This document shows positions 1-64,000 of a stretch of DNA of 64,000 nucleotides, piece after piece. The stretch comes from Clostridium sp. AM33-3. Its GTDB lineage: Bacteria; Bacillota; Clostridia; Lachnospirales; Lachnospiraceae. Under the pieces are notes generated by a model. It searched no databases. It was not told the DNA's origin and saw only the letters and a list, made by a program, of their open reading frames with translations. The position numbers and the translations under genes were made by a program. The stretch lies in contig NZ_QUIV01000001.1 of NCBI RefSeq assembly GCF_003480315.1, positions 124,001 to 188,000 of the forward strand, read 5' to 3'. Numbering within the stretch: position 1 is the first letter of the stretch; every line of letters starts with the position of its first letter.

Positions 1-2
1 TC

Positions 3-593
3 ATGTTAACAGATTTGGTGCTTAAAAATCGTAGTTATCGCGGATACAACAAAAGTCGTAAAGTAACAAAAGAGGAACTTATGGAACTGGTGGACATTGC
101 AAGACTTTGTCCTTCTTCGGCCAATATTCAGCCTCTTTGTTATTATCTCGCATGGGAACCGGATGAAGTGGCAAGGATTCAGGAACAGACCCGTTGGGCC
201 GGCGCAATTACACATATGAAGCTGCCGCATCCCGGCATGGAACCACCTGCTTTTATTGTGATTCTGCAGGATACAAAGATTAATGATTCTATGACACGGT
301 TCCAAAAGGATGTCGGAATTGTAGCACAGACTATGCTTTTGGCAGCCGCGGAGAAGGGGCTTGGCGGCTGCATGATCGGAAGCTTTCATGCGCAGAATAT
401 CAGGGAAATCCTGAACCTGGATAAATCTTACGTGCCGGTGCTGGTGGTGGCAATTGGCGAACCGGAAGAAAAAATTGTCCTGGAAGATGTGGAGCCAGAA
501 GAAAGTACGAATTATTACCGTGATGAACAGGATGTTCATTATGTGCCGAAACGTAAACTGAAGGACATTGTATTTACGGCAGAGAAAAAATAA
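3..593 (+). CDS. Nitroreductase family protein
   Basis: Predicted cytosolic FMN-dependent nitroreductase-fold oxidoreductase of 196 residues, a normal length for the short clostridial branch. The N-terminus (KNRSYRGYN, then ARLCPSSANIQP) is the typical FMN-phosphate and flavin-binding start of the family. The mid-protein GLGGCMIGSF stretch and the VVAIGEPEE segment are the usual later core motifs. The ATG is at base 3, so no ribosome site can be seen and a slightly longer protein starting before the window cannot be excluded. The C-terminal YYRDEQDVHYVPKRKLKDIV ending is common in this subgroup. The natural substrate is unknown; these enzymes reduce nitroaromatics, quinones or flavins. A second, different nitroreductase follows at 1684. 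Confidence 0.9.
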   Translation: MLTDLVLKNRSYRGYNKSRKVTKEELMELVDIARLCPSSANIQPLCYYLAWEPDEVARIQEQTRWAGAITHMKLPHPGMEPPAFIVILQDTKINDSMTRFQKDVGIVAQTMLLAAAEKGLGGCMIGSFHAQNIREILNLDKSYVPVLVVAIGEPEEKIVLEDVEPEESTNYYRDEQDVHYVPKRKLKDIVFTAEKK

Positions 594-610
594 ATATAAT
601 AACACTGGCA

Positions 611-653
611 CAGCAGAAATGTTACGTGTGTCTTTTACGGAATATTTCTGCTG
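611..653 (+). terminator. Hairpin downstream of nitroreductase gene
   Basis: Perfect 10-bp inverted repeat, CAGCAGAAAT at 611-620 and ATTTCTGCTG at 644-653, 18 bases after the stop codon. There is no clear run of T after it, so it is either a weak terminator or a 3' stabilising hairpin. Confidence 0.45.
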
Positions 654-711
654 TATCGGGATCGGAAGGAGAATTTTGTAGTTTTTTGCGATGAGAGCTT
701 TCTTGTTTTGA

Positions 712-740
712 TTGTGATAAACAAGTTCTCATGTTATACT
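712..740 (+). promoter_or_regulatory. Sigma-A type promoter
   Basis: TTGTGA at 712-717 and TATACT at 735-740 with a 17-base spacer. It would start a transcript near 747, leaving a leader of about 200 bases before the zinc-ribbon gene at 945. The leader holds the short hairpin and duplicated fragment described next. I see no known riboswitch in it. Confidence 0.6.
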
Positions 741-845
741 TGGTTTCAATCTATGTACAGTCTGTTTTTCAGACAGTGTCTTTTCATTCTCTTACATACA
801 TTCTATGTATTTTCCCAGTTTTATCTGTTATACGGGCATAAAGAC

Positions 846-890
846 TTTTGCGCAAAGTGCGGAAACGCTGTAATGTAACAGAATTTCCGC
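846..890 (+). repeat. Duplicated zinc-ribbon fragment with hairpin
   Basis: The 20 bases at 846-865 (beginning TTTTGCGCAAAG) recur exactly at 951-970 inside the next gene. The upstream copy reads FCAKCGNAVM and then stops, i.e. one zinc knuckle of a zinc ribbon. Its end forms a hairpin: GCGGAAA at 859-865 pairs with TTTCCGC at 884-890, with an inner CTGT/ACAG pairing. It looks like a decayed partial duplication of the gene start. Confidence 0.5.
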
Positions 891-944
891 AGCGCAGAGT
901 CTATAACGATTGCCATAGAGAAATCCACAGAAAGGAGAAGGAGT

Positions 945-1465
945 ATGGTATTTTGCGCAAAGTGCGGAAAAAAACTGAATGAGGGGGCGAGGTTCTGCCC
1001 CAGGTGCGGCACACCGGTTGGAGAGCAGGGAGCGCGGGTACTTCCGTTTCGCAATCAGGAGGCGGCAGTTCCGGTACGTTTTCCTGGGATCAGGCAGGTC
1101 AGATGCGTGATCTGAGCAGAGAATTTCAGGAGAGCGATGTAGAACAAAATAAGCTCATGGCTGTGCTTTCGTATTTCTCGCTCCTGGTGCTGCTGCCAAT
1201 CCTGTGCGCGAAGGATTCAAAGTACGCCAGATTTCATGCAAATCAGGGGCTTATGTTACTGCTTGTGTCGATGGGATGGCAGTTTATATCTGCAATGCTG
1301 AATCTGGTATTTGACCGGTACTGGTGGCAGTTTCGCTTCCTGCTTTCACTGTCCGGAGTAGGATATCTGCTGATTCTGGTGCTGTTTTGCATGGGAGTGG
1401 CAAATGCTGTTACAGGAAAAGCAAAAGAACTTCCGCTTATTGGACATTTTCGGATTCTGCATTGA
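945..1465 (+). pseudogene. Zinc-ribbon + DUF4870-like membrane protein, frameshifted
   Basis: ATG 945 follows AAAGGAGAAGGAG and opens a classic zinc ribbon ([20 protein letters not shown], four cysteines in two CxxC pairs). That frame then runs into a stop near 1107. The rest of the protein continues in the frame read from 1004 to 1465. It has a Gly/Ser linker, EQNKLMAVLSYFSLLVLLPI, KDSKYARFHANQGL and further membrane helices, the usual DUF4870-like tail of these proteins. The parts would join if one base were restored between about 1018 and 1100. Either the gene is broken or the assembly has a single-base error. The family is small membrane proteins of unknown role. The downstream part alone, from GTG 1004, lacks a proper start region. 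Confidence 0.75.
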
Positions 1466-1514
1466 TCGAAAAAAACGTTTTTTCTACAAGAACTGCTCTA
1501 AATGTGGTATGATG

Positions 1515-1647
1515 GTAACTGTTCAGTAGGTCTGCGCATTTACTGCGCTGACCGTAAGAAAACATAGGCGGGTAGGCAAAAATCCCATTGCCGCAGGCAA
1601 TTTTTCATGGATTTTTGCTCGTGACTGTGAAGGTACTGAACAGTTAC
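1515..1647. repeat. Foldback (MITE-like) repeat element
   Basis: A 133-bp non-coding element ending in perfect 14-bp terminal inverted repeats (GTAACTGTTCAGTA at 1515-1528, TACTGAACAGTTAC at 1634-1647). Inside are nested palindromes: GCAAAAATCC / GGATTTTTGC enclosing ATTGCC-GCA-GGCAAT. The direct repeat TATGATGGTAA occurs at 1508-1518 and 1649-1659, like a target-site duplication. Each copy of the direct repeat contains a -10-like TATGAT. A shorter relative lies at 58620-58646. No transposase is present, so it would have to be mobilised in trans, if at all. Confidence 0.75.
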
Positions 1648-1683
1648 TTATGATGGTAAAAAAATGAGCAGGAGGATATGACA

Positions 1684-2229
1684 ATGGAATTTGAAAAACT
1701 GATCGAAGAGCGCAGAAGCATCCGTAAATATAACAGCAGCAGACGTGCAACGAAGGAGCAGATCACCGCTATGGTACAGGCTGCGATTCAGGCACCATCC
1801 TGGAAAAACAGCCAGACTGCACGTTATTACGCCATTTTAGAGGAAGCAAAGTGTGAGGAATTTTCTGAAAGCTGCCTGCCGCAGTTTAACCGGGACAGTT
1901 CCAAAGGTGCTTCTTATCTTGTGACTACATTTGTCAAAAACCGGGCAGGTTATAACCGAGAGACCGGAGCGCCGGATAATGAATGCGGAAACGGCTGGGG
2001 CTATTACGACCTTGGCCTGCAGAATGAGAACCTGATCTTAAAGGCAAAAGAGCTTGGTCTGGACACCTTGATCATGGGAATCCGTGACGCAGAGAAGATC
2101 CATGAGATGCTTCAGATTCCAGAGACAGAGCAGGTAGTAGCTGTGATCGCTGTCGGCTACCGTGACATTGACCCGGAAAAGCCGAAGCGCAAAACTCCGG
2201 AAGACATTCTGACTTTTTTGGAGGGCTGA
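1684..2229 (+). CDS. Nitroreductase family protein
   Basis: Predicted cytosolic FMN-dependent nitroreductase of 181 residues. It begins MEFEKLIEERRSIRKYNSSR, the standard flavin-binding start of the family. AIQAPSWKNSQTARYY follows, then a GLGLDTLIMGIRD-like core and a VAVIAVGYRDIDPEKPKRK segment near the C-terminus. I chose ATG 1684 over ATG 1678 because AGGAGG at 1670-1675 is 8 bases from 1684 but only 2 from 1678. The gene lies directly after the foldback element at 1515-1647, which may have moved or copied its promoter. It is only distantly similar to the nitroreductase at 3-593, so the pair is not a recent duplication. Confidence 0.9.
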   Translation: MEFEKLIEERRSIRKYNSSRRATKEQITAMVQAAIQAPSWKNSQTARYYAILEEAKCEEFSESCLPQFNRDSSKGASYLVTTFVKNRAGYNRETGAPDNECGNGWGYYDLGLQNENLILKAKELGLDTLIMGIRDAEKIHEMLQIPETEQVVAVIAVGYRDIDPEKPKRKTPEDILTFLEG

Positions 2230-2251
2230 TGCCTTCTCCAGACAAGGACGA

Positions 2252-2304
2252 ACAAAAAGAAAGCAGGTGCGGCCGGGCAAAACCAGAGCGTACCTGCTTT
2301 CCTT
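2252..2304 (+). terminator. Intrinsic terminator
   Basis: GAAAGCAGGT at 2259-2268 pairs with ACCTGCTTTC at 2292-2301. The stem is preceded by an A-run and followed by CTTT. It closes the nitroreductase transcript ahead of the PadR promoter. Confidence 0.7.
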
Positions 2305-2319
2305 TGTAAAAAAAGCCAC

Positions 2320-2381
2320 TTGACAAATAATATTATATGCTATATAGTATATCCATCAGCAGTATTATACATTGTATAATA
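2320..2381 (+). promoter_or_regulatory. Promoter and candidate PadR operator
   Basis: TTGACA at 2320-2325 is followed 17 bases on by TATAGT (2343-2348) in an AT-rich run. Just downstream is an inverted repeat, TATTATAC-ATT-GTATAATA (2363-2381). PadR-family regulators usually bind AT-rich palindromes overlapping their own promoter, so this is a plausible autoregulatory operator. That assignment is an inference. Confidence 0.55.
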
Positions 2382-2425
2382 TATGGAATTTTACAATATT
2401 ACACTATAAGGAAAGGCGGGATCAT

Positions 2426-2752
2426 ATGGTTTTTAATACGGGCGCGGCACTTCTGGATGCCATTGTGCTGTCCGTTGTCTCCAGGGATCAGAATGGAACC
2501 TACGGCTACCGCATCACCCAGGAGGTGCGTGAGGTGCTGGACATTTCAGAGTCTACCCTTTATCCGGTGCTGCGGCGTCTTTTAAAGGACGGATGTCTCG
2601 AAAGCTATGATCTGGCAATCGACGGAAGAAACCGGCGGTACTACCGGATCACGGAGAGCGGAAGGCTTCAGCTGAATCTTTACCGTGGAGAATGGAATAC
2701 TTACGCACAGAAGATATCCAGAATACTTGAGGAGGTCATAAGACATGAGTAG
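2426..2752 (+). CDS. PadR family transcriptional regulator
   Basis: Small winged-helix regulator of 108 residues. The start is ATG 2426, after AAAGGCGGG, giving MVFNTGAALLDAIVLSVV. The core TYGYRITQEVREVLDISESTLYPVLRRLLKDGCLES is the PadR helix-turn-helix and wing, and DGRNRRYYRITESGR is the family's signature beta-wing. The C-terminus is a short dimerisation helix. It overlaps the next gene by 8 bases. PadR with a HAAS/DUF1700 membrane protein is a recurrent Firmicute pair, often tied to envelope stress or to controlling neighbouring membrane proteins. The inducer is unknown. Confidence 0.93.
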   Translation: MVFNTGAALLDAIVLSVVSRDQNGTYGYRITQEVREVLDISESTLYPVLRRLLKDGCLESYDLAIDGRNRRYYRITESGRLQLNLYRGEWNTYAQKISRILEEVIRHE

Positions 2753-3524
2753 AGCGGAGTTTATGGAAAAGCTGGAATATCTGCTGCAGGATCTTTCGCA
2801 AGAAGACCGGGAAGACGGAATAGCCTTTTACCGTGATTATCTCGATGAGGCCGGAACGGAGCGGGAGCAGGAAGTACTGCGGGAATTCGGAAGCCCGGAA
2901 CGGATCGCCTCCATCATCCGGAGCAATTTACAAGTGGATCTGGAAGACGGCGGCATTTTTAGCGAGAATGGGTTTGAGGATGAGCGTTTCCGGGAGCCTG
3001 GGTACCAGGTGGTAAAACGGAAAGATCTTCCGGAGGTGCTGGAGGAAAACAGACAAAGAAATGATGACGGTCATGCACAGACAGCGGGACGGGAACGGAC
3101 AGAGTATGAACATGGACGGTCACGAAAAAAAGAAGGAACACGCCGGAGAATTCTTCTTCCGCTGCTTCTGGTCTTAGTTTTATTTCCGGTTATCCTCGGC
3201 ATGGGAAGCGGAGCCATTGCCGCGATCTCCACGCTGCTTGCTCTTATCGCCATAGCAGTGCTTGGAATCGGCTTCCTGACCATAGCGGCCTGCTTTGGCA
3301 CTGTGATTCTGACGGTAATGGGTGCAGCTATCCTGGTCTCCGACTTATGGGGCGGTATTACCGTTGTTGGATTTGCAGTATTCACGTTTGGCTGTGTGCT
3401 GATCGGAATTGCGTTATCGATTCTTACATACGGAAAATTTGTGCCATGGTGCATTCGGACGATTGTAAACATTCTGAAGGGACTGCTTCGGGGAGGAAAG
3501 AAAGCTTATGAAAAATTGCGTTAA
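2745..3524 (+). CDS. HAAS/DUF1700 domain membrane protein
   Basis: 259 residues. Residues 1-60 (MSRAEFMEKLEYLLQDLSQ, then FYRDYLDEAG, FGSPERIASII) form the HAAS/DUF1700 helical domain typically coupled to PadR regulators. A charged linker of about 80 residues follows. Residues about 132-235 form four or so hydrophobic Gly/Ala/Ile-rich membrane segments. The protein ends in a short basic cytoplasmic tail. It overlaps padR by 8 bases and overlaps the next small gene by 17, so the set is translationally coupled. It probably works as a membrane partner that tunes the regulator; the mechanism is not established. Confidence 0.88.
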   Translation: MSRAEFMEKLEYLLQDLSQEDREDGIAFYRDYLDEAGTEREQEVLREFGSPERIASIIRSNLQVDLEDGGIFSENGFEDERFREPGYQVVKRKDLPEVLEENRQRNDDGHAQTAGRERTEYEHGRSRKKEGTRRRILLPLLLVLVLFPVILGMGSGAIAAISTLLALIAIAVLGIGFLTIAACFGTVILTVMGAAILVSDLWGGITVVGFAVFTFGCVLIGIALSILTYGKFVPWCIRTIVNILKGLLRGGKKAYEKLR

Positions 3525-3687
3525 GTGGTTTTTAGTGGTGGGCATCCTGTTCTGCCTTTTCGGCACGGGAATCATTACAGCCGGTCTTATGAAGGGCGGA
3601 GCCAGGAATGCGAATAGCTATTTGAGAGAGTATTACCATCATGCAGATGAGATTGAGGAGCATCTGGATGATTATATAGAGTATTAG
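3508..3687 (+). CDS. Small single-pass membrane protein (59 aa)
   Basis: A very short gene starting inside the 3' end of the HAAS/DUF1700 gene. ATG 3508 is preceded by GGGAGG about 11 bases upstream. The protein begins MKNCVKWFLVVGILFCLFG, a transmembrane helix over residues about 5-27. It continues into a charged tail (ANSYLREYYHHADEIEEHLDDYIEY) rich in acid and aromatic residues. The 17-base overlap, the good ribosome site and the position between two membrane-stress genes argue that it is real. I do not recognise a named family. It is probably a membrane accessory of the PadR/PspC set. Confidence 0.72.
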   Translation: MKNCVKWFLVVGILFCLFGTGIITAGLMKGGARNANSYLREYYHHADEIEEHLDDYIEY

Positions 3688-3714
3688 GTGTGAATATGCC
3701 TGGAGGAATGAAAG

Positions 3715-3912
3715 ATGGATATGAATAAAAAACTGTATCGTTCCAGTACAAACAGAGTAATATGCGGCGTTTGCGGCGGTCTTGGAGAATATTTTGGTGT
3801 GGATCCGACCGTTGTGCGTCTGATATGGGTATTGATCGCCTGCTCCGGAACAGGCTTGATTGCCTATATTATTGCAGCGGTCATTATGCCGCTGAACCCG
3901 GATGAAGAATAG
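3715..3912 (+). CDS. PspC domain protein
   Basis: 65-residue inner-membrane protein that is one PspC domain. [34 protein letters not shown] is the family signature, followed by one hydrophobic helix ([22 protein letters not shown]). GGAGG at 3702-3706 sits 8 bases before ATG 3715. PspC proteins take part in membrane-stress responses. Here it ends the PadR-HAAS-small membrane protein group, which suggests the whole cluster monitors or protects the membrane. Confidence 0.92.
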
Positions 3913-3943
3913 GTTTTTACAATTTATGAATAAAGCGCAGCGA

Positions 3944-3980
3944 AACGGGCACACTTCCAGAGAAAAGGAGTGTGCCCGTT
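3944..3980 (+). promoter_or_regulatory. Hairpin enclosing the spore-protein ribosome site
   Basis: AACGGGCACACT (3944-3955) pairs perfectly with AGTGTGCCCGTT (3969-3980), and the ATG follows at once at 3981. The AAAGGAG ribosome site (3964-3970) lies in the loop and in the first two bases of the 3' arm. No T-run follows, so this is more likely a translational control element than a terminator. Confidence 0.65.
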
Positions 3981-4199
3981 ATGTCTAAGAAAAAAGAGAA
4001 GAAGCCCTTTGATCCGGAACATATGACCCCGGAGGAACAGCTGAAATTTGAGATTGCGGAGGAGCTTGGCCTGGGAGACCGGGTCCTGAAGGATGGCTGG
4101 CGCTGCCTGACCTCCAAGGAAAGCGGCAGGATCGGCGGCCTCATCACAAAAAGAAAGAAGCAGATGCAAAAGGAAACTGAGAGAAACGCCCAGGTCTGA
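3981..4199 (+). CDS. Alpha/beta-type small acid-soluble spore protein
   Basis: 72-residue basic protein. A lysine-rich start (MSKKKEKKPFD) is followed by LKFEIAEELGLGDRV and SGRIGGLITKRKK. These match the two conserved blocks of alpha/beta SASPs (the EIAxELG block with the germination-protease site, and the GGxxTKR block). Such proteins coat spore DNA and protect it. ATG 3981 is used rather than GTG 3972 because AAAGGAG is 10 bases from 3981 and only 1 from 3972. The region between the blocks differs from Bacillus SASPs (DGWRCLTSKE), as in the Lachnospiraceae branch. It implies that the host sporulates. Confidence 0.8.
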   Translation: MSKKKEKKPFDPEHMTPEEQLKFEIAEELGLGDRVLKDGWRCLTSKESGRIGGLITKRKKQMQKETERNAQV

Positions 4200-4202
4200 T
4201 GC

Positions 4203-4231
4203 TTGTCAAACCACGCAAAAGCAAGTATAAT
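4203..4231 (+). promoter_or_regulatory. Promoter of the cobalamin operon
   Basis: TTGTCA (4203-4208), a 17-base spacer and a perfect TATAAT (4226-4231). The start of transcription would be near 4238, giving a leader of only about 45 bases before cbiD. That leaves no room for a cobalamin riboswitch. Confidence 0.8.
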
Positions 4232-4282
4232 AAAAACCGATTACAGTGTACAAAAAAGCGTATGCTGAAACGGAGAAAACAA

Positions 4283-5485
4283 GTGGCAGAGAAAAGACTA
4301 AGGAATGGATATACAACCGGGACCTGTGCGGCGGCTGCGGCGAAGGCGGCGGCCGCTTTTTTGTTATGTGGAAAAGCGGATTTGGACTATTCGGAACTTA
4401 CCCTTCCGGGCGGAACTGTCTGCCGGATCCCGGTAACGCGGTATGAGCCGGAGCAGGAAACGGAGTCTCCGGCGTTCTGCTATTTTGTGCAGAAGGATTC
4501 CGGGGATGATCCAGATGTGACGAACGGAACAAACATTTATGCCAGCGTGCGTCAGGTGGACCGGAATGAGTTTGAATCCCTGTGCCATGCGGGTGCCGGA
4601 TATTATCTGAAAGAATACCCACAGCTCTATTTAAACGGCGGCCGGGGTATCGGCATGGTGACAAAGCCGGGGCTTAGCTGTCCGGTGGGACATTATGCCA
4701 TCAACCCGGTACCGAGCAGCATGATCCTGGGGGCGGTGGCGGATGTTGTGCAAACAGCTGCTTTTGAGGAATATCTGATCGTTACCATCTGGATCCCGGA
4801 AGGGGAGCAGCTGGCACTCCAGACCTTCAATCCCAAGCTGGGAATTCAGGGCGGTATCTCGGTTCTTGGCACTACCGGAATTGTAAAGCCTATGAGTGAG
4901 GAGGCACTGCTGGAGACCATTCGTCTGGAAATTCACATGAAAGCAGTGAACGGGGCAAAGGTGCTTTTGATGGCGCCCGGAAACTATGGCGAAGAATTTT
5001 TAAAGAAGGAGCTGGGCGTTCCGATGGGAAGCGCCGTTCTTTGCAGCAACTTTGTGAAGGAAGCGGTGCTGATGGCAGAGATGGAGGGCTTTCGGAAGCT
5101 GCTGTTTGTGGGACACATCGGTAAGCTGATCAAGGTGTCTGCCGGTGTGGAAAATACCCATTCCAGGTATGGAGACGGCCGCATGGAACAGATGGCGGTG
5201 CTGACAAAAGAACTGGGGCATCCCAAGCTGCAGGAACAGATCCGTGTCTGCAATACCACAGATGACGCGCTGGCGCTGTTAAAAGAACAGGATCTTGCAA
5301 AGCCGCTTCTTGACCGGACTGCTCTCTGTGTTAAGCACTGGATGGAAATCTGGAGCGGAGGGCAGATCGCAGTGGAAGCAGTTACCTTTTCCATTGCACA
5401 TCAGCTGCTCGGAGCGACAGAAAACTGGCAGAAAGCATTTGATGCCTGGTTGGAGACATCCGGCCGGGGAAAGGACTCTTTATGA
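4283..5485 (+). CDS. cbiD: Cobalt-precorrin-5B (C1)-methyltransferase CbiD
   Basis: Methylates C1 of cobalt-precorrin-5B with SAM in anaerobic (early-cobalt) corrin synthesis. RNGYTTGTCAAAAAKAA near the N-terminus is the CbiD hallmark. Other family motifs are CPVGHYAINPVPSSMI, GTTGIVKPMSEEA and MAPGNYGEEF. I prefer GTG 4283, which has GGAG 7 bases upstream, over ATG 4262, which has no ribosome site. Longer frames back to 4199 would include the promoter. The length, 400 residues, is normal or slightly long. Its stop overlaps the cbiG start as ATGA. Confidence 0.93.
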   Translation: MAEKRLRNGYTTGTCAAAAAKAAAAFLLCGKADLDYSELTLPGGTVCRIPVTRYEPEQETESPAFCYFVQKDSGDDPDVTNGTNIYASVRQVDRNEFESLCHAGAGYYLKEYPQLYLNGGRGIGMVTKPGLSCPVGHYAINPVPSSMILGAVADVVQTAAFEEYLIVTIWIPEGEQLALQTFNPKLGIQGGISVLGTTGIVKPMSEEALLETIRLEIHMKAVNGAKVLLMAPGNYGEEFLKKELGVPMGSAVLCSNFVKEAVLMAEMEGFRKLLFVGHIGKLIKVSAGVENTHSRYGDGRMEQMAVLTKELGHPKLQEQIRVCNTTDDALALLKEQDLAKPLLDRTALCVKHWMEIWSGGQIAVEAVTFSIAHQLLGATENWQKAFDAWLETSGRGKDSL

Positions 5486-6516
5486 AACTTGCAGTGATCA
5501 GCTTTACCAGGACAGGCGAAGGTATCTGCGAAAAGCTGTCAAAGGCGCTGAGTGCGGCGGGAGCAGACTGCCCAGGCTATAGCGGAAGAAAAACAGGCAA
5601 TGCAGGTTCGATGTTACAGCCCGTATCCGGGACACTTTCAGAGTGGACCGGGCAGCAGTTTGCCGCATGTGACGGACTGATCTTTATCGGCGCCGCCGGG
5701 ATCGCGGTGCGGCTGATTGCTCCATACTTGAAAGATAAGCTTACGGATCCGGCTGTGGTTGTGGTGGATGAGGCCGGACAGTTTGCCATTTCCCTTCTTT
5801 CCGGTCATGTGGGCGGCGCAAACCGTCTGACGGAATGGATCGCGAAAATCCTGGATGCAGTACCGGTTGTGACAACGTCCTCCGACGTGCGGGGGCGCAC
5901 TGCGATCGATGTCTGGGCAGTGGATCACGGCCTTGTGCTGACAGACCGGAAGCTGGCAAAGGAGATTGCGGCGGCGCTTCTGGATGGAGAAACGGTCGGA
6001 TATTTCAGCGATTATCCGATTTCGCAGCCGGAGGGAACCGGGTATGAGGCAGACGTAGTGCACCGGCTGAATGTCTGGGTAACCTGCCGCAGGCAGGAGG
6101 CGCCGGGCATATTTCTGCGTCTGATTCCTAAGAAGCTGGTACTTGGTATTGGCTGCCGCAGGGGTACGCCAGGAGATGTCATAGAAACAGCAGTGCGGGA
6201 AACTCTCGAAGAGCATCATCTGGACATACACGGAGTGTCCGGGGTAGCGAGCATTGATTTAAAGAAGGACGAGGCCGGACTTTTGGAAACAGCAACTGGT
6301 CTTGGCATTCCTTTTTCTACATACAGCAGTGAAGAACTGGCGGCTGTGCAGGGAGACTTTTCGGAGTCCGGGTTTGTGCGTCAGGTGACCGGAGTCGGAA
6401 ATGTCTGTGAGCGGTCGGCTCTTTGCTGTGCGGGAACAGGCGGACGCCTGATCGTGAAAAAACAGGTGCACAACGGCGTGACGGTAGCTGTGGCAGAAAA
6501 AACAGGAGGGAAATGA
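5482..6516 (+). CDS. cbiG: Cobalt-precorrin-5A hydrolase CbiG
   Basis: Opens the delta-lactone ring of cobalt-precorrin-5A, releasing acetaldehyde. The 344 residues show the CbiG N-terminal half (IFIGAAGIAVRLIAPYLKDK, then ISLLSGHVGGANRLTEWIA) and the C-terminal half (LVLGIGCRRGTP, ASIDLKKDEAGL, GVGNVCERSALCCAG). Both domains are complete. It overlaps cbiD by four bases and ends three bases before cbiJE starts. The CbiD/CbiG pair marks the oxygen-independent route. Confidence 0.95.
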   Translation: MKLAVISFTRTGEGICEKLSKALSAAGADCPGYSGRKTGNAGSMLQPVSGTLSEWTGQQFAACDGLIFIGAAGIAVRLIAPYLKDKLTDPAVVVVDEAGQFAISLLSGHVGGANRLTEWIAKILDAVPVVTTSSDVRGRTAIDVWAVDHGLVLTDRKLAKEIAAALLDGETVGYFSDYPISQPEGTGYEADVVHRLNVWVTCRRQEAPGIFLRLIPKKLVLGIGCRRGTPGDVIETAVRETLEEHHLDIHGVSGVASIDLKKDEAGLLETATGLGIPFSTYSSEELAAVQGDFSESGFVRQVTGVGNVCERSALCCAGTGGRLIVKKQVHNGVTVAVAEKTGGK

Positions 6517-6518
6517 CC

Positions 6519-8027
6519 ATGCAGAGACATGCATCTGTTGTGATATTTGGAGGGACATCCGAGGGACGTGAGCTGGCAGAGTATGCTGAGGCGCGTCATA
6601 TTCCGGTTCTGGTCAGTGTGGTATCCGGCTACGGGGAAAGTCTGCTGAGAGAAAGTGATCTGGTTCAGGTACATACCGGAGCGCTGGATGAAGCTGCCAT
6701 GCGGCAGTTTTTGCTGGAAGCAGCCCCGAAGCTTGTGCTGGATGCCACCCATCCCTATGCCAGAGTGGTGACGGAGCAGGTGGCAGCGCTGTGCCGGGAG
6801 CTTGCAATTTCTTATCAGCGGATTTTAAGGGGATCAGAGACTGAGAAAGCTGCAGGACAGAACTCAGGGATGCAGGAAGACAGACAGGATTTGGCGCCTG
6901 TATTTGTGGTGGATTCTGTAAGTGAGGCAGCTGCGTGTCTGAAACAGGATGGCCGCCCGGTTCTCCTTACCACCGGAAGCAAGGAACTGGAAGCGTTTGC
7001 CGGGGATCCGGTTTTGCGGGAACGCATCTTTGCACGGGTCCTTCCGGACAGTCAGGTCCTTAAAAAATGTGAGGATCTTGGCCTTCACGGCGCCCACATC
7101 ATTGCCATGCAGGGACCGTTTTCGGTGGAACTGAATTATGCGCTGCTGCGTACCGTGCAGGCAGGGTGGCTTGTCACAAAGGAAGCCGGAAAGCGCGGCG
7201 GCTTTGCGGAGAAAATAGAGGCTGCAAGGCAGTGCGGCGTATCCGTGGTCGTGATCCGGCGGCCGGTCCACGAGGAAGGAATCTCGCTGGAAGAGGCAAA
7301 GAGACAGATGGATGCATACCGGACGGCCAGGCCGCCGGAAAACAGCGAAGCAGATGGCACGGGCAGACGTTTTCTCAGTATGATCGGCATGGGCATGGGC
7401 GGCGCAAAGCAGCTTACCCTGGAAGCCCTGGAAGTGCTGGAGCGTAGTGATATTGTGTTCGGTGCGTCCCGGATGCTCGCAGACCTGGCACCGTTGATCC
7501 GCGAAAAACATCAGGAAACCTATTACCAGCCGGAAAAGATTCTGGACTGGCTGGAAAAAAATAGAGCCTGTCAGCATGCCGTGGTGGTCTGCTCCGGGGA
7601 TACCGGGTTTTACAGCGGAAGCGGCAGCATGATGCGGGAACTGAAAGCACGTTTTGGTGAAGTGGAATCCAGTCCTTATGAGGTAACGGTTTTTCCGGGC
7701 ATTTCTTCTGTATCGGCCCTTGCGGCACGCTTTGGGATATCCTGGGACGATGCCTGTCTCGCCAGTGCCCATGGGCGGGACTGCGATGCGGCGGCGCTCC
7801 TCAAGGAGCATGAAAAAGTATTTCTGCTGTTGGACAGCAGTATGAATTTGAGACAGATCTGCCGGATCCTGAAGGATGCTGACATGGGAAATACCAGAAT
7901 TTACGCGGGTATCCGTATGGGATATGAGGACGAACGTAAAATTTACGGAACAGCAGAAGAACTGACAGATATTGAGACGAACAGTCTGACGGCTGTATTT
8001 CTGGAGCGGGAAAAAGATGAGAGATGA
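6519..8027 (+). CDS. cbiJE: Fused CbiJ-CbiE: precorrin-6 reductase / C5-methyltransferase
   Basis: 502-residue fusion. Residues 1-275 are CbiJ/CobK, which reduces cobalt-precorrin-6A: VIFGGTSEGRELAEYA at the start, VLDATHPYARVVTEQ, LLTTGSKELEAF, and VTKEAGKRGGFAEKIEAA. Residues about 284-500 are CbiE, which methylates C5 of cobalt-precorrin-7: LSMIGMGMGGAKQLTLEA, VVVCSGDTGFYSG and VTVFPGISSVSALAARFG, typical of tetrapyrrole methylases. ATG 6519 is used because AGGAGGG (6504-6510) is 8 bases away; the ATG at 6513 is too close. It overlaps the next gene by 11 bases. Fusing J with E is unusual, because CbiE more often joins CbiT. Confidence 0.92.
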   Translation: MQRHASVVIFGGTSEGRELAEYAEARHIPVLVSVVSGYGESLLRESDLVQVHTGALDEAAMRQFLLEAAPKLVLDATHPYARVVTEQVAALCRELAISYQRILRGSETEKAAGQNSGMQEDRQDLAPVFVVDSVSEAAACLKQDGRPVLLTTGSKELEAFAGDPVLRERIFARVLPDSQVLKKCEDLGLHGAHIIAMQGPFSVELNYALLRTVQAGWLVTKEAGKRGGFAEKIEAARQCGVSVVVIRRPVHEEGISLEEAKRQMDAYRTARPPENSEADGTGRRFLSMIGMGMGGAKQLTLEALEVLERSDIVFGASRMLADLAPLIREKHQETYYQPEKILDWLEKNRACQHAVVVCSGDTGFYSGSGSMMRELKARFGEVESSPYEVTVFPGISSVSALAARFGISWDDACLASAHGRDCDAAALLKEHEKVFLLLDSSMNLRQICRILKDADMGNTRIYAGIRMGYEDERKIYGTAEELTDIETNSLTAVFLEREKDER

Positions 8028-10038
8028 ATGGTTTATCCGGGGAGAAATCCCCATGACAAAAAGTGAAGTACGGGCAGTTTCCGTTTCCAGGCTGGAACTG
8101 CAGACGAACAGCATTGTGTATGATATTGGGGCAGGCACGGGATCTGTTTCCGTGGAGGCGGCACTTAAGGTGCCGAAGGGCCATGTGTATGCCTTTGAAC
8201 AGAAGGAAGAGGGCTGTGCGTTGATCCGGGCAAACGCGGAAAAGGCGGGCTTAACCAATCTTACCGTGGTTCCGGGGAAAGCACCGGAGTCACTGGCTGG
8301 ATACCCGGCCCCGGACCGGGTGTTCCTTGGCGGAAGCAGCGGCAATATGGAGGAAATCCTGGATCTGGTGACGGAATTAAACCCGGCAGTTCAGCTCGTG
8401 GTCAATGTGATCGCCCTGGAGAGCCTGAATCAGGCCATGGCATGGTTTCAGAAAAAGGGATGGGAGCCGGAGGTGGTCTGCATGCAGGTATCCCGGGCGG
8501 CAAAGCGCGGCCCGTACCACATGATGCAGGCGCAGAATCCGATCTATATCCTTGCGGCACAGGGGCAACAGACACAGCAATCACAGAACGTGCCGGTAGC
8601 GCCCGGACAGAACGGACGCGCGCAGCAAGATGCAGATTTTCCCCGTATCCTGTTGGCAGCTCCGGGAAGCGGCAGCGGCAAGACTCTTCTTATCACCGGC
8701 CTTCTGACCCTGTTTCAGAACCGCGGCATCCGCTGCCGTTCTTTCAAATGCGGCCCGGACTACATCGACCCGATGTTTCACAAATACGTTCTGGGTATCG
8801 ACAGCTGCAACCTGGACAGCTTCTTTCTTTCGCAAGAGGAGCTGCAGGCGCTGTTTCGAAAACGGGCGGCAGACGCGGAGCTTTCCGTTCTGGAAGGCGT
8901 GATGGGCTATTATGACGGGATTGGCGGCAATTCCACTTCTGCCAGCACCTATGAGGTGGCAACAATAACCGATACTCCGGCCATTCTTGTGGTGAATGGA
9001 AAAGGCAGCAGCCTTTCTCTGGCGGCGCAAATCAAAGGATTTCTGGACTATCGGAAGGACAGCCATATTTGCGGTGTGATCTTAAATAAAACGAACAAAA
9101 TGGTAGGCGAACGCCTGCGTCCGGAGATTGAAAAGCTGGGCGTGCGTTATCTTGGCGCGGTGCCGGTCTGTGAGATCATGGACATCAAGAGCCGCCATCT
9201 GGGACTCACGATGCCGCAGGAGCAGAGTGAACTGCGCGGGCATCTGAATGCCTTTGCGAAACAGCTGGAGGAGTATCTGGATGTCGATGGGATTCTGGAG
9301 CTGGCGGGATACTCCGGAGAGAAACTGCCGGAAGCCGGAAAAACTGAGCAATCCAACCAGACAGATTTGAACCAGGAAGAAACAAAACAGGATGAGATCC
9401 GCCCCATAGACTCGGAGAGTGAACCTCCTACCCGCCGCATGGCGGTAGCTATGGACGAGGCCTTCTGCTTCTACTATCAGGAAAATCTGGACTTTTTAAG
9501 ACAGCACGGCTGGGAAGTGGTTCCGTTTTCTCCGCTCCACGATGTGGCATTGCCGGAGCAGGTTCATGCCATCTTACTGGGCGGCGGATACCCGGAGCTC
9601 TACGCAAAGGAGCTGTCTGCCAATGAGCCGATGCTTGTGTCCATCCGAAACGCTCATGCAGAGGGCATCAAAATTCTGGCGGAATGCGGCGGATTTCTGT
9701 ATCTTCAGGAGCACCTGGAGGATGAAATGGGAAACTGCTGGCCTATGGCCGGACTGATCCACGCAGACGGATTCCGCACAGAAAAACTTGGCCGTTTCGG
9801 ATATATTTCTCTGACGCAGAATGGCGCAGTACGGATCAAAGGGCATGAATTCCACTACTGGGAGAGCACCGCACCGGGATCAGCGTTTCGGGCAGAAAAA
9901 CCGCAGTCGGACCGCGGCTGGGATTGTATGTACCGGACGGACAGTCTGCTAGCGGGCTTTCCGCATCTTTATTATTTATCCGGACCGGATCTGATCCTGA
10001 GCTTTTTATCCGGTCCTGAGGGAGAGGAAACAACATGA
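8017..10038 (+). CDS. cbiTA: Fused CbiT-CbiA: decarboxylating methyltransferase / cobyrinate a,c-diamide synthase
   Basis: 673-residue fusion. Residues 1-180 are CbiT (IRGEIPMTKSEVRAVSVSRL, YDIGAGTGSVSVEAAL), which methylates C15 and decarboxylates cobalt-precorrin-6B. A Gln-rich linker follows. From about residue 206 comes CbiA, which amidates the a and c side chains: P-loop APGSGSGKT near 215, KCGPDYIDP and EGVMGYYDG. A hydrophilic insert spans about 431-475. The glutaminase domain then has AILLGGGYPELYA and the nucleophile Cys557 in LAECGGFLYL. Both halves look intact. These enzymes act at separate steps, so the fusion does not join consecutive reactions. Confidence 0.92.
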   Translation: MRDEWFIRGEIPMTKSEVRAVSVSRLELQTNSIVYDIGAGTGSVSVEAALKVPKGHVYAFEQKEEGCALIRANAEKAGLTNLTVVPGKAPESLAGYPAPDRVFLGGSSGNMEEILDLVTELNPAVQLVVNVIALESLNQAMAWFQKKGWEPEVVCMQVSRAAKRGPYHMMQAQNPIYILAAQGQQTQQSQNVPVAPGQNGRAQQDADFPRILLAAPGSGSGKTLLITGLLTLFQNRGIRCRSFKCGPDYIDPMFHKYVLGIDSCNLDSFFLSQEELQALFRKRAADAELSVLEGVMGYYDGIGGNSTSASTYEVATITDTPAILVVNGKGSSLSLAAQIKGFLDYRKDSHICGVILNKTNKMVGERLRPEIEKLGVRYLGAVPVCEIMDIKSRHLGLTMPQEQSELRGHLNAFAKQLEEYLDVDGILELAGYSGEKLPEAGKTEQSNQTDLNQEETKQDEIRPIDSESEPPTRRMAVAMDEAFCFYYQENLDFLRQHGWEVVPFSPLHDVALPEQVHAILLGGGYPELYAKELSANEPMLVSIRNAHAEGIKILAECGGFLYLQEHLEDEMGNCWPMAGLIHADGFRTEKLGRFGYISLTQNGAVRIKGHEFHYWESTAPGSAFRAEKPQSDRGWDCMYRTDSLLAGFPHLYYLSGPDLILSFLSGPEGEETT

Positions 10039-10571
10039 TGCATCTTGTGACCGGCGCTTCCGCCAGCGGAAAATCCGCCTACGCGGAAAATCTGCTTGTA
10101 CCTGCAAAGAGCGCAGAAAAATATTATATCGCCACCATGCGTCCCTGGGGCGCAGAAGGAGCGGCACGGGTGAAAAAGCACCGTGCCATGCGGGAGGGAA
10201 AGGGTTTTCAGACCATCGAAGCCTTCCACACACTGGATGCTTTACGCCTGCCGGAAAAGGGAAGCCTGATGCTGGAGTGCATGTCCAACCTGTTAGCCAA
10301 TGAGCAGTTTGAGCTTGGCGGAACAGATGCGGAAATCCTGGACCGGATCCAACAGGGCATTCAGAATTTAAAGGAACAGACCGAAGATCTGATCATCGTG
10401 ACGAACGAGATTTTTTCAGACGGATGCCGTTATGACGCAGAGACCGTCCGCTACATAAGACTTCTCGGAAACCTTAATATCCGGATGGCAGAGGAGGCGG
10501 ATGCCGTAACAGAAGTTGTGTATGGAATTCCCATCCGCCGGAAAGGAGAAGATGCGAATGAGCAGCAATGA
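10035..10571 (+). CDS. cobU: CobU-like adenosylcobinamide kinase/guanylyltransferase
   Basis: 178 residues. The N-terminal P-loop is GASASGKS, then YYIATMRPWGAEGAARVKKHRAMREGKGF, which keeps the basic KKHR stretch with the His guanylylated in CobU. LIIVTNEIFSDG corresponds to the family's TNEVG motif, though here it lacks the usual GxGIVP continuation. It activates adenosylcobinamide for nucleotide-loop assembly. The start overlaps the cbiTA stop as ATGA; ATG 10038 is an alternative. A second, shorter CobU-like gene lies two genes downstream, so function may be split between them. Confidence 0.82.
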   Translation: MMHLVTGASASGKSAYAENLLVPAKSAEKYYIATMRPWGAEGAARVKKHRAMREGKGFQTIEAFHTLDALRLPEKGSLMLECMSNLLANEQFELGGTDAEILDRIQQGIQNLKEQTEDLIIVTNEIFSDGCRYDAETVRYIRLLGNLNIRMAEEADAVTEVVYGIPIRRKGEDANEQQ

Positions 10572-11349
10572 GAAAACCCTGCCTTCAATTCTGGAAAGCT
10601 TTGTGATCGCGTTTTCCATGTATTCCCGCATCCCTATGCCCTTTGTGGAGTGGAGTGAGTGCGGTATGAAGTACGCCTTCTGCTTTTTCCCGCTGATCGG
10701 TGTGGTGATCGGCGCGTGTGTCTGCGCCTTTTGCTGGCTGTCCGTGCAGGCCGGGCTTGGTATTCTGGCTTTTTCCCTTCTGGGAACGGCTGTCCCGCTG
10801 CTCATCACCGGAGGCATTCACATGGATGGATTTCTGGATGTGACGGATGCCAGAAGCTCCTTCCAGAGCCGGGAACGAAAGCTGGAAATCTTAAAGGACC
10901 CTCACGCCGGAGCCTTTGCCATTGCCGGGTGCGGTGTCTATCTGCTGCTGTACACGGCAGCCTTTTCAGAGCTGCGTCTGGAGGCCTTTCCGGCCATTGG
11001 CGGAATCTATGTGATGACACGGGCCCTGAGCGGTCTTTCGGTTCTCTGTTTCCCAAAGGCAAGAAAGGATGGACTGGCAGCTACGTTTGCCAAAGGAACC
11101 GGAAACGGAGCACCGGCAGTCAAAGCAGTGCTGGCAGTCTGGCTTCTGGTGGGAATTGCGTTTGTATTTCTGGTATCCGGTACCGTCACGGCAGTGGTCC
11201 TGACAGTGGCAGCAGCGGCAGTGTTTCTCTGGTATCATCACATGGCCATGCATGAATTTGGCGGAACCACCGGTGATCTGGCCGGATACTTTTTACAGAC
11301 CGCGGAGCTGGTGATGGTTGCGGCACTGGCCGTGTGCGGCCGCCTGTAG
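10558..11349 (+). CDS. cobS: Adenosylcobinamide-GDP ribazoletransferase CobS
   Basis: Polytopic membrane enzyme (263 residues) joining adenosylcobinamide-GDP to alpha-ribazole (phosphate). Family motifs are SMYSRIPMP near the N-terminus, FFPLIGVVIG, GGIHMDGFLDVTDA (the metal-binding DGxxD core), KDPHAGAFAIAG, and a late GGTTGDLAGYFLQ. Five to seven hydrophobic helices are evident. ATG 10558 is preferred because AAAGGAG is 9 bases upstream; ATG 10552 is only 3 from it. It overlaps the end of cobU by 14 bases. Confidence 0.93.
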   Translation: MSSNEKTLPSILESFVIAFSMYSRIPMPFVEWSECGMKYAFCFFPLIGVVIGACVCAFCWLSVQAGLGILAFSLLGTAVPLLITGGIHMDGFLDVTDARSSFQSRERKLEILKDPHAGAFAIAGCGVYLLLYTAAFSELRLEAFPAIGGIYVMTRALSGLSVLCFPKARKDGLAATFAKGTGNGAPAVKAVLAVWLLVGIAFVFLVSGTVTAVVLTVAAAAVFLWYHHMAMHEFGGTTGDLAGYFLQTAELVMVAALAVCGRL

Positions 11350-11443
11350 GCAGGCATGACGTTGGCAGTGCTCCGACATGAATTCGGTGAGATGTACAGG
11401 GCCTGCCGCGAAAAAGGAAACTACAGTAAGGAGTTTACATAGC

Positions 11444-11767
11444 ATGATTCTGATTATCGGAGGAAGCTTTCAGGGAAAGAAAGCATATGCAGCACAGATC
11501 TGCAAAGACGGAAGGATCCTTGCCGATTTTCAGGACCGCATCCGCGCGGTACTGGAAGCCGGGGAAGATCCGGAAGCGTTTACTCGACAGCTTCTCACAG
11601 ACCCGCCCGCGGTGATCACGCTGGATGAGGTGGGCTGCGGCATAGTCCCGCTGGAGAAGTCAGAGCGGGACTACCGCGAGGCCGTGGGCCATGCCGGACA
11701 GATGTTAGCGGCAGCGGCAGCAGAGGTTTACCGGATGCAGTGCGGCATTGCAGTCCGGATCAAATAA
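11444..11767 (+). CDS. Short CobU paralogue
   Basis: 107 residues. It begins MILIIGGSFQGKKAYA, a P-loop related to that of CobU, and carries VITLDEVGCGIVPLEKSERDYREAVGHAGQML and a CGIAVRIK end, matching the C-terminal half of CobU. The central part of CobU, including the guanylylated His region, is missing. AAGGAG sits 10 bases before ATG 11444. Together with the 178-residue protein at 10035, which lacks a good GxGIVP segment, it suggests the kinase and guanylyltransferase roles are shared. Alternatively, one copy is degenerate or regulatory. Confidence 0.7.
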   Translation: MILIIGGSFQGKKAYAAQICKDGRILADFQDRIRAVLEAGEDPEAFTRQLLTDPPAVITLDEVGCGIVPLEKSERDYREAVGHAGQMLAAAAAEVYRMQCGIAVRIK

Positions 11768-11791
11768 AAGAAAAAAGGAATGTAAAGCAGC

Positions 11792-12802
11792 ATGAGATTA
11801 ACACAGCTTTGGATGGAATATGCGGCAGCAGCCTGTATTGGCTTTCTGATCGACTTTATCGTGGGAGATCCGCAGGGACTCTGGCACCCGGTCTGCGGGA
11901 TCGGCAGCCTGATTTCCCGTATGGAAAAGAAGCTTCGAAAGAATACGGAAGATACCCCGCAGAATCTGCTTCTGGCCGGGGCGGCGCTGGCCGTGACCAT
12001 TCCCTGTATGACGGTGATGATTACGGCAGTGCTTCTGCTGGCAGCAGGCTTCATCCATCCTTATCTCCGTTTTGTCCTCATGTGTGTGCTGGATGGCTGG
12101 ATCCTTGCGGCCCGCTCGTTGAAAACGGAGAGCATGAAGGTATACCGGCGACTGAAGGAGAAGGATTTAAACGGCGCCCGCTATGCGGTATCCATGATCG
12201 TTGGGCGTGATACAGAGAGACTGACGGCAGAGGGCGTCACCAGGGCGGCGGTGGAGACTGTGGCGGAAAATGCGTCGGACGGTGTCATTGCCCCTCTGTT
12301 ATTTCTGCTCTTTTTCGGTCCGGTTGGGGGCTTCTTTTATAAGGCAGTCAACACCATGGATTCCATGGTTGGGTATAAAAACGAGAAGTACCTGTATTTC
12401 GGCCGCGCGGCGGCGAAGCTGGATGACCTGGTCAATTATATTCCGGCGAGGCTTACCGGCCTGGCCTTTGCGGCGGCGGCCTGCCTGATCCCCGGAATGA
12501 GCGGCAAAAACGCATTTAAAATCTGGCGGCGGGACCGCAGAAACCATAAGAGCCCGAATTCGGCCCAGAGTGAATCGGCCTGCGCCGGGGCACTGGGCGT
12601 ACAGCTGGCGGGGGATGCCTGGTATTTTGGCGAGCTGTATCATAAGCCTGCCATCGGCGATGCCCTTCGCCCGATAGAACCGGAGGATATCCCGAGAGCC
12701 AACCGCCTGATGTATGTGGCCTCGGTTCTGACTCTGGTAGTCTGTGCGGCGGCAGTGGCGCTGATCTGTTGTATGTTCGCACCGGGAGGTATGGGACTAT
12801 GA
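11792..12802 (+). CDS. cbiB: Adenosylcobinamide-phosphate synthase CbiB
   Basis: Membrane enzyme (336 residues) that attaches aminopropanol phosphate to adenosylcobyric acid. LIDFIVGDPQGLWHPVCGIGSLI is the CbiB/CobD signature. RYAVSMIVGRDTERLTAEGVTRAAVETVAENASDGVIAPL and FFYKAVNTMDSMVGYKNEKY follow as in the family. At least four hydrophobic helices are visible. It overlaps the cobD start by four bases (ATGA). It would use the amine made by CobD next door. Confidence 0.95.
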   Translation: MRLTQLWMEYAAAACIGFLIDFIVGDPQGLWHPVCGIGSLISRMEKKLRKNTEDTPQNLLLAGAALAVTIPCMTVMITAVLLLAAGFIHPYLRFVLMCVLDGWILAARSLKTESMKVYRRLKEKDLNGARYAVSMIVGRDTERLTAEGVTRAAVETVAENASDGVIAPLLFLLFFGPVGGFFYKAVNTMDSMVGYKNEKYLYFGRAAAKLDDLVNYIPARLTGLAFAAAACLIPGMSGKNAFKIWRRDRRNHKSPNSAQSESACAGALGVQLAGDAWYFGELYHKPAIGDALRPIEPEDIPRANRLMYVASVLTLVVCAAAVALICCMFAPGGMGL

Positions 12803-13902
12803 AAAAACAGCAGATAACCACCTGTCAGCCGGACAAGGCGGTCCGGCACGGCGGAGATATTTACCGAAATCCGGTCCGGTATGATTTCTCCATCAATTTG
12901 AATCCCCTTGGCATGCCGGAGGGGGTGAAACGGAGGCTGAAAGAAACTGTGGAGGACTGGGGACGCTATCCGGATCCGCAGTGTGAAGCGCTTACGAGAG
13001 CACTTGCCGATTATCATCAGATTGCGGCAGACAGGATCCTCTGCTCCAACGGTGCGGCCGATCTCATTTACGGGCTGGTGCAGACCATAAAGCCAAGGCA
13101 GGCACTTTTGCTTTCACCGGGATTTGCAGAGTACGAGCAGGCACTTGCCCGGTCAGGCTGTGAGATCCGCTACAGCCGTCTTTACCCGGAAAACGGTTTT
13201 CTTCCGGATGTGCAGCAGCTTTGTGAGCAGATCACGCCGGATACGGACCTTATCTTTTTCTGCAATCCCAATAATCCGACCGGGCATGCCGTTCCCAGGG
13301 AACAGATCCTGCAGATCGCAAAGCGCTGTGAGGAGACCGCAACCAGGCTGATCCTGGATGAATGCTTCTGTGACCTTCTGGATCACCCGGAAGCATACAG
13401 TGTTGTACCGGAAGCAGAGCATTTTCCGGGGCTGTTTATTCTGAGAGCGTTTACCAAAACCTATGCAATGGCGGGGCTGAGACTGGGCTACGGGATCTGT
13501 GCGGACCGCGGGCTTTTGCGCAGGCTTTCTGCAGGACGCCAGCCCTGGAGCATTTCCGTGCCGGCCCAGGAGGCAGGATGCGCGGCACTGCGGGAAAGCG
13601 TCTATTTAAACGAAGCAAGGGAGCTTTTAAAAGCAGGAAGGGTATATCTTACCCGGGAGCTTCGCAGAATGGGATTTCTGGTTTACGATTCCGATATCAA
13701 TTTTATTTTGTTTTTTTACGGGCAAGAACCAAGGCCTCTCCACTTGTATGAGGCATGTTTAAAGCGGGGGATCCTGCTGCGGGACTGCAGCAATTTTACG
13801 GGACTTGCCTGTGGATATTACCGGATCTGCGTAAGCGGACAGAAGGAAAACCAGATCCTGGTCCATACTCTGGAGCAGATTCTGGAGGAAACAGGAAAAT
13901 AA
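12799..13902 (+). CDS. cobD: Threonine-phosphate decarboxylase CobD (PLP)
   Basis: 367-residue class I aminotransferase-fold enzyme making (R)-1-amino-2-propanol phosphate for CbiB. The HGGDIYRNPVRYDFSINLNPLGMP start, CNPNNPTGHAVP, ILDECFCDLLD and the PLP lysine K220 in AFTKTYAMAGLRLGYG are all as expected. ATG 12799 has GGGAGG 9 bases upstream and overlaps the cbiB stop. CobD lies at the end of the cobalamin operon; a two-component system starts 19 bases later in the same direction, so read-through is possible. Confidence 0.95.
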   Translation: MKKQQITTCQPDKAVRHGGDIYRNPVRYDFSINLNPLGMPEGVKRRLKETVEDWGRYPDPQCEALTRALADYHQIAADRILCSNGAADLIYGLVQTIKPRQALLLSPGFAEYEQALARSGCEIRYSRLYPENGFLPDVQQLCEQITPDTDLIFFCNPNNPTGHAVPREQILQIAKRCEETATRLILDECFCDLLDHPEAYSVVPEAEHFPGLFILRAFTKTYAMAGLRLGYGICADRGLLRRLSAGRQPWSISVPAQEAGCAALRESVYLNEARELLKAGRVYLTRELRRMGFLVYDSDINFILFFYGQEPRPLHLYEACLKRGILLRDCSNFTGLACGYYRICVSGQKENQILVHTLEQILEETGK

Positions 13903-13921
13903 TCAAAGGAGAAGGCAGATC

Positions 13922-15532
13922 ATGAACTTATATCGGATCATCCTTGTGGACGATGAGGAGGAAGTGCGCAAGGGCATCATACGAAAGATTGACTGGAATC
14001 ACCTGGGGTTTGAGGTGGTCGGAGATGCAGAGAACGGAGCAGAGGCATTGGAAAAGATTGAACAGCTGGAGCCGGAGGTAGTCATGACGGATATCCGTAT
14101 GCCGTTTATGGACGGTCTGGCGCTGACAGAACGGATCCGGCAGAAGTACCCGTCCATGAAGGTGCTGATCTTTTCCGGCTTCGATGACTTTGAGTATGCG
14201 CAGCAGGCCATTAAGCTGAACGTGACGGAGTATATTTTAAAACCGGTGAACGTGGAGGAGCTTTCTGAAATCCTCACCCGGGTCAGAAAAAATTTGGATG
14301 AGGAGATCAGCCAGCGGCGCGATGCGGCTCTTCTGCGGGAGAGCTATCAGAAAAGTCTGCCGATCCTCCGTGCGGTATTCTTAAACGATCTGATGAGGGG
14401 AACTGCCGATTCCGGTATGATCGAAGAGAAGCTTAAGGAATACAGTGTAGACATTCTTCATGCAAAAAAATGGCTGACGGCGCTGATCCATATTGAGGCA
14501 GAGAACGCGGAAGGACCGAACGCCCTGCAAAAGGAGCTGATCCCGATCTCCGTGCGGCAGATCGCGGAGGACCATTTAAGAGATTACTGCCGGTTTACCA
14601 TCTTTAACTCGTCGGCCGGCATTACTCTGATCGCGGCCATTGATGAGAACAATTCCCAGACCGGTCTTCTGGATCACCTGGGAGATATCTGCAAGGAGTG
14701 CCGGAGAGTTCTGGAGGTCACGGTGACCATTGCGGTGGGACACAGCTGCCAGAAGCTTTCCGAACTCAGCCGGATGTATCAGTCTGCGGTGGATGCACTG
14801 GGCTACCGGAGTATTGTCGGTGTGGGCCAGACGATTTATATCAATGATGTAGAACCGGTAAGCCGCGGCAAACTGAAATTTGACAATGCGGATGAAAATG
14901 ATTTCATCACAGCGGTGAAATTCGGCCCGGAGGAAAAAATCCGGGAAACCATACACAGTCTGATGACACGCATGGATGATGCCCGGGTACATGTCAGACA
15001 GCAGCAGCTGTACATGCTTTCTCTGTTTAACTGCGTGACCCGTCTGATGCAGCAGTATGATCTCACCACCCGTGAGATTTTTGATACGGAAAAACAGTAT
15101 CTGGATATCCAGGCAGCCATTGGAAAGCCGGAGAAATTTGAATCGTGGATCCTGGGTGTATCTTTCAGGATCCATGAGGGCATAAACCGGGAACGTGACA
15201 ATACCACCAAGAAGGTGATCCTGGAAGCGCGGCGCTACGTTGAAAACCATTATCAGGATCCCTCTCTTTCTGTGGAAATGATCTGCCGGGAGCTTCATAT
15301 GAGTCCGGCTTATTTTTCCACGATGTTCCGCAAGGTAACGGGCCAGACGTACATTGCCTACCTGACGGAGGTGCGTCTGCAGAAGGCAGTGGAGCTCTTA
15401 AATGAGACTGATGACAAGACCTATGTGATTGCCCAGAAGGTGGGATATCAGGAGCAGAATTATTTCAGCTACGTGTTCAAGAAGCGCTTCGGTATTTCAC
15501 CGACGAAATACCGCGGCACCCAGAATGGCTGA
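13922..15532 (+). CDS. YesN-type response regulator (receiver + AraC HTH)
   Basis: 536 residues. The receiver domain is residues 1-125: LVDDEEEVRKGI acid pocket, phospho-acceptor Asp in VVMTDIRMPFMDG, LIFSGFDDFEYA, ILKPVN with the conserved Lys. A long central region follows. The AraC/XylS double helix-turn-helix occupies about 435-533, with AYFSTMFRKVTGQTYIAYLTEVRLQKA and a FKKRFGISPTKYR ending. RBS AAAGGAGAAGG precedes ATG 13922. It pairs with the YesM-like kinase 12 bases downstream and probably activates the sugar-uptake genes that follow at 19516-23259. Confidence 0.93.
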   Translation: MNLYRIILVDDEEEVRKGIIRKIDWNHLGFEVVGDAENGAEALEKIEQLEPEVVMTDIRMPFMDGLALTERIRQKYPSMKVLIFSGFDDFEYAQQAIKLNVTEYILKPVNVEELSEILTRVRKNLDEEISQRRDAALLRESYQKSLPILRAVFLNDLMRGTADSGMIEEKLKEYSVDILHAKKWLTALIHIEAENAEGPNALQKELIPISVRQIAEDHLRDYCRFTIFNSSAGITLIAAIDENNSQTGLLDHLGDICKECRRVLEVTVTIAVGHSCQKLSELSRMYQSAVDALGYRSIVGVGQTIYINDVEPVSRGKLKFDNADENDFITAVKFGPEEKIRETIHSLMTRMDDARVHVRQQQLYMLSLFNCVTRLMQQYDLTTREIFDTEKQYLDIQAAIGKPEKFESWILGVSFRIHEGINRERDNTTKKVILEARRYVENHYQDPSLSVEMICRELHMSPAYFSTMFRKVTGQTYIAYLTEVRLQKAVELLNETDDKTYVIAQKVGYQEQNYFSYVFKKRFGISPTKYRGTQNG

Positions 15533-15544
15533 TGAGGAGGCGCT

Positions 15545-17338
15545 ATGGCAAAGAAAAAACTGACGGAATTTTTCAGCCGTGTCAGCATCCGCTCTACCAT
15601 CTATCTGTATTTCACCATCAGTGCGCTGACGGCCCTGATCCTGATGGGGATTTCGTTCTACGGGCGTCTGGTAGGGCAGATGACGGCGGCCATCCAGGAG
15701 GAAAACCAGACGATGCTGGCTCAGGTAAACCATTCGGTAGATTCCTACCTGCGTACCATTATGAAGCTGTCGGATTCCCTCTATTATGACGTCATAAAGA
15801 ATGCGGATCTTTCCACGGAGAGTATCCATAACGAGCTGAACCTTCTTTACGATAACAACCGGGACTGTGTGTCTAATATTGCGCTGTTTTCAAGGCAGGG
15901 AGAGCTGATCGATACCTTTCCGGCAGCACGCTTAAAGACCGGGCTGGATGTGACAGCGGAGGACTGGTTTACGGATACGCTGGAGCGCACGGAAAATCTG
16001 CACTTTACGACGCCGCATGTACAGTATATTTTTGACAGTGATGAAAACCAGTATACCTGGGTCATTACCATGACCCGTGCGGTGGAGATCACGAAGGGCG
16101 TTTCGGCCGAGCAGGGTATTTTACTGATCGACATTACCTATGGAAGCTTAAAGCAGCTGTTAGACAGCATCACCATGGGAAATCACGGCTACCTTTATCT
16201 GGTGAGTCCGGGCGGACAGCTGATCTACCACCCGCAGATGCAGCTGATCGACGCGGGGCAGATGCAGGAAAATTTCCGGGCTGCTGCCGGTTACCGCGAT
16301 GGCAACTGCCGGGAGTCCTATCAGGGCGAGATCCGGGATGTGACGGTCAAATCGGTGGGCTATACAGGCTGGAAGCTGGTGGGCGTTACACCTGAAAAAG
16401 AAAGCTATCTGAATACGTTAAAGACCAAACTGTTTATGGTATTTCTGATCGCGCTGTTCCTGTTTATGCTGATGATCATCAATGCATCGATTTCCTCCCG
16501 CATTACCATCCCGATCCGGGAGCTGGAAAAATCAGTCAACGCGCTGGAGAACGGGAACCTGGATGTGGAGGTTTATCAGGGCGGATCCTATGAGATCCGG
16601 CATCTGGGGCGTTCCATAGGTGACATGGCGCGCCAGATCAAGGTGCTGATGCAGGACATTGTGGCAGAGCATGAATCCAAGCGCAAAAGCGAATTTGACA
16701 CGCTCCAGTCCCAGATCAATCCGCATTTTCTTTACAATACCCTGGATATCATCGTGTGGATGATTGAGAACGAACAGAAGTCGGAGGCGGTCCGGGTGGT
16801 TACGGCCCTGGCCCGTTTCTTCCGCATCAGCTTAAGCAAGGGAAAGAGTATCATTCCCGTGCGGGACGAATTAGAGCATGTGCGCAACTATCTGATGATC
16901 CAGCAGATGCGTTTTAAGAACAAGTTCACCTATACCATTGACGCGGCGCCGGAGGTTCTGGGGTATGCAAGTCTGAAGCTGATGCTGCAGCCGCTTGTGG
17001 AAAACGCAATCTATCATGGCATGGAATTTAAGGACGGGGACGGCATCATTGAAATAAAAGCAGAACAAAAGGAAGACGGACTTTGGTTTACCGTGCTGGA
17101 TAACGGCCTTGGCATGACGGAGGAACAGGTAGAAAATCTTCTGACGGATCACGCGCATGTTTCCTCAAAGCGCGGCTCCGGGATCGGCGTTAAAAATGTG
17201 AATGAGCGGATAAGACTGTATTTCGGAAATGAATACGGACTGTTTATTGAGTCGGAGCCGGATGAGGGCACCACGATCCGCATCCATCTTCCGGCGGTGG
17301 ATTACCGGGAAATTCAGGAAAAGGAGAAAACGGTATGA
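15545..17338 (+). CDS. YesM/LytS-type sensor histidine kinase
   Basis: 597-residue membrane kinase. A transmembrane helix lies at about residues 19-42 and an extracytoplasmic Cache-like sensor domain spans about 45-290. The second helix (LFMVFLIALFLFMLMIINA) is followed by a HAMP segment. The kinase core has phospho-acceptor His394 in QINPHFLYNTLD, N-box PLVENAIYHGM, then GLGMTEEQ and GSGIGVKNVNERI. Its stop overlaps the next start (ATGA), tying it to a binding protein. The likely arrangement is that the membrane-anchored binding protein at 17335 or the lipoprotein at 18320 presents sugar to the sensor domain. Confidence 0.93.
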   Translation: MAKKKLTEFFSRVSIRSTIYLYFTISALTALILMGISFYGRLVGQMTAAIQEENQTMLAQVNHSVDSYLRTIMKLSDSLYYDVIKNADLSTESIHNELNLLYDNNRDCVSNIALFSRQGELIDTFPAARLKTGLDVTAEDWFTDTLERTENLHFTTPHVQYIFDSDENQYTWVITMTRAVEITKGVSAEQGILLIDITYGSLKQLLDSITMGNHGYLYLVSPGGQLIYHPQMQLIDAGQMQENFRAAAGYRDGNCRESYQGEIRDVTVKSVGYTGWKLVGVTPEKESYLNTLKTKLFMVFLIALFLFMLMIINASISSRITIPIRELEKSVNALENGNLDVEVYQGGSYEIRHLGRSIGDMARQIKVLMQDIVAEHESKRKSEFDTLQSQINPHFLYNTLDIIVWMIENEQKSEAVRVVTALARFFRISLSKGKSIIPVRDELEHVRNYLMIQQMRFKNKFTYTIDAAPEVLGYASLKLMLQPLVENAIYHGMEFKDGDGIIEIKAEQKEDGLWFTVLDNGLGMTEEQVENLLTDHAHVSSKRGSGIGVKNVNERIRLYFGNEYGLFIESEPDEGTTIRIHLPAVDYREIQEKEKTV

Positions 17339-18306
17339 GAAAACGGGATACATGGCTCTGGGTCATTTATGGGTTCGTACTGCTCTTTCTGTATCTGATT
17401 TCTTCTACGGATCTTCTGATCAAGGAGCGGAAAAACGAAATTTATCCGGTTTCGGTGATCCTGGATGACACGACGGATGAGTCTTACCAGAATTTTAAGA
17501 AGGGCGTGGACCGGGCAGCCATTGAGCTGAATGCGGATGTAAGCATGATCACGCTGTATGAGGGCGGTGATGCTTCCCAGCAGATCGAGCGGATGGCAAG
17601 AGAACAGCAGGACGGTGCGAGGGCACTGATCGTGATGCCTGTGGAGGAATCTGCCCTGGAATCCGCCCTGGCGGATAAACGGGTACAGATCCCGCTGGTG
17701 CTTGTCAATGCTGAGCTTCCGCGGGATAAGGTATCAGCAGTGGTTTCCACCGATTACGATGCCATGGGACAGAATCTTGCCAGACAGGCTCTGAATGAGC
17801 ATGGAAACCAGATTCCTTATTATCTGTTTTACAGCTCCAGAAAATCGGCGGCCCGACGGCATTTTCAGGATGGCGTGGAATCGGTTCTGCGTGGGGGCGG
17901 CTGTGAAATCAAGAAATTTGAGCGTCACGGTGACGGAAGCATCCGCAAGATCGTGGAAGAGCTGGTTTACCCGGAATCCGCCCAGGCAGTGATCATTGCC
18001 CTGGATGCGGAAACGCTTCTTGAGACGGCACAGATCCTGGCCGATAGCAGTGTATATCCGGAGCATGTCAGCGGTCTGTACGGCCGCGGGACTGCCACGC
18101 CGCTTTTGAATTATCTGGACCGCGGCGTGATAAGCGGGCTTAGTGTGACAGATGATTTCAGTACCGGATACTTAAGCGTCCGGCGTGCCGTGGAGATTTT
18201 GTCCAATCAGAAAACGGAAGAGGCAACGGTGCTGGAGAGCTATTATATCCGGAAAGAAGACCTGCGCAGCCCGGAATTCGAGAAAATGCTTTATCCCATT
18301 GAGTAG
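17335..18306 (+). CDS. Membrane-anchored periplasmic-binding-protein-like sensor
   Basis: 323 residues. One uncleaved hydrophobic helix (TWLWVIYGFVLLFLYLISSTDL) is followed by a type I periplasmic-binding fold: YPVSVILDDTTDESYQNFKKGVDRAA, RALIVMPVEESALESAL, VSTDYDAMGQNLARQAL, then a VIIALDAETLLETA segment. There is no lipobox, so it should stay as an N-anchored extracytoplasmic domain. It is translationally coupled (ATGA) to the histidine kinase and followed within 14 bases by a second binding protein. By analogy with three-component sugar sensors it would be the ligand-binding subunit of the kinase rather than a transporter part. Confidence 0.85.
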   Translation: MRKRDTWLWVIYGFVLLFLYLISSTDLLIKERKNEIYPVSVILDDTTDESYQNFKKGVDRAAIELNADVSMITLYEGGDASQQIERMAREQQDGARALIVMPVEESALESALADKRVQIPLVLVNAELPRDKVSAVVSTDYDAMGQNLARQALNEHGNQIPYYLFYSSRKSAARRHFQDGVESVLRGGGCEIKKFERHGDGSIRKIVEELVYPESAQAVIIALDAETLLETAQILADSSVYPEHVSGLYGRGTATPLLNYLDRGVISGLSVTDDFSTGYLSVRRAVEILSNQKTEEATVLESYYIRKEDLRSPEFEKMLYPIE

Positions 18307-18319
18307 GAGGCGGTTCGTA

Positions 18320-19366
18320 ATGAAAAAACACAGGAATAAGAAAAAATGTGACCGGAAGATAGTTTCTGCGGCCTGCATGGCCCTGGCCTGCATATTGCTT
18401 TCCGGCTGCCGTGCGGGAGCAGTCTCAGAGAAGAAGCATGCGATCCGCATCGGAGTAAGCCTGTACCGGGCAGATGATACCTTTATCGGTAATATCCGGT
18501 CGGAGCTGGAAAAGAGGGCAAAGGAATATGAACAGGAGACGGGCATCAAGGTGACACTGGACATTCAGGATGCCAAGGGAAATCAGTACGTCCAGAATAA
18601 GCAGGTGGAACGCTTTATATCGCTGGGCTGTGATACGCTCTGTGTCAATCCGGTGGACCGCACAACCTCCTCTGGGATCATAGATGCGGCAGCGGCTGCT
18701 GATATACCGGTAGTGTTTTTTAACCGGCAGCCCGTCGAGGAGGATATGGATCGCTGGGACAGGCTTTACTATGTTGGTGCGGATGCCAAAGAATCCGCGG
18801 TACTGGAGGCGGAAATCGTGGCGGACCAGTATGAAAAGGATCCGGCTTCCCTGGACAAAAACGGGGACGGTGTTATCAGCTATGTACTGCTGGAGGGAGA
18901 AAGCAATCACCAGGATTCCCTGATCCGGACAGAGTGGTCTGTCCAGACGTTAAAGGACCGGGGCGTCCCTATTGAAAAAATCACCGGAGGCATTGCCAAC
19001 TGGGAGCGCTCTCAGGCCTCGGCCCTGATGGAGCAGTGGCTGGAGCTGTATCCGGATACGATTGAGCTAGTTCTCAGCAACAACGACGATATGGCTCTGG
19101 GAGCGATTGATGCCCTGGACCGTGCCGGAGGAAAGAAAATCAGCGTTGTGGGGATTGACGGAACTACGCAGGGACAGGATGCCGTGCAGAGCGGAAAGAT
19201 GCTGGGAACTGTGTCGTCGGATAAAACCGGCTATGCGAATGCTATCTTTACGATTGCCGCTGCAGCCGGAATGGGTGAACCAATTCCGGGCGAAATTACG
19301 CTGGACAAAGGAAAATATTACTGGAGCCGGCAGAATAATGTCGTAAAAGAGAAAATAAATCCATAA
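18320..19366 (+). CDS. Galactose/glucose-binding-type lipoprotein (sensor-linked)
   Basis: 348-residue lipoprotein with a basic signal peptide and lipobox near ACILLSGC. The mature part is a type I sugar-binding fold related to MglB: RIGVSLYRADDTFIGNIRSEL, DTLCVNPVDRTTSS, VVFFNRQPVEEDMDRWDRLYYVGADAKESA. DKNGDGVIS matches the calcium-binding loop of galactose/glucose-binding proteins. ATG 18320 has GGAGG upstream. It clusters with the sensor genes and precedes a second MglB at 19516, with which it shares the same motifs, so the two are diverged paralogues. One may serve sensing and the other uptake. Confidence 0.88.
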   Translation: MKKHRNKKKCDRKIVSAACMALACILLSGCRAGAVSEKKHAIRIGVSLYRADDTFIGNIRSELEKRAKEYEQETGIKVTLDIQDAKGNQYVQNKQVERFISLGCDTLCVNPVDRTTSSGIIDAAAAADIPVVFFNRQPVEEDMDRWDRLYYVGADAKESAVLEAEIVADQYEKDPASLDKNGDGVISYVLLEGESNHQDSLIRTEWSVQTLKDRGVPIEKITGGIANWERSQASALMEQWLELYPDTIELVLSNNDDMALGAIDALDRAGGKKISVVGIDGTTQGQDAVQSGKMLGTVSSDKTGYANAIFTIAAAAGMGEPIPGEITLDKGKYYWSRQNNVVKEKINP

Positions 19367-19414
19367 AAAATTGTATAATCGAAAAAATTCAATAATCCAG
19401 GAAAGAAAATCCTA

Positions 19415-19443
19415 TGGAAAAATGCACAATCCACCATTATAAT
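19415..19443 (+). promoter_or_regulatory. Candidate mglB promoter
   Basis: In the 149-base gap before mglB, TATAAT at 19438-19443 has TGGAAA 17 bases upstream (19415-19420). Another TATAAT is at 19374-19379 without a good -35. I see no strong catabolite-repression site. Expression may depend on the regulator at 13922. Confidence 0.4.
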
Positions 19444-19515
19444 AAGCTTGTCAGATGGAGAAAGTAAACAAAAACTTACAAACATGACAATTTTATTTAA
19501 GGGAGGATTTACATT

Positions 19516-20628
19516 ATGAAATTAACTAAAAAAGTAACCGCAATGGCAATGGCATCCTGCATGATCCTGTCCATGACAGCATGTGGCGGAAGCAAACCGG
19601 CTGAGACCACCGCAGCAGCTACCGAGGCCGCTACTACTGAGGCAGCAAAAGAGGCAGAGACCACCGCAGCAGAAGTGAAAGAGGCAGCAGGCGGCGATTT
19701 TTCCGATAAGAAAGTCGGCATTTCCATTTATAAATTCGATGATAACTTCATGACTCTGTACCGTACCGAGCTGGAGAGATATTTAACCGAGGAGCTTGGC
19801 TTCAAGAAAGAAAACATCACCATCCAGGATGGTAAGGGCGATCAGGCAGAGCAGACAAACCAGATCCAGAACTTCATCGCTTCCGGCGTTGACGTTATGA
19901 TCCTGAACCTGGTACAGGCTTCCTCCGCACCGCAGGTAACCGATATGTGTAAGGATGCAGGTATCCCGGTTGTTTACATCAACCGTGAGCCGGATACCGC
20001 AGAGGAAGAGAGATGGGCTTCTGACAGCATCAGCGCAACCTATGTTGGTGCAGATGCAAGACAGTCCGGTACCTATCAGGGTGAAGAGATCGTTGAGACC
20101 GCTAACAAGGGCGATATCAACGGCGATGGCAAAGTAAGCTACATCATGGTTCAGGGCGATCCGGAGAACGTAGATGCACAGTACAGAACCGAGTTCTCTG
20201 TAAAGGCACTGACCGATGCAGGTCTGGAAGTTGAAGAACTTCTCCTTCAGAGAGGTGACTGGGATCAGGCAAAGGGCCAGCAGATCGTTCAGGATGCTTT
20301 AACCCAGTTCGGCGACAAGATCGAGGTTGTTTTCTGTAACAACGATGCAATGGCACTTGGCGCACTGCAGGCGATCGATGCAGCAGGCAGAAAAGTAAAT
20401 GAGGATATCTATCTGGTAGGTGTTGACGCTCTGACTGAGGCTGTTCAGGATATCACCGAGGGCAAGATGACCGGTACCGTATTCAACGATTACATGGGCC
20501 AGGCAAAGACCGCAGCAGACATGGCTGTGAAGTTCTTAAACGGCGAGACTGTTGATCCGGTTAACATGGTTGACTATGTAAAGGTTACTCCTGACAATGC
20601 AAAGGATATTCTTGACATCATCAAATAG
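19516..20628 (+). CDS. mglB: Galactose/methylgalactoside ABC binding protein MglB
   Basis: 370-residue secreted lipoprotein; lipobox SMTACGG, then an Ala/Thr/Glu-rich linker to about residue 58. The sugar-binding domain has VGISIYKFDDNFMTLYRTEL, VMILNLVQASSAPQV, VVYINREPD..ERW, YVGADARQSG and the calcium loop DINGDGKVS. The C-terminal CNNDAMALGALQAID block is typical of galactose/glucose-binding proteins. It heads an mglBAC order with ATPase and permease. Base composition is regular and codon use looks like that of a highly expressed gene, as expected for a binding protein needed in excess. Confidence 0.93.
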   Translation: MKLTKKVTAMAMASCMILSMTACGGSKPAETTAAATEAATTEAAKEAETTAAEVKEAAGGDFSDKKVGISIYKFDDNFMTLYRTELERYLTEELGFKKENITIQDGKGDQAEQTNQIQNFIASGVDVMILNLVQASSAPQVTDMCKDAGIPVVYINREPDTAEEERWASDSISATYVGADARQSGTYQGEEIVETANKGDINGDGKVSYIMVQGDPENVDAQYRTEFSVKALTDAGLEVEELLLQRGDWDQAKGQQIVQDALTQFGDKIEVVFCNNDAMALGALQAIDAAGRKVNEDIYLVGVDALTEAVQDITEGKMTGTVFNDYMGQAKTAADMAVKFLNGETVDPVNMVDYVKVTPDNAKDILDIIK

Positions 20629-20664
20629 TCAGACTCTGACCTGTGATTTACAGTGATTCATGCT

Positions 20665-20695
20665 TCGGGTGTGTCGTCTGACACACCCGATTTTT
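20665..20695 (+). terminator. Terminator between mglB and mglA
   Basis: TCGGGTGTGTC (20665-20675) pairs with GACACACCCGA (20680-20690) over a 4-base loop, followed by TTTTT. The strong hairpin would let partial read-through feed mglA and mglC, keeping binding protein in excess over the membrane parts. Confidence 0.88.
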
Positions 20696-20744
20696 AAAGA
20701 GACCGGCTTTGAATCTGGTCTGGAATCAGAAAGGAGAGAATGGG

Positions 20745-22256
20745 ATGGCAGAGTACAGGTTGGAAATGAAGGGAATCTGCAAAAGCTTCCCGGGTGTCAA
20801 AGCCCTTGACGGGATCAACTTAAGAGTCCGTCCCGGTACTGTTCACGCACTGATGGGAGAGAACGGAGCCGGAAAATCAACGTTGATGAAATGCCTGTTT
20901 GGAATTTATAAAATGGATGAAGGTGAAATCTATCTGGATGGCGAAAAGATGACGATCCTGAATCCGGATGATGCATTACACAAAGGACTGGCTATGGTTC
21001 ATCAGGAACTGCAGCCGATCCCGGAGCGGACGATCGCGGAGAATATGTATCTTGGCCGCTATCCGCTGAAATCGGTGGGACCGCTCAAGTACATTGACCA
21101 TAAGACCATGAATGAAGAAGCAGCCAAATGGCTGGAAAATATCAAAATGCCTTACGATCCGAAAGCAAAGCTTGGCACGCTTTCTATTGCTCAGATGCAG
21201 TCTGTCGAGATCGCAAAGGCCGTATCCATGAATGCGAAAGTAGTGATCCTGGACGAGCCGACGTCTTCCCTTACGGATAACGAGGTAGACGCTCTGTTCC
21301 GTATTGTCCGGGATCTTAGATCCAGAGGCGTATCCATGATCTACATCTCCCATAAGATGGCTGAGATCCGTGAGATCGCCGATGATATTACCATCATGCG
21401 TGATGGCACGTATGTTGGTACCTGGGAAGTAAAAGACATCAGTGATGATGAAATCGTCCGCCAGATGGTAGGACGTGAGCTGACCAATGTATATCCGCCT
21501 AAGGAAGATACCATCAAGGATGATGTGATCCTTGAAGTGAAGGATCTGTGCAGCATCCACGAGCGGTCCTTCCAGCATATCAGCTTCCAGTTAAAGAAGG
21601 GTGAGATCCTGGGCTTTGGCGGACTGGTCGGAGCGCAGAGAACCGAGCTGATGGAGGCTATTTTCGGAATGCGGCATATCAAGAGTGGAGAGGTGCTTGT
21701 TCACGGAAAACCGATCCAGGTTTCCAGACCGCGTGATGCGATCGGAGATGGTATCGGAATGATCACGGAGGACCGCCGCGGAACCGGTATCCTTGGATGC
21801 CTTTCCATTGCAGATAACGTATCCATCTCCTCCCTGAACAATTATCTGAAGATCGGCCCGATGCTTGACACCAAAAAGATCGAGGATCTTGTAAAGGATA
21901 ATGTCGCAAAACTGAGAATCAAGACGCCGAGCAGCAAAACGCTGATCCAGTCTCTTTCCGGAGGAAACCAGCAGAAGGTCATCATTGCCCGCTGGCTGGC
22001 CAACAATCCGGACGTGCTGATCATGGATGAGCCGACCCGTGGTATCGATGTCGGCGCTAAGTATGAGATCTACCAGATCATGATCGAGCTGACCAGACAG
22101 GGCAAATCGATCATCATGATCTCCTCCGAAATGCCGGAGTTGATCGGTATGTCACACCGGATCCTGGTAATGTGTGCCGGCAAGCTGACCGGTGAGGTAT
22201 CCGGAGAGGAAGCAACTCAGGAGAATATCATGAGTATGGCTACTCAGTTTAATTAA
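20745..22256 (+). CDS. mglA: Galactose/sugar ABC transporter ATPase MglA
   Basis: 503-residue double ABC ATPase. First domain: Walker A GENGAGKST, signature region LSIAQMQSVEIAKAVS, Walker B VVILDEPTS. Second domain: degenerate Walker A (GGLVGAQRTEL), signature LSGGNQQKVIIARWL, Walker B VLIMDEPTRGIDVGAK. This asymmetry is normal for MglA/RbsA. ATG 20745 is selected because AAGGAG (20731-20736) is 8 bases upstream; an earlier ATG at 20709 lacks one. It powers sugar import with MglB and MglC. Confidence 0.95.
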   Translation: MAEYRLEMKGICKSFPGVKALDGINLRVRPGTVHALMGENGAGKSTLMKCLFGIYKMDEGEIYLDGEKMTILNPDDALHKGLAMVHQELQPIPERTIAENMYLGRYPLKSVGPLKYIDHKTMNEEAAKWLENIKMPYDPKAKLGTLSIAQMQSVEIAKAVSMNAKVVILDEPTSSLTDNEVDALFRIVRDLRSRGVSMIYISHKMAEIREIADDITIMRDGTYVGTWEVKDISDDEIVRQMVGRELTNVYPPKEDTIKDDVILEVKDLCSIHERSFQHISFQLKKGEILGFGGLVGAQRTELMEAIFGMRHIKSGEVLVHGKPIQVSRPRDAIGDGIGMITEDRRGTGILGCLSIADNVSISSLNNYLKIGPMLDTKKIEDLVKDNVAKLRIKTPSSKTLIQSLSGGNQQKVIIARWLANNPDVLIMDEPTRGIDVGAKYEIYQIMIELTRQGKSIIMISSEMPELIGMSHRILVMCAGKLTGEVSGEEATQENIMSMATQFN

Positions 22257-22269
22257 GGAGGATACGAGC

Positions 22270-23259
22270 ATGAATAAGAAAAATATCGATATTAAGAAAA
22301 CACTGCTGGACAATGGAATCATCATTGTACTGCTTCTGCTGGTACTGCTCACCGGCATCACGAAGGATAATTTCTTCTCCTGGAACAACTTATCCAATAT
22401 TTCCGTAAACACAGCAGCCCGCGTCATCATTGCATTCGGCGTCAGCGGCTGTCTGATCACGAAAGGTACGGACCTTTCCGCAGGACGTATGGTAGGTCTT
22501 GCTTCCTGTATCGCAGGTACCTTACTTCAGACCGCAGACTACAGCGGTAAGTTTTTCCCGAACCTGGGCGATATGCCAGTATTCGGAGTCCTGCTGTTAT
22601 GTGTCCTGATCTGTGCCATCTTTGGCCTGATCAACGGTATTGTAATCGCTTACCTGAATGTACCGGCTTTCATCGGTACCCTGGGCATGCAGCTGGCTGT
22701 CTATGGTATCTGCCTGGTTTATACCAACGCAACACCGCTTGGCGGCTATCGTAAGGCATATACCGCAATCGCAACCGGCAAGCTGTTCGGACAGCTTCCG
22801 TATATGTTCATCATTGCATTTGTGATCGGTCTGATCATGTGGTTCGTATTTAACTATACCCGTCATGGCAAATACATGTACGCGATCGGCGGCAATGAGG
22901 CTGCTGCTGAGGTTTCCGGCGTTAACGTAAAGAAAACCAAGATCATCATCTACGTAACCGCAGCCGCTCTGTATGCGATCGCAGGCTTCCTTCTCGGCGC
23001 AAAGGCCGGCGGTGCCAGCGTTAACATGGGTCAGGGTTACGAGCTGGAGGCAATCGCAGCCTGCACCATCGGCGGTGTATCCGTAAACGGTGGTATCGGC
23101 CGTATCTCCGGTGTTGTCATCGGTGTTCTCGTATTCGAGCTGCTGAAATCCTCCATGCAGTTCCTTGGAATCCCGACCAACTATCAGTACATTGTACAGG
23201 GTATCGTTATCATCGTAGCGATTGCACTGGATATCCGCAAATACATCGCGAAGAAGTAA
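22270..23259 (+). CDS. mglC: Galactose/methylgalactoside ABC permease MglC
   Basis: 329-residue polytopic permease of the ribose/galactose family, with eight or more hydrophobic helices. Motifs include GVSGCLITKGTDLSAGRMVGLAS, NVPAFIGTLGMQLAVYGI and the cytoplasmic coupling segment YAIGGNEAAAEVSGVNVKKTK. EAIAACTIGGVSVNGGIGRISGVVIGVL follows near the C-terminus. AAGGAGG precedes ATG 22270, 13 bases after mglA. It ends the mgl operon, and a strong terminator follows. Confidence 0.95.
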   Translation: MNKKNIDIKKTLLDNGIIIVLLLLVLLTGITKDNFFSWNNLSNISVNTAARVIIAFGVSGCLITKGTDLSAGRMVGLASCIAGTLLQTADYSGKFFPNLGDMPVFGVLLLCVLICAIFGLINGIVIAYLNVPAFIGTLGMQLAVYGICLVYTNATPLGGYRKAYTAIATGKLFGQLPYMFIIAFVIGLIMWFVFNYTRHGKYMYAIGGNEAAAEVSGVNVKKTKIIIYVTAAALYAIAGFLLGAKAGGASVNMGQGYELEAIAACTIGGVSVNGGIGRISGVVIGVLVFELLKSSMQFLGIPTNYQYIVQGIVIIVAIALDIRKYIAKK

Positions 23260-23280
23260 TCTTTTATGATCACGTATCGA

Positions 23281-23331
23281 AAAAAGCAGGGAGTTCTGCA
23301 GTTTTGCAGCAGAACTCCCTGCTTCTTTTTC
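23281..23331. terminator. Bidirectional terminator
   Basis: AAGCAGGGAGTTCTGC (23284-23299) pairs perfectly with GCAGAACTCCCTGCTT (23309-23324). An A-run lies on the left and a CTTTTT tail on the right, so it can serve both mglC (plus) and the converging CYTH gene (minus). Confidence 0.92.
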
Positions 23332-23340
23332 GTTGTCCTT

Positions 23341-23790
23341 TCAGCGCGTCTGGCTCAGCCTGCTGTTCTGGTATTTTCCGGAGAAGGTTACATCTTCCCC
23401 GAACCAGGACGGAGGCACAAAGTGCTCCGCCGCTTCGATATTCGGAAATTCTACCTCCGCCAGCATCAGCCCTTTATAGGTCCCGGAAAAAACATCGAGC
23501 TCGATCACAAGCCCGGTTCCGCTGATCGGCTTTTTATAGCGTGTCTTTGTGATGATGATGCCATCGGCCTTTGAGAGCAGATGCTCATAGGCTTCCTTTG
23601 TAAGCGGAAGATTGTACTCCTCCCGCGCAAGGAGCCCTTTTGATTTATAGGTGAGCACATAGGAATCATTTTCCCTGCGGACGCGTACAACCGGCTCGGT
23701 GCAGAGATAAGCCTGCTCCATCTGAACGGCCTCCCAGGTGTCATAGTCTGAGGGCGGTGCAGTGACCAGATACTTTCTTTCAATTTCCAT
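23341..23790 (-). CDS. CYTH domain protein
   Basis: 149-residue CYTH (CyaB-thiamine triphosphatase) domain protein. It begins MEIERKYLV, the metal-binding ExExK motif. The tunnel-fold charges follow: VVRVRRENDSYVLTYKSKG, then REEYNLPLT, KTRYKKP, VIELDVFSGTYKGLMLAEVEF. Such proteins hydrolyse organic or inorganic triphosphates, or more rarely cyclise ATP. The exact substrate cannot be told from sequence alone. It is a single gene converging on mglC. Confidence 0.9.
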   Translation of the reverse strand: MEIERKYLVTAPPSDYDTWEAVQMEQAYLCTEPVVRVRRENDSYVLTYKSKGLLAREEYNLPLTKEAYEHLLSKADGIIITKTRYKKPISGTGLVIELDVFSGTYKGLMLAEVEFPNIEAAEHFVPPSWFGEDVTFSGKYQNSRLSQTR

Positions 23791-23880
23791 AAGAATATTT
23801 CCCGGACTGTATTTTGTGATATTATATAAAAAATACAGTGATTTCCTTTCTTTGTTTTACATGAAGTATACACGAAAATG

Positions 23881-23909
23881 TTGGAAAGCGGAAGAGGATG
23901 TGTTATGAT
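23881..23909 (+). promoter_or_regulatory. Promoter before solute-binding protein gene
   Basis: TTGGAA (23881-23886), 17-base spacer, TATGAT (23904-23909). The leader to ATG 24030 would be about 115 bases, in which I recognise no riboswitch. Confidence 0.6.
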
Positions 23910-24029
23910 AAGAGTGTTTTTGTTACAGTCCGTGCTGTCTCTGCGGACTGCAGCTGTTTGAAAACGAGATGTCACCGGATGGTGGGAATCACGTAAATAA
24001 TACAGGACAGAGAGGACGAAAATCAGATC

Positions 24030-25469
24030 ATGAAGCATATCAGGCATTATTTCTGTACGGCTTTGCTTGGCACGGCGGTGCTTACTGCCTGTAGCGGCGC
24101 AGAAAAGGTGAAAAGTAACACACCGGTACAGATCACGATGTGGAACTATTACAATGGGGCACAGAAAGAGGAGATGGACCGACTTGTACAGGAGTTCAAT
24201 GATACGGTTGGGCTGGAACAGAAAATCGTGGTGGAATCTGTCAGCAAAGGAAGCGTATCGGAACTTGAGGATGCGGTGCGTGACAGTACGGACGGAAAGA
24301 CCGGAAGTGATCCGCTTCCGGATTTCTGCTCTGCCTATGCGGACGCGGCATATGACCTCTGGAAAAAGGATAAAATTTCGGACTTTCGTCCTTATCTGAC
24401 GGATGAGGAGTATGACAGCTATATTTCAGGCTATCTGGAGGAAGGTAATTTTGGAACCAATGCGGCCATGATGATTTTTCCGGTGGCCAAATCAACGGAA
24501 GTGCTGACGATCAACAGTACCGCCTGGGAACCGTTTGCCAGCGAGACCGGTGCTTCACTGGAGGAGCTTTCCACATGGGAGGGACTTGCTCAGACAGCAA
24601 AAGCATATTATGAATGGACCGATGCAAAGACGGAGACACCCAATGACGGCCAGGCCTTCTTTGGGCGCGATTCCTTCGCAAATTATATTCTCATTGGAAG
24701 TCATCAGCTCGGACATACTATTTATTCCGGTGAAAACGGAAGTATATCCGTGGATGTGGATCCGGACACTATGCGCCGCCTCTGGGATAACTTCTATGTG
24801 CCTTACATCAGCGGTTATTATCTGGAGGAGGGGAGATTCCGCAGCGATGACCTGAAAACAGGAAAGCTGATCGCCTATGTCGGATCTTCCAGCGGAGCTG
24901 TCTATGCGCCGGATCAGGTGACTTATGATGATGGCTCGACCGAGACAATCCGGTGTGACATCCTCCCGCTGCCCGGCTTTGCGGGAGCGTCTTCCTGCGC
25001 AGTCCAGCAGGGAGCCGGTGCGGTTATGTTCCGCACGGATGAGAAAAAAGAAAAAGCCGTTGTCACATTTTTAAAATGGCTGACCAGGGAAGAAAACAAT
25101 ATCCCATTCTGTATGGCATCCGGATATCTTCCGGTAACAAAAACTGCCAGTGATGTGGAGCGATGCATTTCCTGCATGAAGGAGCATAACCTGGAACTCG
25201 ACCCGAATGTAGAGACTATGCTGAAAACAGCGATCCCGCAGGTTAAGGAATATCGTCTTTATACGACAACTCCGTTTCCCGGCGCCCAGGATGCGAGAAA
25301 GGTGATTGATTCTACACTGCCGGAACGTGCCATGTCAGACCGGCAAAAGGTTCTGGAGCTCATAAGCTCCGGGATGTCCCTGGAGGCAGCGGTTTCGGAA
25401 TGCAATACAGAAGAGGCATTTGAAAGCTGGTGTGAAGACACAAAAGCGCAGCTTATAAATTTGAAGTGA
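24030..25469 (+). CDS. Family 1 extracellular solute-binding lipoprotein
   Basis: 479 residues with a signal peptide and lipobox TAVLTACSG (Cys near residue 21). The mature protein has a family 1 (maltose-type) binding fold: VQITMWNYYNGAQKEEMDRLVQEFN at the start, then STEVLTINSTAWEPFASETG, VAYVGSSSG-like and AVVTFLKWLTREENNIPFCMASGYLPVT. No ABC permease or ATPase gene is adjacent. Instead a large GGDEF-EAL receptor begins 13 bases downstream in the same direction. This suggests the binding protein delivers a ligand to that receptor. The ligand, perhaps a sugar or oligosaccharide, is unknown. Confidence 0.88.
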   Translation: MKHIRHYFCTALLGTAVLTACSGAEKVKSNTPVQITMWNYYNGAQKEEMDRLVQEFNDTVGLEQKIVVESVSKGSVSELEDAVRDSTDGKTGSDPLPDFCSAYADAAYDLWKKDKISDFRPYLTDEEYDSYISGYLEEGNFGTNAAMMIFPVAKSTEVLTINSTAWEPFASETGASLEELSTWEGLAQTAKAYYEWTDAKTETPNDGQAFFGRDSFANYILIGSHQLGHTIYSGENGSISVDVDPDTMRRLWDNFYVPYISGYYLEEGRFRSDDLKTGKLIAYVGSSSGAVYAPDQVTYDDGSTETIRCDILPLPGFAGASSCAVQQGAGAVMFRTDEKKEKAVVTFLKWLTREENNIPFCMASGYLPVTKTASDVERCISCMKEHNLELDPNVETMLKTAIPQVKEYRLYTTTPFPGAQDARKVIDSTLPERAMSDRQKVLELISSGMSLEAAVSECNTEEAFESWCEDTKAQLINLK

Positions 25470-25482
25470 TGAGGTTGAGCGT

Positions 25483-28434
25483 ATGAAAAAAACACGGTCT
25501 ATGAAGTGGAGGCTTGTGATTCCATTTTGTCTGATCCTGATTTTTCAGACTATTTTCATGATGGCATTTCTATCCACCGGAAATGTTGCCCAAGGCCTTT
25601 ATCAGACAGAACTCCGTTCATTGAAAAAGGATGTGGAAAACAGCGGGCTTCTTCTGGAGCGGGAGGTGCTGCAGCACTGGATGAATGACATCCGAAGCTC
25701 GGTGACGATCCAGACAACGATCCAGAGTGTCCTTAAGGAAGAGGGGAAAAAAGCATCAGACATTTCCCATGACTGGGAGCTCAATGAGCGGATCATAGGG
25801 GAAATCATGCCGGATGTCCTGGAACTGCTCCACCGAAGCTATGGCAACAGTATTTATGTGGTCCTGGACGGTCCCTCTGCACAGCAGAGTGCCGAAGGCC
25901 ATCAGGCCGGTATTTCCGTGCTGGATACGGACAGCAGCAGCTTTGCCGCGGATAATTCCGATCTCCAGCTTTCCCGTGGCGCTGCTGTTATCTCAAAGCA
26001 GTTTAAGATTCCATTGGCCAGCGACTGGAAGCTTGATTTTGACATGTCAGAAGAGATAGGATCTGGCTTTTACAATCCGTATTTTCTGACAAAGGGACAG
26101 AAGCTCAAAGGTAATATTGCTCGCTTTGCCTTCCTGGGGCCCATATCCGGCGCACTGCAGGCAGATACGGACGGGGTCAGTTACTCTATACCGCTGACAG
26201 CAGAAGACGGCACGGTGATCGGTGTTCTCGGCGGAACCATGCTGAAGGAGCAGATTTATTCACTTCTGAAAAATGAACTGCTTCACAAAGATGAGGACAC
26301 CATCCTGATGCTCGCGAAAAGGGGAGAAAATGAAACGGTCCTGACCCCGGTCCTGACGTACGGTATGTCCTTTCACCGGTCCTTTGAAGGCATGAACGGA
26401 ATCGGCGGGACTGCCACCAGGTGGAATGACATTCAGAAAACACAGGATCAGAACGGAGACTGGTGGTATCTTGCATCCAGGGAGCTTCCGGTATATGGGC
26501 GCGATTCCGCGTTTTACAGAACGAGCTGGCAGATCGTGGTGCTCAGGCGTCAGAGCGTGATGCGCTCCTTCTATCAAAAGCTTCTGAACGGCCTTCTTTC
26601 CGGCTGTGCGTTCGCCATGATCCCCGGGATTTTGTTTGCCCTGATGTATGGAACGTACTTCAGCCTGCCGATCCGCAGGCTGATCTGCCAGCTGCGCTCT
26701 GCGGAGGATGATTCCCGGATCCATCTTCAGCCAACCTATATCAGCGAGCTGGATGAGCTGAGCCACGCGATTGAATATCTGAGCGCAGATGTGGCGGAAT
26801 CGGCCCTGCGTATATCCAGGATCCTGGAAGGCTCCGGTGTTCCCATTGGCGTATTTGAATATCTGCCAGACCGGAAAAAGGTATTCTGCAGCCGGACTCT
26901 GTTTGAGCTTCTCGGACTTGAACAGACGGATCGGGATTATACGTACCTGGAAGAGACCGGCTTCCGGAAGATGATGCAGATCCTGGGGCCTGGGGTTAAG
27001 GAGCACCAGGATGTCCGGCTTTATCATCTGAAGGCGAACGGAAAGGAACGCTATTTCCGCTTAAAAATCGTCCGGGCGGAAAATGGCAATGAGACAGGCG
27101 TCCTGCTTGATGTGACAGAAGAACTGGAGTACCAGAAACGTCTGGAGTTGGAGCGTGACTACGATCCGCTGACAGAGCTTTATAACCGGCCGGCCTTCCG
27201 CAGAAATACGCTAAAGCTTCTGCAAAGCGGAAGGATCAGCTGCGGTGCCATGCTGATGTGGGATCTGGATAATCTGAAATATGTCAACGATAACTATGGT
27301 CATGAGATGGGAGACCGCTATATCCGTCTGTTCGCAGATCAGCTGAAAACCCTGAACCGGTACGGTGCTGTGGTAGAGCGCCATTCCGGCGATGAATTTA
27401 TGGCGTTTCTCTGCGGAAGCAGTGAGGAAGAACTACGCGGTATCCTTTGTGAGCTGCGCACCGTAGTGTGCGCAGCCAGCCTGAAGGTGTCCGACCAGTA
27501 TGAGCTTCCGCTGCGCGCCTCAGCGGGGGTTACCTGGTATCCGCGCCAGGCCCGTGATTTTGAAACGCTTGTCCGGTATGCCGATTTTGCCATGTACATG
27601 GCAAAGCACAGTACCAAGGGCGTACTTCAGGAATTTGATCTGGAAAGCTATCAGAAGAATTCCTATCTTTTGTCCGGGCAGGAGGAGATCAACCGTCTTC
27701 TCGAGCAGGATGATGTCCCATTTGCGGCACAGCCGATCGTCTGCCGTGACGGAAGTCTGTATGGATATGAGCTGCTGATGCGTCCGGAAACCAGGAATTT
27801 CAAAAATATCCAGGAGGTTTTGAATCTGGCCAAGCGTCAGGCAAAGCTTCCGCAGTTTGAACGACTGACCTGGGTTGGCGCCTTCCGGTGGCTTTTTACA
27901 CACAAGGCTGAAATACCATCCGACTGCCATATCTTCATCAATTCCATTGCCAATGTATCTCTTGACCCGGATTGCATGAATGAACTGCTCCGGAAATATC
28001 CGGATTTTCTGAAACATGTTGTCGTGGAGATCACGGAGGGAGAGGCCATTAGCAGCCGTGATATGGAATTCAAAATGGAGACCATCCGCCGGACCGGAAG
28101 CTTGATCGCGCTGGATGATTTCGGAAGCGGATACAGCAGTGAGGGAACGCTCCTGAATATGGAGGTGAACATTGTAAAGCTGGATATGGGACTGGTCAGC
28201 GGAATCGATAAAAACCGGGACAAGCAGGAGCTTGCCGCAAACCTGATCCACTACTGCAAGGAACGCAATATCCTGGTACTTGCAGAGGGTGTGGAGCGGA
28301 TCGAGGAGGTTCACACTATGCTGCTTCTGGGAGCTGATCTCTTCCAGGGTTATTATTTCGGACGGCCGGAGCTGGAAATCCGTCCGGTAAACCCATATGT
28401 GATCGAAAAAATGCGTAAGTTATTGCAAAAATAG
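25483..28434 (+). CDS. Cache-PAS-GGDEF-EAL cyclic-di-GMP receptor
   Basis: 983-residue membrane protein. A transmembrane helix (about 10-30) is followed by a large extracytoplasmic Cache-like domain (30-360). A second helix (366-393) leads into a HAMP-like segment, a PAS-like domain (440-550), GGDEF (560-725) and EAL (735-975). The GGDEF motif reads SGDEF (635-639), so cyclase activity is uncertain. The EAL domain keeps its key residues: E763 in YELLMR, the Asn of FINSIAN, EITE, DDFGSGYSS, the Lys of VKLD, AEGVE and QGYYFGRP. It is therefore probably an active c-di-GMP phosphodiesterase controlled by an external ligand through the neighbouring binding protein. Confidence 0.9.
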   Translation: MKKTRSMKWRLVIPFCLILIFQTIFMMAFLSTGNVAQGLYQTELRSLKKDVENSGLLLEREVLQHWMNDIRSSVTIQTTIQSVLKEEGKKASDISHDWELNERIIGEIMPDVLELLHRSYGNSIYVVLDGPSAQQSAEGHQAGISVLDTDSSSFAADNSDLQLSRGAAVISKQFKIPLASDWKLDFDMSEEIGSGFYNPYFLTKGQKLKGNIARFAFLGPISGALQADTDGVSYSIPLTAEDGTVIGVLGGTMLKEQIYSLLKNELLHKDEDTILMLAKRGENETVLTPVLTYGMSFHRSFEGMNGIGGTATRWNDIQKTQDQNGDWWYLASRELPVYGRDSAFYRTSWQIVVLRRQSVMRSFYQKLLNGLLSGCAFAMIPGILFALMYGTYFSLPIRRLICQLRSAEDDSRIHLQPTYISELDELSHAIEYLSADVAESALRISRILEGSGVPIGVFEYLPDRKKVFCSRTLFELLGLEQTDRDYTYLEETGFRKMMQILGPGVKEHQDVRLYHLKANGKERYFRLKIVRAENGNETGVLLDVTEELEYQKRLELERDYDPLTELYNRPAFRRNTLKLLQSGRISCGAMLMWDLDNLKYVNDNYGHEMGDRYIRLFADQLKTLNRYGAVVERHSGDEFMAFLCGSSEEELRGILCELRTVVCAASLKVSDQYELPLRASAGVTWYPRQARDFETLVRYADFAMYMAKHSTKGVLQEFDLESYQKNSYLLSGQEEINRLLEQDDVPFAAQPIVCRDGSLYGYELLMRPETRNFKNIQEVLNLAKRQAKLPQFERLTWVGAFRWLFTHKAEIPSDCHIFINSIANVSLDPDCMNELLRKYPDFLKHVVVEITEGEAISSRDMEFKMETIRRTGSLIALDDFGSGYSSEGTLLNMEVNIVKLDMGLVSGIDKNRDKQELAANLIHYCKERNILVLAEGVERIEEVHTMLLLGADLFQGYYFGRPELEIRPVNPYVIEKMRKLLQK

Positions 28435-28458
28435 GACTGGTAATTATAAAAAGTCTAT

Positions 28459-28467
28459 GCTATAATG
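28459..28467 (+). promoter_or_regulatory. Extended -10 promoter of tig
   Basis: TGC followed by TATAAT (28462-28467), i.e. an extended -10. No good -35 lies upstream. The transcript would have a leader of about 55 bases before tig. Confidence 0.55.
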
Positions 28468-28530
28468 GTGAATTGAAGTGTGGCGCCCTGCCGGGACGGC
28501 CATACATAGATGTAAGGAGGAACCCATATT

Positions 28531-29817
28531 ATGAGTTTACAGGTAGAAAAATTAGAAAAAAACATGGCGAAATTAACCGTAGAAGTACCGGCAGAGCAGT
28601 TTGAGGCAGCTCTTAAAACTTCCTATAACAAGAATAAAAACAAGTTTAACATTCCTGGCTTCCGTAAGGGCAAAGCACCGCAGGCAATGATCGAGAAGAT
28701 GTACGGTGTCGGCGTATTTTACGAGGATGCTGTAGATGAGGCAATCAACGCTTCTTATCCGGATGCTGCAAAAGAGAGCGGTCTTGAGATCGTTTCCAGA
28801 CCGGAAATCTCCATCGAGCAGGTAGAAAAGGGCAAATCCTTCATCTACGTTGCAACCGTAGCTACCAAGCCGGAGGTAACCCTGGGCGAGTACAAGGGTA
28901 TTGAAGTAGAAAAAGCAAAACCGGAAGTAACCGACGCTGACGTAGAGGCAGAGTTAAAGAAGGTTCAGGAGCAGAACTCCAGACTGGTATCCGTTGAGGA
29001 CCGCGCAGTTGCAGACGGTGACCAGACCGTGATCGACTTCGAGGGCTTTGTAGATGGCAAGGCATTCGAGGGCGGAAAGGCTGAGGACTACACTCTGGTG
29101 ATCGGTTCCCATTCCTTCATCGATACCTTTGAAGATCAGCTGATCGGCAAGAACATCGGTGAGGATGTAGAAGTAAACGTAACCTTCCCGGCTGAGTATC
29201 ATGCAGCAGAGCTGGCTGGCAAGCCGGCAACCTTCAAGGTTAAGATCAAAGAGATCAAGATGAAAGAGCTTCCGGAGCTGAACGATGAGTTCGCAAGCGA
29301 GGTTTCTGAGTTCGAGACTCTTGACGCATACAAAGAGGACGTTAAGAACAAACTGGCTGAGACCAAGCAGGCACAGGCTACCGCTGAGAACGAGAACAAC
29401 GTTGTACAGAAGGTTGTTGATAACGCTCAGATGGATATTCCGGCACCGATGGTGGATGAGCAGGTTCGCAACATGATCGAGGACTACGCACGCAGACTGC
29501 AGAGCCAGGGCATCAGCTTTGACCAGTATCTGCAGTTCACCGGCAGCACCATCGAGCAGTTACAGGAGCAGATGCGTCCGCAGGCTGAGTTAAGACTGCG
29601 TACCCGCCTGGTACTCGAGGCTGTTGTAGCAGCAGAGAAGATCGAGCCGTCTGACGAGTTAGTTGAGGCTGAGATCAAGAAGATGTCCGAGAACTACAAG
29701 ATGGACGCTGAGCAGATCAAGACCATCATGGGTGAGGCAGGAATGGCTCAGATGAAGGCTGACATGGCTGTTCAGGAGGCTGTAGATTTCCTGGTAGCTG
29801 AGGCTAAATTAGTATAA
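28531..29817 (+). CDS. tig: Trigger factor
   Basis: 428-residue ribosome-associated chaperone. The N-terminal ribosome-binding domain carries FNIPGFRKGKAPQAMIEKMYG, the signature loop GFRKGK. The FKBP-like prolyl isomerase domain spans about 150-240 (DRAVADGDQTVIDFEGFVDGKAFEGGKAEDYTLVIGS). The helical C-terminal arms fill the rest. Length is standard. AAGGAGG precedes ATG. It opens the conserved tig-clpP-clpX-lon-engB block, whose products handle nascent-chain folding and protein turnover. Confidence 0.97.
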   Translation: MSLQVEKLEKNMAKLTVEVPAEQFEAALKTSYNKNKNKFNIPGFRKGKAPQAMIEKMYGVGVFYEDAVDEAINASYPDAAKESGLEIVSRPEISIEQVEKGKSFIYVATVATKPEVTLGEYKGIEVEKAKPEVTDADVEAELKKVQEQNSRLVSVEDRAVADGDQTVIDFEGFVDGKAFEGGKAEDYTLVIGSHSFIDTFEDQLIGKNIGEDVEVNVTFPAEYHAAELAGKPATFKVKIKEIKMKELPELNDEFASEVSEFETLDAYKEDVKNKLAETKQAQATAENENNVVQKVVDNAQMDIPAPMVDEQVRNMIEDYARRLQSQGISFDQYLQFTGSTIEQLQEQMRPQAELRLRTRLVLEAVVAAEKIEPSDELVEAEIKKMSENYKMDAEQIKTIMGEAGMAQMKADMAVQEAVDFLVAEAKLV

Positions 29818-29851
29818 TATTTTCCAGTATAGGAATACTAACACTATGACT

Positions 29852-29888
29852 AGGTGCAGATTTCGGGCCAGACCTGGAGTCTGCACCT
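29852..29888 (+). other. Hairpin between tig and clpP
   Basis: AGGTGCAGA (29852-29860) pairs with TCTGCACCT (29880-29888), with an inner CCAG/CTGG pairing. No T-run follows, so it is probably a processing or stabilising hairpin that allows read-through to clpP. Confidence 0.55.
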
Positions 29889-29930
29889 ATCATTGCAAAA
29901 GACAGTAATGAAAGACAGGAGGATCTGACG

Positions 29931-30512
29931 ATGGCATTGGTACCTTATGTAATTGAACAGACCAGCAGAGGAGAACGCTCCTACGATATCTATTCCCGCT
30001 TGTTAAAAGAGAGAATTATTTTCCTTGGGGAAGAAGTAACTGACGTTTCCGCAAGCCTGATCGTAGCTCAGCTTCTGTTCCTGGAGTCTGAGGACCCGGG
30101 CAAGGATATTAACTTATACATCAACAGTCCGGGCGGATCCGTGACTGCCGGCATGGCCATCTACGATACCATGAATTACATCAAATGCGATGTATCTACC
30201 GTGTGCATCGGTATGGCAGCCAGCATGGGTGCATTTCTTCTGGCCGGCGGCGCAAAGGGCAAACGTTTCGCGCTTCCGAATGCAGAGGTTATGATCCACC
30301 AGCCGTCTGGTGGTGCTCAGGGTCAGGCAACCGAGATTCAGATCGTTGCTGAGAAAATCCTGCAGACCAAAAAGAAATTAAATGAGATTCTTGCAGCCAA
30401 TACCGGACAGCCCTACGAGGTCATCTGCCGCGATACGGAACGCGACAATTACATGACCGCGGAAGAAGCCTTAAAATATGGCTTGATCGACCAGGTGATC
30501 GCAAAGCACTAA
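29931..30512 (+). CDS. clpP: ATP-dependent Clp protease proteolytic subunit
   Basis: 193-residue serine peptidase that forms the tetradecameric ClpP barrel. The catalytic triad is visible: Ser98 in GMAASMG, His123 in VMIHQPSGG, Asp172 in RDTERDN. The N-terminal axial loop ([19 protein letters not shown]) and [11 protein letters not shown] are standard. AGGAGG precedes ATG 29931. ClpX, its unfoldase partner, is encoded directly downstream. Confidence 0.98.
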
Positions 30513-30566
30513 GGCTGCTTTACGCTCAAGAATTCTTACAACCAGGAAAGGACAAGGTGTTATTTT

Positions 30567-31874
30567 ATGCCGACAAGAACAGATGACAGGGTCAGATGCT
30601 CTTTCTGCGGAAAGACCCAGGATCAGGTAAGAAAACTGATTGCCGGTTCCAACAATGTATTTATCTGTGACGAATGTATTGAACTCTGCGGAGAAATCCT
30701 CGCGGAGGAGCTGGAAGAGGAGGAAGAGAAGGAGCCGGTATCTCCGTTAGCTGGCATTAACCTGTTAAAGCCGAAGGAGATCAAGGCATTTCTGGATGAG
30801 TATGTCATTGGACAGGATGCAGCCAAGAAGGTACTGTCTGTAGCGGTTTACAATCACTACAAACGTATCACCTCCGGTGCAGGCAGTGATGTGGATGTGC
30901 AGAAGAGCAATATTCTTATGCTGGGACCGACTGGTTCCGGTAAGACTTATCTGGCACAGACTCTGGCCAAAATCTTAAATGTACCATTTGCCATCGCGGA
31001 TGCGACCGCGCTGACTGAGGCCGGTTATGTAGGTGAGGATGTTGAGAATATTCTCTTAAAGCTGATCCAGGCGGCAGATTACGATATCAGCAAGGCGGAG
31101 TACGGTATTATCTACGTGGATGAGATCGATAAGATCACGAAGAAATCTGAGAACGTATCTATCACCCGTGATGTATCCGGTGAGGGTGTCCAGCAGGCAC
31201 TTTTAAAAATCCTCGAGGGAACCGTAGCCAGCGTGCCGCCGCAGGGAGGAAGAAAGCATCCGCATCAGGAGCTTCTGCAGATCGATACGACCAATATTCT
31301 GTTTATCTGCGGAGGAGCGTTTGATGGTCTGGAGCGCATCATCGAGAGCCGCTTAAGCGCCGGCTCTATTGGATTTAACGCAGAGGTCTTAGACAAGAAC
31401 AAGACCGACATCGATGAGCTCTTACGCCAGGTAGAACCGCACGATCTTGTGAAATTCGGCCTGATCCCGGAGTTTATCGGCCGTGTACCTGTAACGGTTT
31501 CCCTGGACCTTCTCGATGTGCATTCCTTAAGCCGGATCCTGACCGAGCCGAAGAATGCCCTGACCAAGCAGTATCAGAAGCTGTTTGAGCTGGATGGCGT
31601 TAAACTGGAATTTACCCCGGAAGCCATTGAAGAGGTTGCAAAGCTTGCGGTAGAGAGAAAAACCGGAGCCAGAGGACTTCGTTCTATTCTGGAATCCGTC
31701 ATGATGGATCTGATGTATGAGATCCCGTCTGACAATAATATCGGCATCTGCACCATTACCAAAGATGTCGTAGACAAAACAGGAGAGCCGGAGCTGGTAT
31801 ACCGGGATACGGCTGTGCCGCGCAAAACACTCTCCCAGAGACTGAAGAAAGAAACATCCGGCGAGATCGCATAA
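30567..31874 (+). CDS. clpX: Clp protease ATP-binding subunit ClpX
   Basis: 435-residue AAA+ unfoldase. The N-terminal C4 zinc finger ([17 protein letters not shown], then ICDECIELC) binds adaptors. Walker A is GPTGSGKT, Walker B YVDEIDK, and sensor and arginine-finger segments ([16 protein letters not shown]) are all present. The ClpP-contact IGF-type loop appears as IGFN in the [12 protein letters not shown] segment. It delivers unfolded substrates to ClpP. Confidence 0.98.
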
Positions 31875-31888
31875 TGCCGGATGGCGAG

Positions 31889-31914
31889 AATGGGAGCTAT
31901 AAGCTCCCATTTTT
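31889..31914 (+). terminator. Terminator between clpX and lon
   Basis: TGGGAGCT (31891-31898) pairs with AGCTCCCA (31902-31909) over a 3-base loop, flanked by AA on the left and TTTTT on the right. It separates the clpPX transcript from lon, at least in part. Confidence 0.85.
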
Positions 31915-31952
31915 ATGTTTCAGTCTGTTCATATCTATTTAGGAGGAACCTG

Positions 31953-34265
<2,313 letters not shown>

Positions 34266-34286
34266 AAGGAAAAGTGAGGAAGAACG

Positions 34287-34910
34287 ATGATTATTAGAAA
34301 AGCGGAATTGGAGACGGTCTGCGGCATTACCAGTACATTGCCGGAAAATCTTCTGCCGGAATTTGCCTTTGCCGGGAAGTCCAATGTTGGAAAATCTTCC
34401 CTGATCAATGGCCTGCTGAACCGCCGTGCGCTGGCGAGGACTTCCTCACAGCCCGGAAAGACCCAGACGATCAATTTTTACAATGTCAATGATGATCTGT
34501 ATTTTGTTGATCTTCCGGGTTACGGATATGCAAAAGTATCAGTTGAGGTAAAAGCAAAATGGGGCAAGATGATCGAGCGTTATCTGAAAAAATCAAAGAT
34601 GCTCAAATGCATCTTCCTGCTCATTGATATACGCCATGATCCGTCAGCGAACGATAAGCTGATGTATGACTGGATCGTATCCAATGGCTACAAGCCGGTT
34701 ATCATTGCCACGAAGCTGGACAAATTGAAACGCAGCCAGATCCAGAAGCATGTGAAGATGGTCCGTGAAGGACTTGGTCTTGCGAAGGAGGATATTCTGA
34801 TCCCGTTTTCCGCCGAGACCAAGCAGGGAAGAGATGAAATCTGGGCGCTCATTGAGTCTTTGCAGAATCCGGCTCCGGAAATGGCAGAGCCGGTGACAGA
34901 GTCTGAATAA
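34287..34910 (+). CDS. engB: Ribosome biogenesis GTPase YsxC/EngB
   Basis: 207-residue small GTPase for 50S subunit assembly. The G motifs are all present: G1 GKSNVGKSS, G3 DLPGYG, G4 TKLD, G5 SAE. QPGKTQTINFY lies in switch I. The lon-engB adjacency is widely conserved in Firmicutes. The 21-base spacing and lack of a terminator suggest co-transcription with lon. Confidence 0.96.
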   Translation: MIIRKAELETVCGITSTLPENLLPEFAFAGKSNVGKSSLINGLLNRRALARTSSQPGKTQTINFYNVNDDLYFVDLPGYGYAKVSVEVKAKWGKMIERYLKKSKMLKCIFLLIDIRHDPSANDKLMYDWIVSNGYKPVIIATKLDKLKRSQIQKHVKMVREGLGLAKEDILIPFSAETKQGRDEIWALIESLQNPAPEMAEPVTESE

Positions 34911-35015
34911 CATCAGACAGATTTTACGAAGATTTCACTTGAGTGTTTTTAAAATGTGTGATACGTTGTAACTATTCTATACATTCTATAAAGAAAAGTA
35001 AGGAGGATCTGTTAT

Positions 35016-35486
35016 ATGTCTCAGGAATACATTACATTTACTATTGGCAGCAAAAAGAACATTGCATTGATCGCTCATGACAACGAAAAACCGAAGCTCA
35101 TTGAATGGTGCAGGGAGCATAAAGACGAACTTATGAAGCATAATCTTTACGGCACCGGCACAACGGCCCGCATGATCACGGACCAGACCGGTCTTACCGT
35201 AAAAGGCTACAACAGCGGCCCTCTCGGTGGCGACCAGCAGATCGGAGCCAAGATCGTAGAAGGCGTGATTGACTTTGTAGTATTCTTTTCCGATCCGCTG
35301 ACGGCACAGCCTCACGATCCGGATGTGAAGGCCCTGATGCGTATCGCTCAGGTCTACGACATTCCTATGGCGGTCAATAAGGCCACCGCGGACTTCATGA
35401 TCACATCCTGTTTCATGAACAGAGATTACCAGCATGAGGTCATCAATTTCAAACGGAATATCGAGGAACGGGCAGAAACCTTATAA
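35016..35486 (+). CDS. mgsA: Methylglyoxal synthase
   Basis: 156-residue enzyme that turns dihydroxyacetone phosphate into methylglyoxal, a phosphate-releasing glycolytic bypass. The family sequence is clear: IALIAHDNEKPKLIEWC, LYGTGTTARMI, SGPLGGDQQIGAKI with catalytic Asp, FFSDPLTAQPHDPDVKALMRIA, VNKATADF. AAGGAGG is upstream of ATG 35016. Length is slightly above 150 with a variable tail. A terminator follows. Confidence 0.96.
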   Translation: MSQEYITFTIGSKKNIALIAHDNEKPKLIEWCREHKDELMKHNLYGTGTTARMITDQTGLTVKGYNSGPLGGDQQIGAKIVEGVIDFVVFFSDPLTAQPHDPDVKALMRIAQVYDIPMAVNKATADFMITSCFMNRDYQHEVINFKRNIEERAETL

Positions 35487-35501
35487 GCTGCCTGAAACTG
35501 A

Positions 35502-35527
35502 GGACGCGTTGCAGGCGCGTCCTTTTT
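35502..35527 (+). terminator. Intrinsic terminator after mgsA
   Basis: GGACGCG (35502-35508) pairs with CGCGTCC (35516-35522) over a 7-base loop, followed by TTTTT. Confidence 0.88.
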
Positions 35528-35552
35528 CGAATCTGAACAGGGAGGATGTATT

Positions 35553-36542
35553 ATGAAGGTTGTGGATATGCATTGTGATACCATTTCGGAGCTTTTGCAT
35601 ATAAGAAAGCAGTGGGAGCATGACACCATGCTGGAGAATCATCTCCAGATCGATCTGAACAAAATGCAGAAGGGAGATTATCTTCTGCAGAATTTTGCCA
35701 TGTTTGTGCATCTCGGACGTGAGAAGGATCCGTTTTATACGGCAATGAAACTGATCGATCTGTTTTACACGGAACTGGAACCATATTCCGACCGGATCGG
35801 CATCGTAAAGAACTGGAAGGAGATTGAAGAGAACCGAAAGGCCGGAAGGATGTCAGCCCTGCTGACCCTCGAAGAGGGAGGCGTCTGCCGCGGTGATCTT
35901 TCCTGCCTGCGGGATTTTTACCGGATGGGGGCCAGAATGATGACGATCACCTGGAACTTTCCAAATGAGCTTGGTTTTCCAAACGGAAAAGATGAGAGTG
36001 TGACTCCGGCCCGGGCCATTCCGGATACGGTGCATGGACTGACGGAAACCGGCATTGCCTTTGTGCAGGAGATGGAACGGCTTGGCATGATTATAGATAT
36101 TTCGCATTTGAACGATGCAGGCATCTGGGATGTATTCCGCTACACGAGAAAGCCGTTTGTTGCCAGTCATTCGAATGCGCGAGCAATGGCCGGGCATCCG
36201 CGCAATCTGACGGATGAGATGATCCGTGCCCTGGCTGATCGGGGCGGTGTAGCCGGAATCAACTATTTTGATGCCTTTGTGAAAGACCGCGTGGACGGAA
36301 AAGCAGCTCTTTCTCTTTGCAGGGATATGGTGGCACATATGAAGCACATGAAACAGGTCGGCGGAATCGGCTGTATTGGTCTTGGATCAGATTTTGATGG
36401 ATTTGGAAGTCCGGTTGAAATGAAAGACTGCTCCGGAATGCAGCTCCTGGCAGATGAGATGAGCCGTGAAGGCTTTTCCACCGGAGAGATCGAAGCAGTC
36501 TTTTCTGAAAATGTATTGCGTGTATATAAGGAATTGTTATAA
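35553..36542 (+). CDS. Membrane dipeptidase family (M19) dipeptidase
   Basis: 329-residue zinc dipeptidase. VVDMHCDTISEL carries the HxD metal site, LLTLEEGG the bridging Glu, DISHLND and ASHSNARAMAGHPRNL the following His ligands, and IGLGSDFDGFG the Asp region. No signal peptide is seen, so it is cytosolic, as is usual in Firmicutes. It would cleave L,D- or D-containing dipeptides. GGGAGG precedes ATG 35553. Its 3' end overlaps that of citG on the other strand by six bases, so the two transcripts collide without a clear terminator. Confidence 0.94.
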   Translation: MKVVDMHCDTISELLHIRKQWEHDTMLENHLQIDLNKMQKGDYLLQNFAMFVHLGREKDPFYTAMKLIDLFYTELEPYSDRIGIVKNWKEIEENRKAGRMSALLTLEEGGVCRGDLSCLRDFYRMGARMMTITWNFPNELGFPNGKDESVTPARAIPDTVHGLTETGIAFVQEMERLGMIIDISHLNDAGIWDVFRYTRKPFVASHSNARAMAGHPRNLTDEMIRALADRGGVAGINYFDAFVKDRVDGKAALSLCRDMVAHMKHMKQVGGIGCIGLGSDFDGFGSPVEMKDCSGMQLLADEMSREGFSTGEIEAVFSENVLRVYKELL

Positions 36543-37388
36543 ACCGTTTTCCAGACGGTACAGCAGTATGGTGACAGCCAGAAGATCGGCGCAGCCGCCG
36601 GGACTGACATTCAAGTGGATAAATTTCTGATTCAGCTTTTTCAGAGCCTCCATTCCCTGCGGGGTGGAGGCTCCGCCCATCTTCAGGATCAGGGCAGACT
36701 CGGATTTGACATATCCCTGTGTCACGGTGTTGGTCCGGCTTAAGACATTGGTGTCATCGACATTGGCCATGAGCGTCAGAAGTGTGTCCAGGTAAGCTTC
36801 GTTTTCGGTCTGGCCTGCAGAGAAGGCAGTCCGCATTGCCGGAAGAGAGATCGTGCGGACCGAAGGAAAGCCCTTCTGCGCTTCTCCGCGGATTCCCTTG
36901 TTGCTGTAGCGCAGATAGAGCAGCTCTCCGTTGGTCTTCGGATTCTTCCGGTCGATTTTCTGAAAATCCTTTCGCACGGCATCATAACAGAGATAACCGG
37001 CAAGCATCAGGATTTTTTCCGCGTCAAAGTGTTCGTGGCGCCGGTAGAAGAGGCCGGCTGCTGCTGCAATGGTGCCCATGGAAAAAATCATGCCCTTGTG
37101 AGTGTTTACGCCATCTGTGGCAGCGAACATAGCTTTTTCTGCCTCGATTCCGGTAAGACGGATGGCTTCGAACAGCATATTGTAATCATGGGATTCCCAT
37201 GCTGTACCCTGCTCGAACATCTGAGTCAGATATGGGACAATAGCAGCTGTGCTGGCCTCAAAGGTTGCATAGTTCATATCGGCGTGGGCACCGCTGTCCC
37301 AGCGGTCTACCAGGCCCGGCTTTGGTGTGGCGCCTACTTCCGCCATCAGTGCGTAGGCACATGTTTCTGAAAAAACAGAAGAGATCAT
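36537..37388 (-). CDS. citG: Triphosphoribosyl-dephospho-CoA synthase CitG
   Basis: Makes the precursor of the citrate-lyase prosthetic group from ATP and dephospho-CoA. EVGATPKPGLVDRWDSGAHADMNYATF is the CitG signature. DGVNTHKGMIFSMG and SPGGCADLLAVTI near the end are also conserved. The start at ATG 37388 has GGGGAGG about 12 bases upstream. A TTG at 37421 that overlaps the citX stop (TTGA) is the alternative and would add 11 residues. It lies with citX in a two-gene unit, but no citrate-lyase subunit genes (citDEF) or ligase gene citC are nearby. Confidence 0.9.
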   Translation of the reverse strand: MISSVFSETCAYALMAEVGATPKPGLVDRWDSGAHADMNYATFEASTAAIVPYLTQMFEQGTAWESHDYNMLFEAIRLTGIEAEKAMFAATDGVNTHKGMIFSMGTIAAAAGLFYRRHEHFDAEKILMLAGYLCYDAVRKDFQKIDRKNPKTNGELLYLRYSNKGIRGEAQKGFPSVRTISLPAMRTAFSAGQTENEAYLDTLLTLMANVDDTNVLSRTNTVTQGYVKSESALILKMGGASTPQGMEALKKLNQKFIHLNVSPGGCADLLAVTILLYRLENGL

Positions 37389-37417
37389 AATCCCCGAATT
37401 CCTCCCCAATGCAGATA

Positions 37418-37927
37418 TCAATACAGATCTTTTAAAATATGGCCGATCTCGGCCGTGAGCTCTGCCACGCTGTGACGGCGGCTGCGGCTGCAGGCATGGG
37501 CAGGTTCTTTACACAGCAGGCAGGTCCTTGACGGGCGGCCAAGCTCTTCCCTGGAAACCTTGCTGCCGTCAGGCCGGATGACATCAATATCGAACAGGCG
37601 GCCAAGGCGGTCCTGGTCTTCCAGAGTGACCATCAGTGTCTTGATGAATTCCGGATTCGCGTCTATGCAGTAGAACGCCTCATATCCGGTTTTTTCTTTG
37701 ATCGTTTCCATATGCTGGACCAGAACCAGGCGGTCCTTCAGCAATGCCTCGATCCGCTGGCAGCCGGTGGCAAATGCCTGGGGAACACCATCCGGGACTT
37801 TTACCGGACCCGGGATGTTCAAGGTGAAACTGATCAGACTTTTTTTGTATTGCTGCAGCAGTCTGGTCTGCAGAGCAGAGCGTTGTTCGCGGGCAGCAAG
37901 CATTTCCTGCAGGCTAACTTCTTCCAT
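37418..37927 (-). CDS. citX: Apo-citrate lyase phosphoribosyl-dephospho-CoA transferase CitX
   Basis: 169 residues. It transfers the prosthetic group onto the acyl-carrier subunit of citrate lyase. The CitX features are LAAREQRSALQTRLLQQY, SLISFTLNIPGPVK, DIDVIRPDGSKVSREELGRPSRTCLLCKEPAHACSRSRRHS and a short C-terminal helix. ATG 37927 is preferred over 37966 because AGGGGGG lies just upstream. CitX and CitG encoded without the lyase implies that the target enzyme is encoded elsewhere. Confidence 0.9.
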   Translation of the reverse strand: MEEVSLQEMLAAREQRSALQTRLLQQYKKSLISFTLNIPGPVKVPDGVPQAFATGCQRIEALLKDRLVLVQHMETIKEKTGYEAFYCIDANPEFIKTLMVTLEDQDRLGRLFDIDVIRPDGSKVSREELGRPSRTCLLCKEPAHACSRSRRHSVAELTAEIGHILKDLY

Positions 37928-38207
37928 AAAAATCCCCCTGTGCATAAATAAATTTATATATGCCAATAAAGCTTCTTATTTCATTCGCATGGCAGAAGCT
38001 TTTCACGATCATTTGGCAGAAATCGGATTTGAACGCCATCGGTTTTGAAACAGAAGCTGTATTGGATTTCAGAACACTACTTAGTTGTTACGTATATAAT
38101 TATAGGTGAATACTATATAAAGTGCAAATACTTAATAAGTTATGACCTATATAAAGATGTCCCTATCACTTTAATGCGTTGAATCCACATGAAATTAAAG
38201 CTTTAAA
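37928..38207. other. Intergenic region, AT-rich, no gene seen
   Basis: About 280 bases between divergent citX and the transporter operon. It holds an 18-codon open frame at 37989 that I do not consider a gene. The direct repeat CTATATAAAG occurs at 38113-38122 and 38147-38156, 34 bases apart, and may be an operator or extra -10 material. No riboswitch or T-box is recognised. Confidence 0.5.
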
Positions 38208-38236
38208 TTGACGTAGTGCTCAAAGTGTAGTATGAT
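38208..38236 (+). promoter_or_regulatory. Promoter of the TrpXYZ-like operon
   Basis: TTGACG (38208-38213), 17-base spacer, TATGAT (38231-38236). The leader to ATG 38297 is about 55 bases. Confidence 0.78.
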
Positions 38237-38296
38237 GGAAAAAGTTCAATCGTTTCGCATTGAAGCCAGAATATGAGATAAAGGGAGAGATGTATT

Positions 38297-39337
38297 ATGA
38301 AAAAGACAAAGAAAGCACTCGCACTGATCCTGGCCGGACTGATGACCGCATCCATGACCGCATGCGGCTCCGGTAAAGCTGCAGAAACCACACAGGCTGC
38401 TGCAGATACTGCTGCAGAAAAAGCAGATGAGACAAAAGAAGAGGCTTCAGCTGACGGAGCTTCCTATAAAGTGGGTATCTGCCAGCTGGTACAGCATGTG
38501 GCGCTGGACGCAGCGACAGAAGGCTTCAAAGATGCGCTGACAGAGGAATTCGGTGACAAGGTGACCTTTGATGAGCAGAATGCCCAGGGTGATTCCAATA
38601 CCTGTTCTACCATCATCAACAATTTTGTCGCAGAGGATGTTGACCTGATCCTTGCGAACGCAACGCCGGCCCTTCAGGCAGCACAGGCAGGTACCGATAC
38701 CATTCCGGTTCTCGGAACCGCAGTTACTGAGTATGGTGTGGCACTTGGCATTGATGATTTTAACGGAACTGTCGGCGGAAATATTTCCGGAACCGCAGAT
38801 CTTGCGCCGCTGAATGAGCAGGCAGCCATGTTAAAAGAGCTGTTCCCGAATGCAAAGAACGTAGGTCTGTTATACTGTTCCGCAGAGGCAAACTCCCAGT
38901 ATCAGGTAGATACCGTAAAGGCAGAGCTGGAGAAGCTTGGCTATACATGTGAATATTACGCATTCTCTGATTCCAATGACCTGGCAACCATTGCCACGAA
39001 CGCAGCAAACGGCTGTGATGTGATTTACATCCCGACTGATAATACTGCTGCAGCAAACACTGAGATCATCAACAACATCTGTCAGCCGGCAGGGGTGCCG
39101 ATCATTGCAGGTGAGGAAGGAATCTGCAGCGGATGCGGCGCGGCTACTCTGTCCATCAGCTACTACGACCTGGGTGTGGCAACCGGCAAGATGGCTGTGA
39201 AGGTCCTGACCGGCGAAGCTGACATTTCTGAGATGCCGATCGAGTATGCTCCGCAGTTTACCAAGAAATATAACAAGACCATCTGTGAGGCTCTTGGCAT
39301 TACCGTTCCGGATGATTATATTGCGATCGAGGAGTAA
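38297..39337 (+). CDS. ABC transporter substrate-binding lipoprotein (TrpX-like)
   Basis: 346 residues. Signal peptide with lipobox MTACGS, then an Ala/Glu-rich linker. The binding domain belongs to the ABC_sub_bind family: VGICQLVQHVALDAATEGFKDAL, NAQGDSNTCSTIINNFVAEDVDLILANATPALQAA, IPVLGTAVTEY, LYCSAEANSQYQ, GVPIIAGEEGICSGCGAATLSISYYDLG. In streptococci and clostridia this family (TrpXYZ) takes up aromatic amino acids, but the substrate here is not proven. It heads a three-gene operon. Confidence 0.9.
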   Translation: MKKTKKALALILAGLMTASMTACGSGKAAETTQAAADTAAEKADETKEEASADGASYKVGICQLVQHVALDAATEGFKDALTEEFGDKVTFDEQNAQGDSNTCSTIINNFVAEDVDLILANATPALQAAQAGTDTIPVLGTAVTEYGVALGIDDFNGTVGGNISGTADLAPLNEQAAMLKELFPNAKNVGLLYCSAEANSQYQVDTVKAELEKLGYTCEYYAFSDSNDLATIATNAANGCDVIYIPTDNTAAANTEIINNICQPAGVPIIAGEEGICSGCGAATLSISYYDLGVATGKMAVKVLTGEADISEMPIEYAPQFTKKYNKTICEALGITVPDDYIAIEE

Positions 39338-39344
39338 CTGACAT

Positions 39345-40250
39345 ATGATGAGTTTGATAAATGCCCTGCCTGGCGCAGTGGCACAGGGCCTGATCTGGGG
39401 CATTATGGCGATCGGAGTGTATCTGACCTTCCGTATCCTGGATATCGCAGATCTGACCGTAGACGGATCCCTCGGAACCGGCGGTGCGGTATGTATTATG
39501 CTGATGCTGTCCGGGCAGAATGTATGGGTAGCCATGGCAGGCGCAACGGCAGCCGGCATGGCAGCCGGCCTTGCAACTGGAATCCTTCATACCTTTATGG
39601 GAATCCCGGCGATCCTGGCCGGAATCCTGACCCAGCTTGGTCTGTATTCCATCAATTTAAAGACCATGGGGAAGGCAAACCAGGCAATCAATGTCGACAA
39701 GTATGACCTGCTGGTTTCCCTGCGCTTTATCCGGAAGGTTCCGTTTTATAAAAACACGATCCTGATCGTGGCGATTGCGATCATTCTTCTGATCGTTGTC
39801 TTATACTGGTTTTTTGGTACGGAACTTGGCTGCTCCTTACGCGCTACCGGCTGCAACGATAAGATGGCCCGCGCACAGGGCATCAACACTGATTTTAACC
39901 GTGTGCTGGGACTTATGATCTCCAATGGTCTGGTAGCACTTTCCGGTGCTATGCTCTGCCAGTATCAGGGCTTTGCAGATATCAATATGGGCCGCGGTGC
40001 TATTGTCATCGGCCTGGCTGCAGTTATCATCGGTGAAGCGATCTTTGGAAAAGTGTTCCGCAATTTTGGCTTCAAGCTGCTTGCGGTTGCTCTGGGCTCG
40101 ATCATCTATTACCTGGTTTTGCAGGTCGTGATCTGGCTCGGCATCGACACAGATCTGTTAAAACTGTTATCCGCAGGAGTTGTTGCCGTGTTCCTGGCTA
40201 TCCCTACCTGGAAGAGCCGCTATTTTTCAAATATGGGAAAGAGAGGGTAG
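39345..40250 (+). CDS. ABC transporter permease (TrpY-like)
   Basis: 301-residue polytopic permease of the branched-chain/ribose type (BPD_transp_2). About eight hydrophobic segments are visible. GAVAQGLIWGIMAIGVYLTFRILDIADLTVDGSLGTGG at the N-terminus and GCNDKMARAQGINTDFNRVLGLMISNGLVALSGAMLCQYQGFADINMGRGAIVIGLAAVIIGE are typical of the TrpXYZ-like uptake group. It lies 7 bases downstream of the binding protein and 6 upstream of the ATPase. ATG 39348 is an alternative start. Confidence 0.9.
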   Translation: MMSLINALPGAVAQGLIWGIMAIGVYLTFRILDIADLTVDGSLGTGGAVCIMLMLSGQNVWVAMAGATAAGMAAGLATGILHTFMGIPAILAGILTQLGLYSINLKTMGKANQAINVDKYDLLVSLRFIRKVPFYKNTILIVAIAIILLIVVLYWFFGTELGCSLRATGCNDKMARAQGINTDFNRVLGLMISNGLVALSGAMLCQYQGFADINMGRGAIVIGLAAVIIGEAIFGKVFRNFGFKLLAVALGSIIYYLVLQVVIWLGIDTDLLKLLSAGVVAVFLAIPTWKSRYFSNMGKRG

Positions 40251-40256
40251 GAACGT

Positions 40257-41054
40257 ATGCTGGAGATAAAAAATATCACAAAAACCTTCAACAAGGGAAC
40301 CGTCAATGAAAAGAAGGCGCTGCGCGGTGTGAATCTTACGTTAAATGACGGGGATTTCGTAACGGTGATCGGAGGCAACGGTGCAGGAAAATCCACATTG
40401 CTGAACGCGATAGCCGGTGTCTGGCCGGTTGACAGCGGTGCCATTGTCATAGACGGAAAGGATGTCACAAGACTTCCGGAATATAAGCGTGCCGCATTTC
40501 TCGGCCGTGTTTTTCAGGATCCGATGAATGGAACTGCGGCAACCATGGGCATCGAGGAAAATCTTGCTCTGGCTTTGCGGCGCGGAAGAATGCGAAGCTT
40601 AAAGCCGGGAATCAAAAATGAAGAGCGCAAGCTTTATGTTGATATGTTAAAACGGCTTGGCCTTGGTCTGGAGGACCGTCTCACCTCTAAGGTGGGACTT
40701 CTTTCCGGCGGACAGCGTCAGGCACTGACGCTTCTTATGTCCACCTTGCAGCGTCCAAAGCTTTTGCTTTTAGATGAGCATACCGCGGCGCTGGATCCGA
40801 AAACCGCAAAGAAGGTGCTGGATCTGACGGCAGAAATGGTGGAAGAGCAGAAGCTTACCACTCTGATGATCACGCACAATATGCGTGATGCCATCCACAT
40901 GGGCAACCGCCTGATCATGATGCATGAAGGAAATGTTATTTATGATGTGGCTGGGGAGGAAAAGAAGAATCTTACCGTGGATGACCTGCTGCATAAATTT
41001 GAGGAGGCCAGCGGCGAGGAGTTTGCAAATGACCGTATGATGCTTGCAAAATAA
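40257..41054 (+). CDS. ABC transporter ATPase (TrpZ-like)
   Basis: 265-residue ABC ATPase. Walker A GGNGAGKST, Q-loop VFQDPMNGTAATMGIEENLALA, signature LSGGQRQALTLLM, Walker B LLLLDEHTAALDP, H-loop ITHNMRDA. Position 2 of the Walker B tail is His (DEHTAALD), a usual variant of this group. It energises the uptake system encoded just upstream. Confidence 0.94.
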   Translation: MLEIKNITKTFNKGTVNEKKALRGVNLTLNDGDFVTVIGGNGAGKSTLLNAIAGVWPVDSGAIVIDGKDVTRLPEYKRAAFLGRVFQDPMNGTAATMGIEENLALALRRGRMRSLKPGIKNEERKLYVDMLKRLGLGLEDRLTSKVGLLSGGQRQALTLLMSTLQRPKLLLLDEHTAALDPKTAKKVLDLTAEMVEEQKLTTLMITHNMRDAIHMGNRLIMMHEGNVIYDVAGEEKKNLTVDDLLHKFEEASGEEFANDRMMLAK

Positions 41055-41071
41055 AAGACTGGTACAGAATG

Positions 41072-41110
41072 ACCGGCAGTGTGTAAATGATTTGGCACTC
41101 TGCCGGTTTT
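41072..41110 (+). terminator. Terminator of the transporter operon
   Basis: ACCGGCAG (41072-41079) pairs with CTGCCGGT (41100-41107) followed by TTTTG. The 3' arm lies inside the next promoter (41092-41120). Confidence 0.75.
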
Positions 41111-41120
41111 GTGCTATACT
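41092..41120 (+). promoter_or_regulatory. Promoter overlapping the terminator
   Basis: TTGGCA (41092-41097), 17-base spacer, TATACT (41115-41120). The -35 lies in the loop of the preceding terminator, and the 3' arm of that stem lies in the spacer. Confidence 0.7.
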
Positions 41121-41169
41121 AAAGATAATAAATACAGTTGGATTTTGATTTCCCAAAGGAGGATTTCTT

Positions 41170-41820
41170 ATGGATAAAAGCAAACTGGTCATTACCATTG
41201 AGCGTCAGTACGGAAGCGGCGGACGTATCGTCGGAAAAAAGCTGGCGGAGGAGCTGGGTATTTCTTTTTATGATGATGAAATCTTAAGTATGACCGCAGA
41301 GAAAAGTGCGGTAGGAGAGAAGTATTTCCGTCTTGCTGATGAAAAGGCAGGAAATAACCTGCTGCGTAAGATCGTAGGCAATCTCCGTTTCCCTGTCGGC
41401 ATTTTTGAGGAACCGAAAAAAGAAGGAGATGTCACCTCTCCGGATAACCTGTTTCGTTTCCAGGCTGAGGTTATCCGTGAACTTGCTTCCGCAGAGTCCT
41501 GCGTCATCGTGGGCCGCTGTGCAGATTATATTCTGGAGACCTCCGGAAAGACGGATCTGGTCAAGATCTTTGTGTATGCAGACCTTTCCACCTGTGTACG
41601 CAGAACCCAGGAAACCGATGGCATCACCGATACCAAGGAAGCACTTAACAAATTAAACAGGATCACCAAACAGCGTAAATCTTATCATAAGTATTTTACC
41701 GGAAAAGAATGGGAAGATGTCACAAACTATGATCTGCCGATCAATGCAAGTAAGCTGGAACTGGATCAGGTCGTTGAGCTGATCAAGGATTATATCCGCA
41801 TGATCGGATATGATATCTGA
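41170..41820 (+). CDS. Cytidylate kinase-like family protein
   Basis: 216 residues. ITIERQYGSGGRIVGKKLAEELGISFYDDEIL is the P-loop and start of the cytidylate-kinase-like family (a shortened nucleoside kinase fold). SCVIVGRCADYIL and VYADLSTCVRRTQETD correspond to the lid and Arg-rich region. The role in vivo is not established; the family is common in gut Clostridia as single genes. It lies alone between two terminators. Confidence 0.88.
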   Translation: MDKSKLVITIERQYGSGGRIVGKKLAEELGISFYDDEILSMTAEKSAVGEKYFRLADEKAGNNLLRKIVGNLRFPVGIFEEPKKEGDVTSPDNLFRFQAEVIRELASAESCVIVGRCADYILETSGKTDLVKIFVYADLSTCVRRTQETDGITDTKEALNKLNRITKQRKSYHKYFTGKEWEDVTNYDLPINASKLELDQVVELIKDYIRMIGYDI

Positions 41821-41837
41821 ATGGTACATTCTCGCGC

Positions 41838-41870
41838 AAAAAAGACCGTCACAGAGTGGCGGCCTTTTTT
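41838..41870. terminator. Bidirectional terminator
   Basis: A stem of GACCGTCA against TGGCGGCC (one mismatch) is framed by AAAAAA on the left and TTTTTT on the right. It serves the kinase-like gene and the convergent lipoprotein gene. Confidence 0.85.
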
Positions 41871-41875
41871 GCGTT

Positions 41876-41893
41876 GTGCGCCCAGAGGCGCAC
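41876..41893. repeat. GTGCGCC hairpin, copy 1
   Basis: GTGCGCC-CAGA-GGCGCAC, a 7-bp stem with 4-base loop, 17 bases past the stop of the minus-strand lipoprotein gene. A near-identical copy follows lexA at 42912-42929. Confidence 0.75.
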
Positions 41894-41910
41894 GCTTTCA
41901 TGATAGAAAA

Positions 41911-42717
41911 TTACTTTTTGGTGATTTTTACAGCCTTGATCTCTTTGTCGTTGATAGAACCGTCATACTGGATCTGAAGGGTATCACCCTCAGCGTACTG
42001 GCTGAGATCGATGCTGTCGGATACGAATGTGAAGAAGTCACCGGTCTGTGCTTCCAGAACGATGTGATCACCGTCTTCACCAAGCTGTGCAACCTTGCCG
42101 ACAAATGCGTCGATCTGGGCTTCGTCAGTATCCTTTGCGTCATCCATAACGATCTTGATGGCTAACGGCTCATCATCCAGATCACCGAGATAGGTTACCT
42201 CTGCGGCTGCGCCGGCCTGGATACCGTCCTTGCCAACAACATATGCGTTGCCGGTCAGAACCTTGTAGTCTTCTCCGTCAACCTCCAGGGTCATGGAATC
42301 GGAAGCAACATCCTTGACGGTGCCGTCAGCAACCGGATCCATGCTCTGCTCCAACATGGAAGCAGTAACTTCCATGGCTATAGCCGGAATCGGATCCTCT
42401 GCATTGTTTGCCGGGACGGTAAGGTCTACCCAGTCACCTTCGGAGAGAGGAAAATCTTTGGTAACCTCTGCTTTGGAGATATCATACTTTCTTTCCTGGT
42501 CATCGTAATCATCTTTTACGGTAAGGATATCACCGTCAATTGCGGTGATCACGCCGCTGGTGTAGTCCTCCTCAGTCTCAGCTTCGCTGGAAGTCTCAGC
42601 AGCTGTGGTGGTTGTTTCTGCCGGAGCTGCAGTGGTCTCTGCTGCTTTTTTGCTGGAGCAGGCTGCTGCACTGATGGAAACTGCTGCGATAGCAGTAATA
42701 AGTAATGCCTTTTTCAT
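41911..42717 (-). CDS. Lipoprotein with three beta-repeat units
   Basis: 268 residues. The signal peptide ends in a lipobox-like SISAAAC, followed by a Thr/Ala/Glu-rich linker. The rest contains three short repeats of the form G-V/T-V-x-x-I-x-x-D-x-x-T/V-L-x-V-x-x: SGVITAIDGDILTVKDDY, DGTVKDVASDSMTLEVDGEDY and VGKVAQLGEDGDHIVLEAQ. Each is followed by a valine-rich strand segment, suggesting small beta-barrel modules on the outer face of the membrane. I do not recognise a named family and propose no function. It is a single gene between a bidirectional terminator and lexA's 3' hairpins. Confidence 0.82.
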   Translation of the reverse strand: MKKALLITAIAAVSISAAACSSKKAAETTAAPAETTTTAAETSSEAETEEDYTSGVITAIDGDILTVKDDYDDQERKYDISKAEVTKDFPLSEGDWVDLTVPANNAEDPIPAIAMEVTASMLEQSMDPVADGTVKDVASDSMTLEVDGEDYKVLTGNAYVVGKDGIQAGAAAEVTYLGDLDDEPLAIKIVMDDAKDTDEAQIDAFVGKVAQLGEDGDHIVLEAQTGDFFTFVSDSIDLSQYAEGDTLQIQYDGSINDKEIKAVKITKK

Positions 42718-42864
42718 AATATATCACTCCTCTGATTTTTCTTTGCCGACTGGAAATAAGAAATCGACAATGATGAGTTTACTACAAAGCCATTCAAAAT
42801 ACCATTGATTTTTTATTAAGTTTTTTTCAAAATGGTGAACATTTGGTGAATTTCCTATCATATG

Positions 42865-42908
42865 CAGAATGAGGGCTTCCCATCGGGTGATGGGAAGCCC
42901 TCATTCTG
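42865..42908. terminator. 20-bp perfect hairpin after lexA
   Basis: CAGAATGAGGGCTTCCCATC (42865-42884) pairs with its exact complement at 42889-42908 over a 4-base loop. It lies 40 bases past the lexA stop (minus strand). It lacks a T-run, so it may block RNA decay or act as a terminator helped by the adjacent GTGCGCC hairpin. Confidence 0.7.
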
Positions 42909-42911
42909 TGA

Positions 42912-42929
42912 GTGCGCCCGGCGGCGCAC
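42912..42929. repeat. GTGCGCC hairpin, copy 2
   Basis: GTGCGCC-CGGC-GGCGCAC, the same 7-bp stem as at 41876-41893, 18 bases past the lexA stop codon. Confidence 0.75.
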
Positions 42930-42947
42930 GTTTCAGACCCGGACCAT

Positions 42948-43565
42948 TCAGTCCATCATGCGGAACAGTCCGATGACCTTGCCGAGAATCTGCACGTGAT
43001 CTACGATAATCGGCTCCATGGTGTCATTCTCCGGCTGAAGGCGGTAATGACCGTTTTCCTTGTAAAAACGCTTAACCGTGGCAGAGTCGTCCACCAGCGC
43101 AACGACGATCTCTCCGTTTTCTGCGGTGTTTGTCTGTTCAACGATGACCCGGTCACCGTTGAAGATACCGGCATTGATCATGCTTTCGCCTTTTACCTTC
43201 AGCATAAAGGTGTCAGTGTTCGGCAGGATCTCTGCAGGAATCGGGAAGTAGTCCTCAATATGTTCCTGAGCGAGGATTGGTTCTCCTGCGGCCACGGTGC
43301 CGATGATGGGTACCTGGACCATCTCGCGGCGGTTCAGCGCAAATTCATCGTCCAGGATCTCAATAGCACGCGGCTTGGTGGGATCCCGGCGGATGTAGCC
43401 GTTGGCTTCCAGAGATTCCAGATGAGAGTGGACGGATGATGTGGATTTTAAATGAACAGCCTCGCAGATTTCGCGGACTGCCGGCGGATAGCCCTTCTTT
43501 AAGATGCATTCTTTGATATATGTTAAAATTTCCTGCTGTTTTGCGGTAATCTTACCCTGACCCAT
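42948..43565 (-). CDS. lexA: SOS repressor LexA
   Basis: 205-residue repressor and self-cleaving protease. The N-terminal winged helix has TAKQQEILTYIKECILKKGYPPAVREICEAVHLKSTSSVHSHL. The cleavage site is Ala93-Gly94 in GTVAAGEP, and the catalytic pair is Ser128 (VKGESM) and Lys165 (SATVKRF). The start is ATG 43565, with GGAGG seven bases upstream; the longer open frame reaching 44042 crosses the promoter and is not real. It probably represses itself and the divergent LysM gene through three boxes at 43647-43732. Confidence 0.97.
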   Translation of the reverse strand: MGQGKITAKQQEILTYIKECILKKGYPPAVREICEAVHLKSTSSVHSHLESLEANGYIRRDPTKPRAIEILDDEFALNRREMVQVPIIGTVAAGEPILAQEHIEDYFPIPAEILPNTDTFMLKVKGESMINAGIFNGDRVIVEQTNTAENGEIVVALVDDSATVKRFYKENGHYRLQPENDTMEPIIVDHVQILGKVIGLFRMMD

Positions 43566-43620
43566 ATTGTTTCCTCCATGCGGATGTATTCTATTCTGTG
43601 GTGTATGTTTTTCTACAAAT

Positions 43621-43649
43621 ATAGTAACACAGCTTTCTGTAAAAAGCAA
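43621..43649 (-). promoter_or_regulatory. lexA promoter
   Basis: On the minus strand, TTGCTT (43644-43649), a 17-base spacer and TACTAT (43621-43626). SOS box 1 overlaps the -35, as expected for autoregulation. Confidence 0.65.
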
Positions 43650-43660
43650 ACCTTTGTTCG
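43647..43660. promoter_or_regulatory. SOS box 1
   Basis: CAAAC-CTTT-GTTCG, reading CGAAC-N4-GTTTG on the other strand. This matches the Firmicute LexA consensus CGAACRNRYGTTYC in its half-sites. It overlaps the lexA -35. Confidence 0.8.
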
Positions 43661-43679
43661 GTTTTTCTGCAAAAACATA

Positions 43680-43708
43680 TTGACAAACAAATGTTCGGAT
43701 CCTATAAT
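43680..43708 (+). promoter_or_regulatory. Promoter of the YneA-like gene
   Basis: Consensus TTGACA (43680-43685), 17-base spacer, TATAAT (43703-43708). SOS box 2 fills the spacer and box 3 lies just downstream of the -10, so the promoter should be tightly repressed until DNA damage. Confidence 0.88.
43684..43697. promoter_or_regulatory. SOS box 2
   Basis: CAAAC-AAAT-GTTCG with the same half-sites as box 1, placed between the -35 and -10 of the LysM gene. Confidence 0.85.
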
Positions 43709-43718
43709 AGAAACATAA

Positions 43719-43732
43719 CAAACGTACGTTCG
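43719..43732. promoter_or_regulatory. SOS box 3
   Basis: CAAAC-GTAC-GTTCG, the most symmetric of the three, 10 bases downstream of the TATAAT box and near the transcription start. Confidence 0.85.
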
Positions 43733-43757
43733 AATTATCCGAACAGGGGGAATCCTT

Positions 43758-44081
43758 ATGAGAACCAGAAGAACTATCAGACGCCATCTTCGTAATCTTA
43801 CTGTCATTCTGCTTATGATCCTTGCATTTTGCTCCGGCTTTTTCGGCCACACACTGCTGAACGCAAGAGCAGAGGAGAAGGCACGTCCGGAATGGAACCG
43901 CTATTATACCAGTGTTCAGATCCGTCAGGGAGACAGTCTCTGGAACCTGGCAGACAAATACCGCCAAGGGAGTGGTTATTCCCGTCAGGAGTACATAGAT
44001 GAGCTGAAGCGCATGAACGGATTGAAATCGGAACAGCTTCACTCAGGAGAATATCTGACGGTCGTATATTTCGCGGAATAA
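43758..44081 (+). CDS. YneA-like LysM cell-division inhibitor
   Basis: 107 residues. One N-terminal transmembrane helix (LTVILLMILAFCSGFFGHTLL, about 14-35) precedes an extracellular LysM domain (about 52-103: VQIRQGDSLWNLADKYRQG, then YIDELKRMNGLKSEQLHSGEYLTV). The layout matches YneA, the SOS-induced division inhibitor encoded divergently from lexA in Bacillus. Overall sequence similarity is limited to the domain plan, so the name is inferred from architecture, position and SOS boxes. It would delay division after DNA damage. Confidence 0.82.
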   Translation: MRTRRTIRRHLRNLTVILLMILAFCSGFFGHTLLNARAEEKARPEWNRYYTSVQIRQGDSLWNLADKYRQGSGYSRQEYIDELKRMNGLKSEQLHSGEYLTVVYFAE

Positions 44082-44168
44082 TTTGCAGATTGCATATCGC
44101 AGCGGTATTGGTTATAATTAGATTTGTTTTATTATTTTATTTATTCTATACTGAGCGAGGAAGAATCA

Positions 44169-45017
44169 ATGCCGCATGCAAATATTATACATGTAACCAA
44201 TCTGCAACTGCCGGAACTGGAGTTGTATTCCAGATTTTCAGAAAATCAGCTGCTTCATTATTTTGAACCGGGACCAGGCATCTTTATAGCCGAAAGCCCT
44301 ATTGTAGCCGGCCGGGCTCTGGATGCCGGTTATGAGCCGATCTCCATTCTGGTAGAAGAAAGTGAATTACATGGCGCTTCCGCAGAATTGATCAGCCGCT
44401 GTCACGGTATTCCTGTTTATACGGCACCGGGGGAGGTGCTCACGCAGCTGACGGGCTTTGCTCTGACGCGTGGTCTGCTCTGTGCCATGCGCCGCAGGCC
44501 GCTTCCTTCTGTGGCAGAGATTTGTGCAGGAGCAAGCCGTATTACCATTCTGGAGAATGTTGTCAATCCCACAAACATCGGAGCCATATTCCGTTCTGCT
44601 GCGGCTCTGAATATGGATGCCGTGCTTCTCACTTCCGGCTGCAGTGATCCTTTATACCGCAGAGCTGTTCGTGTCAGTATGGGCACTGTATTCCAGATTC
44701 CATGGACCATCTTTGACCGTGAACACGCATGGCCGCAGCCTGCTATGTCGGAATTACAGAAATTTGGTTTTAAAACTGCTGCAATGGCTCTGACGGACAA
44801 GTCAGTCTGTATTGATGATCCATCTGTTCTTGCGGAAGAAAAACTGGCCATTGTGCTTGGAACAGAGGGAGACGGGCTTGCCCAAAAAACCATTGCCGAT
44901 TGCGATTACACCATCCGTATTCCTATGTCTCATGGAGTGGATTCCCTGAATGTGGCAGCTGCCAGCGCCGTTGCATTCTGGCAGCTCGGAATGAAAGCAG
45001 TGAGAGATGGAAAGTAG
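44169..45017 (+). CDS. TrmH/SpoU family RNA methyltransferase
   Basis: 282 residues. An N-terminal substrate-binding domain (FIAESPIVAGRALDAGYEPISILVEES) precedes a SPOUT knot: ITILENVVNPTNIGAIFRSAAALNMDAVLLTSGCSDPLYRRAVRVSMGTVFQIPW, LAIVLGTEGDGL and IRIPMSHGVDSLNVAAASAVA. These are motifs 1-3 of 2'-O-ribose methyltransferases acting on tRNA or rRNA. ATG 44169 follows GCGAGGAAG. The specific nucleotide is not predictable from sequence. Confidence 0.92.
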   Translation: MPHANIIHVTNLQLPELELYSRFSENQLLHYFEPGPGIFIAESPIVAGRALDAGYEPISILVEESELHGASAELISRCHGIPVYTAPGEVLTQLTGFALTRGLLCAMRRRPLPSVAEICAGASRITILENVVNPTNIGAIFRSAAALNMDAVLLTSGCSDPLYRRAVRVSMGTVFQIPWTIFDREHAWPQPAMSELQKFGFKTAAMALTDKSVCIDDPSVLAEEKLAIVLGTEGDGLAQKTIADCDYTIRIPMSHGVDSLNVAAASAVAFWQLGMKAVRDGK

Positions 45018-45090
45018 TCATAATGCTGCTTACATTCACAGGAATCCCAAAGCTGCGCAAGCAGTGCTGCTACTGTCTAAAAGTCAGTTG

Positions 45091-45119
45091 TTGACAAAAA
45101 ATAAGGTCTGTGCTATGCT
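45091..45119 (+). promoter_or_regulatory. Promoter of the thiamine operon
   Basis: TTGACA (45091-45096), 17-base spacer, TATGCT (45114-45119), 25 bases before the TPP riboswitch. Confidence 0.82.
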
Positions 45120-45143
45120 TACCTTCGATATAAGGACAATAAA

Positions 45144-45226
45144 AGCGCGGGAGTCTGTGTGACAGGCTGAGAGGAAGATAAATCTTCGACCGTACCTGAT
45201 TTGGGTCATGCCAACGGAGGGAAGCA
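45144..45226 (+). ncRNA. TPP riboswitch (THI element)
   Basis: The conserved core is present in order: GCGCGGGAGTCTG, GGCTGAGAGGAAGAT with AATCTTCGACCG closing the P3 arm, TACCTGATTTGGGTCATGCCA and AACGGAGGGAAGC. CTGAGAG binds the pyrimidine of thiamine pyrophosphate and the ACCTGAT...TGCCAACG half binds the diphosphate. An attenuator hairpin lies directly downstream, so thiamine sufficiency should stop transcription before thiW. Confidence 0.96.
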
Positions 45227-45236
45227 ACAAGAATAT

Positions 45237-45277
45237 AGGTGCATCTTCTGGCATTGGCCGGAGGGTGTACTTTTTTT
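45237..45277 (+). terminator. TPP-controlled attenuator
   Basis: A 16-bp stem with several G-U pairs (arms starting AGGTGCATC and ending GGGTGTACT) followed by seven T at 45271-45277. It sits 10 bases after the riboswitch core. Confidence 0.85.
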
Positions 45278-45307
45278 GTATGATAGGAAATTACGTCCTA
45301 TCATACA
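45277..45307. repeat. ATGATAGGA inverted repeat
   Basis: TGTATGATAGGA (45277-45288) and its exact complement TCCTATCATACA (45296-45307) around AATTACG. Related single arms with ATGATAG(G/A)AAATT occur at 41899-41910 and, on the minus strand, at 42848-42862. Probably a dispersed intergenic repeat. Confidence 0.65.
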
Positions 45308-45605
45308 AAAACGCTCCGCGAGGATGCGCCAAGGCACATTCCTTTTCATATGAATAAAAAGAACACAAAATCCAACTGCACAGCGGAAAGTGTCTGTACA
45401 TCTGTTCCGTGCTGGCAAAGAAGACCGGAGGGGGAGCGCCCTGCGGCCGGGCAGAAGGAGTTTACATAGCGATGGGAATCCGTGTTTTCGGAGTGAGAGG
45501 AAGTAATGGAACTTCGACCGAAAAAGGGATAACTGTCGCTTTTTTTCTGGAAATTCATTTCGAAGTTTTGGCGGCAGGAATCCGGAAAAACAGGAGGAAT
45601 GAAGA
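45308..45605 (+). other. Long spacer between attenuator and thiW
   Basis: About 300 bases with no convincing gene. It contains CGCTCCGCGAGGATGCG, which would fold as a terminator on the minus strand, and GC-rich CCGGAGGGGG...CGGCCGG. A 71-codon open frame at 45409-45624 has no ribosome site and overlaps thiW, so I reject it. A second promoter for thiW may lie here but none is clear. Confidence 0.45.
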
Positions 45606-46196
45606 ATGGAAAAACAAAGAATGAAAACGTTTCGCATGGTGTTTCTGGCAATGATGGTAGCAATTGGTGTCGTAATCTCCCCCATTTTACGAATTGAGGG
45701 AATGTGTCCTACCGCACATCTGATCAACATTACCTGTTCTGTATTTATGGGACCATGGTATTCTCTGCTGTGTGCATGCATGATCGGCGTCATCCGCATG
45801 ATGTTTATGGGAATCCCGCCGTTAGCGCTGACCGGTGCCGTGTTTGGAGCCTTTATTTCCGGTGTATTTTACCGGGCATCCAAAGGAAAAATCATCTGCG
45901 CCGTACTTGGTGAGATCTTTGGAACCGGCATCATCGGTTCCCTGGTATCTTATCCGGTCATGGCCTTTTTGATGGGAAGAGAAGGACTGAACGCATTTTA
46001 TTATACGCCGATGTTTATTTCCGCTACGATCATGGGCGGAATTGCCGCATACATCTTTCTGAAGGCGTTAAGCCAGACAGGAATGCTTGCGAAATTTCAG
46101 GAAAGTCTGGGAGCAAAAGTTTATGACAGAAATACAAGAAAAAGCGAACACAATACCGCAGGAGCTGAATATAGCGGAAATTCGAAAGTATACTAA
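45606..46196 (+). CDS. thiW: ECF transporter substrate-binding protein ThiW
   Basis: 196-residue membrane S-component. RMVFLAMMVAIGVVISPILRIEGMCPTAHLINITCSVFMGPWYSLLCACMIGVIRM and GIPPLALTGAVFGAFISGVFYRA are ThiW hallmarks. It is predicted to import the thiazole precursor of thiamine with an ECF module encoded elsewhere. AGGAGG lies before ATG 45606. The last 25 residues run into thiM and look unstructured. Position behind a TPP riboswitch supports the assignment. Confidence 0.93.
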   Translation: MEKQRMKTFRMVFLAMMVAIGVVISPILRIEGMCPTAHLINITCSVFMGPWYSLLCACMIGVIRMMFMGIPPLALTGAVFGAFISGVFYRASKGKIICAVLGEIFGTGIIGSLVSYPVMAFLMGREGLNAFYYTPMFISATIMGGIAAYIFLKALSQTGMLAKFQESLGAKVYDRNTRKSEHNTAGAEYSGNSKVY

Positions 46197-46992
46197 AGAA
46201 GCAGCGCCTCTGATCCACTGCATCACAAATCCGATCTCAATTCACGACTGCGCCAATATCATTCTGGCTGCCGGTGCCCGCCCGATCATGGCGGAGCATC
46301 CGGCAGAAGTTGCTGAAATTACAGCAGTTGCCTCTGCACTGATGCTAAATCTTGGCAATATCACGGATGCCCGCATTGAGTCAATTCAGCGCGCATTGAA
46401 AGAAGCAAACCGACGAAAAATCCCGGTGCTGCTGGATCTTGTCGGTGTCACCTGCAGCAGTCTGCGGCGCGAGTTTGCCAGAAAACTGCTGACAGATGGA
46501 AGGTTTGCCGTGATTAAGGGGAATATTTCTGAAATCCTGGCTGCGGCAGATCTCCCTTTTCACGGAACCGGAATCGATGCCGGTTCCCAGGATGCGATAT
46601 CACAGGCGAATGAGGCAAGCTACTGCACTACCGCCAAAAAGCTTGCAGAGCATTTGGGGTGTACGGTCATGGCTACCGGAAAACTGGATCTGATCGCAGA
46701 CCGGAATCAGGCATTTCTGATCGCCAACGGACATACTGCATTATCCGGCATTACGGGAACCGGCTGTATGGTTGGAGCACTGACTGCGGCATACCTTCCC
46801 GCAAGCGTAGCACTGGCTTTCACCGGTACACCTGCTGCATTGCTGGCAGCCATTACCATGGGAATTTCAGGAGAACATGCCGCATCCGGCTCCAAAGGTC
46901 CCGGAAGCTTTCAGGCAGCTCTTCTGGATGAGGTTTTTTGCATGACTGACAGTCAGCTCCAGAATCAAGCACAGATACGCCGTATCGGGTAA
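46123..46992 (+). CDS. thiM: Hydroxyethylthiazole kinase ThiM
   Basis: 289 residues. It phosphorylates the thiazole alcohol imported by ThiW. APLIHCITNPISIHDCANIILAAGARPIMAEHPAEV is the ThiM start. NLGNIT, PVLLDLVGV, VIKGNISEI and the SGITGTGCMVGALTAAYL anion-hole/catalytic Cys region all match. It starts at ATG 46123 and overlaps thiW by 74 bases in another frame, a long overlap. No later in-frame ATG precedes the LIHCITN block. Confidence 0.93.
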   Translation: MTEIQEKANTIPQELNIAEIRKYTKEAAPLIHCITNPISIHDCANIILAAGARPIMAEHPAEVAEITAVASALMLNLGNITDARIESIQRALKEANRRKIPVLLDLVGVTCSSLRREFARKLLTDGRFAVIKGNISEILAAADLPFHGTGIDAGSQDAISQANEASYCTTAKKLAEHLGCTVMATGKLDLIADRNQAFLIANGHTALSGITGTGCMVGALTAAYLPASVALAFTGTPAALLAAITMGISGEHAASGSKGPGSFQAALLDEVFCMTDSQLQNQAQIRRIG

Positions 46993-47026
46993 CACAGATG
47001 CCATTCATAGAAAAGAGGAACTTAAG

Positions 47027-47656
47027 ATGAAAAACAACCTGGATTTAAGCTTATATCTTGTAACTGACAGTACTTACCATACCGAAGAATCTCTTCTTTA
47101 TACCGTAGAGGAAGCGTGCAAGGGTGGTGTTACTATGGTGCAGCTTCGCGAGAAGAATACCGGCGGGCGGGATTATCTGGAAAAAGCCTGCAAGCTTCGT
47201 GCGATTACAGACCGTTATCATATTCCGCTGATCATCGATGACCGTGTGGATGTTGCCATGGCCTGCGGTGCTGCCGGTGTTCATGTTGGTGCATCAGACC
47301 TTCCGGTAGCAGAGGTTCGCCGTCTTCTCGGACCGGATAAAATTGTGGGAGCAACCGCGAAAACCGTTGAAGCTGCGCAGAAGGCTTACCAGGATGGCGC
47401 AGATTACCTTGGAGTCGGAGCAATTTATCCGACCACAACCAAGGTGACCACAGTGCTTACAGAGGTTTCTACACTAGCGGCCATCTGCAAGGCCGTTCCG
47501 ATCCCGGCGGTTGCCATCGGAGGACTGAACCGGAAAAATATGGATATTTTAAAGGGGAGCGGAGCGGACGGTATTGCAGTGGTATCTGCTATCATGAAGG
47601 CAGATGATCCGAAAAAAGCAGCCGAAGAGCTGCTTGCTGCAGTGAAGGAGCTTTGA
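47027..47656 (+). CDS. thiE: Thiamine-phosphate synthase ThiE
   Basis: 209-residue TIM-barrel enzyme joining thiazole phosphate and HMP diphosphate. LYLVTDS start, GGVTMVQLREKNTGGRDYLEKA, LIIDDRVDVAMACGAAGVHVGASDLP, KIVGATAKTVEAAQKA, DYLGVGAIYPTTTK and PAVAIGGLN are all family motifs. It completes the salvage unit thiW-thiM-thiE. The HMP-phosphate kinase thiD is not present here. Confidence 0.96.
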   Translation: MKNNLDLSLYLVTDSTYHTEESLLYTVEEACKGGVTMVQLREKNTGGRDYLEKACKLRAITDRYHIPLIIDDRVDVAMACGAAGVHVGASDLPVAEVRRLLGPDKIVGATAKTVEAAQKAYQDGADYLGVGAIYPTTTKVTTVLTEVSTLAAICKAVPIPAVAIGGLNRKNMDILKGSGADGIAVVSAIMKADDPKKAAEELLAAVKEL

Positions 47657-48394
47657 TCACAGGTTTTTCTTTTTGTATAGAAACCAGGATGCGGCAGCAG
47701 AAAAGCAGGCCAGATATAATACCAGAATCCAGATTCCTGTGAGGGAGAATGCTTCCTGATTGGCAATCTGACGCAGGGCAGCGCTGGTCTGTGACAGAGG
47801 CAGCCAGCTGATCAGCTGCCGGATCCCGTCAGGCATATTCTGGGCGGAGAAAAAGGTGTTGCACAGATACGCCATCGGCATGATAACATAGTTTGAAAAC
47901 CGCGGCACATCTGCATGGTTTTTTGCGTAAAAGGAAACTACAACACCAATGGTGGAGAACACCGCTCCGTTCAGAAACATAAACAGAAATGACCAGCCGT
48001 TAAAGCAGAGGCCGGTCCGCAGAGGAAGGACCAGAAGTATGATTACACTTCCCGCATAGACACCACGCAGACTTCCACCGATGATCTGACCCGCAATAAA
48101 CTGCCAGAGAGGAGTCGGCGAGATCATGACCTGGTCAAATGCCTTTTCATACAGGCGCTGTACATTCAGTGTCTGGGCAATAGCATTGAAGCTTCCGTTC
48201 ATGGTAGTAAGAGCCACTACACCTGGGATCAGAAAGTTCAGATAGGGTTGGCCGTGTGATACGGTCTGGACACCAAAGCCAAATACCAGAATATACAGGA
48301 GTGGAGCAATCATGGCTGCGGATGTGATCTTAAAAAAATTGTGGCGGAATTCCACCCATTTTTCCCATAATACAGTAAGAATTCCCATGGTCAT
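47657..48394 (-). CDS. ABC-2 type exporter permease
   Basis: 245 residues with six predicted membrane helices. PLLYILVFGFGVQTVSHGQPYLNFLIPGVVALTTMNGSFNA and the conserved MISPTPLWQFIAGQIIGGSLRG re-entrant/coupling segment mark the ABC-2 family. NYVIMPMAYLCNTFFSAQNMPDGIRQLISWLPLSQTSAALRQI is typical of the C-terminal half. Its ATG overlaps the stop of the ATPase gene by four bases. It ends immediately next to the thiE stop on the other strand, with no gap. The exported substrate is unknown. Confidence 0.92.
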   Translation of the reverse strand: MTMGILTVLWEKWVEFRHNFFKITSAAMIAPLLYILVFGFGVQTVSHGQPYLNFLIPGVVALTTMNGSFNAIAQTLNVQRLYEKAFDQVMISPTPLWQFIAGQIIGGSLRGVYAGSVIILLVLPLRTGLCFNGWSFLFMFLNGAVFSTIGVVVSFYAKNHADVPRFSNYVIMPMAYLCNTFFSAQNMPDGIRQLISWLPLSQTSAALRQIANQEAFSLTGIWILVLYLACFSAAASWFLYKKKNL

Positions 48395-49233
48395 CTGCGC
48401 TCCATTTCTTTTCCGATGTGCTCAAGAAAGACATCTTCCAGCGTTGTATTGCGCAGTGATGTCTCATATGGCGAGTCGGACAGATAACGGATTGCTTCCT
48501 CCTTCTCTGAAAAATAATGACATCTGACACCGTCCGGTTTTGTTTCATCTACCGCATAGCGCCCAAGCACTTCAATCATGTGCCTGGGCGTATCCGTTTC
48601 TCGTAGCACACCGCGGCACATAAAGCCGACACGGTCGCAGAGTGATTCCGCCTCTTCCATATAATGTGTAGTAAGAAGAATCGTCAGGTTCTGTTGGTTC
48701 AGTTTTTTTAAAAGGTTCCACATCTGTCTGCGGGCCAGAGCATCCATTCCGGCTGTTGGCTCATCCAACAATAATATTTCCGGTTCTGTTAACAGTGCAC
48801 GGCAGACCATCAGTTTTCTTTTCATTCCGCCAGACAGCTTCCGGACGGTTCTTTTCCGGTAATCCAGCAGTTCACAAAAGTTCAATAATTGTTCTGAACG
48901 TTCCCGTATTTTTTTTAATGGCATATAGTAAAGACGTCCCTGATATTCCATGATCTCATCCATAGTCATGTCCTGACGCATCGAGTACTCCTGTGTAACA
49001 ACGCTGAGCTTTCTTTTTAACCGGTCATTTTGCCTGGTCAGAGGTTCTCCGTCGATCTGAATGGAGCCTTTGGTAGGAAGCAGAAGTGTAGACATCATGC
49101 TGATCGTTGTTGTTTTTCCTGCACCATTTGGCCCCAGAAGTCCAAAAAACTCTCCGGTTTCGATCGTAAGGTTCAGATGATCCACCGCAAGGAACTTATC
49201 ATATTGTTTTGTTAGATCTTGTAATTTAATCAT
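48391..49233 (-). CDS. ABC exporter ATPase
   Basis: 280 residues. Walker A GPNGAGKTT, Q-loop VVTQEYSMRQDMTMDEIMEYQGRLY, signature LSGGMKRKLMVCRALL, Walker B ILLLDEPTAGMDALAR, H-loop TTHYMEEAESLCDRVGFM. The C-terminal extension is usual for ABC-2 exporters. It overlaps the cbiL gene end by 8 bases, which makes cbiL-ATPase-permease one transcription unit. Confidence 0.94.
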   Translation of the reverse strand: MIKLQDLTKQYDKFLAVDHLNLTIETGEFFGLLGPNGAGKTTTISMMSTLLLPTKGSIQIDGEPLTRQNDRLKRKLSVVTQEYSMRQDMTMDEIMEYQGRLYYMPLKKIRERSEQLLNFCELLDYRKRTVRKLSGGMKRKLMVCRALLTEPEILLLDEPTAGMDALARRQMWNLLKKLNQQNLTILLTTHYMEEAESLCDRVGFMCRGVLRETDTPRHMIEVLGRYAVDETKPDGVRCHYFSEKEEAIRYLSDSPYETSLRNTTLEDVFLEHIGKEMERR

Positions 49234-49918
49234 GCGGTTCCTCTTTTACAACAATAATAGAATAATAGCTTGCCTGATCCGGTATTTCGTCAATACAGTG
49301 ATAGATATGCTCGTCCGGCATGCCGCAGTTTTCAATCATGGAGCAGGTTGTATTGCTGCGTTTTAGAGCTTCTTTTACAAGCGGCATTTTGGAAGCAGCT
49401 TTCATCAGCACTTTTGTTCCCGAAAGGTTCAGTGCATCTTCGACTCCATAGGTAGATGGGATGATATGGATCTGCTCAGAACGGTCTGCAAGACTATCTT
49501 CAAGTCTGGCGCTGACAGCACAGAATGACGGAATTCCATTGATGATCTTTGCATCATATCCGCGGGCTTTTACCAGACGGTGAATGTAAATATAAGTGCT
49601 GTAAATGGTCGGATCTCCAAGAGTAAGACAGGCTACATCCAGTCCCTGTTCCAGCTTTTCTATGATTCGGTCCGCTGCGGTCTGGTATGCAGCGTCCAGA
49701 ACAGCCCGATCCTTTGTCATGGGTGTAGCAAGGTCCAGACATTCTTTCTGGTCGAGATTCTTTACAATGCCGCTTGCAATCCGGTAAGCGACTGCCTTTC
49801 CTTTGCCATCTGCCGGTACCGCAAGGACCGGACAGCATTTAATTGTGTCGACTGCAAGATAGGTCATAAGGCGAGGATCTCCAGGACCAACACCAACACC
49901 GTATAACGTTCCATTCAT
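49226..49918 (-). CDS. cbiL: Cobalt-precorrin-2 C20-methyltransferase CbiL
   Basis: 230-residue SAM tetrapyrrole methylase that methylates C20 of cobalt-factor II. LYGVGVGPGDPRLMTYLAVDTIKCCPVLAVPADG, VACLTLGDPTIYSTYIYIHRLVK, IINGIPSFCAVSARL and MIENCGMPDEHIYHC follow the CbiL pattern (GVGPGDP and GDPTIYST motifs). It would act early in the pathway whose later steps are encoded at 4283-13902, some 35 kb away. Its neighbours are an ABC exporter, not other cbi genes. RBS AAAGGAAG precedes the ATG. Confidence 0.94.
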   Translation of the reverse strand: MNGTLYGVGVGPGDPRLMTYLAVDTIKCCPVLAVPADGKGKAVAYRIASGIVKNLDQKECLDLATPMTKDRAVLDAAYQTAADRIIEKLEQGLDVACLTLGDPTIYSTYIYIHRLVKARGYDAKIINGIPSFCAVSARLEDSLADRSEQIHIIPSTYGVEDALNLSGTKVLMKAASKMPLVKEALKRSNTTCSMIENCGMPDEHIYHCIDEIPDQASYYSIIVVKEEPHD

Positions 49919-49970
49919 AATGCTTCTTCCTTTCGTTCTTAAAAGTGAAAAATTTATTTACTTTTTAATT

Positions 49971-51023
49971 CTATGGTTCCCGCAATTTCACTACATTTCT
50001 GGCACTTCTTCTCCGTTCATCTTCCAGTGCGGCGTAGTGTTTTTTGGTGGTGTTTACATCGGAATGTCCGAGAACATCTGCTACAAGATAGATATCGCCT
50101 GTTTCCCGGTACAGATTGGTGCCATAGGTACTGCGCAGTTTGTGCGGGGTGATCTTTTTGAGCGGTGTGACGATATGAGCGTATTTTTTAACCAGGTTTT
50201 CTACCGAGCGGACATTCATGCGTTTGCGCTGCATGGAAAGGAAGAGTGCCTGCTCACTTCCTTCTTCCGGAATGATTCCAAAGCGTTCATCAAGATAGTC
50301 CTGAAGTGCATTTTCTACTTCTGACCCGAAATACACCGTTACTTCTTTTCCGCCTTTTCGATGAATATGTATGCCCCCGTTTTTAAAGTCTACATCGTTG
50401 ATATCGAGACCGACACATTCGGAAACGCGGATTCCGGTTCCGAGAAGCAGCGTCAGGAGTGCCAGATCACGAAGCCGTGTACGTTTATGAAAGGTTTTTT
50501 GTTTTTCAGTCAGGCCTTCTCCCTGCTCTACGGCATCCAGAAGAAGGGCTACTTCATCTACATCGAGGCGGATGATTTCTTTATCATGCAGCTTTGGGAG
50601 CCGGACGAGAGCTGCCGGGTTTGTTGCAAGCTTTTCTGTTCGAAAAAAATAATTATAAAAGCTTTTCAGAGAAGATATTTTACGCATGATACCTCGTTCC
50701 TGATTCATAATCTCATGATTCTGTTCGTTGAATCGGTATTTCAGGTATTCCATATATTCTTCAAGATCTGTCACCGAGATTTCATCCAGCTGTTCCAGCT
50801 GAAAATCCATTCGTTCCATTTTGGAAAAGACAGGATTTTCTTTTTTCAGAAAGTCAAAGAAAACAGATAAGTCATAGGCATAGGCAATCCGGGTCCTTGT
50901 AGAGGTGCGCGGTTCAATCCCACGGAAAAACTCGGTGCAAAATGGAGGAAGCTCTTTCATCATTTCCCTGAGCTTTTTGATATTTTCGATGTCTTTCTGC
51001 TGATAATAAGGTATATTTGCCAT
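49971..51023 (-). CDS. Tyrosine recombinase (XerS-like)
   Basis: 350 residues. An N-terminal SAM-like core-binding domain (PPFCTEFFRGIEPRTSTRTRIAYAYDLSVFFDFL) is followed by the catalytic domain. The active-site set is complete: Arg in GTGIRVSECVGL, Lys in HRKGGKE, HKLRSTYG with His and Arg, LGHSDVNTTKKHY with His and the Tyr nucleophile. Length and N-terminal sequence suggest the single-recombinase XerS-like group used for chromosome dimer resolution. No dif-like site was recognised nearby, and no phage or transposon genes flank it. Confidence 0.88.
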   Translation of the reverse strand: MANIPYYQQKDIENIKKLREMMKELPPFCTEFFRGIEPRTSTRTRIAYAYDLSVFFDFLKKENPVFSKMERMDFQLEQLDEISVTDLEEYMEYLKYRFNEQNHEIMNQERGIMRKISSLKSFYNYFFRTEKLATNPAALVRLPKLHDKEIIRLDVDEVALLLDAVEQGEGLTEKQKTFHKRTRLRDLALLTLLLGTGIRVSECVGLDINDVDFKNGGIHIHRKGGKEVTVYFGSEVENALQDYLDERFGIIPEEGSEQALFLSMQRKRMNVRSVENLVKKYAHIVTPLKKITPHKLRSTYGTNLYRETGDIYLVADVLGHSDVNTTKKHYAALEDERRRSARNVVKLREP

Positions 51024-51046
51024 AATTGTGTCTCTTTCCGAATTTG

Positions 51047-51778
51047 TTATTTATATTTATCAGGGTTTTCCCATCCGGGCAGGTTCCCGTAGGATACTGC
51101 ATGAAACAGTCGTTCCCGCACACCAGGTGCCTCCGCATTGATGGAACGGATCAGATTTTTGATTGCTTCGCGATTTGTGTGACCGTCCATCGGACAGGGA
51201 TTTTTGCAGACCGGAAGCTGATACTTGTTCCGGAAGCCTTTTACATCGGCCTCAGAAACCAGCATCAGCGGCCGAATGACGGTAAGGTCTGTGCGGTCTA
51301 AATGGGTAACCGGTGGAAATGCATAGAAACGTCCCTCATAGAGAAGAGACATCATTGCAGTTTCGATGATGTCGTCCTTATGGTGGGCATAAGCGATTTT
51401 ATTGCATCCGAGTTCCATGGCTTTCTGGTTTAGCGCGCCTTTTCTCATCTTTGCGCAGAGAGAGCATGGATTTGTTTCTTTGCGGATGTCGAAGAGGATT
51501 TTTCCAATCTCGGTGGTCACAACCTCGTAAGGAATATGAAAGCTGCTGCAAAGCGCCTGAATTGGTCCCAGGTTCATAGGTTCCAGTCCGAGATCTACGG
51601 TAATGGCAGATAATGTAAAGGGAATCGGATAGAATTTCTGAAGACTGGCGAGACCATACAGCAAGGTAAGGCTGTCTTTGCCGCCGGAGATTCCTATCGC
51701 TATGTGATCTTCTGCTTCAATCATATGATATTGGTCAATGGCCTGACGCAGCAGGCTGAGTAGTTTTTGAAGTTTCAT
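51047..51778 (-). CDS. TtcA/TilS-type tRNA thiolase-like ATPase
   Basis: 243 residues with the PP-loop IAIGISGGKDSLTLLYGLA and two CxxC-like sites: PCSLCAKMRKGALN in the centre and a single later CKNPCPMDG. KIAYAHHKDDIIETAMMSLLYEGR is conserved in TtcA, which thiolates cytidine 32 of tRNA using an iron-sulfur cluster held by such cysteines. IRPLMLVSEADVKGF also fits. Clostridial homologues form their own branch, so another tRNA thiolation target is possible. Confidence 0.88.
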   Translation of the reverse strand: MKLQKLLSLLRQAIDQYHMIEAEDHIAIGISGGKDSLTLLYGLASLQKFYPIPFTLSAITVDLGLEPMNLGPIQALCSSFHIPYEVVTTEIGKILFDIRKETNPCSLCAKMRKGALNQKAMELGCNKIAYAHHKDDIIETAMMSLLYEGRFYAFPPVTHLDRTDLTVIRPLMLVSEADVKGFRNKYQLPVCKNPCPMDGHTNREAIKNLIRSINAEAPGVRERLFHAVSYGNLPGWENPDKYK

Positions 51779-51890
51779 CTTTTTTATACGAGGATCCTTT
51801 CTCTAAAACGTAAGACTATCTTACCACAAAAAAGCTTCTGCGTCACACTTATCTTTATTGAGCAATGTTTCTCATCTAACGAATATGAAA

Positions 51891-51919
51891 TTGACAATCG
51901 AAGTTCTACTCTCTATACT
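51891..51919 (+). promoter_or_regulatory. Promoter of the surface-protein gene
   Basis: TTGACA (51891-51896), 17-base spacer, TATACT (51914-51919). The start would be near 51926, giving a leader of about 60 bases. Confidence 0.82.
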
Positions 51920-51987
51920 AAATCCGTTATTGAAGTTAGCGTTTGCTAATTTTAGAGATGAAATTGCGTAATGGAAGGGGAAGAGAA

Positions 51988-54900
51988 ATGAGAAATCGCA
52001 AGATTCAAAAACAGGCGTTTGCTGTATGTCTGGCTATTATGACTGCAGCCCAGACAATGACTGGTTACGGCGCGACGATCACAGCCGGGGCGGCACCGGA
52101 TCATGGAAGCTGGGTCCGTGAGGGGCAGAACTGGAAATACCAGGCAGCAGATGGAAGCTTTGCAAAGGGGTGGATTCATACGGCATCCGGCTGGTATTAT
52201 TTAGATCCGGATACCGGAGTTATGAAAACAGGAAAAGTTGTTATCGATGGAAAACAATACTATTTTGACCAGCAATCCGATGGCCTTGAGGGAAGAATGC
52301 ATACCGGATGGATCAAAGATGAGGCAGGTGACTGGTATTTCTACAGTACAAATGCAGATGTAACCGAGGGTGCTATGGTATCCGGATGGCAGTGGATTGA
52401 TGGCAGATGTTATTATTTTGAGTCGGAATCCGGTGAATGCCCTGGAAAAATGTTTACGGACGGAACGACGCCTGACGGCTATCAGGTAAATCAGGATGGA
52501 GCATGGCTGGATGAAAACGGCAAGATTCAGGAACGCCCTGGACAGGGATATACAGGGATGAGCGGACAAAACAGAGTCTCTGGCAGTACGCAGACAAGCA
52601 GTGGCGGTTCTTCAGGCGGTGGATCCGGCAGCAGCTCCAGTGGATCCGGCAGCAGCTCAAGTGGATCCGGTAGTAGTTCGAATGGATCCGGAAGCGGTTC
52701 AAATGGATCCGGCAATGGTTCAGGCTCTTCTTCCGGAAATACGAACAGCAATCCATCATCTCCTGGTACTTCAAATGGACAGGATGAACAGCAGAGTTCC
52801 CTTCTTCTGGAAAGCCAGACCAGAGTCGTAGATCTCGGCTGGAGCCAATACGTGTCAGTTGCTTTCGCAAAAGGATATTCTCTGAATAACTGCAGAGTCA
52901 TGATCGATGGAGTTGATGTCACCGAGGCAATGACTCCTGTGGATACGGACGGTACCATTGCAAAATGGGAGCTGACGGTTTTAAATCCTGGCAGCATTAC
53001 TGCGATGGATCAGGAAGGCCATGCACAGACAGTGTCTCTTGGAGGCAGTCAGAATGATTCTGGCACGATTCAAGTGAGAAAGCATACAGCACCTTCTGCA
53101 TTTCTTGCGCATGGATCTGTTAATGTATGGGATTATCATCTGACCAATTATGATGATCATGGTCAGGTTCGTGTGAAGCCGTCAACAACTACTTTTTCGC
53201 TCGGACAGAAAAAAGATGAGATCCGGTATTATGCGCCGAAAGCAGAATTGAAGGACGATGAGACAGCAGACAATGTATATCATGTCAGTGGTGAAGCCAT
53301 CGTGATGTTTAACTATACATCCGAGGCAGATAAACAGTGGTTTGACAGTATTTCTGATGTGGATCTTGTTTCCGGAAACGGAAATAAAAATACGATCAAT
53401 GCGGATCTGACATGGAGCAGTAATCTTGCGGATCATCACGGAAAAACGGTTGGACAGATCACCGTGCCGCTTGGACAGACGAACTTTTATTCAAATGGCT
53501 TGTATTATCTTCGTGTAAAATCAGGAAATACGGATACGCTGATTCCGATCGAGGTTGTAAACGGCACGGCACCTTCCATGATCTTAAGTGAAGCCGGTGC
53601 GATCGTCAGCGGGAAAAATCTTCATTTTACAGTTCAGAATATGACGTACGGAGCAACGATGCCGGTGAATCGTGTAGAGCTGAAACGCCCGGACGGAACC
53701 ACAGAGGATCTGGAAAAGATTCGTGACTGGTATCTGATCGGTGACAGCTTTGTTCTTTATAACGACGAATCCGCCACAAACGGCAGAAATAACATTCCGG
53801 TTCCGGGTAAATATACCATCACAGTTCATGCTACCGGATTTAAGGATATGTCTTACACCTTTACGGTATCTGACGCAGCAACTGCGGTCCGTGAAGAAGC
53901 ACATGCATCCTATACACTTGCCGCAGTGGATGCCATCTCCAGTGCAACGGTCAGCGGCGGAAGCAGCAGCGGAAGTTCTGACGGATCAGACGGTGGAAGC
54001 ACTACGATGACCGCTGACCTGATTTTTGATGCGGATCTTCTCGCAAACGCGCTGATTTTAAGCGAGCTCAAGGTTGAAAATGAAGCTGCTGATGCAATTG
54101 CAGATCGCTGGTTATCCGATATGTCTGGTTACGATGCGGTTATTGGCGAGGACAGAAAAACCTTTTACAGCTTTAAAGCATACCGGGATGCAGTAGAGCA
54201 GGCAAAGAATGCCGGAACTTATTTAAGCTTTGCGGATTATTTAGCAGCAGGAAATGCAGAGACAACTCCAAATCGTCCTTATGCAGTGAAATATGTACTG
54301 GAAGATAACCTGCTTGGTGAGACACAGATGAATGGCAATTACCTTGGAAAAGAGGCTCCTGTGATTCATTTGACGGATGAGACCGGAAATATGATCACGG
54401 AGATCAAAGAAGGAACGGATGTTTATCTTTCCTGTGAGGATCTTGCTTATCTTCAGACTGTAGCGGAGGAGGCGAAGCTTTATGTTAATGGAGATTATCA
54501 GGAGCTTTCCAACACGAAATATGCATTAACAGAAAGTGGTCGTTTATTGCGGCTGGATGCAGATGTGTTCCGTCTTGAAAAGGACAGTAATACGCTTGTG
54601 ATCAAGCTGGATGGCTATCAGGACAATACAGTTTCGGTACCGGTTGTAAAGGATAAAAAGGATGTTCATCTGTCGGTAGAGGAGAATCTGAAAGTTGGCG
54701 ATGCAGTGATCCTTACAAATGATGCAGACGAAAGCGGAGATATCTGGAAGTATATCACAAAGGTATCATTGAAAAAACCAGACGGAACCGTGAAAAACAT
54801 TCTTCCGGATGGGCAGGAGAGCATCTGGGAAAAAGTTGGTTACAGCATCAGTGAGGAACAGAAAAATCAGCTGATCCTTGGAAAAGATCTGTTTGATACG

Positions 54901-56358
54901 GAAGGTGAATACGAAGTAACGATCGAAGCTGCATATTATGAAAACCAGACGATCACCTTTGAAATTTCAAAAGCGGACCAGACGGATCCTGGTGAAGCGA
55001 AGGAGCCGCCGGCAGCAGTAGATGGGGAAGACAGCTGGAATATGGGGGCATATACCTTCCGGTTTGGTACAGACTTCTGTGACTGGATCAAAAATATCAG
55101 TGATGTAAGCGTCAATGGTAAGCCATACGAAAAAGGAAGCTATGTTTATGGGTCTGCCAAGTATACGATTTCGGAGACGGATGGTTTTGTTATGCTCGGA
55201 AATCAGAAAATCACGGAAGATAATAATAAAATTGTAATTTCAGCAGCAGGATACGAGGACTTGACCTTCTGTATTGACAAAACAGGAAAACTGGTAGACG
55301 AAACGTCGGATCCGGATACAGAAAATAAGGAAACGCTTGCAAAACCTGTTGAAATCAAGGGTATCACCGATGGATTCGGACTTGTGTTTGATGATGCAGA
55401 GTGGTTTAACAAGATCACTTCTGTTATGGTTAATGGAACTGGGTACACAAAAGTTGATTATGATTTAAACAGTAATGAATATCGCACAAGCTGGATCCTG
55501 AAACAGATCTCATTAAGCAATTCTGCTTTTAAGAATTCTGAGAAAAACGAAGTCGTTATTGAGGCAGAGGGTTATGAAGCTCTGACTGTGACGATCACGC
55601 TGGATCAGAATGGAAAGATTTCCGACGGTTCGAACGGTGATATCGGTAACGAAGATGGTGAGGAAAAGGCAGCGCCGGAAGTCAGTGCCACTGCAAAAGA
55701 AAATTTGTATGACTGTTATACAGTAACATTAAGCGGTGAAGAATTAGATGACTGGTTCGCTGCTATGAAATCAATCACCATAAATGGCACGGAACTTACC
55801 GCAGTTTCTTATTCCTGGGATCTGGATCAGAATAAATATCTTCTTAAACCAAATGATCGCGAGATTCGCATTGGTAAGAATTCCCTTACTGAGAGTCAGA
55901 ACGAAATCGTAATTTCAGCAGATGGTTATGAAAATCTGATCTTCATTCTTGATAGTGATGGAGCACTCATTGCTGAAGAAGATTCAGAGGCAGCAATCAT
56001 GTTGGTCTCTGATGAGGAAGAAGCAGAAGAAGATGATCGGATTCTTGAAGAAGATACGATCATTTCTGATGACAGCGATGAAAAAGTCACAGACCAGGAC
56101 AGAGTGGATTCTGTTGAAGGCAACGACGCGGAAGTTGAAAAGAAACAGACAGATGCTGCAGAATCGAAGATTACCAATGATAGTAAATCAAATCAGCTGA
56201 CAGTTGAGAACGATGCTGAGGAAGATGCAGAGGAAGTCAAGAAAGACACGTTAGTGGATGATGACTCTTCCTCAGAAGAAGCCCAGAATCCGGATACGGA
56301 AGACAACAAAGACACAGTGACAATCACCGAGGATAAAGCAGAAGAGCAGGAAGTATAG
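51988..56358 (+). CDS. Large surface protein: cell-wall-binding repeats and HID/DUF1533-like modules
   Basis: 1456 residues. A signal peptide (RKIQKQAFAVCLAIMTAAQTMTGYGA) is followed by choline/glucan-binding repeats of the GWxxxxxxWYYxxxxxG type (about 38-180). A Ser/Gly/Asn linker (203-258) precedes about seven immunoglobulin-sized modules. The modules share a late GYxx(L/V/Y) motif: ATGFKD, KLDGYQDN, SAAGYEDL, EAEGYEAL, SADGYENL. They resemble HID (DUF1533) domains, which bind haemoglobin in streptococcal Shr. A second Ser/Gly/Asp linker is at 655-671 and a strongly acidic tail spans 1330-1456. No LPXTG motif or C-terminal helix is seen. ATG 51988 is chosen as the start because GGGG is about 7 bases upstream. 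Ligand unknown. Confidence 0.85.
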   Translation: MRNRKIQKQAFAVCLAIMTAAQTMTGYGATITAGAAPDHGSWVREGQNWKYQAADGSFAKGWIHTASGWYYLDPDTGVMKTGKVVIDGKQYYFDQQSDGLEGRMHTGWIKDEAGDWYFYSTNADVTEGAMVSGWQWIDGRCYYFESESGECPGKMFTDGTTPDGYQVNQDGAWLDENGKIQERPGQGYTGMSGQNRVSGSTQTSSGGSSGGGSGSSSSGSGSSSSGSGSSSNGSGSGSNGSGNGSGSSSGNTNSNPSSPGTSNGQDEQQSSLLLESQTRVVDLGWSQYVSVAFAKGYSLNNCRVMIDGVDVTEAMTPVDTDGTIAKWELTVLNPGSITAMDQEGHAQTVSLGGSQNDSGTIQVRKHTAPSAFLAHGSVNVWDYHLTNYDDHGQVRVKPSTTTFSLGQKKDEIRYYAPKAELKDDETADNVYHVSGEAIVMFNYTSEADKQWFDSISDVDLVSGNGNKNTINADLTWSSNLADHHGKTVGQITVPLGQTNFYSNGLYYLRVKSGNTDTLIPIEVVNGTAPSMILSEAGAIVSGKNLHFTVQNMTYGATMPVNRVELKRPDGTTEDLEKIRDWYLIGDSFVLYNDESATNGRNNIPVPGKYTITVHATGFKDMSYTFTVSDAATAVREEAHASYTLAAVDAISSATVSGGSSSGSSDGSDGGSTTMTADLIFDADLLANALILSELKVENEAADAIADRWLSDMSGYDAVIGEDRKTFYSFKAYRDAVEQAKNAGTYLSFADYLAAGNAETTPNRPYAVKYVLEDNLLGETQMNGNYLGKEAPVIHLTDETGNMITEIKEGTDVYLSCEDLAYLQTVAEEAKLYVNGDYQELSNTKYALTESGRLLRLDADVFRLEKDSNTLVIKLDGYQDNTVSVPVVKDKKDVHLSVEENLKVGDAVILTNDADESGDIWKYITKVSLKKPDGTVKNILPDGQESIWEKVGYSISEEQKNQLILGKDLFDTEGEYEVTIEAAYYENQTITFEISKADQTDPGEAKEPPAAVDGEDSWNMGAYTFRFGTDFCDWIKNISDVSVNGKPYEKGSYVYGSAKYTISETDGFVMLGNQKITEDNNKIVISAAGYEDLTFCIDKTGKLVDETSDPDTENKETLAKPVEIKGITDGFGLVFDDAEWFNKITSVMVNGTGYTKVDYDLNSNEYRTSWILKQISLSNSAFKNSEKNEVVIEAEGYEALTVTITLDQNGKISDGSNGDIGNEDGEEKAAPEVSATAKENLYDCYTVTLSGEELDDWFAAMKSITINGTELTAVSYSWDLDQNKYLLKPNDREIRIGKNSLTESQNEIVISADGYENLIFILDSDGALIAEEDSEAAIMLVSDEEEAEEDDRILEEDTIISDDSDEKVTDQDRVDSVEGNDAEVEKKQTDAAESKITNDSKSNQLTVENDAEEDAEEVKKDTLVDDDSSSEEAQNPDTEDNKDTVTITEDKAEEQEV
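52621..52725 (+). repeat. Five 21-bp tandem repeats inside the surface gene
   Basis: Five in-frame units starting GGATCCGG, at 52621, 52642, 52663, 52684 and 52705, each encoding GSG plus four Ser/Gly/Asn-type residues. Units 1 and 2 differ by one base; later ones drift more. The repeat is a flexible linker and a likely spot for copy-number change by slippage. Confidence 0.93.
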
Positions 56359-56380
56359 TATGATGCTCTGATGTTTCGGA

Positions 56381-56425
56381 AAACGGAGTGTATGACTCAT
56401 GACATGGGTTATACACTCCGTTTTT
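56381..56425 (+). terminator. Terminator after the surface-protein gene
   Basis: AAACGGAGTGTAT (56381-56393) pairs with ATACACTCCGTTT (56411-56423), followed by a T-run. A strong intrinsic terminator. Confidence 0.9.
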
Positions 56426-56587
56426 CATTTATGTGATTATATAGTGTTGGATTTTGAACCATCTTACAAATTTATTACGCGGTGATTAAGCTTTGCTTTT
56501 GGACATTGAGGTATGAATAGGCAGAATATATAATGAATTTGAAAAGGTATTACAATTAAAATCAAGTTGATATTGGAGGTGTATTCT

Positions 56588-57193
56588 ATGAAGAAAAATC
56601 GCACGTTGATCATTCTGCTTGCGGTGAGTACATCACTTCTGATCAGCAGTTGCCAGAAATCTGATAAAACAGAGGCGAACCGAATTGTGTCGACAAAAGC
56701 ATCCCTGGAAGAGTCAGTGGAAGATACGGCAGCAGATAAATCAGAAGAGTCTGCAGCAGATAAAACAGGAATAACAGACTCGTTCAAGCTTCAGTATAAA
56801 ATTGGTTTATCAAAAGGAAATACCGAGGGAATGGAAATCTATTCCTCATGTTCATTTACGTACGATGAAAAAGAATTCGTTGTTTCGACCCTTGTTCCGA
56901 AAGATATGCTGGAACAAGGTGAACTGATGTTAGATGACCAAGGCCATGTTTTGATCCAGATTGTTTGTCAGAATGATTCCTACATTTTATTTGATGATAC
57001 AGTTCAGCTTGGTATCCCGGAAGCTGATGTATGGACAGATGAACAGGATAACCTGCATGTTGTACTTAGAGACATCCGGACAGCAAAGTATCAGGTGACA
57101 GATTTCATCTATGATTCAGAAAATAAGGAATGGGTTGGCAGCGATCTATTACATGCAGATGGAATCAATTATATGGGAACAATCGGTAAGTAG
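56588..57193 (+). CDS. Small lipoprotein, unknown family
   Basis: 201 residues. A signal peptide with lipobox LLISSC (Cys near 22) is followed by an acidic Ala/Glu/Ser spacer to about residue 62 and a compact domain. That domain is rich in acidic and aromatic residues: YKIGLSKGNTEGMEIYSSCSFTYDEKEFVVSTLVPKDML, then LDDQGHVLIQIVCQND, and DEQDNLHVVLRDIRTAKYQVTDFIYD. GGAGGT lies about 7 bases before ATG 56588. I do not recognise a family. It lies downstream of the large surface protein and may act with it, but has its own transcript after a strong terminator. Confidence 0.75.
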   Translation: MKKNRTLIILLAVSTSLLISSCQKSDKTEANRIVSTKASLEESVEDTAADKSEESAADKTGITDSFKLQYKIGLSKGNTEGMEIYSSCSFTYDEKEFVVSTLVPKDMLEQGELMLDDQGHVLIQIVCQNDSYILFDDTVQLGIPEADVWTDEQDNLHVVLRDIRTAKYQVTDFIYDSENKEWVGSDLLHADGINYMGTIGK

Positions 57194-57242
57194 CTTTCCA
57201 ACTATTCGTTAAACTATTCTTTCGCGAATAGTTAGAAATAGC

Positions 57243-57291
57243 AAAGGAACACTGCTGTTCAGTCCATGCGGCTGGCGGCGTGTTCCTTTTT
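57243..57291. terminator. Bidirectional terminator
   Basis: AAAGGAACAC (57243-57252) pairs with GTGTTCCTTT (57280-57289), with T on the right and A on the left. It lies between the lipoprotein gene and the convergent amidohydrolase gene. A second small stem (AACTATTC / GAATAGTT) precedes it near 57212-57234. Confidence 0.82.
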
Positions 57292-57320
57292 ATTATACTC
57301 CTTTTTGCGTATGCTATATG

Positions 57321-58589
57321 CTATTCCAGACAGCTTTCCGTGTCGTATACCTTTCCCTCTTTCATTACAAATGCGCAGTCCAGCAATGCTCTCGTGTCGT
57401 GCATGAGATCCCGTTTCCATGCAGAAATATCGGCATATTTTCCCGGCTCTATGGTTCCGATTTTATCGGATAACTGTAATATATCCGCATTGACGGATGT
57501 CGCGGCCTTTAATGCGGCAAACGGATCCATTCCGCTGTTTAACCAGGCTTCGTATTCATAACCGCTTTCATAATTCTGGTGATTTGCCACAAAATCGGTT
57601 CCATAGCCCAGTTTGATCTTACTGCTGCAGATTACTTCCCGTCCTGCCTGAAGCGCATCCTTATACAGTTCCAGCTTCCGGCGGAATTCCGGCTGTTTTT
57701 TCTTGATTTCTTCCGGATCATAATGAACCGCTTCCTCGTATGGACAGAAGGTCGGGACCAGGTACAGGCCCTTTTCTTCGATGAGCTGCGCGGTTTCCCG
57801 GTTCATCAGGCTTCCGTGCTCCATGCCGTCGATGCCGAAGGCAATCAGCTTCTGCATCAGCTCATTCGTGTATACATGAGCCGTCACGGTTTTTCCAAGG
57901 GCATGGGCTGTATCCATGATGGCCTTTAATTCCTCATCGTTGAGCTGCTGCTGGATCGGCGTATCATAAGGCGTGAAGAAACCGCCTGTGGCCATGATCT
58001 TCAAAAAATCTGAGCCGTATTTTACCTGTTCCCGCACGGCATTGACAAAATAGTCCTTTCCGGCACCCAGAGTCAGGCGTTCCTGCTGAAGCTTCTGGGA
58101 TAACAGCGGATTTCTGGCAAAGCCCTGGCTGAGATCTCCGTGGCTTCCAGCAGAACAGAGAAACATCGGTGCTGCCACAATGCGGCTTCCCGGAAAATAT
58201 CCCTGCTCAATGGCCCGTTTTACATCCAGAACTCCGTATCCATTGCTGGTAATGCCGCCCACGTGGCGCACCGTGGTAAATCCTCTGCACAGTGCCTTTT
58301 CCGCGCAGCGCGCGATTGCCAGGGTTTTGGCTTCCTCACTCTGGGTGTATACTTCCTCCCGCACCGTATGCCAGTCAAAATAATCCATATGCATGTGGGC
58401 ATCAATCATTCCCGGAGTCACCTGACAGTCACTGAGATCAATGATATCCGCACCTTCCGGCACGGAAACTTCACTGTCAACTTCCGCAATGAGATGATCT
58501 TCTACCAGAATACTCTGGCCGCTCTTCCATTCCTGCGTCACGCCGTCATAAAGACGCCCGCACCGCAGAACCTGGTATTTTTTATTCAT
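57321..58589 (-). CDS. Metal-dependent amidohydrolase (imidazolonepropionase-like)
   Basis: 422-residue TIM-barrel hydrolase. VTPGMIDAHMHMDYF holds the HxH metal site, FTTVRHVGG and KIMATGG give the bridging Lys region, and TAHVYTNE and GMEHGSL supply two further His. GYGTDF carries the catalytic Asp. It groups by motif with COG1228 amidohydrolases that include Xaa-Pro or Xaa-Arg dipeptidases and aryl-amide hydrolases. It sits with an S9 peptidase and an AbgT transporter, so it probably cleaves an imported peptide or amide. AAGGAG precedes ATG 58589. Exact substrate unknown. Confidence 0.9.
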   Translation of the reverse strand: MNKKYQVLRCGRLYDGVTQEWKSGQSILVEDHLIAEVDSEVSVPEGADIIDLSDCQVTPGMIDAHMHMDYFDWHTVREEVYTQSEEAKTLAIARCAEKALCRGFTTVRHVGGITSNGYGVLDVKRAIEQGYFPGSRIVAAPMFLCSAGSHGDLSQGFARNPLLSQKLQQERLTLGAGKDYFVNAVREQVKYGSDFLKIMATGGFFTPYDTPIQQQLNDEELKAIMDTAHALGKTVTAHVYTNELMQKLIAFGIDGMEHGSLMNRETAQLIEEKGLYLVPTFCPYEEAVHYDPEEIKKKQPEFRRKLELYKDALQAGREVICSSKIKLGYGTDFVANHQNYESGYEYEAWLNSGMDPFAALKAATSVNADILQLSDKIGTIEPGKYADISAWKRDLMHDTRALLDCAFVMKEGKVYDTESCLE

Positions 58590-58610
58590 ACTGTTTGAAC
58601 TCCTTCACCG

Positions 58611-58654
58611 CGTTTATTCATAACTGTTCAGTACCCTCACAGTTACGTTTATTC
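58611..58654. repeat. Short relative of the 1515-1647 foldback element
   Basis: TAACTGTTCAGTACC, then TCACAGTTACG, at 58621-58646 matches the reverse complement of the right end of the element at 1515-1647 with few differences. The 9-bp direct repeat CGTTTATTC flanks it at 58611-58619 and 58646-58654. The stop codon of the S9 peptidase lies in the second direct repeat. Confidence 0.72.
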
Positions 58655-60859
58655 TTCAAAAATTCCAGAATCTTCTGCTCCCAGAAGGTTCCGGACAAAA
58701 TAATCCATCTTCCGGCGAACAAAGTACGCATCGGACGGGACATTGTGATTGCATCTTGGCAGAACCACCAGATCATATCGCTTGTTGTGGGCATTCAGCT
58801 CATCACAGAGCCGTAGCGTCTGCGCCATGGTCACATTGTCATCCATGGCTCCGTAAGCCAGCATCAGATGTCCCTTCAGATTTCCGGCCAGGCGGGTAAT
58901 GTCGCCATACTGGTAAACTTCATCGGTATAAAGTCCGTTGTAGCGCTCCGTCCAGGAATGCTCATACATCCGCTGGTCATAGTTGCCGGAGGATGCCACA
59001 CCGACACGGTATACGCCCGGATACTGGAGCATAGCCGACACGGTTGCGTAACCACCGGCAGAATTGCCCCACATGCCAACGCGTACCAGGTCAATCTGCG
59101 GATACCGCTGTTTTAATTCTTTTAAGCAGAATACATGGTCTTCCAGGCCTGCGCAGGCGTGAATGTTATGATAGCTGAATCTGTGGAATGCCATGCCCCG
59201 GCCTGGAACGCCCCGGCCATCCAGGATCAGTCCGGCAAAGCCCAGCTTCGCGAAAGACTGCAGGCCACCGTAAATTTCCCGGTTCATGCTATTGTCCCAG
59301 GTAAAGTCCCGGGGAACGTTGTAGAGCTGCGCACCGCCGTAAATGTAATCGATGAGCGGCCAGGAAGAATCCATGCATTCTGGTGCCGGATTCTTCGGGC
59401 TCCCATTTTCCCCCGGATCCGGGCGGAAGAAAATGCCGTACAGCTTCGTCTTTCCATCTGCGGCAGTCAGCGTGATCCGCTCCGGAATCTGATAACCCAG
59501 TTCCAGAAGCTCTGAAATATCTGCCGTTTCCAGTTCACAGATCAGAGAACCATCCATTTTCCGCAGAACCGTGACCGGAGGAAGATCCACGCGGGAATAG
59601 GTGTCTACGAAAGACTGGCTTCCCATGCTGATCTGATGCACGGCATCTTCCGGCGTCAGGCGTGTCAGGCCGCTTCCGTCAAACCCGATGCGGTACAGCT
59701 GGTAATACATGGGATCCGAACACTCTGGAACATTATTTGCCATAAAATAAATCTGCTTCTCCCGCTCATCGACACGGATCAGCTTCTGAATGATCAGTTC
59801 TTTCTCAGACGCATCAAAAAGATCACCCTCACAGATGCTTTCGTTTTCTGTCAGGCGGTAGCGGTAAAGATGAGCGAATCCATTTCGTTCACTCTGCCAG
59901 AAGGCATAGGCTCTGTCACTGGTGATAAAGTTGGAAAACAGATAGCTTCCGTAGCCGTCCAGCAGGCCGAAGGCGCCAAGGTTGAAAAACTGCTCCGTTG
60001 TCTCACGGATGACAGCACGGCAGCTTCCGTTTAATGCATCACCGAGATAAAGGCAGGCCTCCTGATAACCTCGCGCAATCCAGGTAAAATAGAAATGGCG
60101 GCTGTCCTTCATCCATTTGACAGAAGATTTTTCCGGAGAAGTAAATACCGGATAGAGAAAGTCCGGCGCGTCTGCCTTCACCAGTGCTTTTTTCGATAAG
60201 GAACCGATGTATAGGCTGTAATGCGGAATCTCTTCGTCGGTATCCGTGACAAAGGGGCATGGATATTCGTAAAGCTCCGGGCGCAGATCGGTAAGGCTGT
60301 TTGCGTAGGATGCGATCAGCGGAAGCTTTTTCGTGGTTCTCCGGTCCGCGCAGTAGGTGATAAAACGGGTACCGTCCGGACTCCAGAGGACTTGGGGATG
60401 TTCCTTGTATCCCTGGCGTTTTACGGTAATCTGGCTGTAGATATCAATATAGCAGCCGTATTCCAGATCCGGCTCCCCGTCAAAGGTAAGCTGGATCCGT
60501 TCTCCGGTTTTCTGTTCGGTCAGAATCAGGTTGTGTCGGTCATAGGAAAGATAGTAAGCACCATCCGGGGACATGGTCACAGCCTTTTCATTTAGACAGC
60601 CGGAAGCAGAGCCGGCATTTGCTGCCTGCCCTGCTGTCTCTGCTTTCTGCAGGATCTGTCTTGTTCCAGTCAGTCCGTTTACTTCTGCCAGAACAGCGGT
60701 AACTTCACTGCCGGAACGCTCCTGCCGTTCATACTGAAACGTGGTACCGTCTGCATTCCAGTGTATCTTTGGATTTCCGTTTAACACGGCGGTGCGGGTA
60801 TGTTTTGTCAGAAGCTTTTCTGCTGCTTCATAACGCGCTCTCATAGTGTGCTTTTTCAT
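58649..60859 (-). CDS. S9 family (prolyl oligopeptidase-like) serine peptidase
   Basis: 736 residues. The N-terminal half is a beta-propeller with repeats of the type MSPDGAYYLSYDR, LWSPDGTRFITY and WMKDSRHFYF. The C-terminal alpha/beta hydrolase domain has nucleophile Ser in GMWGNSAGGYATVSAML, Asp in YGAMDDNV and His in PRCNHNVPS. The dipeptidyl-peptidase IV-like LDGRGVPGRGMAFH precedes the Ser. No signal peptide is visible, so it is cytosolic. It is transcribed with the amidohydrolase and the AbgT transporter and should cleave short or proline-containing peptides. The C-terminus may have been altered by the repeat at 58611. Confidence 0.92.
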   Translation of the reverse strand: MKKHTMRARYEAAEKLLTKHTRTAVLNGNPKIHWNADGTTFQYERQERSGSEVTAVLAEVNGLTGTRQILQKAETAGQAANAGSASGCLNEKAVTMSPDGAYYLSYDRHNLILTEQKTGERIQLTFDGEPDLEYGCYIDIYSQITVKRQGYKEHPQVLWSPDGTRFITYCADRRTTKKLPLIASYANSLTDLRPELYEYPCPFVTDTDEEIPHYSLYIGSLSKKALVKADAPDFLYPVFTSPEKSSVKWMKDSRHFYFTWIARGYQEACLYLGDALNGSCRAVIRETTEQFFNLGAFGLLDGYGSYLFSNFITSDRAYAFWQSERNGFAHLYRYRLTENESICEGDLFDASEKELIIQKLIRVDEREKQIYFMANNVPECSDPMYYQLYRIGFDGSGLTRLTPEDAVHQISMGSQSFVDTYSRVDLPPVTVLRKMDGSLICELETADISELLELGYQIPERITLTAADGKTKLYGIFFRPDPGENGSPKNPAPECMDSSWPLIDYIYGGAQLYNVPRDFTWDNSMNREIYGGLQSFAKLGFAGLILDGRGVPGRGMAFHRFSYHNIHACAGLEDHVFCLKELKQRYPQIDLVRVGMWGNSAGGYATVSAMLQYPGVYRVGVASSGNYDQRMYEHSWTERYNGLYTDEVYQYGDITRLAGNLKGHLMLAYGAMDDNVTMAQTLRLCDELNAHNKRYDLVVLPRCNHNVPSDAYFVRRKMDYFVRNLLGAEDSGIFEE

Positions 60860-60873
60860 GTTGTCTCTCCCTC

Positions 60874-62406
60874 TTATAAGAATACGCTGACACCCGGACC
60901 CAGCGGAAGGTTAAACAGAACCCAGACAATCATCTGAATAACCCAGACAATAAGAAACGCAATGGAATATGGAAGCATCATGGAGATCAGGCTTCCCATG
61001 CCAAAGTTTTTGTCGTATTTCTTTGCCATTCCGATGGCGATCGGGATATACGGATAGATCGGGGTGATGGCGTTGGTGGTGGAATCACCGATTCGGTAGA
61101 CGATCTGCGCGAAAGCCGGGCTGTAGTCAAGCATCATCATCATGGGTACCAGGATCGGAGCAAAAATGTACCATTTTCCGGAACCGCTGGTCATGAACAG
61201 GTTTACGACGCAGCAGAGCAGGATGAAGAACAGCATTAACGGAATGCCGGTAAAGCCTGCTGCCTGCAGGGCATCTGCACTCTTCACGGCGATGATCATG
61301 CCGAGGTTAGTGTAGCTGAACATATTGATGAACTGCGCAATGACAAATACTAAAACAATGTAGCCGGTCATGCCTTCCAGAGCCTGGGCCATCCGCATCG
61401 GAACGTCAGAACTGTTTTTGATGGTACCAGCCTTTACGCCGTATACAACGCCTACCAGAATGAAATAAATCATCAGGATCGGAACAAGTCCTTTGATGAA
61501 CGGTCCGTTTAAGATGGAACCGTCTTCCGCACGCAGCATGCCACCGGACGGGATGACCAGAATTGCAAATAACAGGATGTACAGAATACTGAAAATGCCT
61601 GCTGCGCGAAGTGCTTTTGCCTGAACAGGAGTGATCTCGGAGCTGGATTCGACTGCGTCAACGCCCTCTCCGTCTGCCGGATCATAGGTGCCAAGACGCG
61701 GAACGATAAATTTCTTATTTACGAAAACACCTACCGCAGTCAGAGTGAATACGGATACGAACATGAAGTACCAGTTGCAGGTGGCGTTGACAGTCATGGA
61801 CGGATCAATCATCTGGGCTGCAGATTCGGTTACACCGGCTAAGAGGACATCGGTTCCCGCAACGATCACGCAGGCGGTAAACCCGGCATTGGTTGCCGCG
61901 TATCCGGCGAGCAGTCCAGCAATTGGATGCATGCCAACGGACTCAAATGCTGCCGCTGCCAGAGCCGGAACCACGATGATGGATGCCTCAGAAGCAATAC
62001 TTCCGTTGATACCAAGGAATAATACGGTAGCGGTCAGTGCCCACAGCGGAACACCGAGGATTGCGCGGCGCATTGCCGTTGTCAGAAGACCTACCTTTTC
62101 TGAAAAGCCGATGGCAATCTGCATGGCCAGTACCAGGCCAAGGGGTGAGAATCCCTGGAAGTTGGAAAGCAGATTTTCCAACAGCCAGATCAGACCATCC
62201 TTGCTGATGAGACTCTTGGCAAGAACCGTTTCTCCGTTTGTCGGGTTTACCACACTGACGCCAGCCATGCTGCATGCCAGACTGATCAGTGCCAGGATCA
62301 GACATAACCATAAAAATAAGATATACGGATGAGGGAGCCTGTTTCCTACCCGTTCAATAAAATCAAGAACTTTTCCGTTCTTTTTCTTTTGTGCCGTTGC
62401 CTGCAT
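60874..62406 (-). CDS. AbgT family transporter
   Basis: 510-residue polytopic membrane protein, about 11-13 helices. RLPHPYILFLWLCLILALISLACSMAGVSVVNP, GFSPLGLVLAMQIAIGFSEKVGLL, FLGINGSIASEASIIVVPALAAAAF and TSGSGKWYIFAPILVPMMMMLDYSPAFAQIVYRIGDSTTNAITPIYPYIPI are the AbgT signature regions. The family imports p-aminobenzoyl-glutamate and some dipeptides, and some members export sulfonamides. Its peptidase and amidohydrolase neighbours favour import of a peptide or amide here. ATG 62406 follows AGGAGGT. Confidence 0.93.
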   Translation of the reverse strand: MQATAQKKKNGKVLDFIERVGNRLPHPYILFLWLCLILALISLACSMAGVSVVNPTNGETVLAKSLISKDGLIWLLENLLSNFQGFSPLGLVLAMQIAIGFSEKVGLLTTAMRRAILGVPLWALTATVLFLGINGSIASEASIIVVPALAAAAFESVGMHPIAGLLAGYAATNAGFTACVIVAGTDVLLAGVTESAAQMIDPSMTVNATCNWYFMFVSVFTLTAVGVFVNKKFIVPRLGTYDPADGEGVDAVESSSEITPVQAKALRAAGIFSILYILLFAILVIPSGGMLRAEDGSILNGPFIKGLVPILMIYFILVGVVYGVKAGTIKNSSDVPMRMAQALEGMTGYIVLVFVIAQFINMFSYTNLGMIIAVKSADALQAAGFTGIPLMLFFILLCCVVNLFMTSGSGKWYIFAPILVPMMMMLDYSPAFAQIVYRIGDSTTNAITPIYPYIPIAIGMAKKYDKNFGMGSLISMMLPYSIAFLIVWVIQMIVWVLFNLPLGPGVSVFL

Positions 62407-62435
62407 AAAAGTACCTCCTGTTATTTTTCATTTTT

Positions 62436-62447
62436 AGACCATGGTCT
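62436..62447. promoter_or_regulatory. Candidate TetR operator
   Basis: The perfect palindrome AGACCATGGTCT lies one base downstream of the -10 box of the AbgT promoter (minus strand), a position where a repressor would block start. The TetR gene next to it is the natural candidate. Confidence 0.65.
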
Positions 62448-62448
62448 T

Positions 62449-62477
62449 ATTATAAACAATAAAAGAAGAAGGTGCAA
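62449..62477 (-). promoter_or_regulatory. Promoter of the AbgT-peptidase operon
   Basis: Minus strand: TTGCAC (62472-62477), 17-base spacer, perfect TATAAT (62449-62454). The -35 overlaps the terminator of the TetR gene. Confidence 0.82.
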
Positions 62478-62497
62478 CATTTCCTGCCTGCACCTTC
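62468..62497 (-). terminator. Terminator of the TetR gene
   Basis: GAAGGTGCA (minus strand, 62489-62497) pairs with TGCACCTTC (62468-62476), followed by TTCTTTTATTG. The 3' arm doubles as the next promoter's -35. Confidence 0.75.
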
Positions 62498-62548
62498 CAA
62501 AATAAAGTCAAACACAACAAAATCATTCAAAAATCAGCAATTCTCTAT

Positions 62549-63166
62549 TTATTGTTCTTTTCTCACTTCATATTGCGAGGAATATCCGATGTAGGAACGC
62601 TCCAGCTTTGGAACACTCACCGCCGCCAGATCGTAAGTGCCGCCTGCCAGGCACCAGGAAATCAGCTGGCTGCGTTCCTCTGCGACAATGTCGGCAGCAA
62701 GCGCATGACAGTCAAGATCCGTCCGGATCTCGCCCCGCTCCTGTCCGCGTTTTACAATCTCCAGAATAATCTTCACAAACGAACGCTGTTCTCCCCAGAA
62801 CCGGATGCCGGTAGTCCCGGAAAGCTGGCTGATATAGAGGCTGGTAAGAAGCTCCCGTCCAATCTGATGGCTCATAAAGTCGAACATGAAACGGTTTAGA
62901 AGAAGCAGCTGTTCAAAGCTTCCCAATGTTTTATCAATGCTCTGGTAAAACTCCTCGTATTTTTCATCGAAGAGCTCATACATGGAATCCAGAAGCTCTG
63001 CCTTGGCATGGAAGTAATAATAGAATCTGCCCTTTGAGCAATGTGCCTCTTTCAGAATATCCTCCATGGTAGTGTTTTGATAACCCTTCTGGTAAAACAG
63101 CTTCCAGGCTGAATTTAAGAGCTGCTGCCGCTGCTTCTGTTCGTTGAATTCGTCCTTGGTCCGCAT
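62549..63166 (-). CDS. TetR/AcrR family regulator
   Basis: 205 residues. The N-terminal helix-turn-helix (QRQQLLNSAWKLFYQKGYQNTTMEDILKEAHCSKGRFYYYFHAKAELLDSMYELF) is the standard TetR DNA-binding domain. The C-terminal helical ligand domain (VKIILEIVKRGQERGEIRTDLD, ALAADIVAEERSQLISWCL) is of the usual length. It lies upstream of the AbgT operon in the same direction, with a perfect palindrome at the operon promoter, so it probably represses uptake until its inducer appears. Confidence 0.93.
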   Translation of the reverse strand: MRTKDEFNEQKQRQQLLNSAWKLFYQKGYQNTTMEDILKEAHCSKGRFYYYFHAKAELLDSMYELFDEKYEEFYQSIDKTLGSFEQLLLLNRFMFDFMSHQIGRELLTSLYISQLSGTTGIRFWGEQRSFVKIILEIVKRGQERGEIRTDLDCHALAADIVAEERSQLISWCLAGGTYDLAAVSVPKLERSYIGYSSQYEVRKEQ

Positions 63167-63234
63167 GTACAGTTGTCCTTTTCTTTTTTCATCATTTTAC
63201 CATGAAAACGCAAGTGTTTCAAATCATGCCTTTT

Positions 63235-63693
63235 TTATTTGAACATTTTTCCAAAGATAAAACGAACCAGCGGACCTGCCGCGAACAGCTGCCAGAAGAA
63301 CGCCATTGGGAAGTTCTTGATGGTAGTGGAGATCCAGATGCTGAAAAATTCCGTCTGCAGGCCATTCTTGAATAAAATGGTTGCGATCAGGCTCATGTAC
63401 GGGCACATCATCCAGATGGACAGAACAGAGATCATCAGGATCACAAAGATGATCTTATCTTCAGCCGGATTGAAGATGCGGAAGGTAATCTTTTTCGCAA
63501 TCGGTCCAACTACAAAAAAGTCAAATAAAAATGCCAGCGGGCACATGATCGGAAGTTCATGAAGTGCTGCTGCGAAAACAAAGTTCTGCATACCGCCGAC
63601 ATTCAGTGTGACGTTGTAGCATACCATGGCGTAAACCATGGCAAAGACCATCATGATTCCGTAAATAATTTCCTGTTTCAAAGATTTTGGCAT
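63235..63693 (-). CDS. DUF2798 membrane protein
   Basis: 152 residues, about four membrane helices. Two similar halves are seen: a GIMMVFAMVYAMVCYNV stretch ending FFVVGPIAKKITFRIF, and MISVLSIWMMCPYMSLIATILFKNG ending LFAAGPLVRFIFGKMF. Each holds a (V/A)GP(I/L) motif before a basic helix, the DUF2798 pattern duplicated. ATG 63693 with AGGAGG 9 bases upstream is used; the longer frame to 63747 would start inside the terminator hairpin. Function is not known. It is expressed behind a leader with an attenuator. Confidence 0.88.
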   Translation of the reverse strand: MPKSLKQEIIYGIMMVFAMVYAMVCYNVTLNVGGMQNFVFAAALHELPIMCPLAFLFDFFVVGPIAKKITFRIFNPAEDKIIFVILMISVLSIWMMCPYMSLIATILFKNGLQTEFFSIWISTTIKNFPMAFFWQLFAAGPLVRFIFGKMFK

Positions 63694-63722
63694 AAGTAAT
63701 TTCCTCCTTGATTGCATGAGAA

Positions 63723-63770
63723 CAAAAAAATGCAGCGAAGCCGTCAAACTCGTTGCGACTCCACTGCATT
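63723..63770 (-). terminator. Leader terminator 30 bases before the DUF2798 gene
   Basis: On the minus strand AATGCAG + TGGAGTCG pairs with CGGCTTCG + CTGCATT, a 15-bp stem with a 12-base loop, followed by seven T. It lies between the promoter and the gene it precedes, as in riboswitches and attenuators. Confidence 0.85.
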
Positions 63771-63899
63771 CTGAATTCAGATATCGGAAAGCTGCTGTTC
63801 ACAGATTTCCGGTGTGCATCTCACTGCGTTCTCATAAAACTGTATGATGTATTGTTGTTACCGAGGTGCTATTATAGCGAAAAATTTTATTTTGTATAA
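63771..63899 (-). promoter_or_regulatory. Promoter and structured leader of the DUF2798 gene
   Basis: Minus strand: -35 TTATAC (63894-63899), 17-base spacer, TATAAT (63871-63876), transcript start near 63864. The leader to the terminator is about 95 bases. It contains CGGAAA / TTTCCG with an inner CTGT/ACAG stem and the palindrome TCTGAATTCAGA. I do not recognise a known riboswitch class. The remaining bases to 64000 contain nothing I can assign. Confidence 0.65.
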
Positions 63900-64000
63900 T
63901 AGTTTTTTGCCATTTTTTTGAATTTTGTCTCGTTCTACAAAGATTGCAAGTCTATAAGCGGATTTCTGTATATTATGACGGTCTCTGCAGCGTGAGCGTA

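Follow-up and report, generated by a model that had tools for sequence, protein, structure and literature searches.

A widespread pairing of a solute-binding lipoprotein gene with a dCache receptor gene, seen in Clostridium sp. AM33-3 with a GGDEF-EAL output

The gene pair and its surroundings

We examined a gene pair on the forward strand of the 64-kb window, that is, the whole stretch of DNA analysed; the features of the pair are collected in Table 1. The upstream gene encodes a solute-binding protein (SBP) and the downstream gene a receptor. The open reading frames, strand and 13-base spacing called in a first-pass annotation of this DNA were confirmed, as were the 983-residue length of the receptor and, by Pfam, its GGDEF and EAL domains. 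From their strand and spacing, the two genes would be expected to share one transcript. Promoter-like sites in the region numbered 10 against 6.1 ± 2.5 expected, which is not clearly above chance.

Table 1. Features of the SBP-receptor gene pair (positions are those of the 64-kb window)
Feature	Position	Strand	Basis or remark
Promoter-like site before the pair (TTGGAA, 17 nt, TATGAT, TG before)	23881..23909	+	Sites not clearly above chance
Solute-binding lipoprotein, 479 aa, SBP_bac_8 (PF13416)	24030..25469	+	ORF; Pfam; AlphaFold2
Gap between both genes, 13 bases	25470..25482	+	Sequence; without terminator-like site
Receptor, 983 aa, TM1 - dCache - TM2 - PAS-like - GGDEF - EAL	25483..28434	+	ORF; Pfam; model
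dCache ectodomain, about residues 33-366	25579..26580	+	Predicted fold
PAS-like stretch (weak), about residues 438-554	26794..27144	+	PAS_9, E = 0.13, below cut-off
GGDEF domain, residues 559-711, SGDEF at 635-639	27157..27615	+	Pfam, 101 bits; catalytic residues intact
EAL domain, residues 734-962	27682..28368	+	Pfam, 139.6 bits; catalytic residues intact

The first-pass annotation had stated that no permease or ATPase gene lay nearby, and this proved incorrect. Upstream of the SBP, the same strand encodes an ABC ATPase (20709-22256) and then a BPD_transp_2 permease (22270-23259), whose gene stops 770 bases short of the SBP start; an antisense CYTH gene (23341-23790) occupies the interval. 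This transporter accompanies Peripla_BP_4 binding proteins (17335-20628), which belong to an SBP class other than PF13416.

Ahead of the ABC transporter lie genes for an AraC-HTH response regulator (13922-15532, +) and a dCache_1-HAMP-His_kinase protein (15545-17338, +), the latter followed by a membrane-anchored Peripla_BP_4 protein (17335-18306, +). The set at 13922-18306 (+) is a second SBP-style sensor near the pair, and resembles the XylFII-LytS plan. After the pair, at 28531-34910 (+), are genes that by eye look like those for trigger factor, ClpP, ClpX, Lon and EngB, and a similar downstream gene order is present in 18-19 of 80 relative loci. Scanned against Rfam at gathering thresholds, the window gave no c-di-GMP riboswitch and a single match, a TPP riboswitch at 45137-45240 (+), which scored 54.7 against a gathering score of 54.3.

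The solute-binding lipoprotein

The upstream protein matched PF13416 with 88.2 bits (Pfam cut-off 27), while its match to SBP_bac_1 fell under that family's own cut-off. An AlphaFold2 model (pLDDT 88.9) has a MalE/UgpB-type fold, and its best structural matches were a cyclic maltosyl-maltose binder, UgpB and a dinucleotide binder. The lipobox cysteine, Cys21, is invariant in an alignment of 37 SBPs. A simple lipobox pattern was matched by 115 of 133 family SBPs; most of the others appear to have relaxed or cut lipoboxes, and among the 133 the lipobox was absent from the SBPs of L035, L050 and L078. Two SBPs, P0018 and P0021, contain an internal repeat.

An arginine of the family, R423, was aligned by MAFFT on an arginine of UgpB that we take to be a phosphate contact. 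R423 is present in 123 of 132 nearer members, and does not appear among the counted residues shown for the 14 members of the LuxR branch described below. A phosphate contact at this position would be a lead to the ligand and no more; the SBP perhaps binds a saccharide or a phosphate-ester compound.

The receptor

The Cache domain proposed in the first-pass annotation had no Pfam match in the window receptor itself, yet among the GGDEF-EAL receptors scanned dCache_1 was matched in 14 of 31 and MCP-like_PDC_1 in 17 of 31. Residues 1-400 were predicted by AlphaFold2 (pLDDT 89.8) to adopt a dCache fold, with the two stacked PDC subdomains after a long N-terminal helix by which a dCache domain is recognized, so the Cache assignment gains support from both the model and the relatives. 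Among solved structures, the nearest folds belong to dCache domains with directly bound small ligands, such as 9hvj (uracil) and PctA (amino acids). The PAS domain that had also been proposed is no more than hinted at (Table 1).

The reading of the GGDEF motif as SGDEF and the completeness of the EAL catalytic residues were both as first described. The contrast between a complete EAL site and SGDEF could be taken to indicate a lost cyclase, a reading that comparison with the relatives contradicts. SGDEF is present in all 45 GGDEF-EAL relatives, and in these the GGDEF residues D594, D596, N602, D637 and E638 are invariant; because the motif is fixed and the catalytic residues are intact, we do not regard it as a defect. 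In the same 45 relatives RxxD is absent from columns 626-629, which we take to be the position of the inhibition site. The EAL residues E763, N820, E849, D878, D879 and K899 are likewise invariant, and E935 is present in 43 of 45. Judged by these residues, the receptor can probably both make and break c-di-GMP.

Conserved adjacency and the missing permease

A profile built from the 37 SBPs identified 280 relatives in the genome collection, and the best 80 of these 280 were analysed. In 77 of the 80 loci (76 under other settings) the SBP gene is followed immediately, in the same orientation, by one that encodes the ectodomain. The three exceptions are L016, at a contig end, and L067 and L069, in which the next gene is esterase-like by eye. 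Because the pairing recurs in 77 of the 80 best relatives, it is not an accident of one strain. The Pfam assignments of the listed proteins (120 of 3544, and 49) showed no SBP-receptor fusions, and no relatives were found on viral contigs.

We also searched these loci for permease genes, using a profile of the BPD_transp_1 kind, which is blind to BPD_transp_2. Within 2 kb on the same strand, a BPD_transp_1 permease was found at none of the 80 loci, some of which are short contigs with flanks only partly visible; at two of the 80 such a permease lay within 5 kb on the opposite strand. As controls, 20 ordinary PF13416 SBPs were chosen by hand along the listings for a Hungatella and a Breznakiella genome (10 each), and 19 of them were flanked by a permease pair. 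The adjoining permease genes that mark an ABC-type SBP were therefore a feature of the controls (19/20) and not of the family (0/80). The four best-scoring non-family SBPs were all beside a permease pair as well, and scored at most 84 bits against at least 190 for family SBPs, two short fragments excepted.

Two further observations were made at these loci. A gene of about 186 codons, absent from this position in the window, lies directly upstream of the SBP gene in 17 loci (for example L002:7421-7981 and L004:7328-7888); Pfam assigned both of the examples tested to DJ-1/PfpI. Split or stop-containing SBP or receptor genes occur at L032, L044, L068, L028, L198, L199 and L208, reflecting either decay or assembly errors.

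These data bear on the possibility that the SBP works in normal transport for an ABC permease that is nearby, remote or shared, with the receptor adjacent merely for co-expression. SBP_bac_8 proteins are mostly involved in transport, one source labels relatives as "multiple sugar transport system substrate-binding protein", and in addition to the ABC transporter 770 bases upstream in the window, 17 loci have a similar same-strand BPD_transp_2 permease, part of the upstream system, whose gene ends 2.2-2.9 kb short of the SBP. However, that neighbour is a transporter of a different class, associated with Peripla_BP_4 proteins, and most of the 80 loci are not among these 17. Together with the contrast between family and controls in adjoining permeases and the distance in score from ordinary SBPs, this makes the transport explanation unlikely. 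The opposing proposal of the first-pass annotation, that the SBP serves the receptor instead of a transporter, is borne out at the genomic level by the adjacency and the absent permease pair.

Taxonomic distribution

The search was extended to 299 genomes of Lachnospiraceae, the family of the Hungatella hathewayi genome G002. The SBP was present at E ≤ 1e-40 in 44 of the 299; 46 of 50 SBP places adjoin an ectodomain, and 46 of 52 ectodomain places (at least 54 bits) adjoin an SBP. The SBP exceptions are G191, at a contig end and with its ectodomain on another contig; G214, in which local search found a weak ectodomain neighbour (L145); G309, in which a Band_7 gene follows (L139); and G132, a short SBP whose GGDEF-EAL neighbour lacks this ectodomain (L148). 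The other ectodomain exceptions are L180, near a contig end, and L177, L178, L179 and L181, which have different genes upstream.

Beyond this family, the SBP was found in 48 of 391 genomes of the class of G010 and in 7 of 296 genomes of the phylum of the spirochaete G007. Among 35 further loci (L185-L219), spirochaetes included, the ectodomain adjoins the SBP in 32; L193 and L214 are near contig ends, and L206 is a true exception. The 1.5-kb flanks of these 35 loci showed no permease. Counter-cases to the pairing are thus the four ectodomain receptors without an adjoining SBP gene (L177, L178, L179 and L181) and the family SBPs without such a receptor at L067, L069, L139 and L206.

The records L016, L020 and L075 are named as Paenibacillaceae or Bacillus, while their copies are nested among those of Lachnospiraceae in the ectodomain tree; these are probably misnamed metagenome bins. 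The observation also covers L017, L019, L024 and others in that tree.

Exchange of output domains

Comparison of the receptors revealed that the arrangement is wider than the first-pass annotation had supposed, c-di-GMP being one of four outputs. Among the 79 ectodomain ORFs at the first 80 loci, 45 are GGDEF-EAL proteins, as is the window receptor, in which Pfam found no other output. Another 22 carry a GGDEF-like domain followed by a histidine kinase (HisKA and HATPase_c) and a receiver, and in 16 of these 22 the catalytic Asp594 of the GGDEF domain is lost. A GGDEF without EAL was called in 8, of which 5 are clean, the others being L027 (cut by the contig end), L028 (EAL as a separate ORF) and L032 (broken). 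The remaining 4 are fragments. Kinases without the GGDEF part were found at L155 (also by Pfam) and L156. SBPs scoring about 210-330 bits go with receptors of about 500-590 residues that end in a GerE/LuxR HTH, here anchored to the membrane, detected in 13 of 13 examined (L141 just below the Pfam cut-off) and in L190 from the spirochaete set.

Four loci that are LuxR-type or resemble that type (L135, L137, L140 and L181) have a same-strand gene immediately upstream whose product resembles a response regulator (RR profile 30-38 bits); membrane-protein genes adjoin it. One 1330-aa ectodomain protein, P0140, is listed with glutamate-synthase Pfam domains and is possibly a misassembly.

An ectodomain tree was built from 73 rows, each with at least 380 ectodomain profile positions, and in it the 20 kinases form one clade (SH-aLRT 100). 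Wider trees of 94 rows omitted L081-L130, in which the flanks were too short to include the whole output, and labelled "LuxR" proteins by length, with Pfam run on 13 such proteins and L190. The kinases require two changes in the wider SBP tree and three in the wider ectodomain tree, and the LuxR group is a single clade in both. Each wider tree needs at least 11 output changes, with a warning of long branches from the program, and the SBP and ectodomain trees have 54 of 91 splits in common. Because the SBP and the ectodomain are both kept while outputs are swapped, we regard these two as the sensing unit.

A mirror-tree analysis of the same 73 rows gave partial correlations with the SBP of 0.49 for the ectodomain, 0.35 for GGDEF and 0.09 for EAL. 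The ectodomain ranked first in 88% of bootstraps, a modest preference. Over 46 GGDEF-EAL pairs, mean identity was lowest for the ectodomain (34%, the most variable part) and highest for the SBP (53%, the most conserved). We note that the adjacency and the congruent trees would follow equally from plain co-inheritance.

Comparison with known systems

Several known systems share parts of this plan. LuxP-LuxQ of Vibrio resembles the kinase branch here in that an SBP sits on a hybrid kinase with a double-PAS/Cache ectodomain, and differs in that LuxP, which binds AI-2, is of the Peripla_BP type. In Vibrio parahaemolyticus, the periplasmic binding protein ScrB is reportedly thought to drive the GGDEF-EAL receptor ScrC, within what is said to be a quorum-sensing-like scrABC set. 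XylFII-LytS of Clostridium beijerinckii differs from the window pair by its histidine kinase output, and XylFII belongs to another SBP class.

For XylFII-LytS, the available text of PMC10384115 cites a solved complex in which the SBP docks on this firmicute receptor. The same text describes CuaD-CuaS-CuaR of Ruminiclostridium cellulolyticum, in which, as here, the gene of a clostridial family 1 SBP lipoprotein adjoins that of the receptor, and CuaD was shown to bind the outer part of its receptor (PMC10384115). As portrayed there, CuaDSR differs in having a classical sensor kinase and response regulator, a link to cellobiose uptake, and an outer part without a predicted domain. The window receptor, with GGDEF-EAL only, lacks the histidine kinase and response regulator plan of both CuaDSR and XylFII-LytS.

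NspS-MbaA, from Vibrio cholerae and Sinorhizobium meliloti, shares with our pair the placement of an SBP gene immediately before that of a GGDEF-EAL receptor with two TM segments and, according to the portions available of PMC8079147 and PMC9993111, SGDEF without RxxD; here too the EAL residues are present beside the universal SGDEF. The SGDEF domain of MbaA is reportedly required in vivo for the polyamine response (excerpts of PMC8079147 and PMC9993111). Since the active sites are conserved in the present family and that domain is required in MbaA, we would expect a two-way switch and not a phosphodiesterase whose cyclase is inactive. NspS is a PotD homologue, whereas the family profile scored E. 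coli PotD at -2.3 bits and UgpB at 25.7, so by its SBP the family is not of the NspS lineage. The known NspS-MbaA cases are also proteobacterial, and the present family occurs in Clostridia and spirochaetes. By analogy, the pair likely works in the manner of NspS-MbaA, and the kinase branch in that of CuaD-CuaS, XylFII-LytS or LuxP-LuxQ.

In the excerpts available, SBP-driven receptors are described as widespread, NspS-MbaA and a Vibrio quorum-sensing case are cited for c-di-GMP, and the c-di-GMP cases named are proteobacterial. Among the matches listed in the open-licence literature, judged by title or the start of the abstract, none describes the present SBP-receptor family.

Interpretation

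We propose, with a probability of about 0.75, that the SBP and receptor encode one sensing unit. The anchored lipoprotein would capture an extracellular solute outside the membrane and, feeding no transporter of its own, would dock on the receptor encoded next to it, at the dCache ectodomain. The signal would then pass through TM2 and the PAS-like stretch to GGDEF-EAL, and the intact active sites suggest that the ligand state of the SBP may shift the balance of c-di-GMP synthesis and breakdown. The first-pass model had a captured nutrient alter c-di-GMP breakdown; the nutrient input is retained here, but with SGDEF intact in 45 of 45 relatives synthesis may switch too.

It is also conceivable, if improbable, that the dCache domain binds a small ligand directly and that the SBP concentrates or buffers this ligand near the membrane without docking. 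The closest solved dCache folds do bind their own small ligands, and ectodomain receptors without an adjoining SBP exist. A mere buffer, however, would hardly require the near one-to-one linkage of 46/50 and 46/52, and a variable ectodomain beside a conserved SBP fits ligand recognition by the latter. A signalling unit in which GGDEF-EAL is a non-enzymatic c-di-GMP-binding scaffold or a relay to another protein is very improbable: the decayed GGDEF of the kinase branch implies that the fold can persist without activity and a c-di-GMP target, for instance a riboswitch, was not found in the window, but in the 45 GGDEF-EAL relatives both domains keep their catalytic residues with little or no variation.

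Returning to the single sensing unit, we see even odds for a broader view in which the transporter-free SBP and dCache would form an exchangeable cassette across Clostridia, Erysipelotrichia and Spirochaetota. It would read a shared class of extracellular ligand and have been plugged in turn onto c-di-GMP synthesis and breakdown, a hybrid phosphorelay and membrane-anchored transcription control, the decayed GGDEF of the kinase branch being a fossil of exchange.

As far as our searches show, this is a widespread SBP-receptor module whose general kind is known and whose family and range of outputs are new in the literature searched. The module forms a large family among gut Clostridia and also spirochaetes; its SBP seems to have shifted from transport to signalling, which cautions against annotating all PF13416 proteins of these genomes as sugar-transport proteins. 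Its members amount to natural matched constructs, in which one SBP-Cache input is set against a cyclase/phosphodiesterase, a kinase or a DNA-binding domain, and they offer a concrete test bed for signalling from nutrients to c-di-GMP in gut bacteria.
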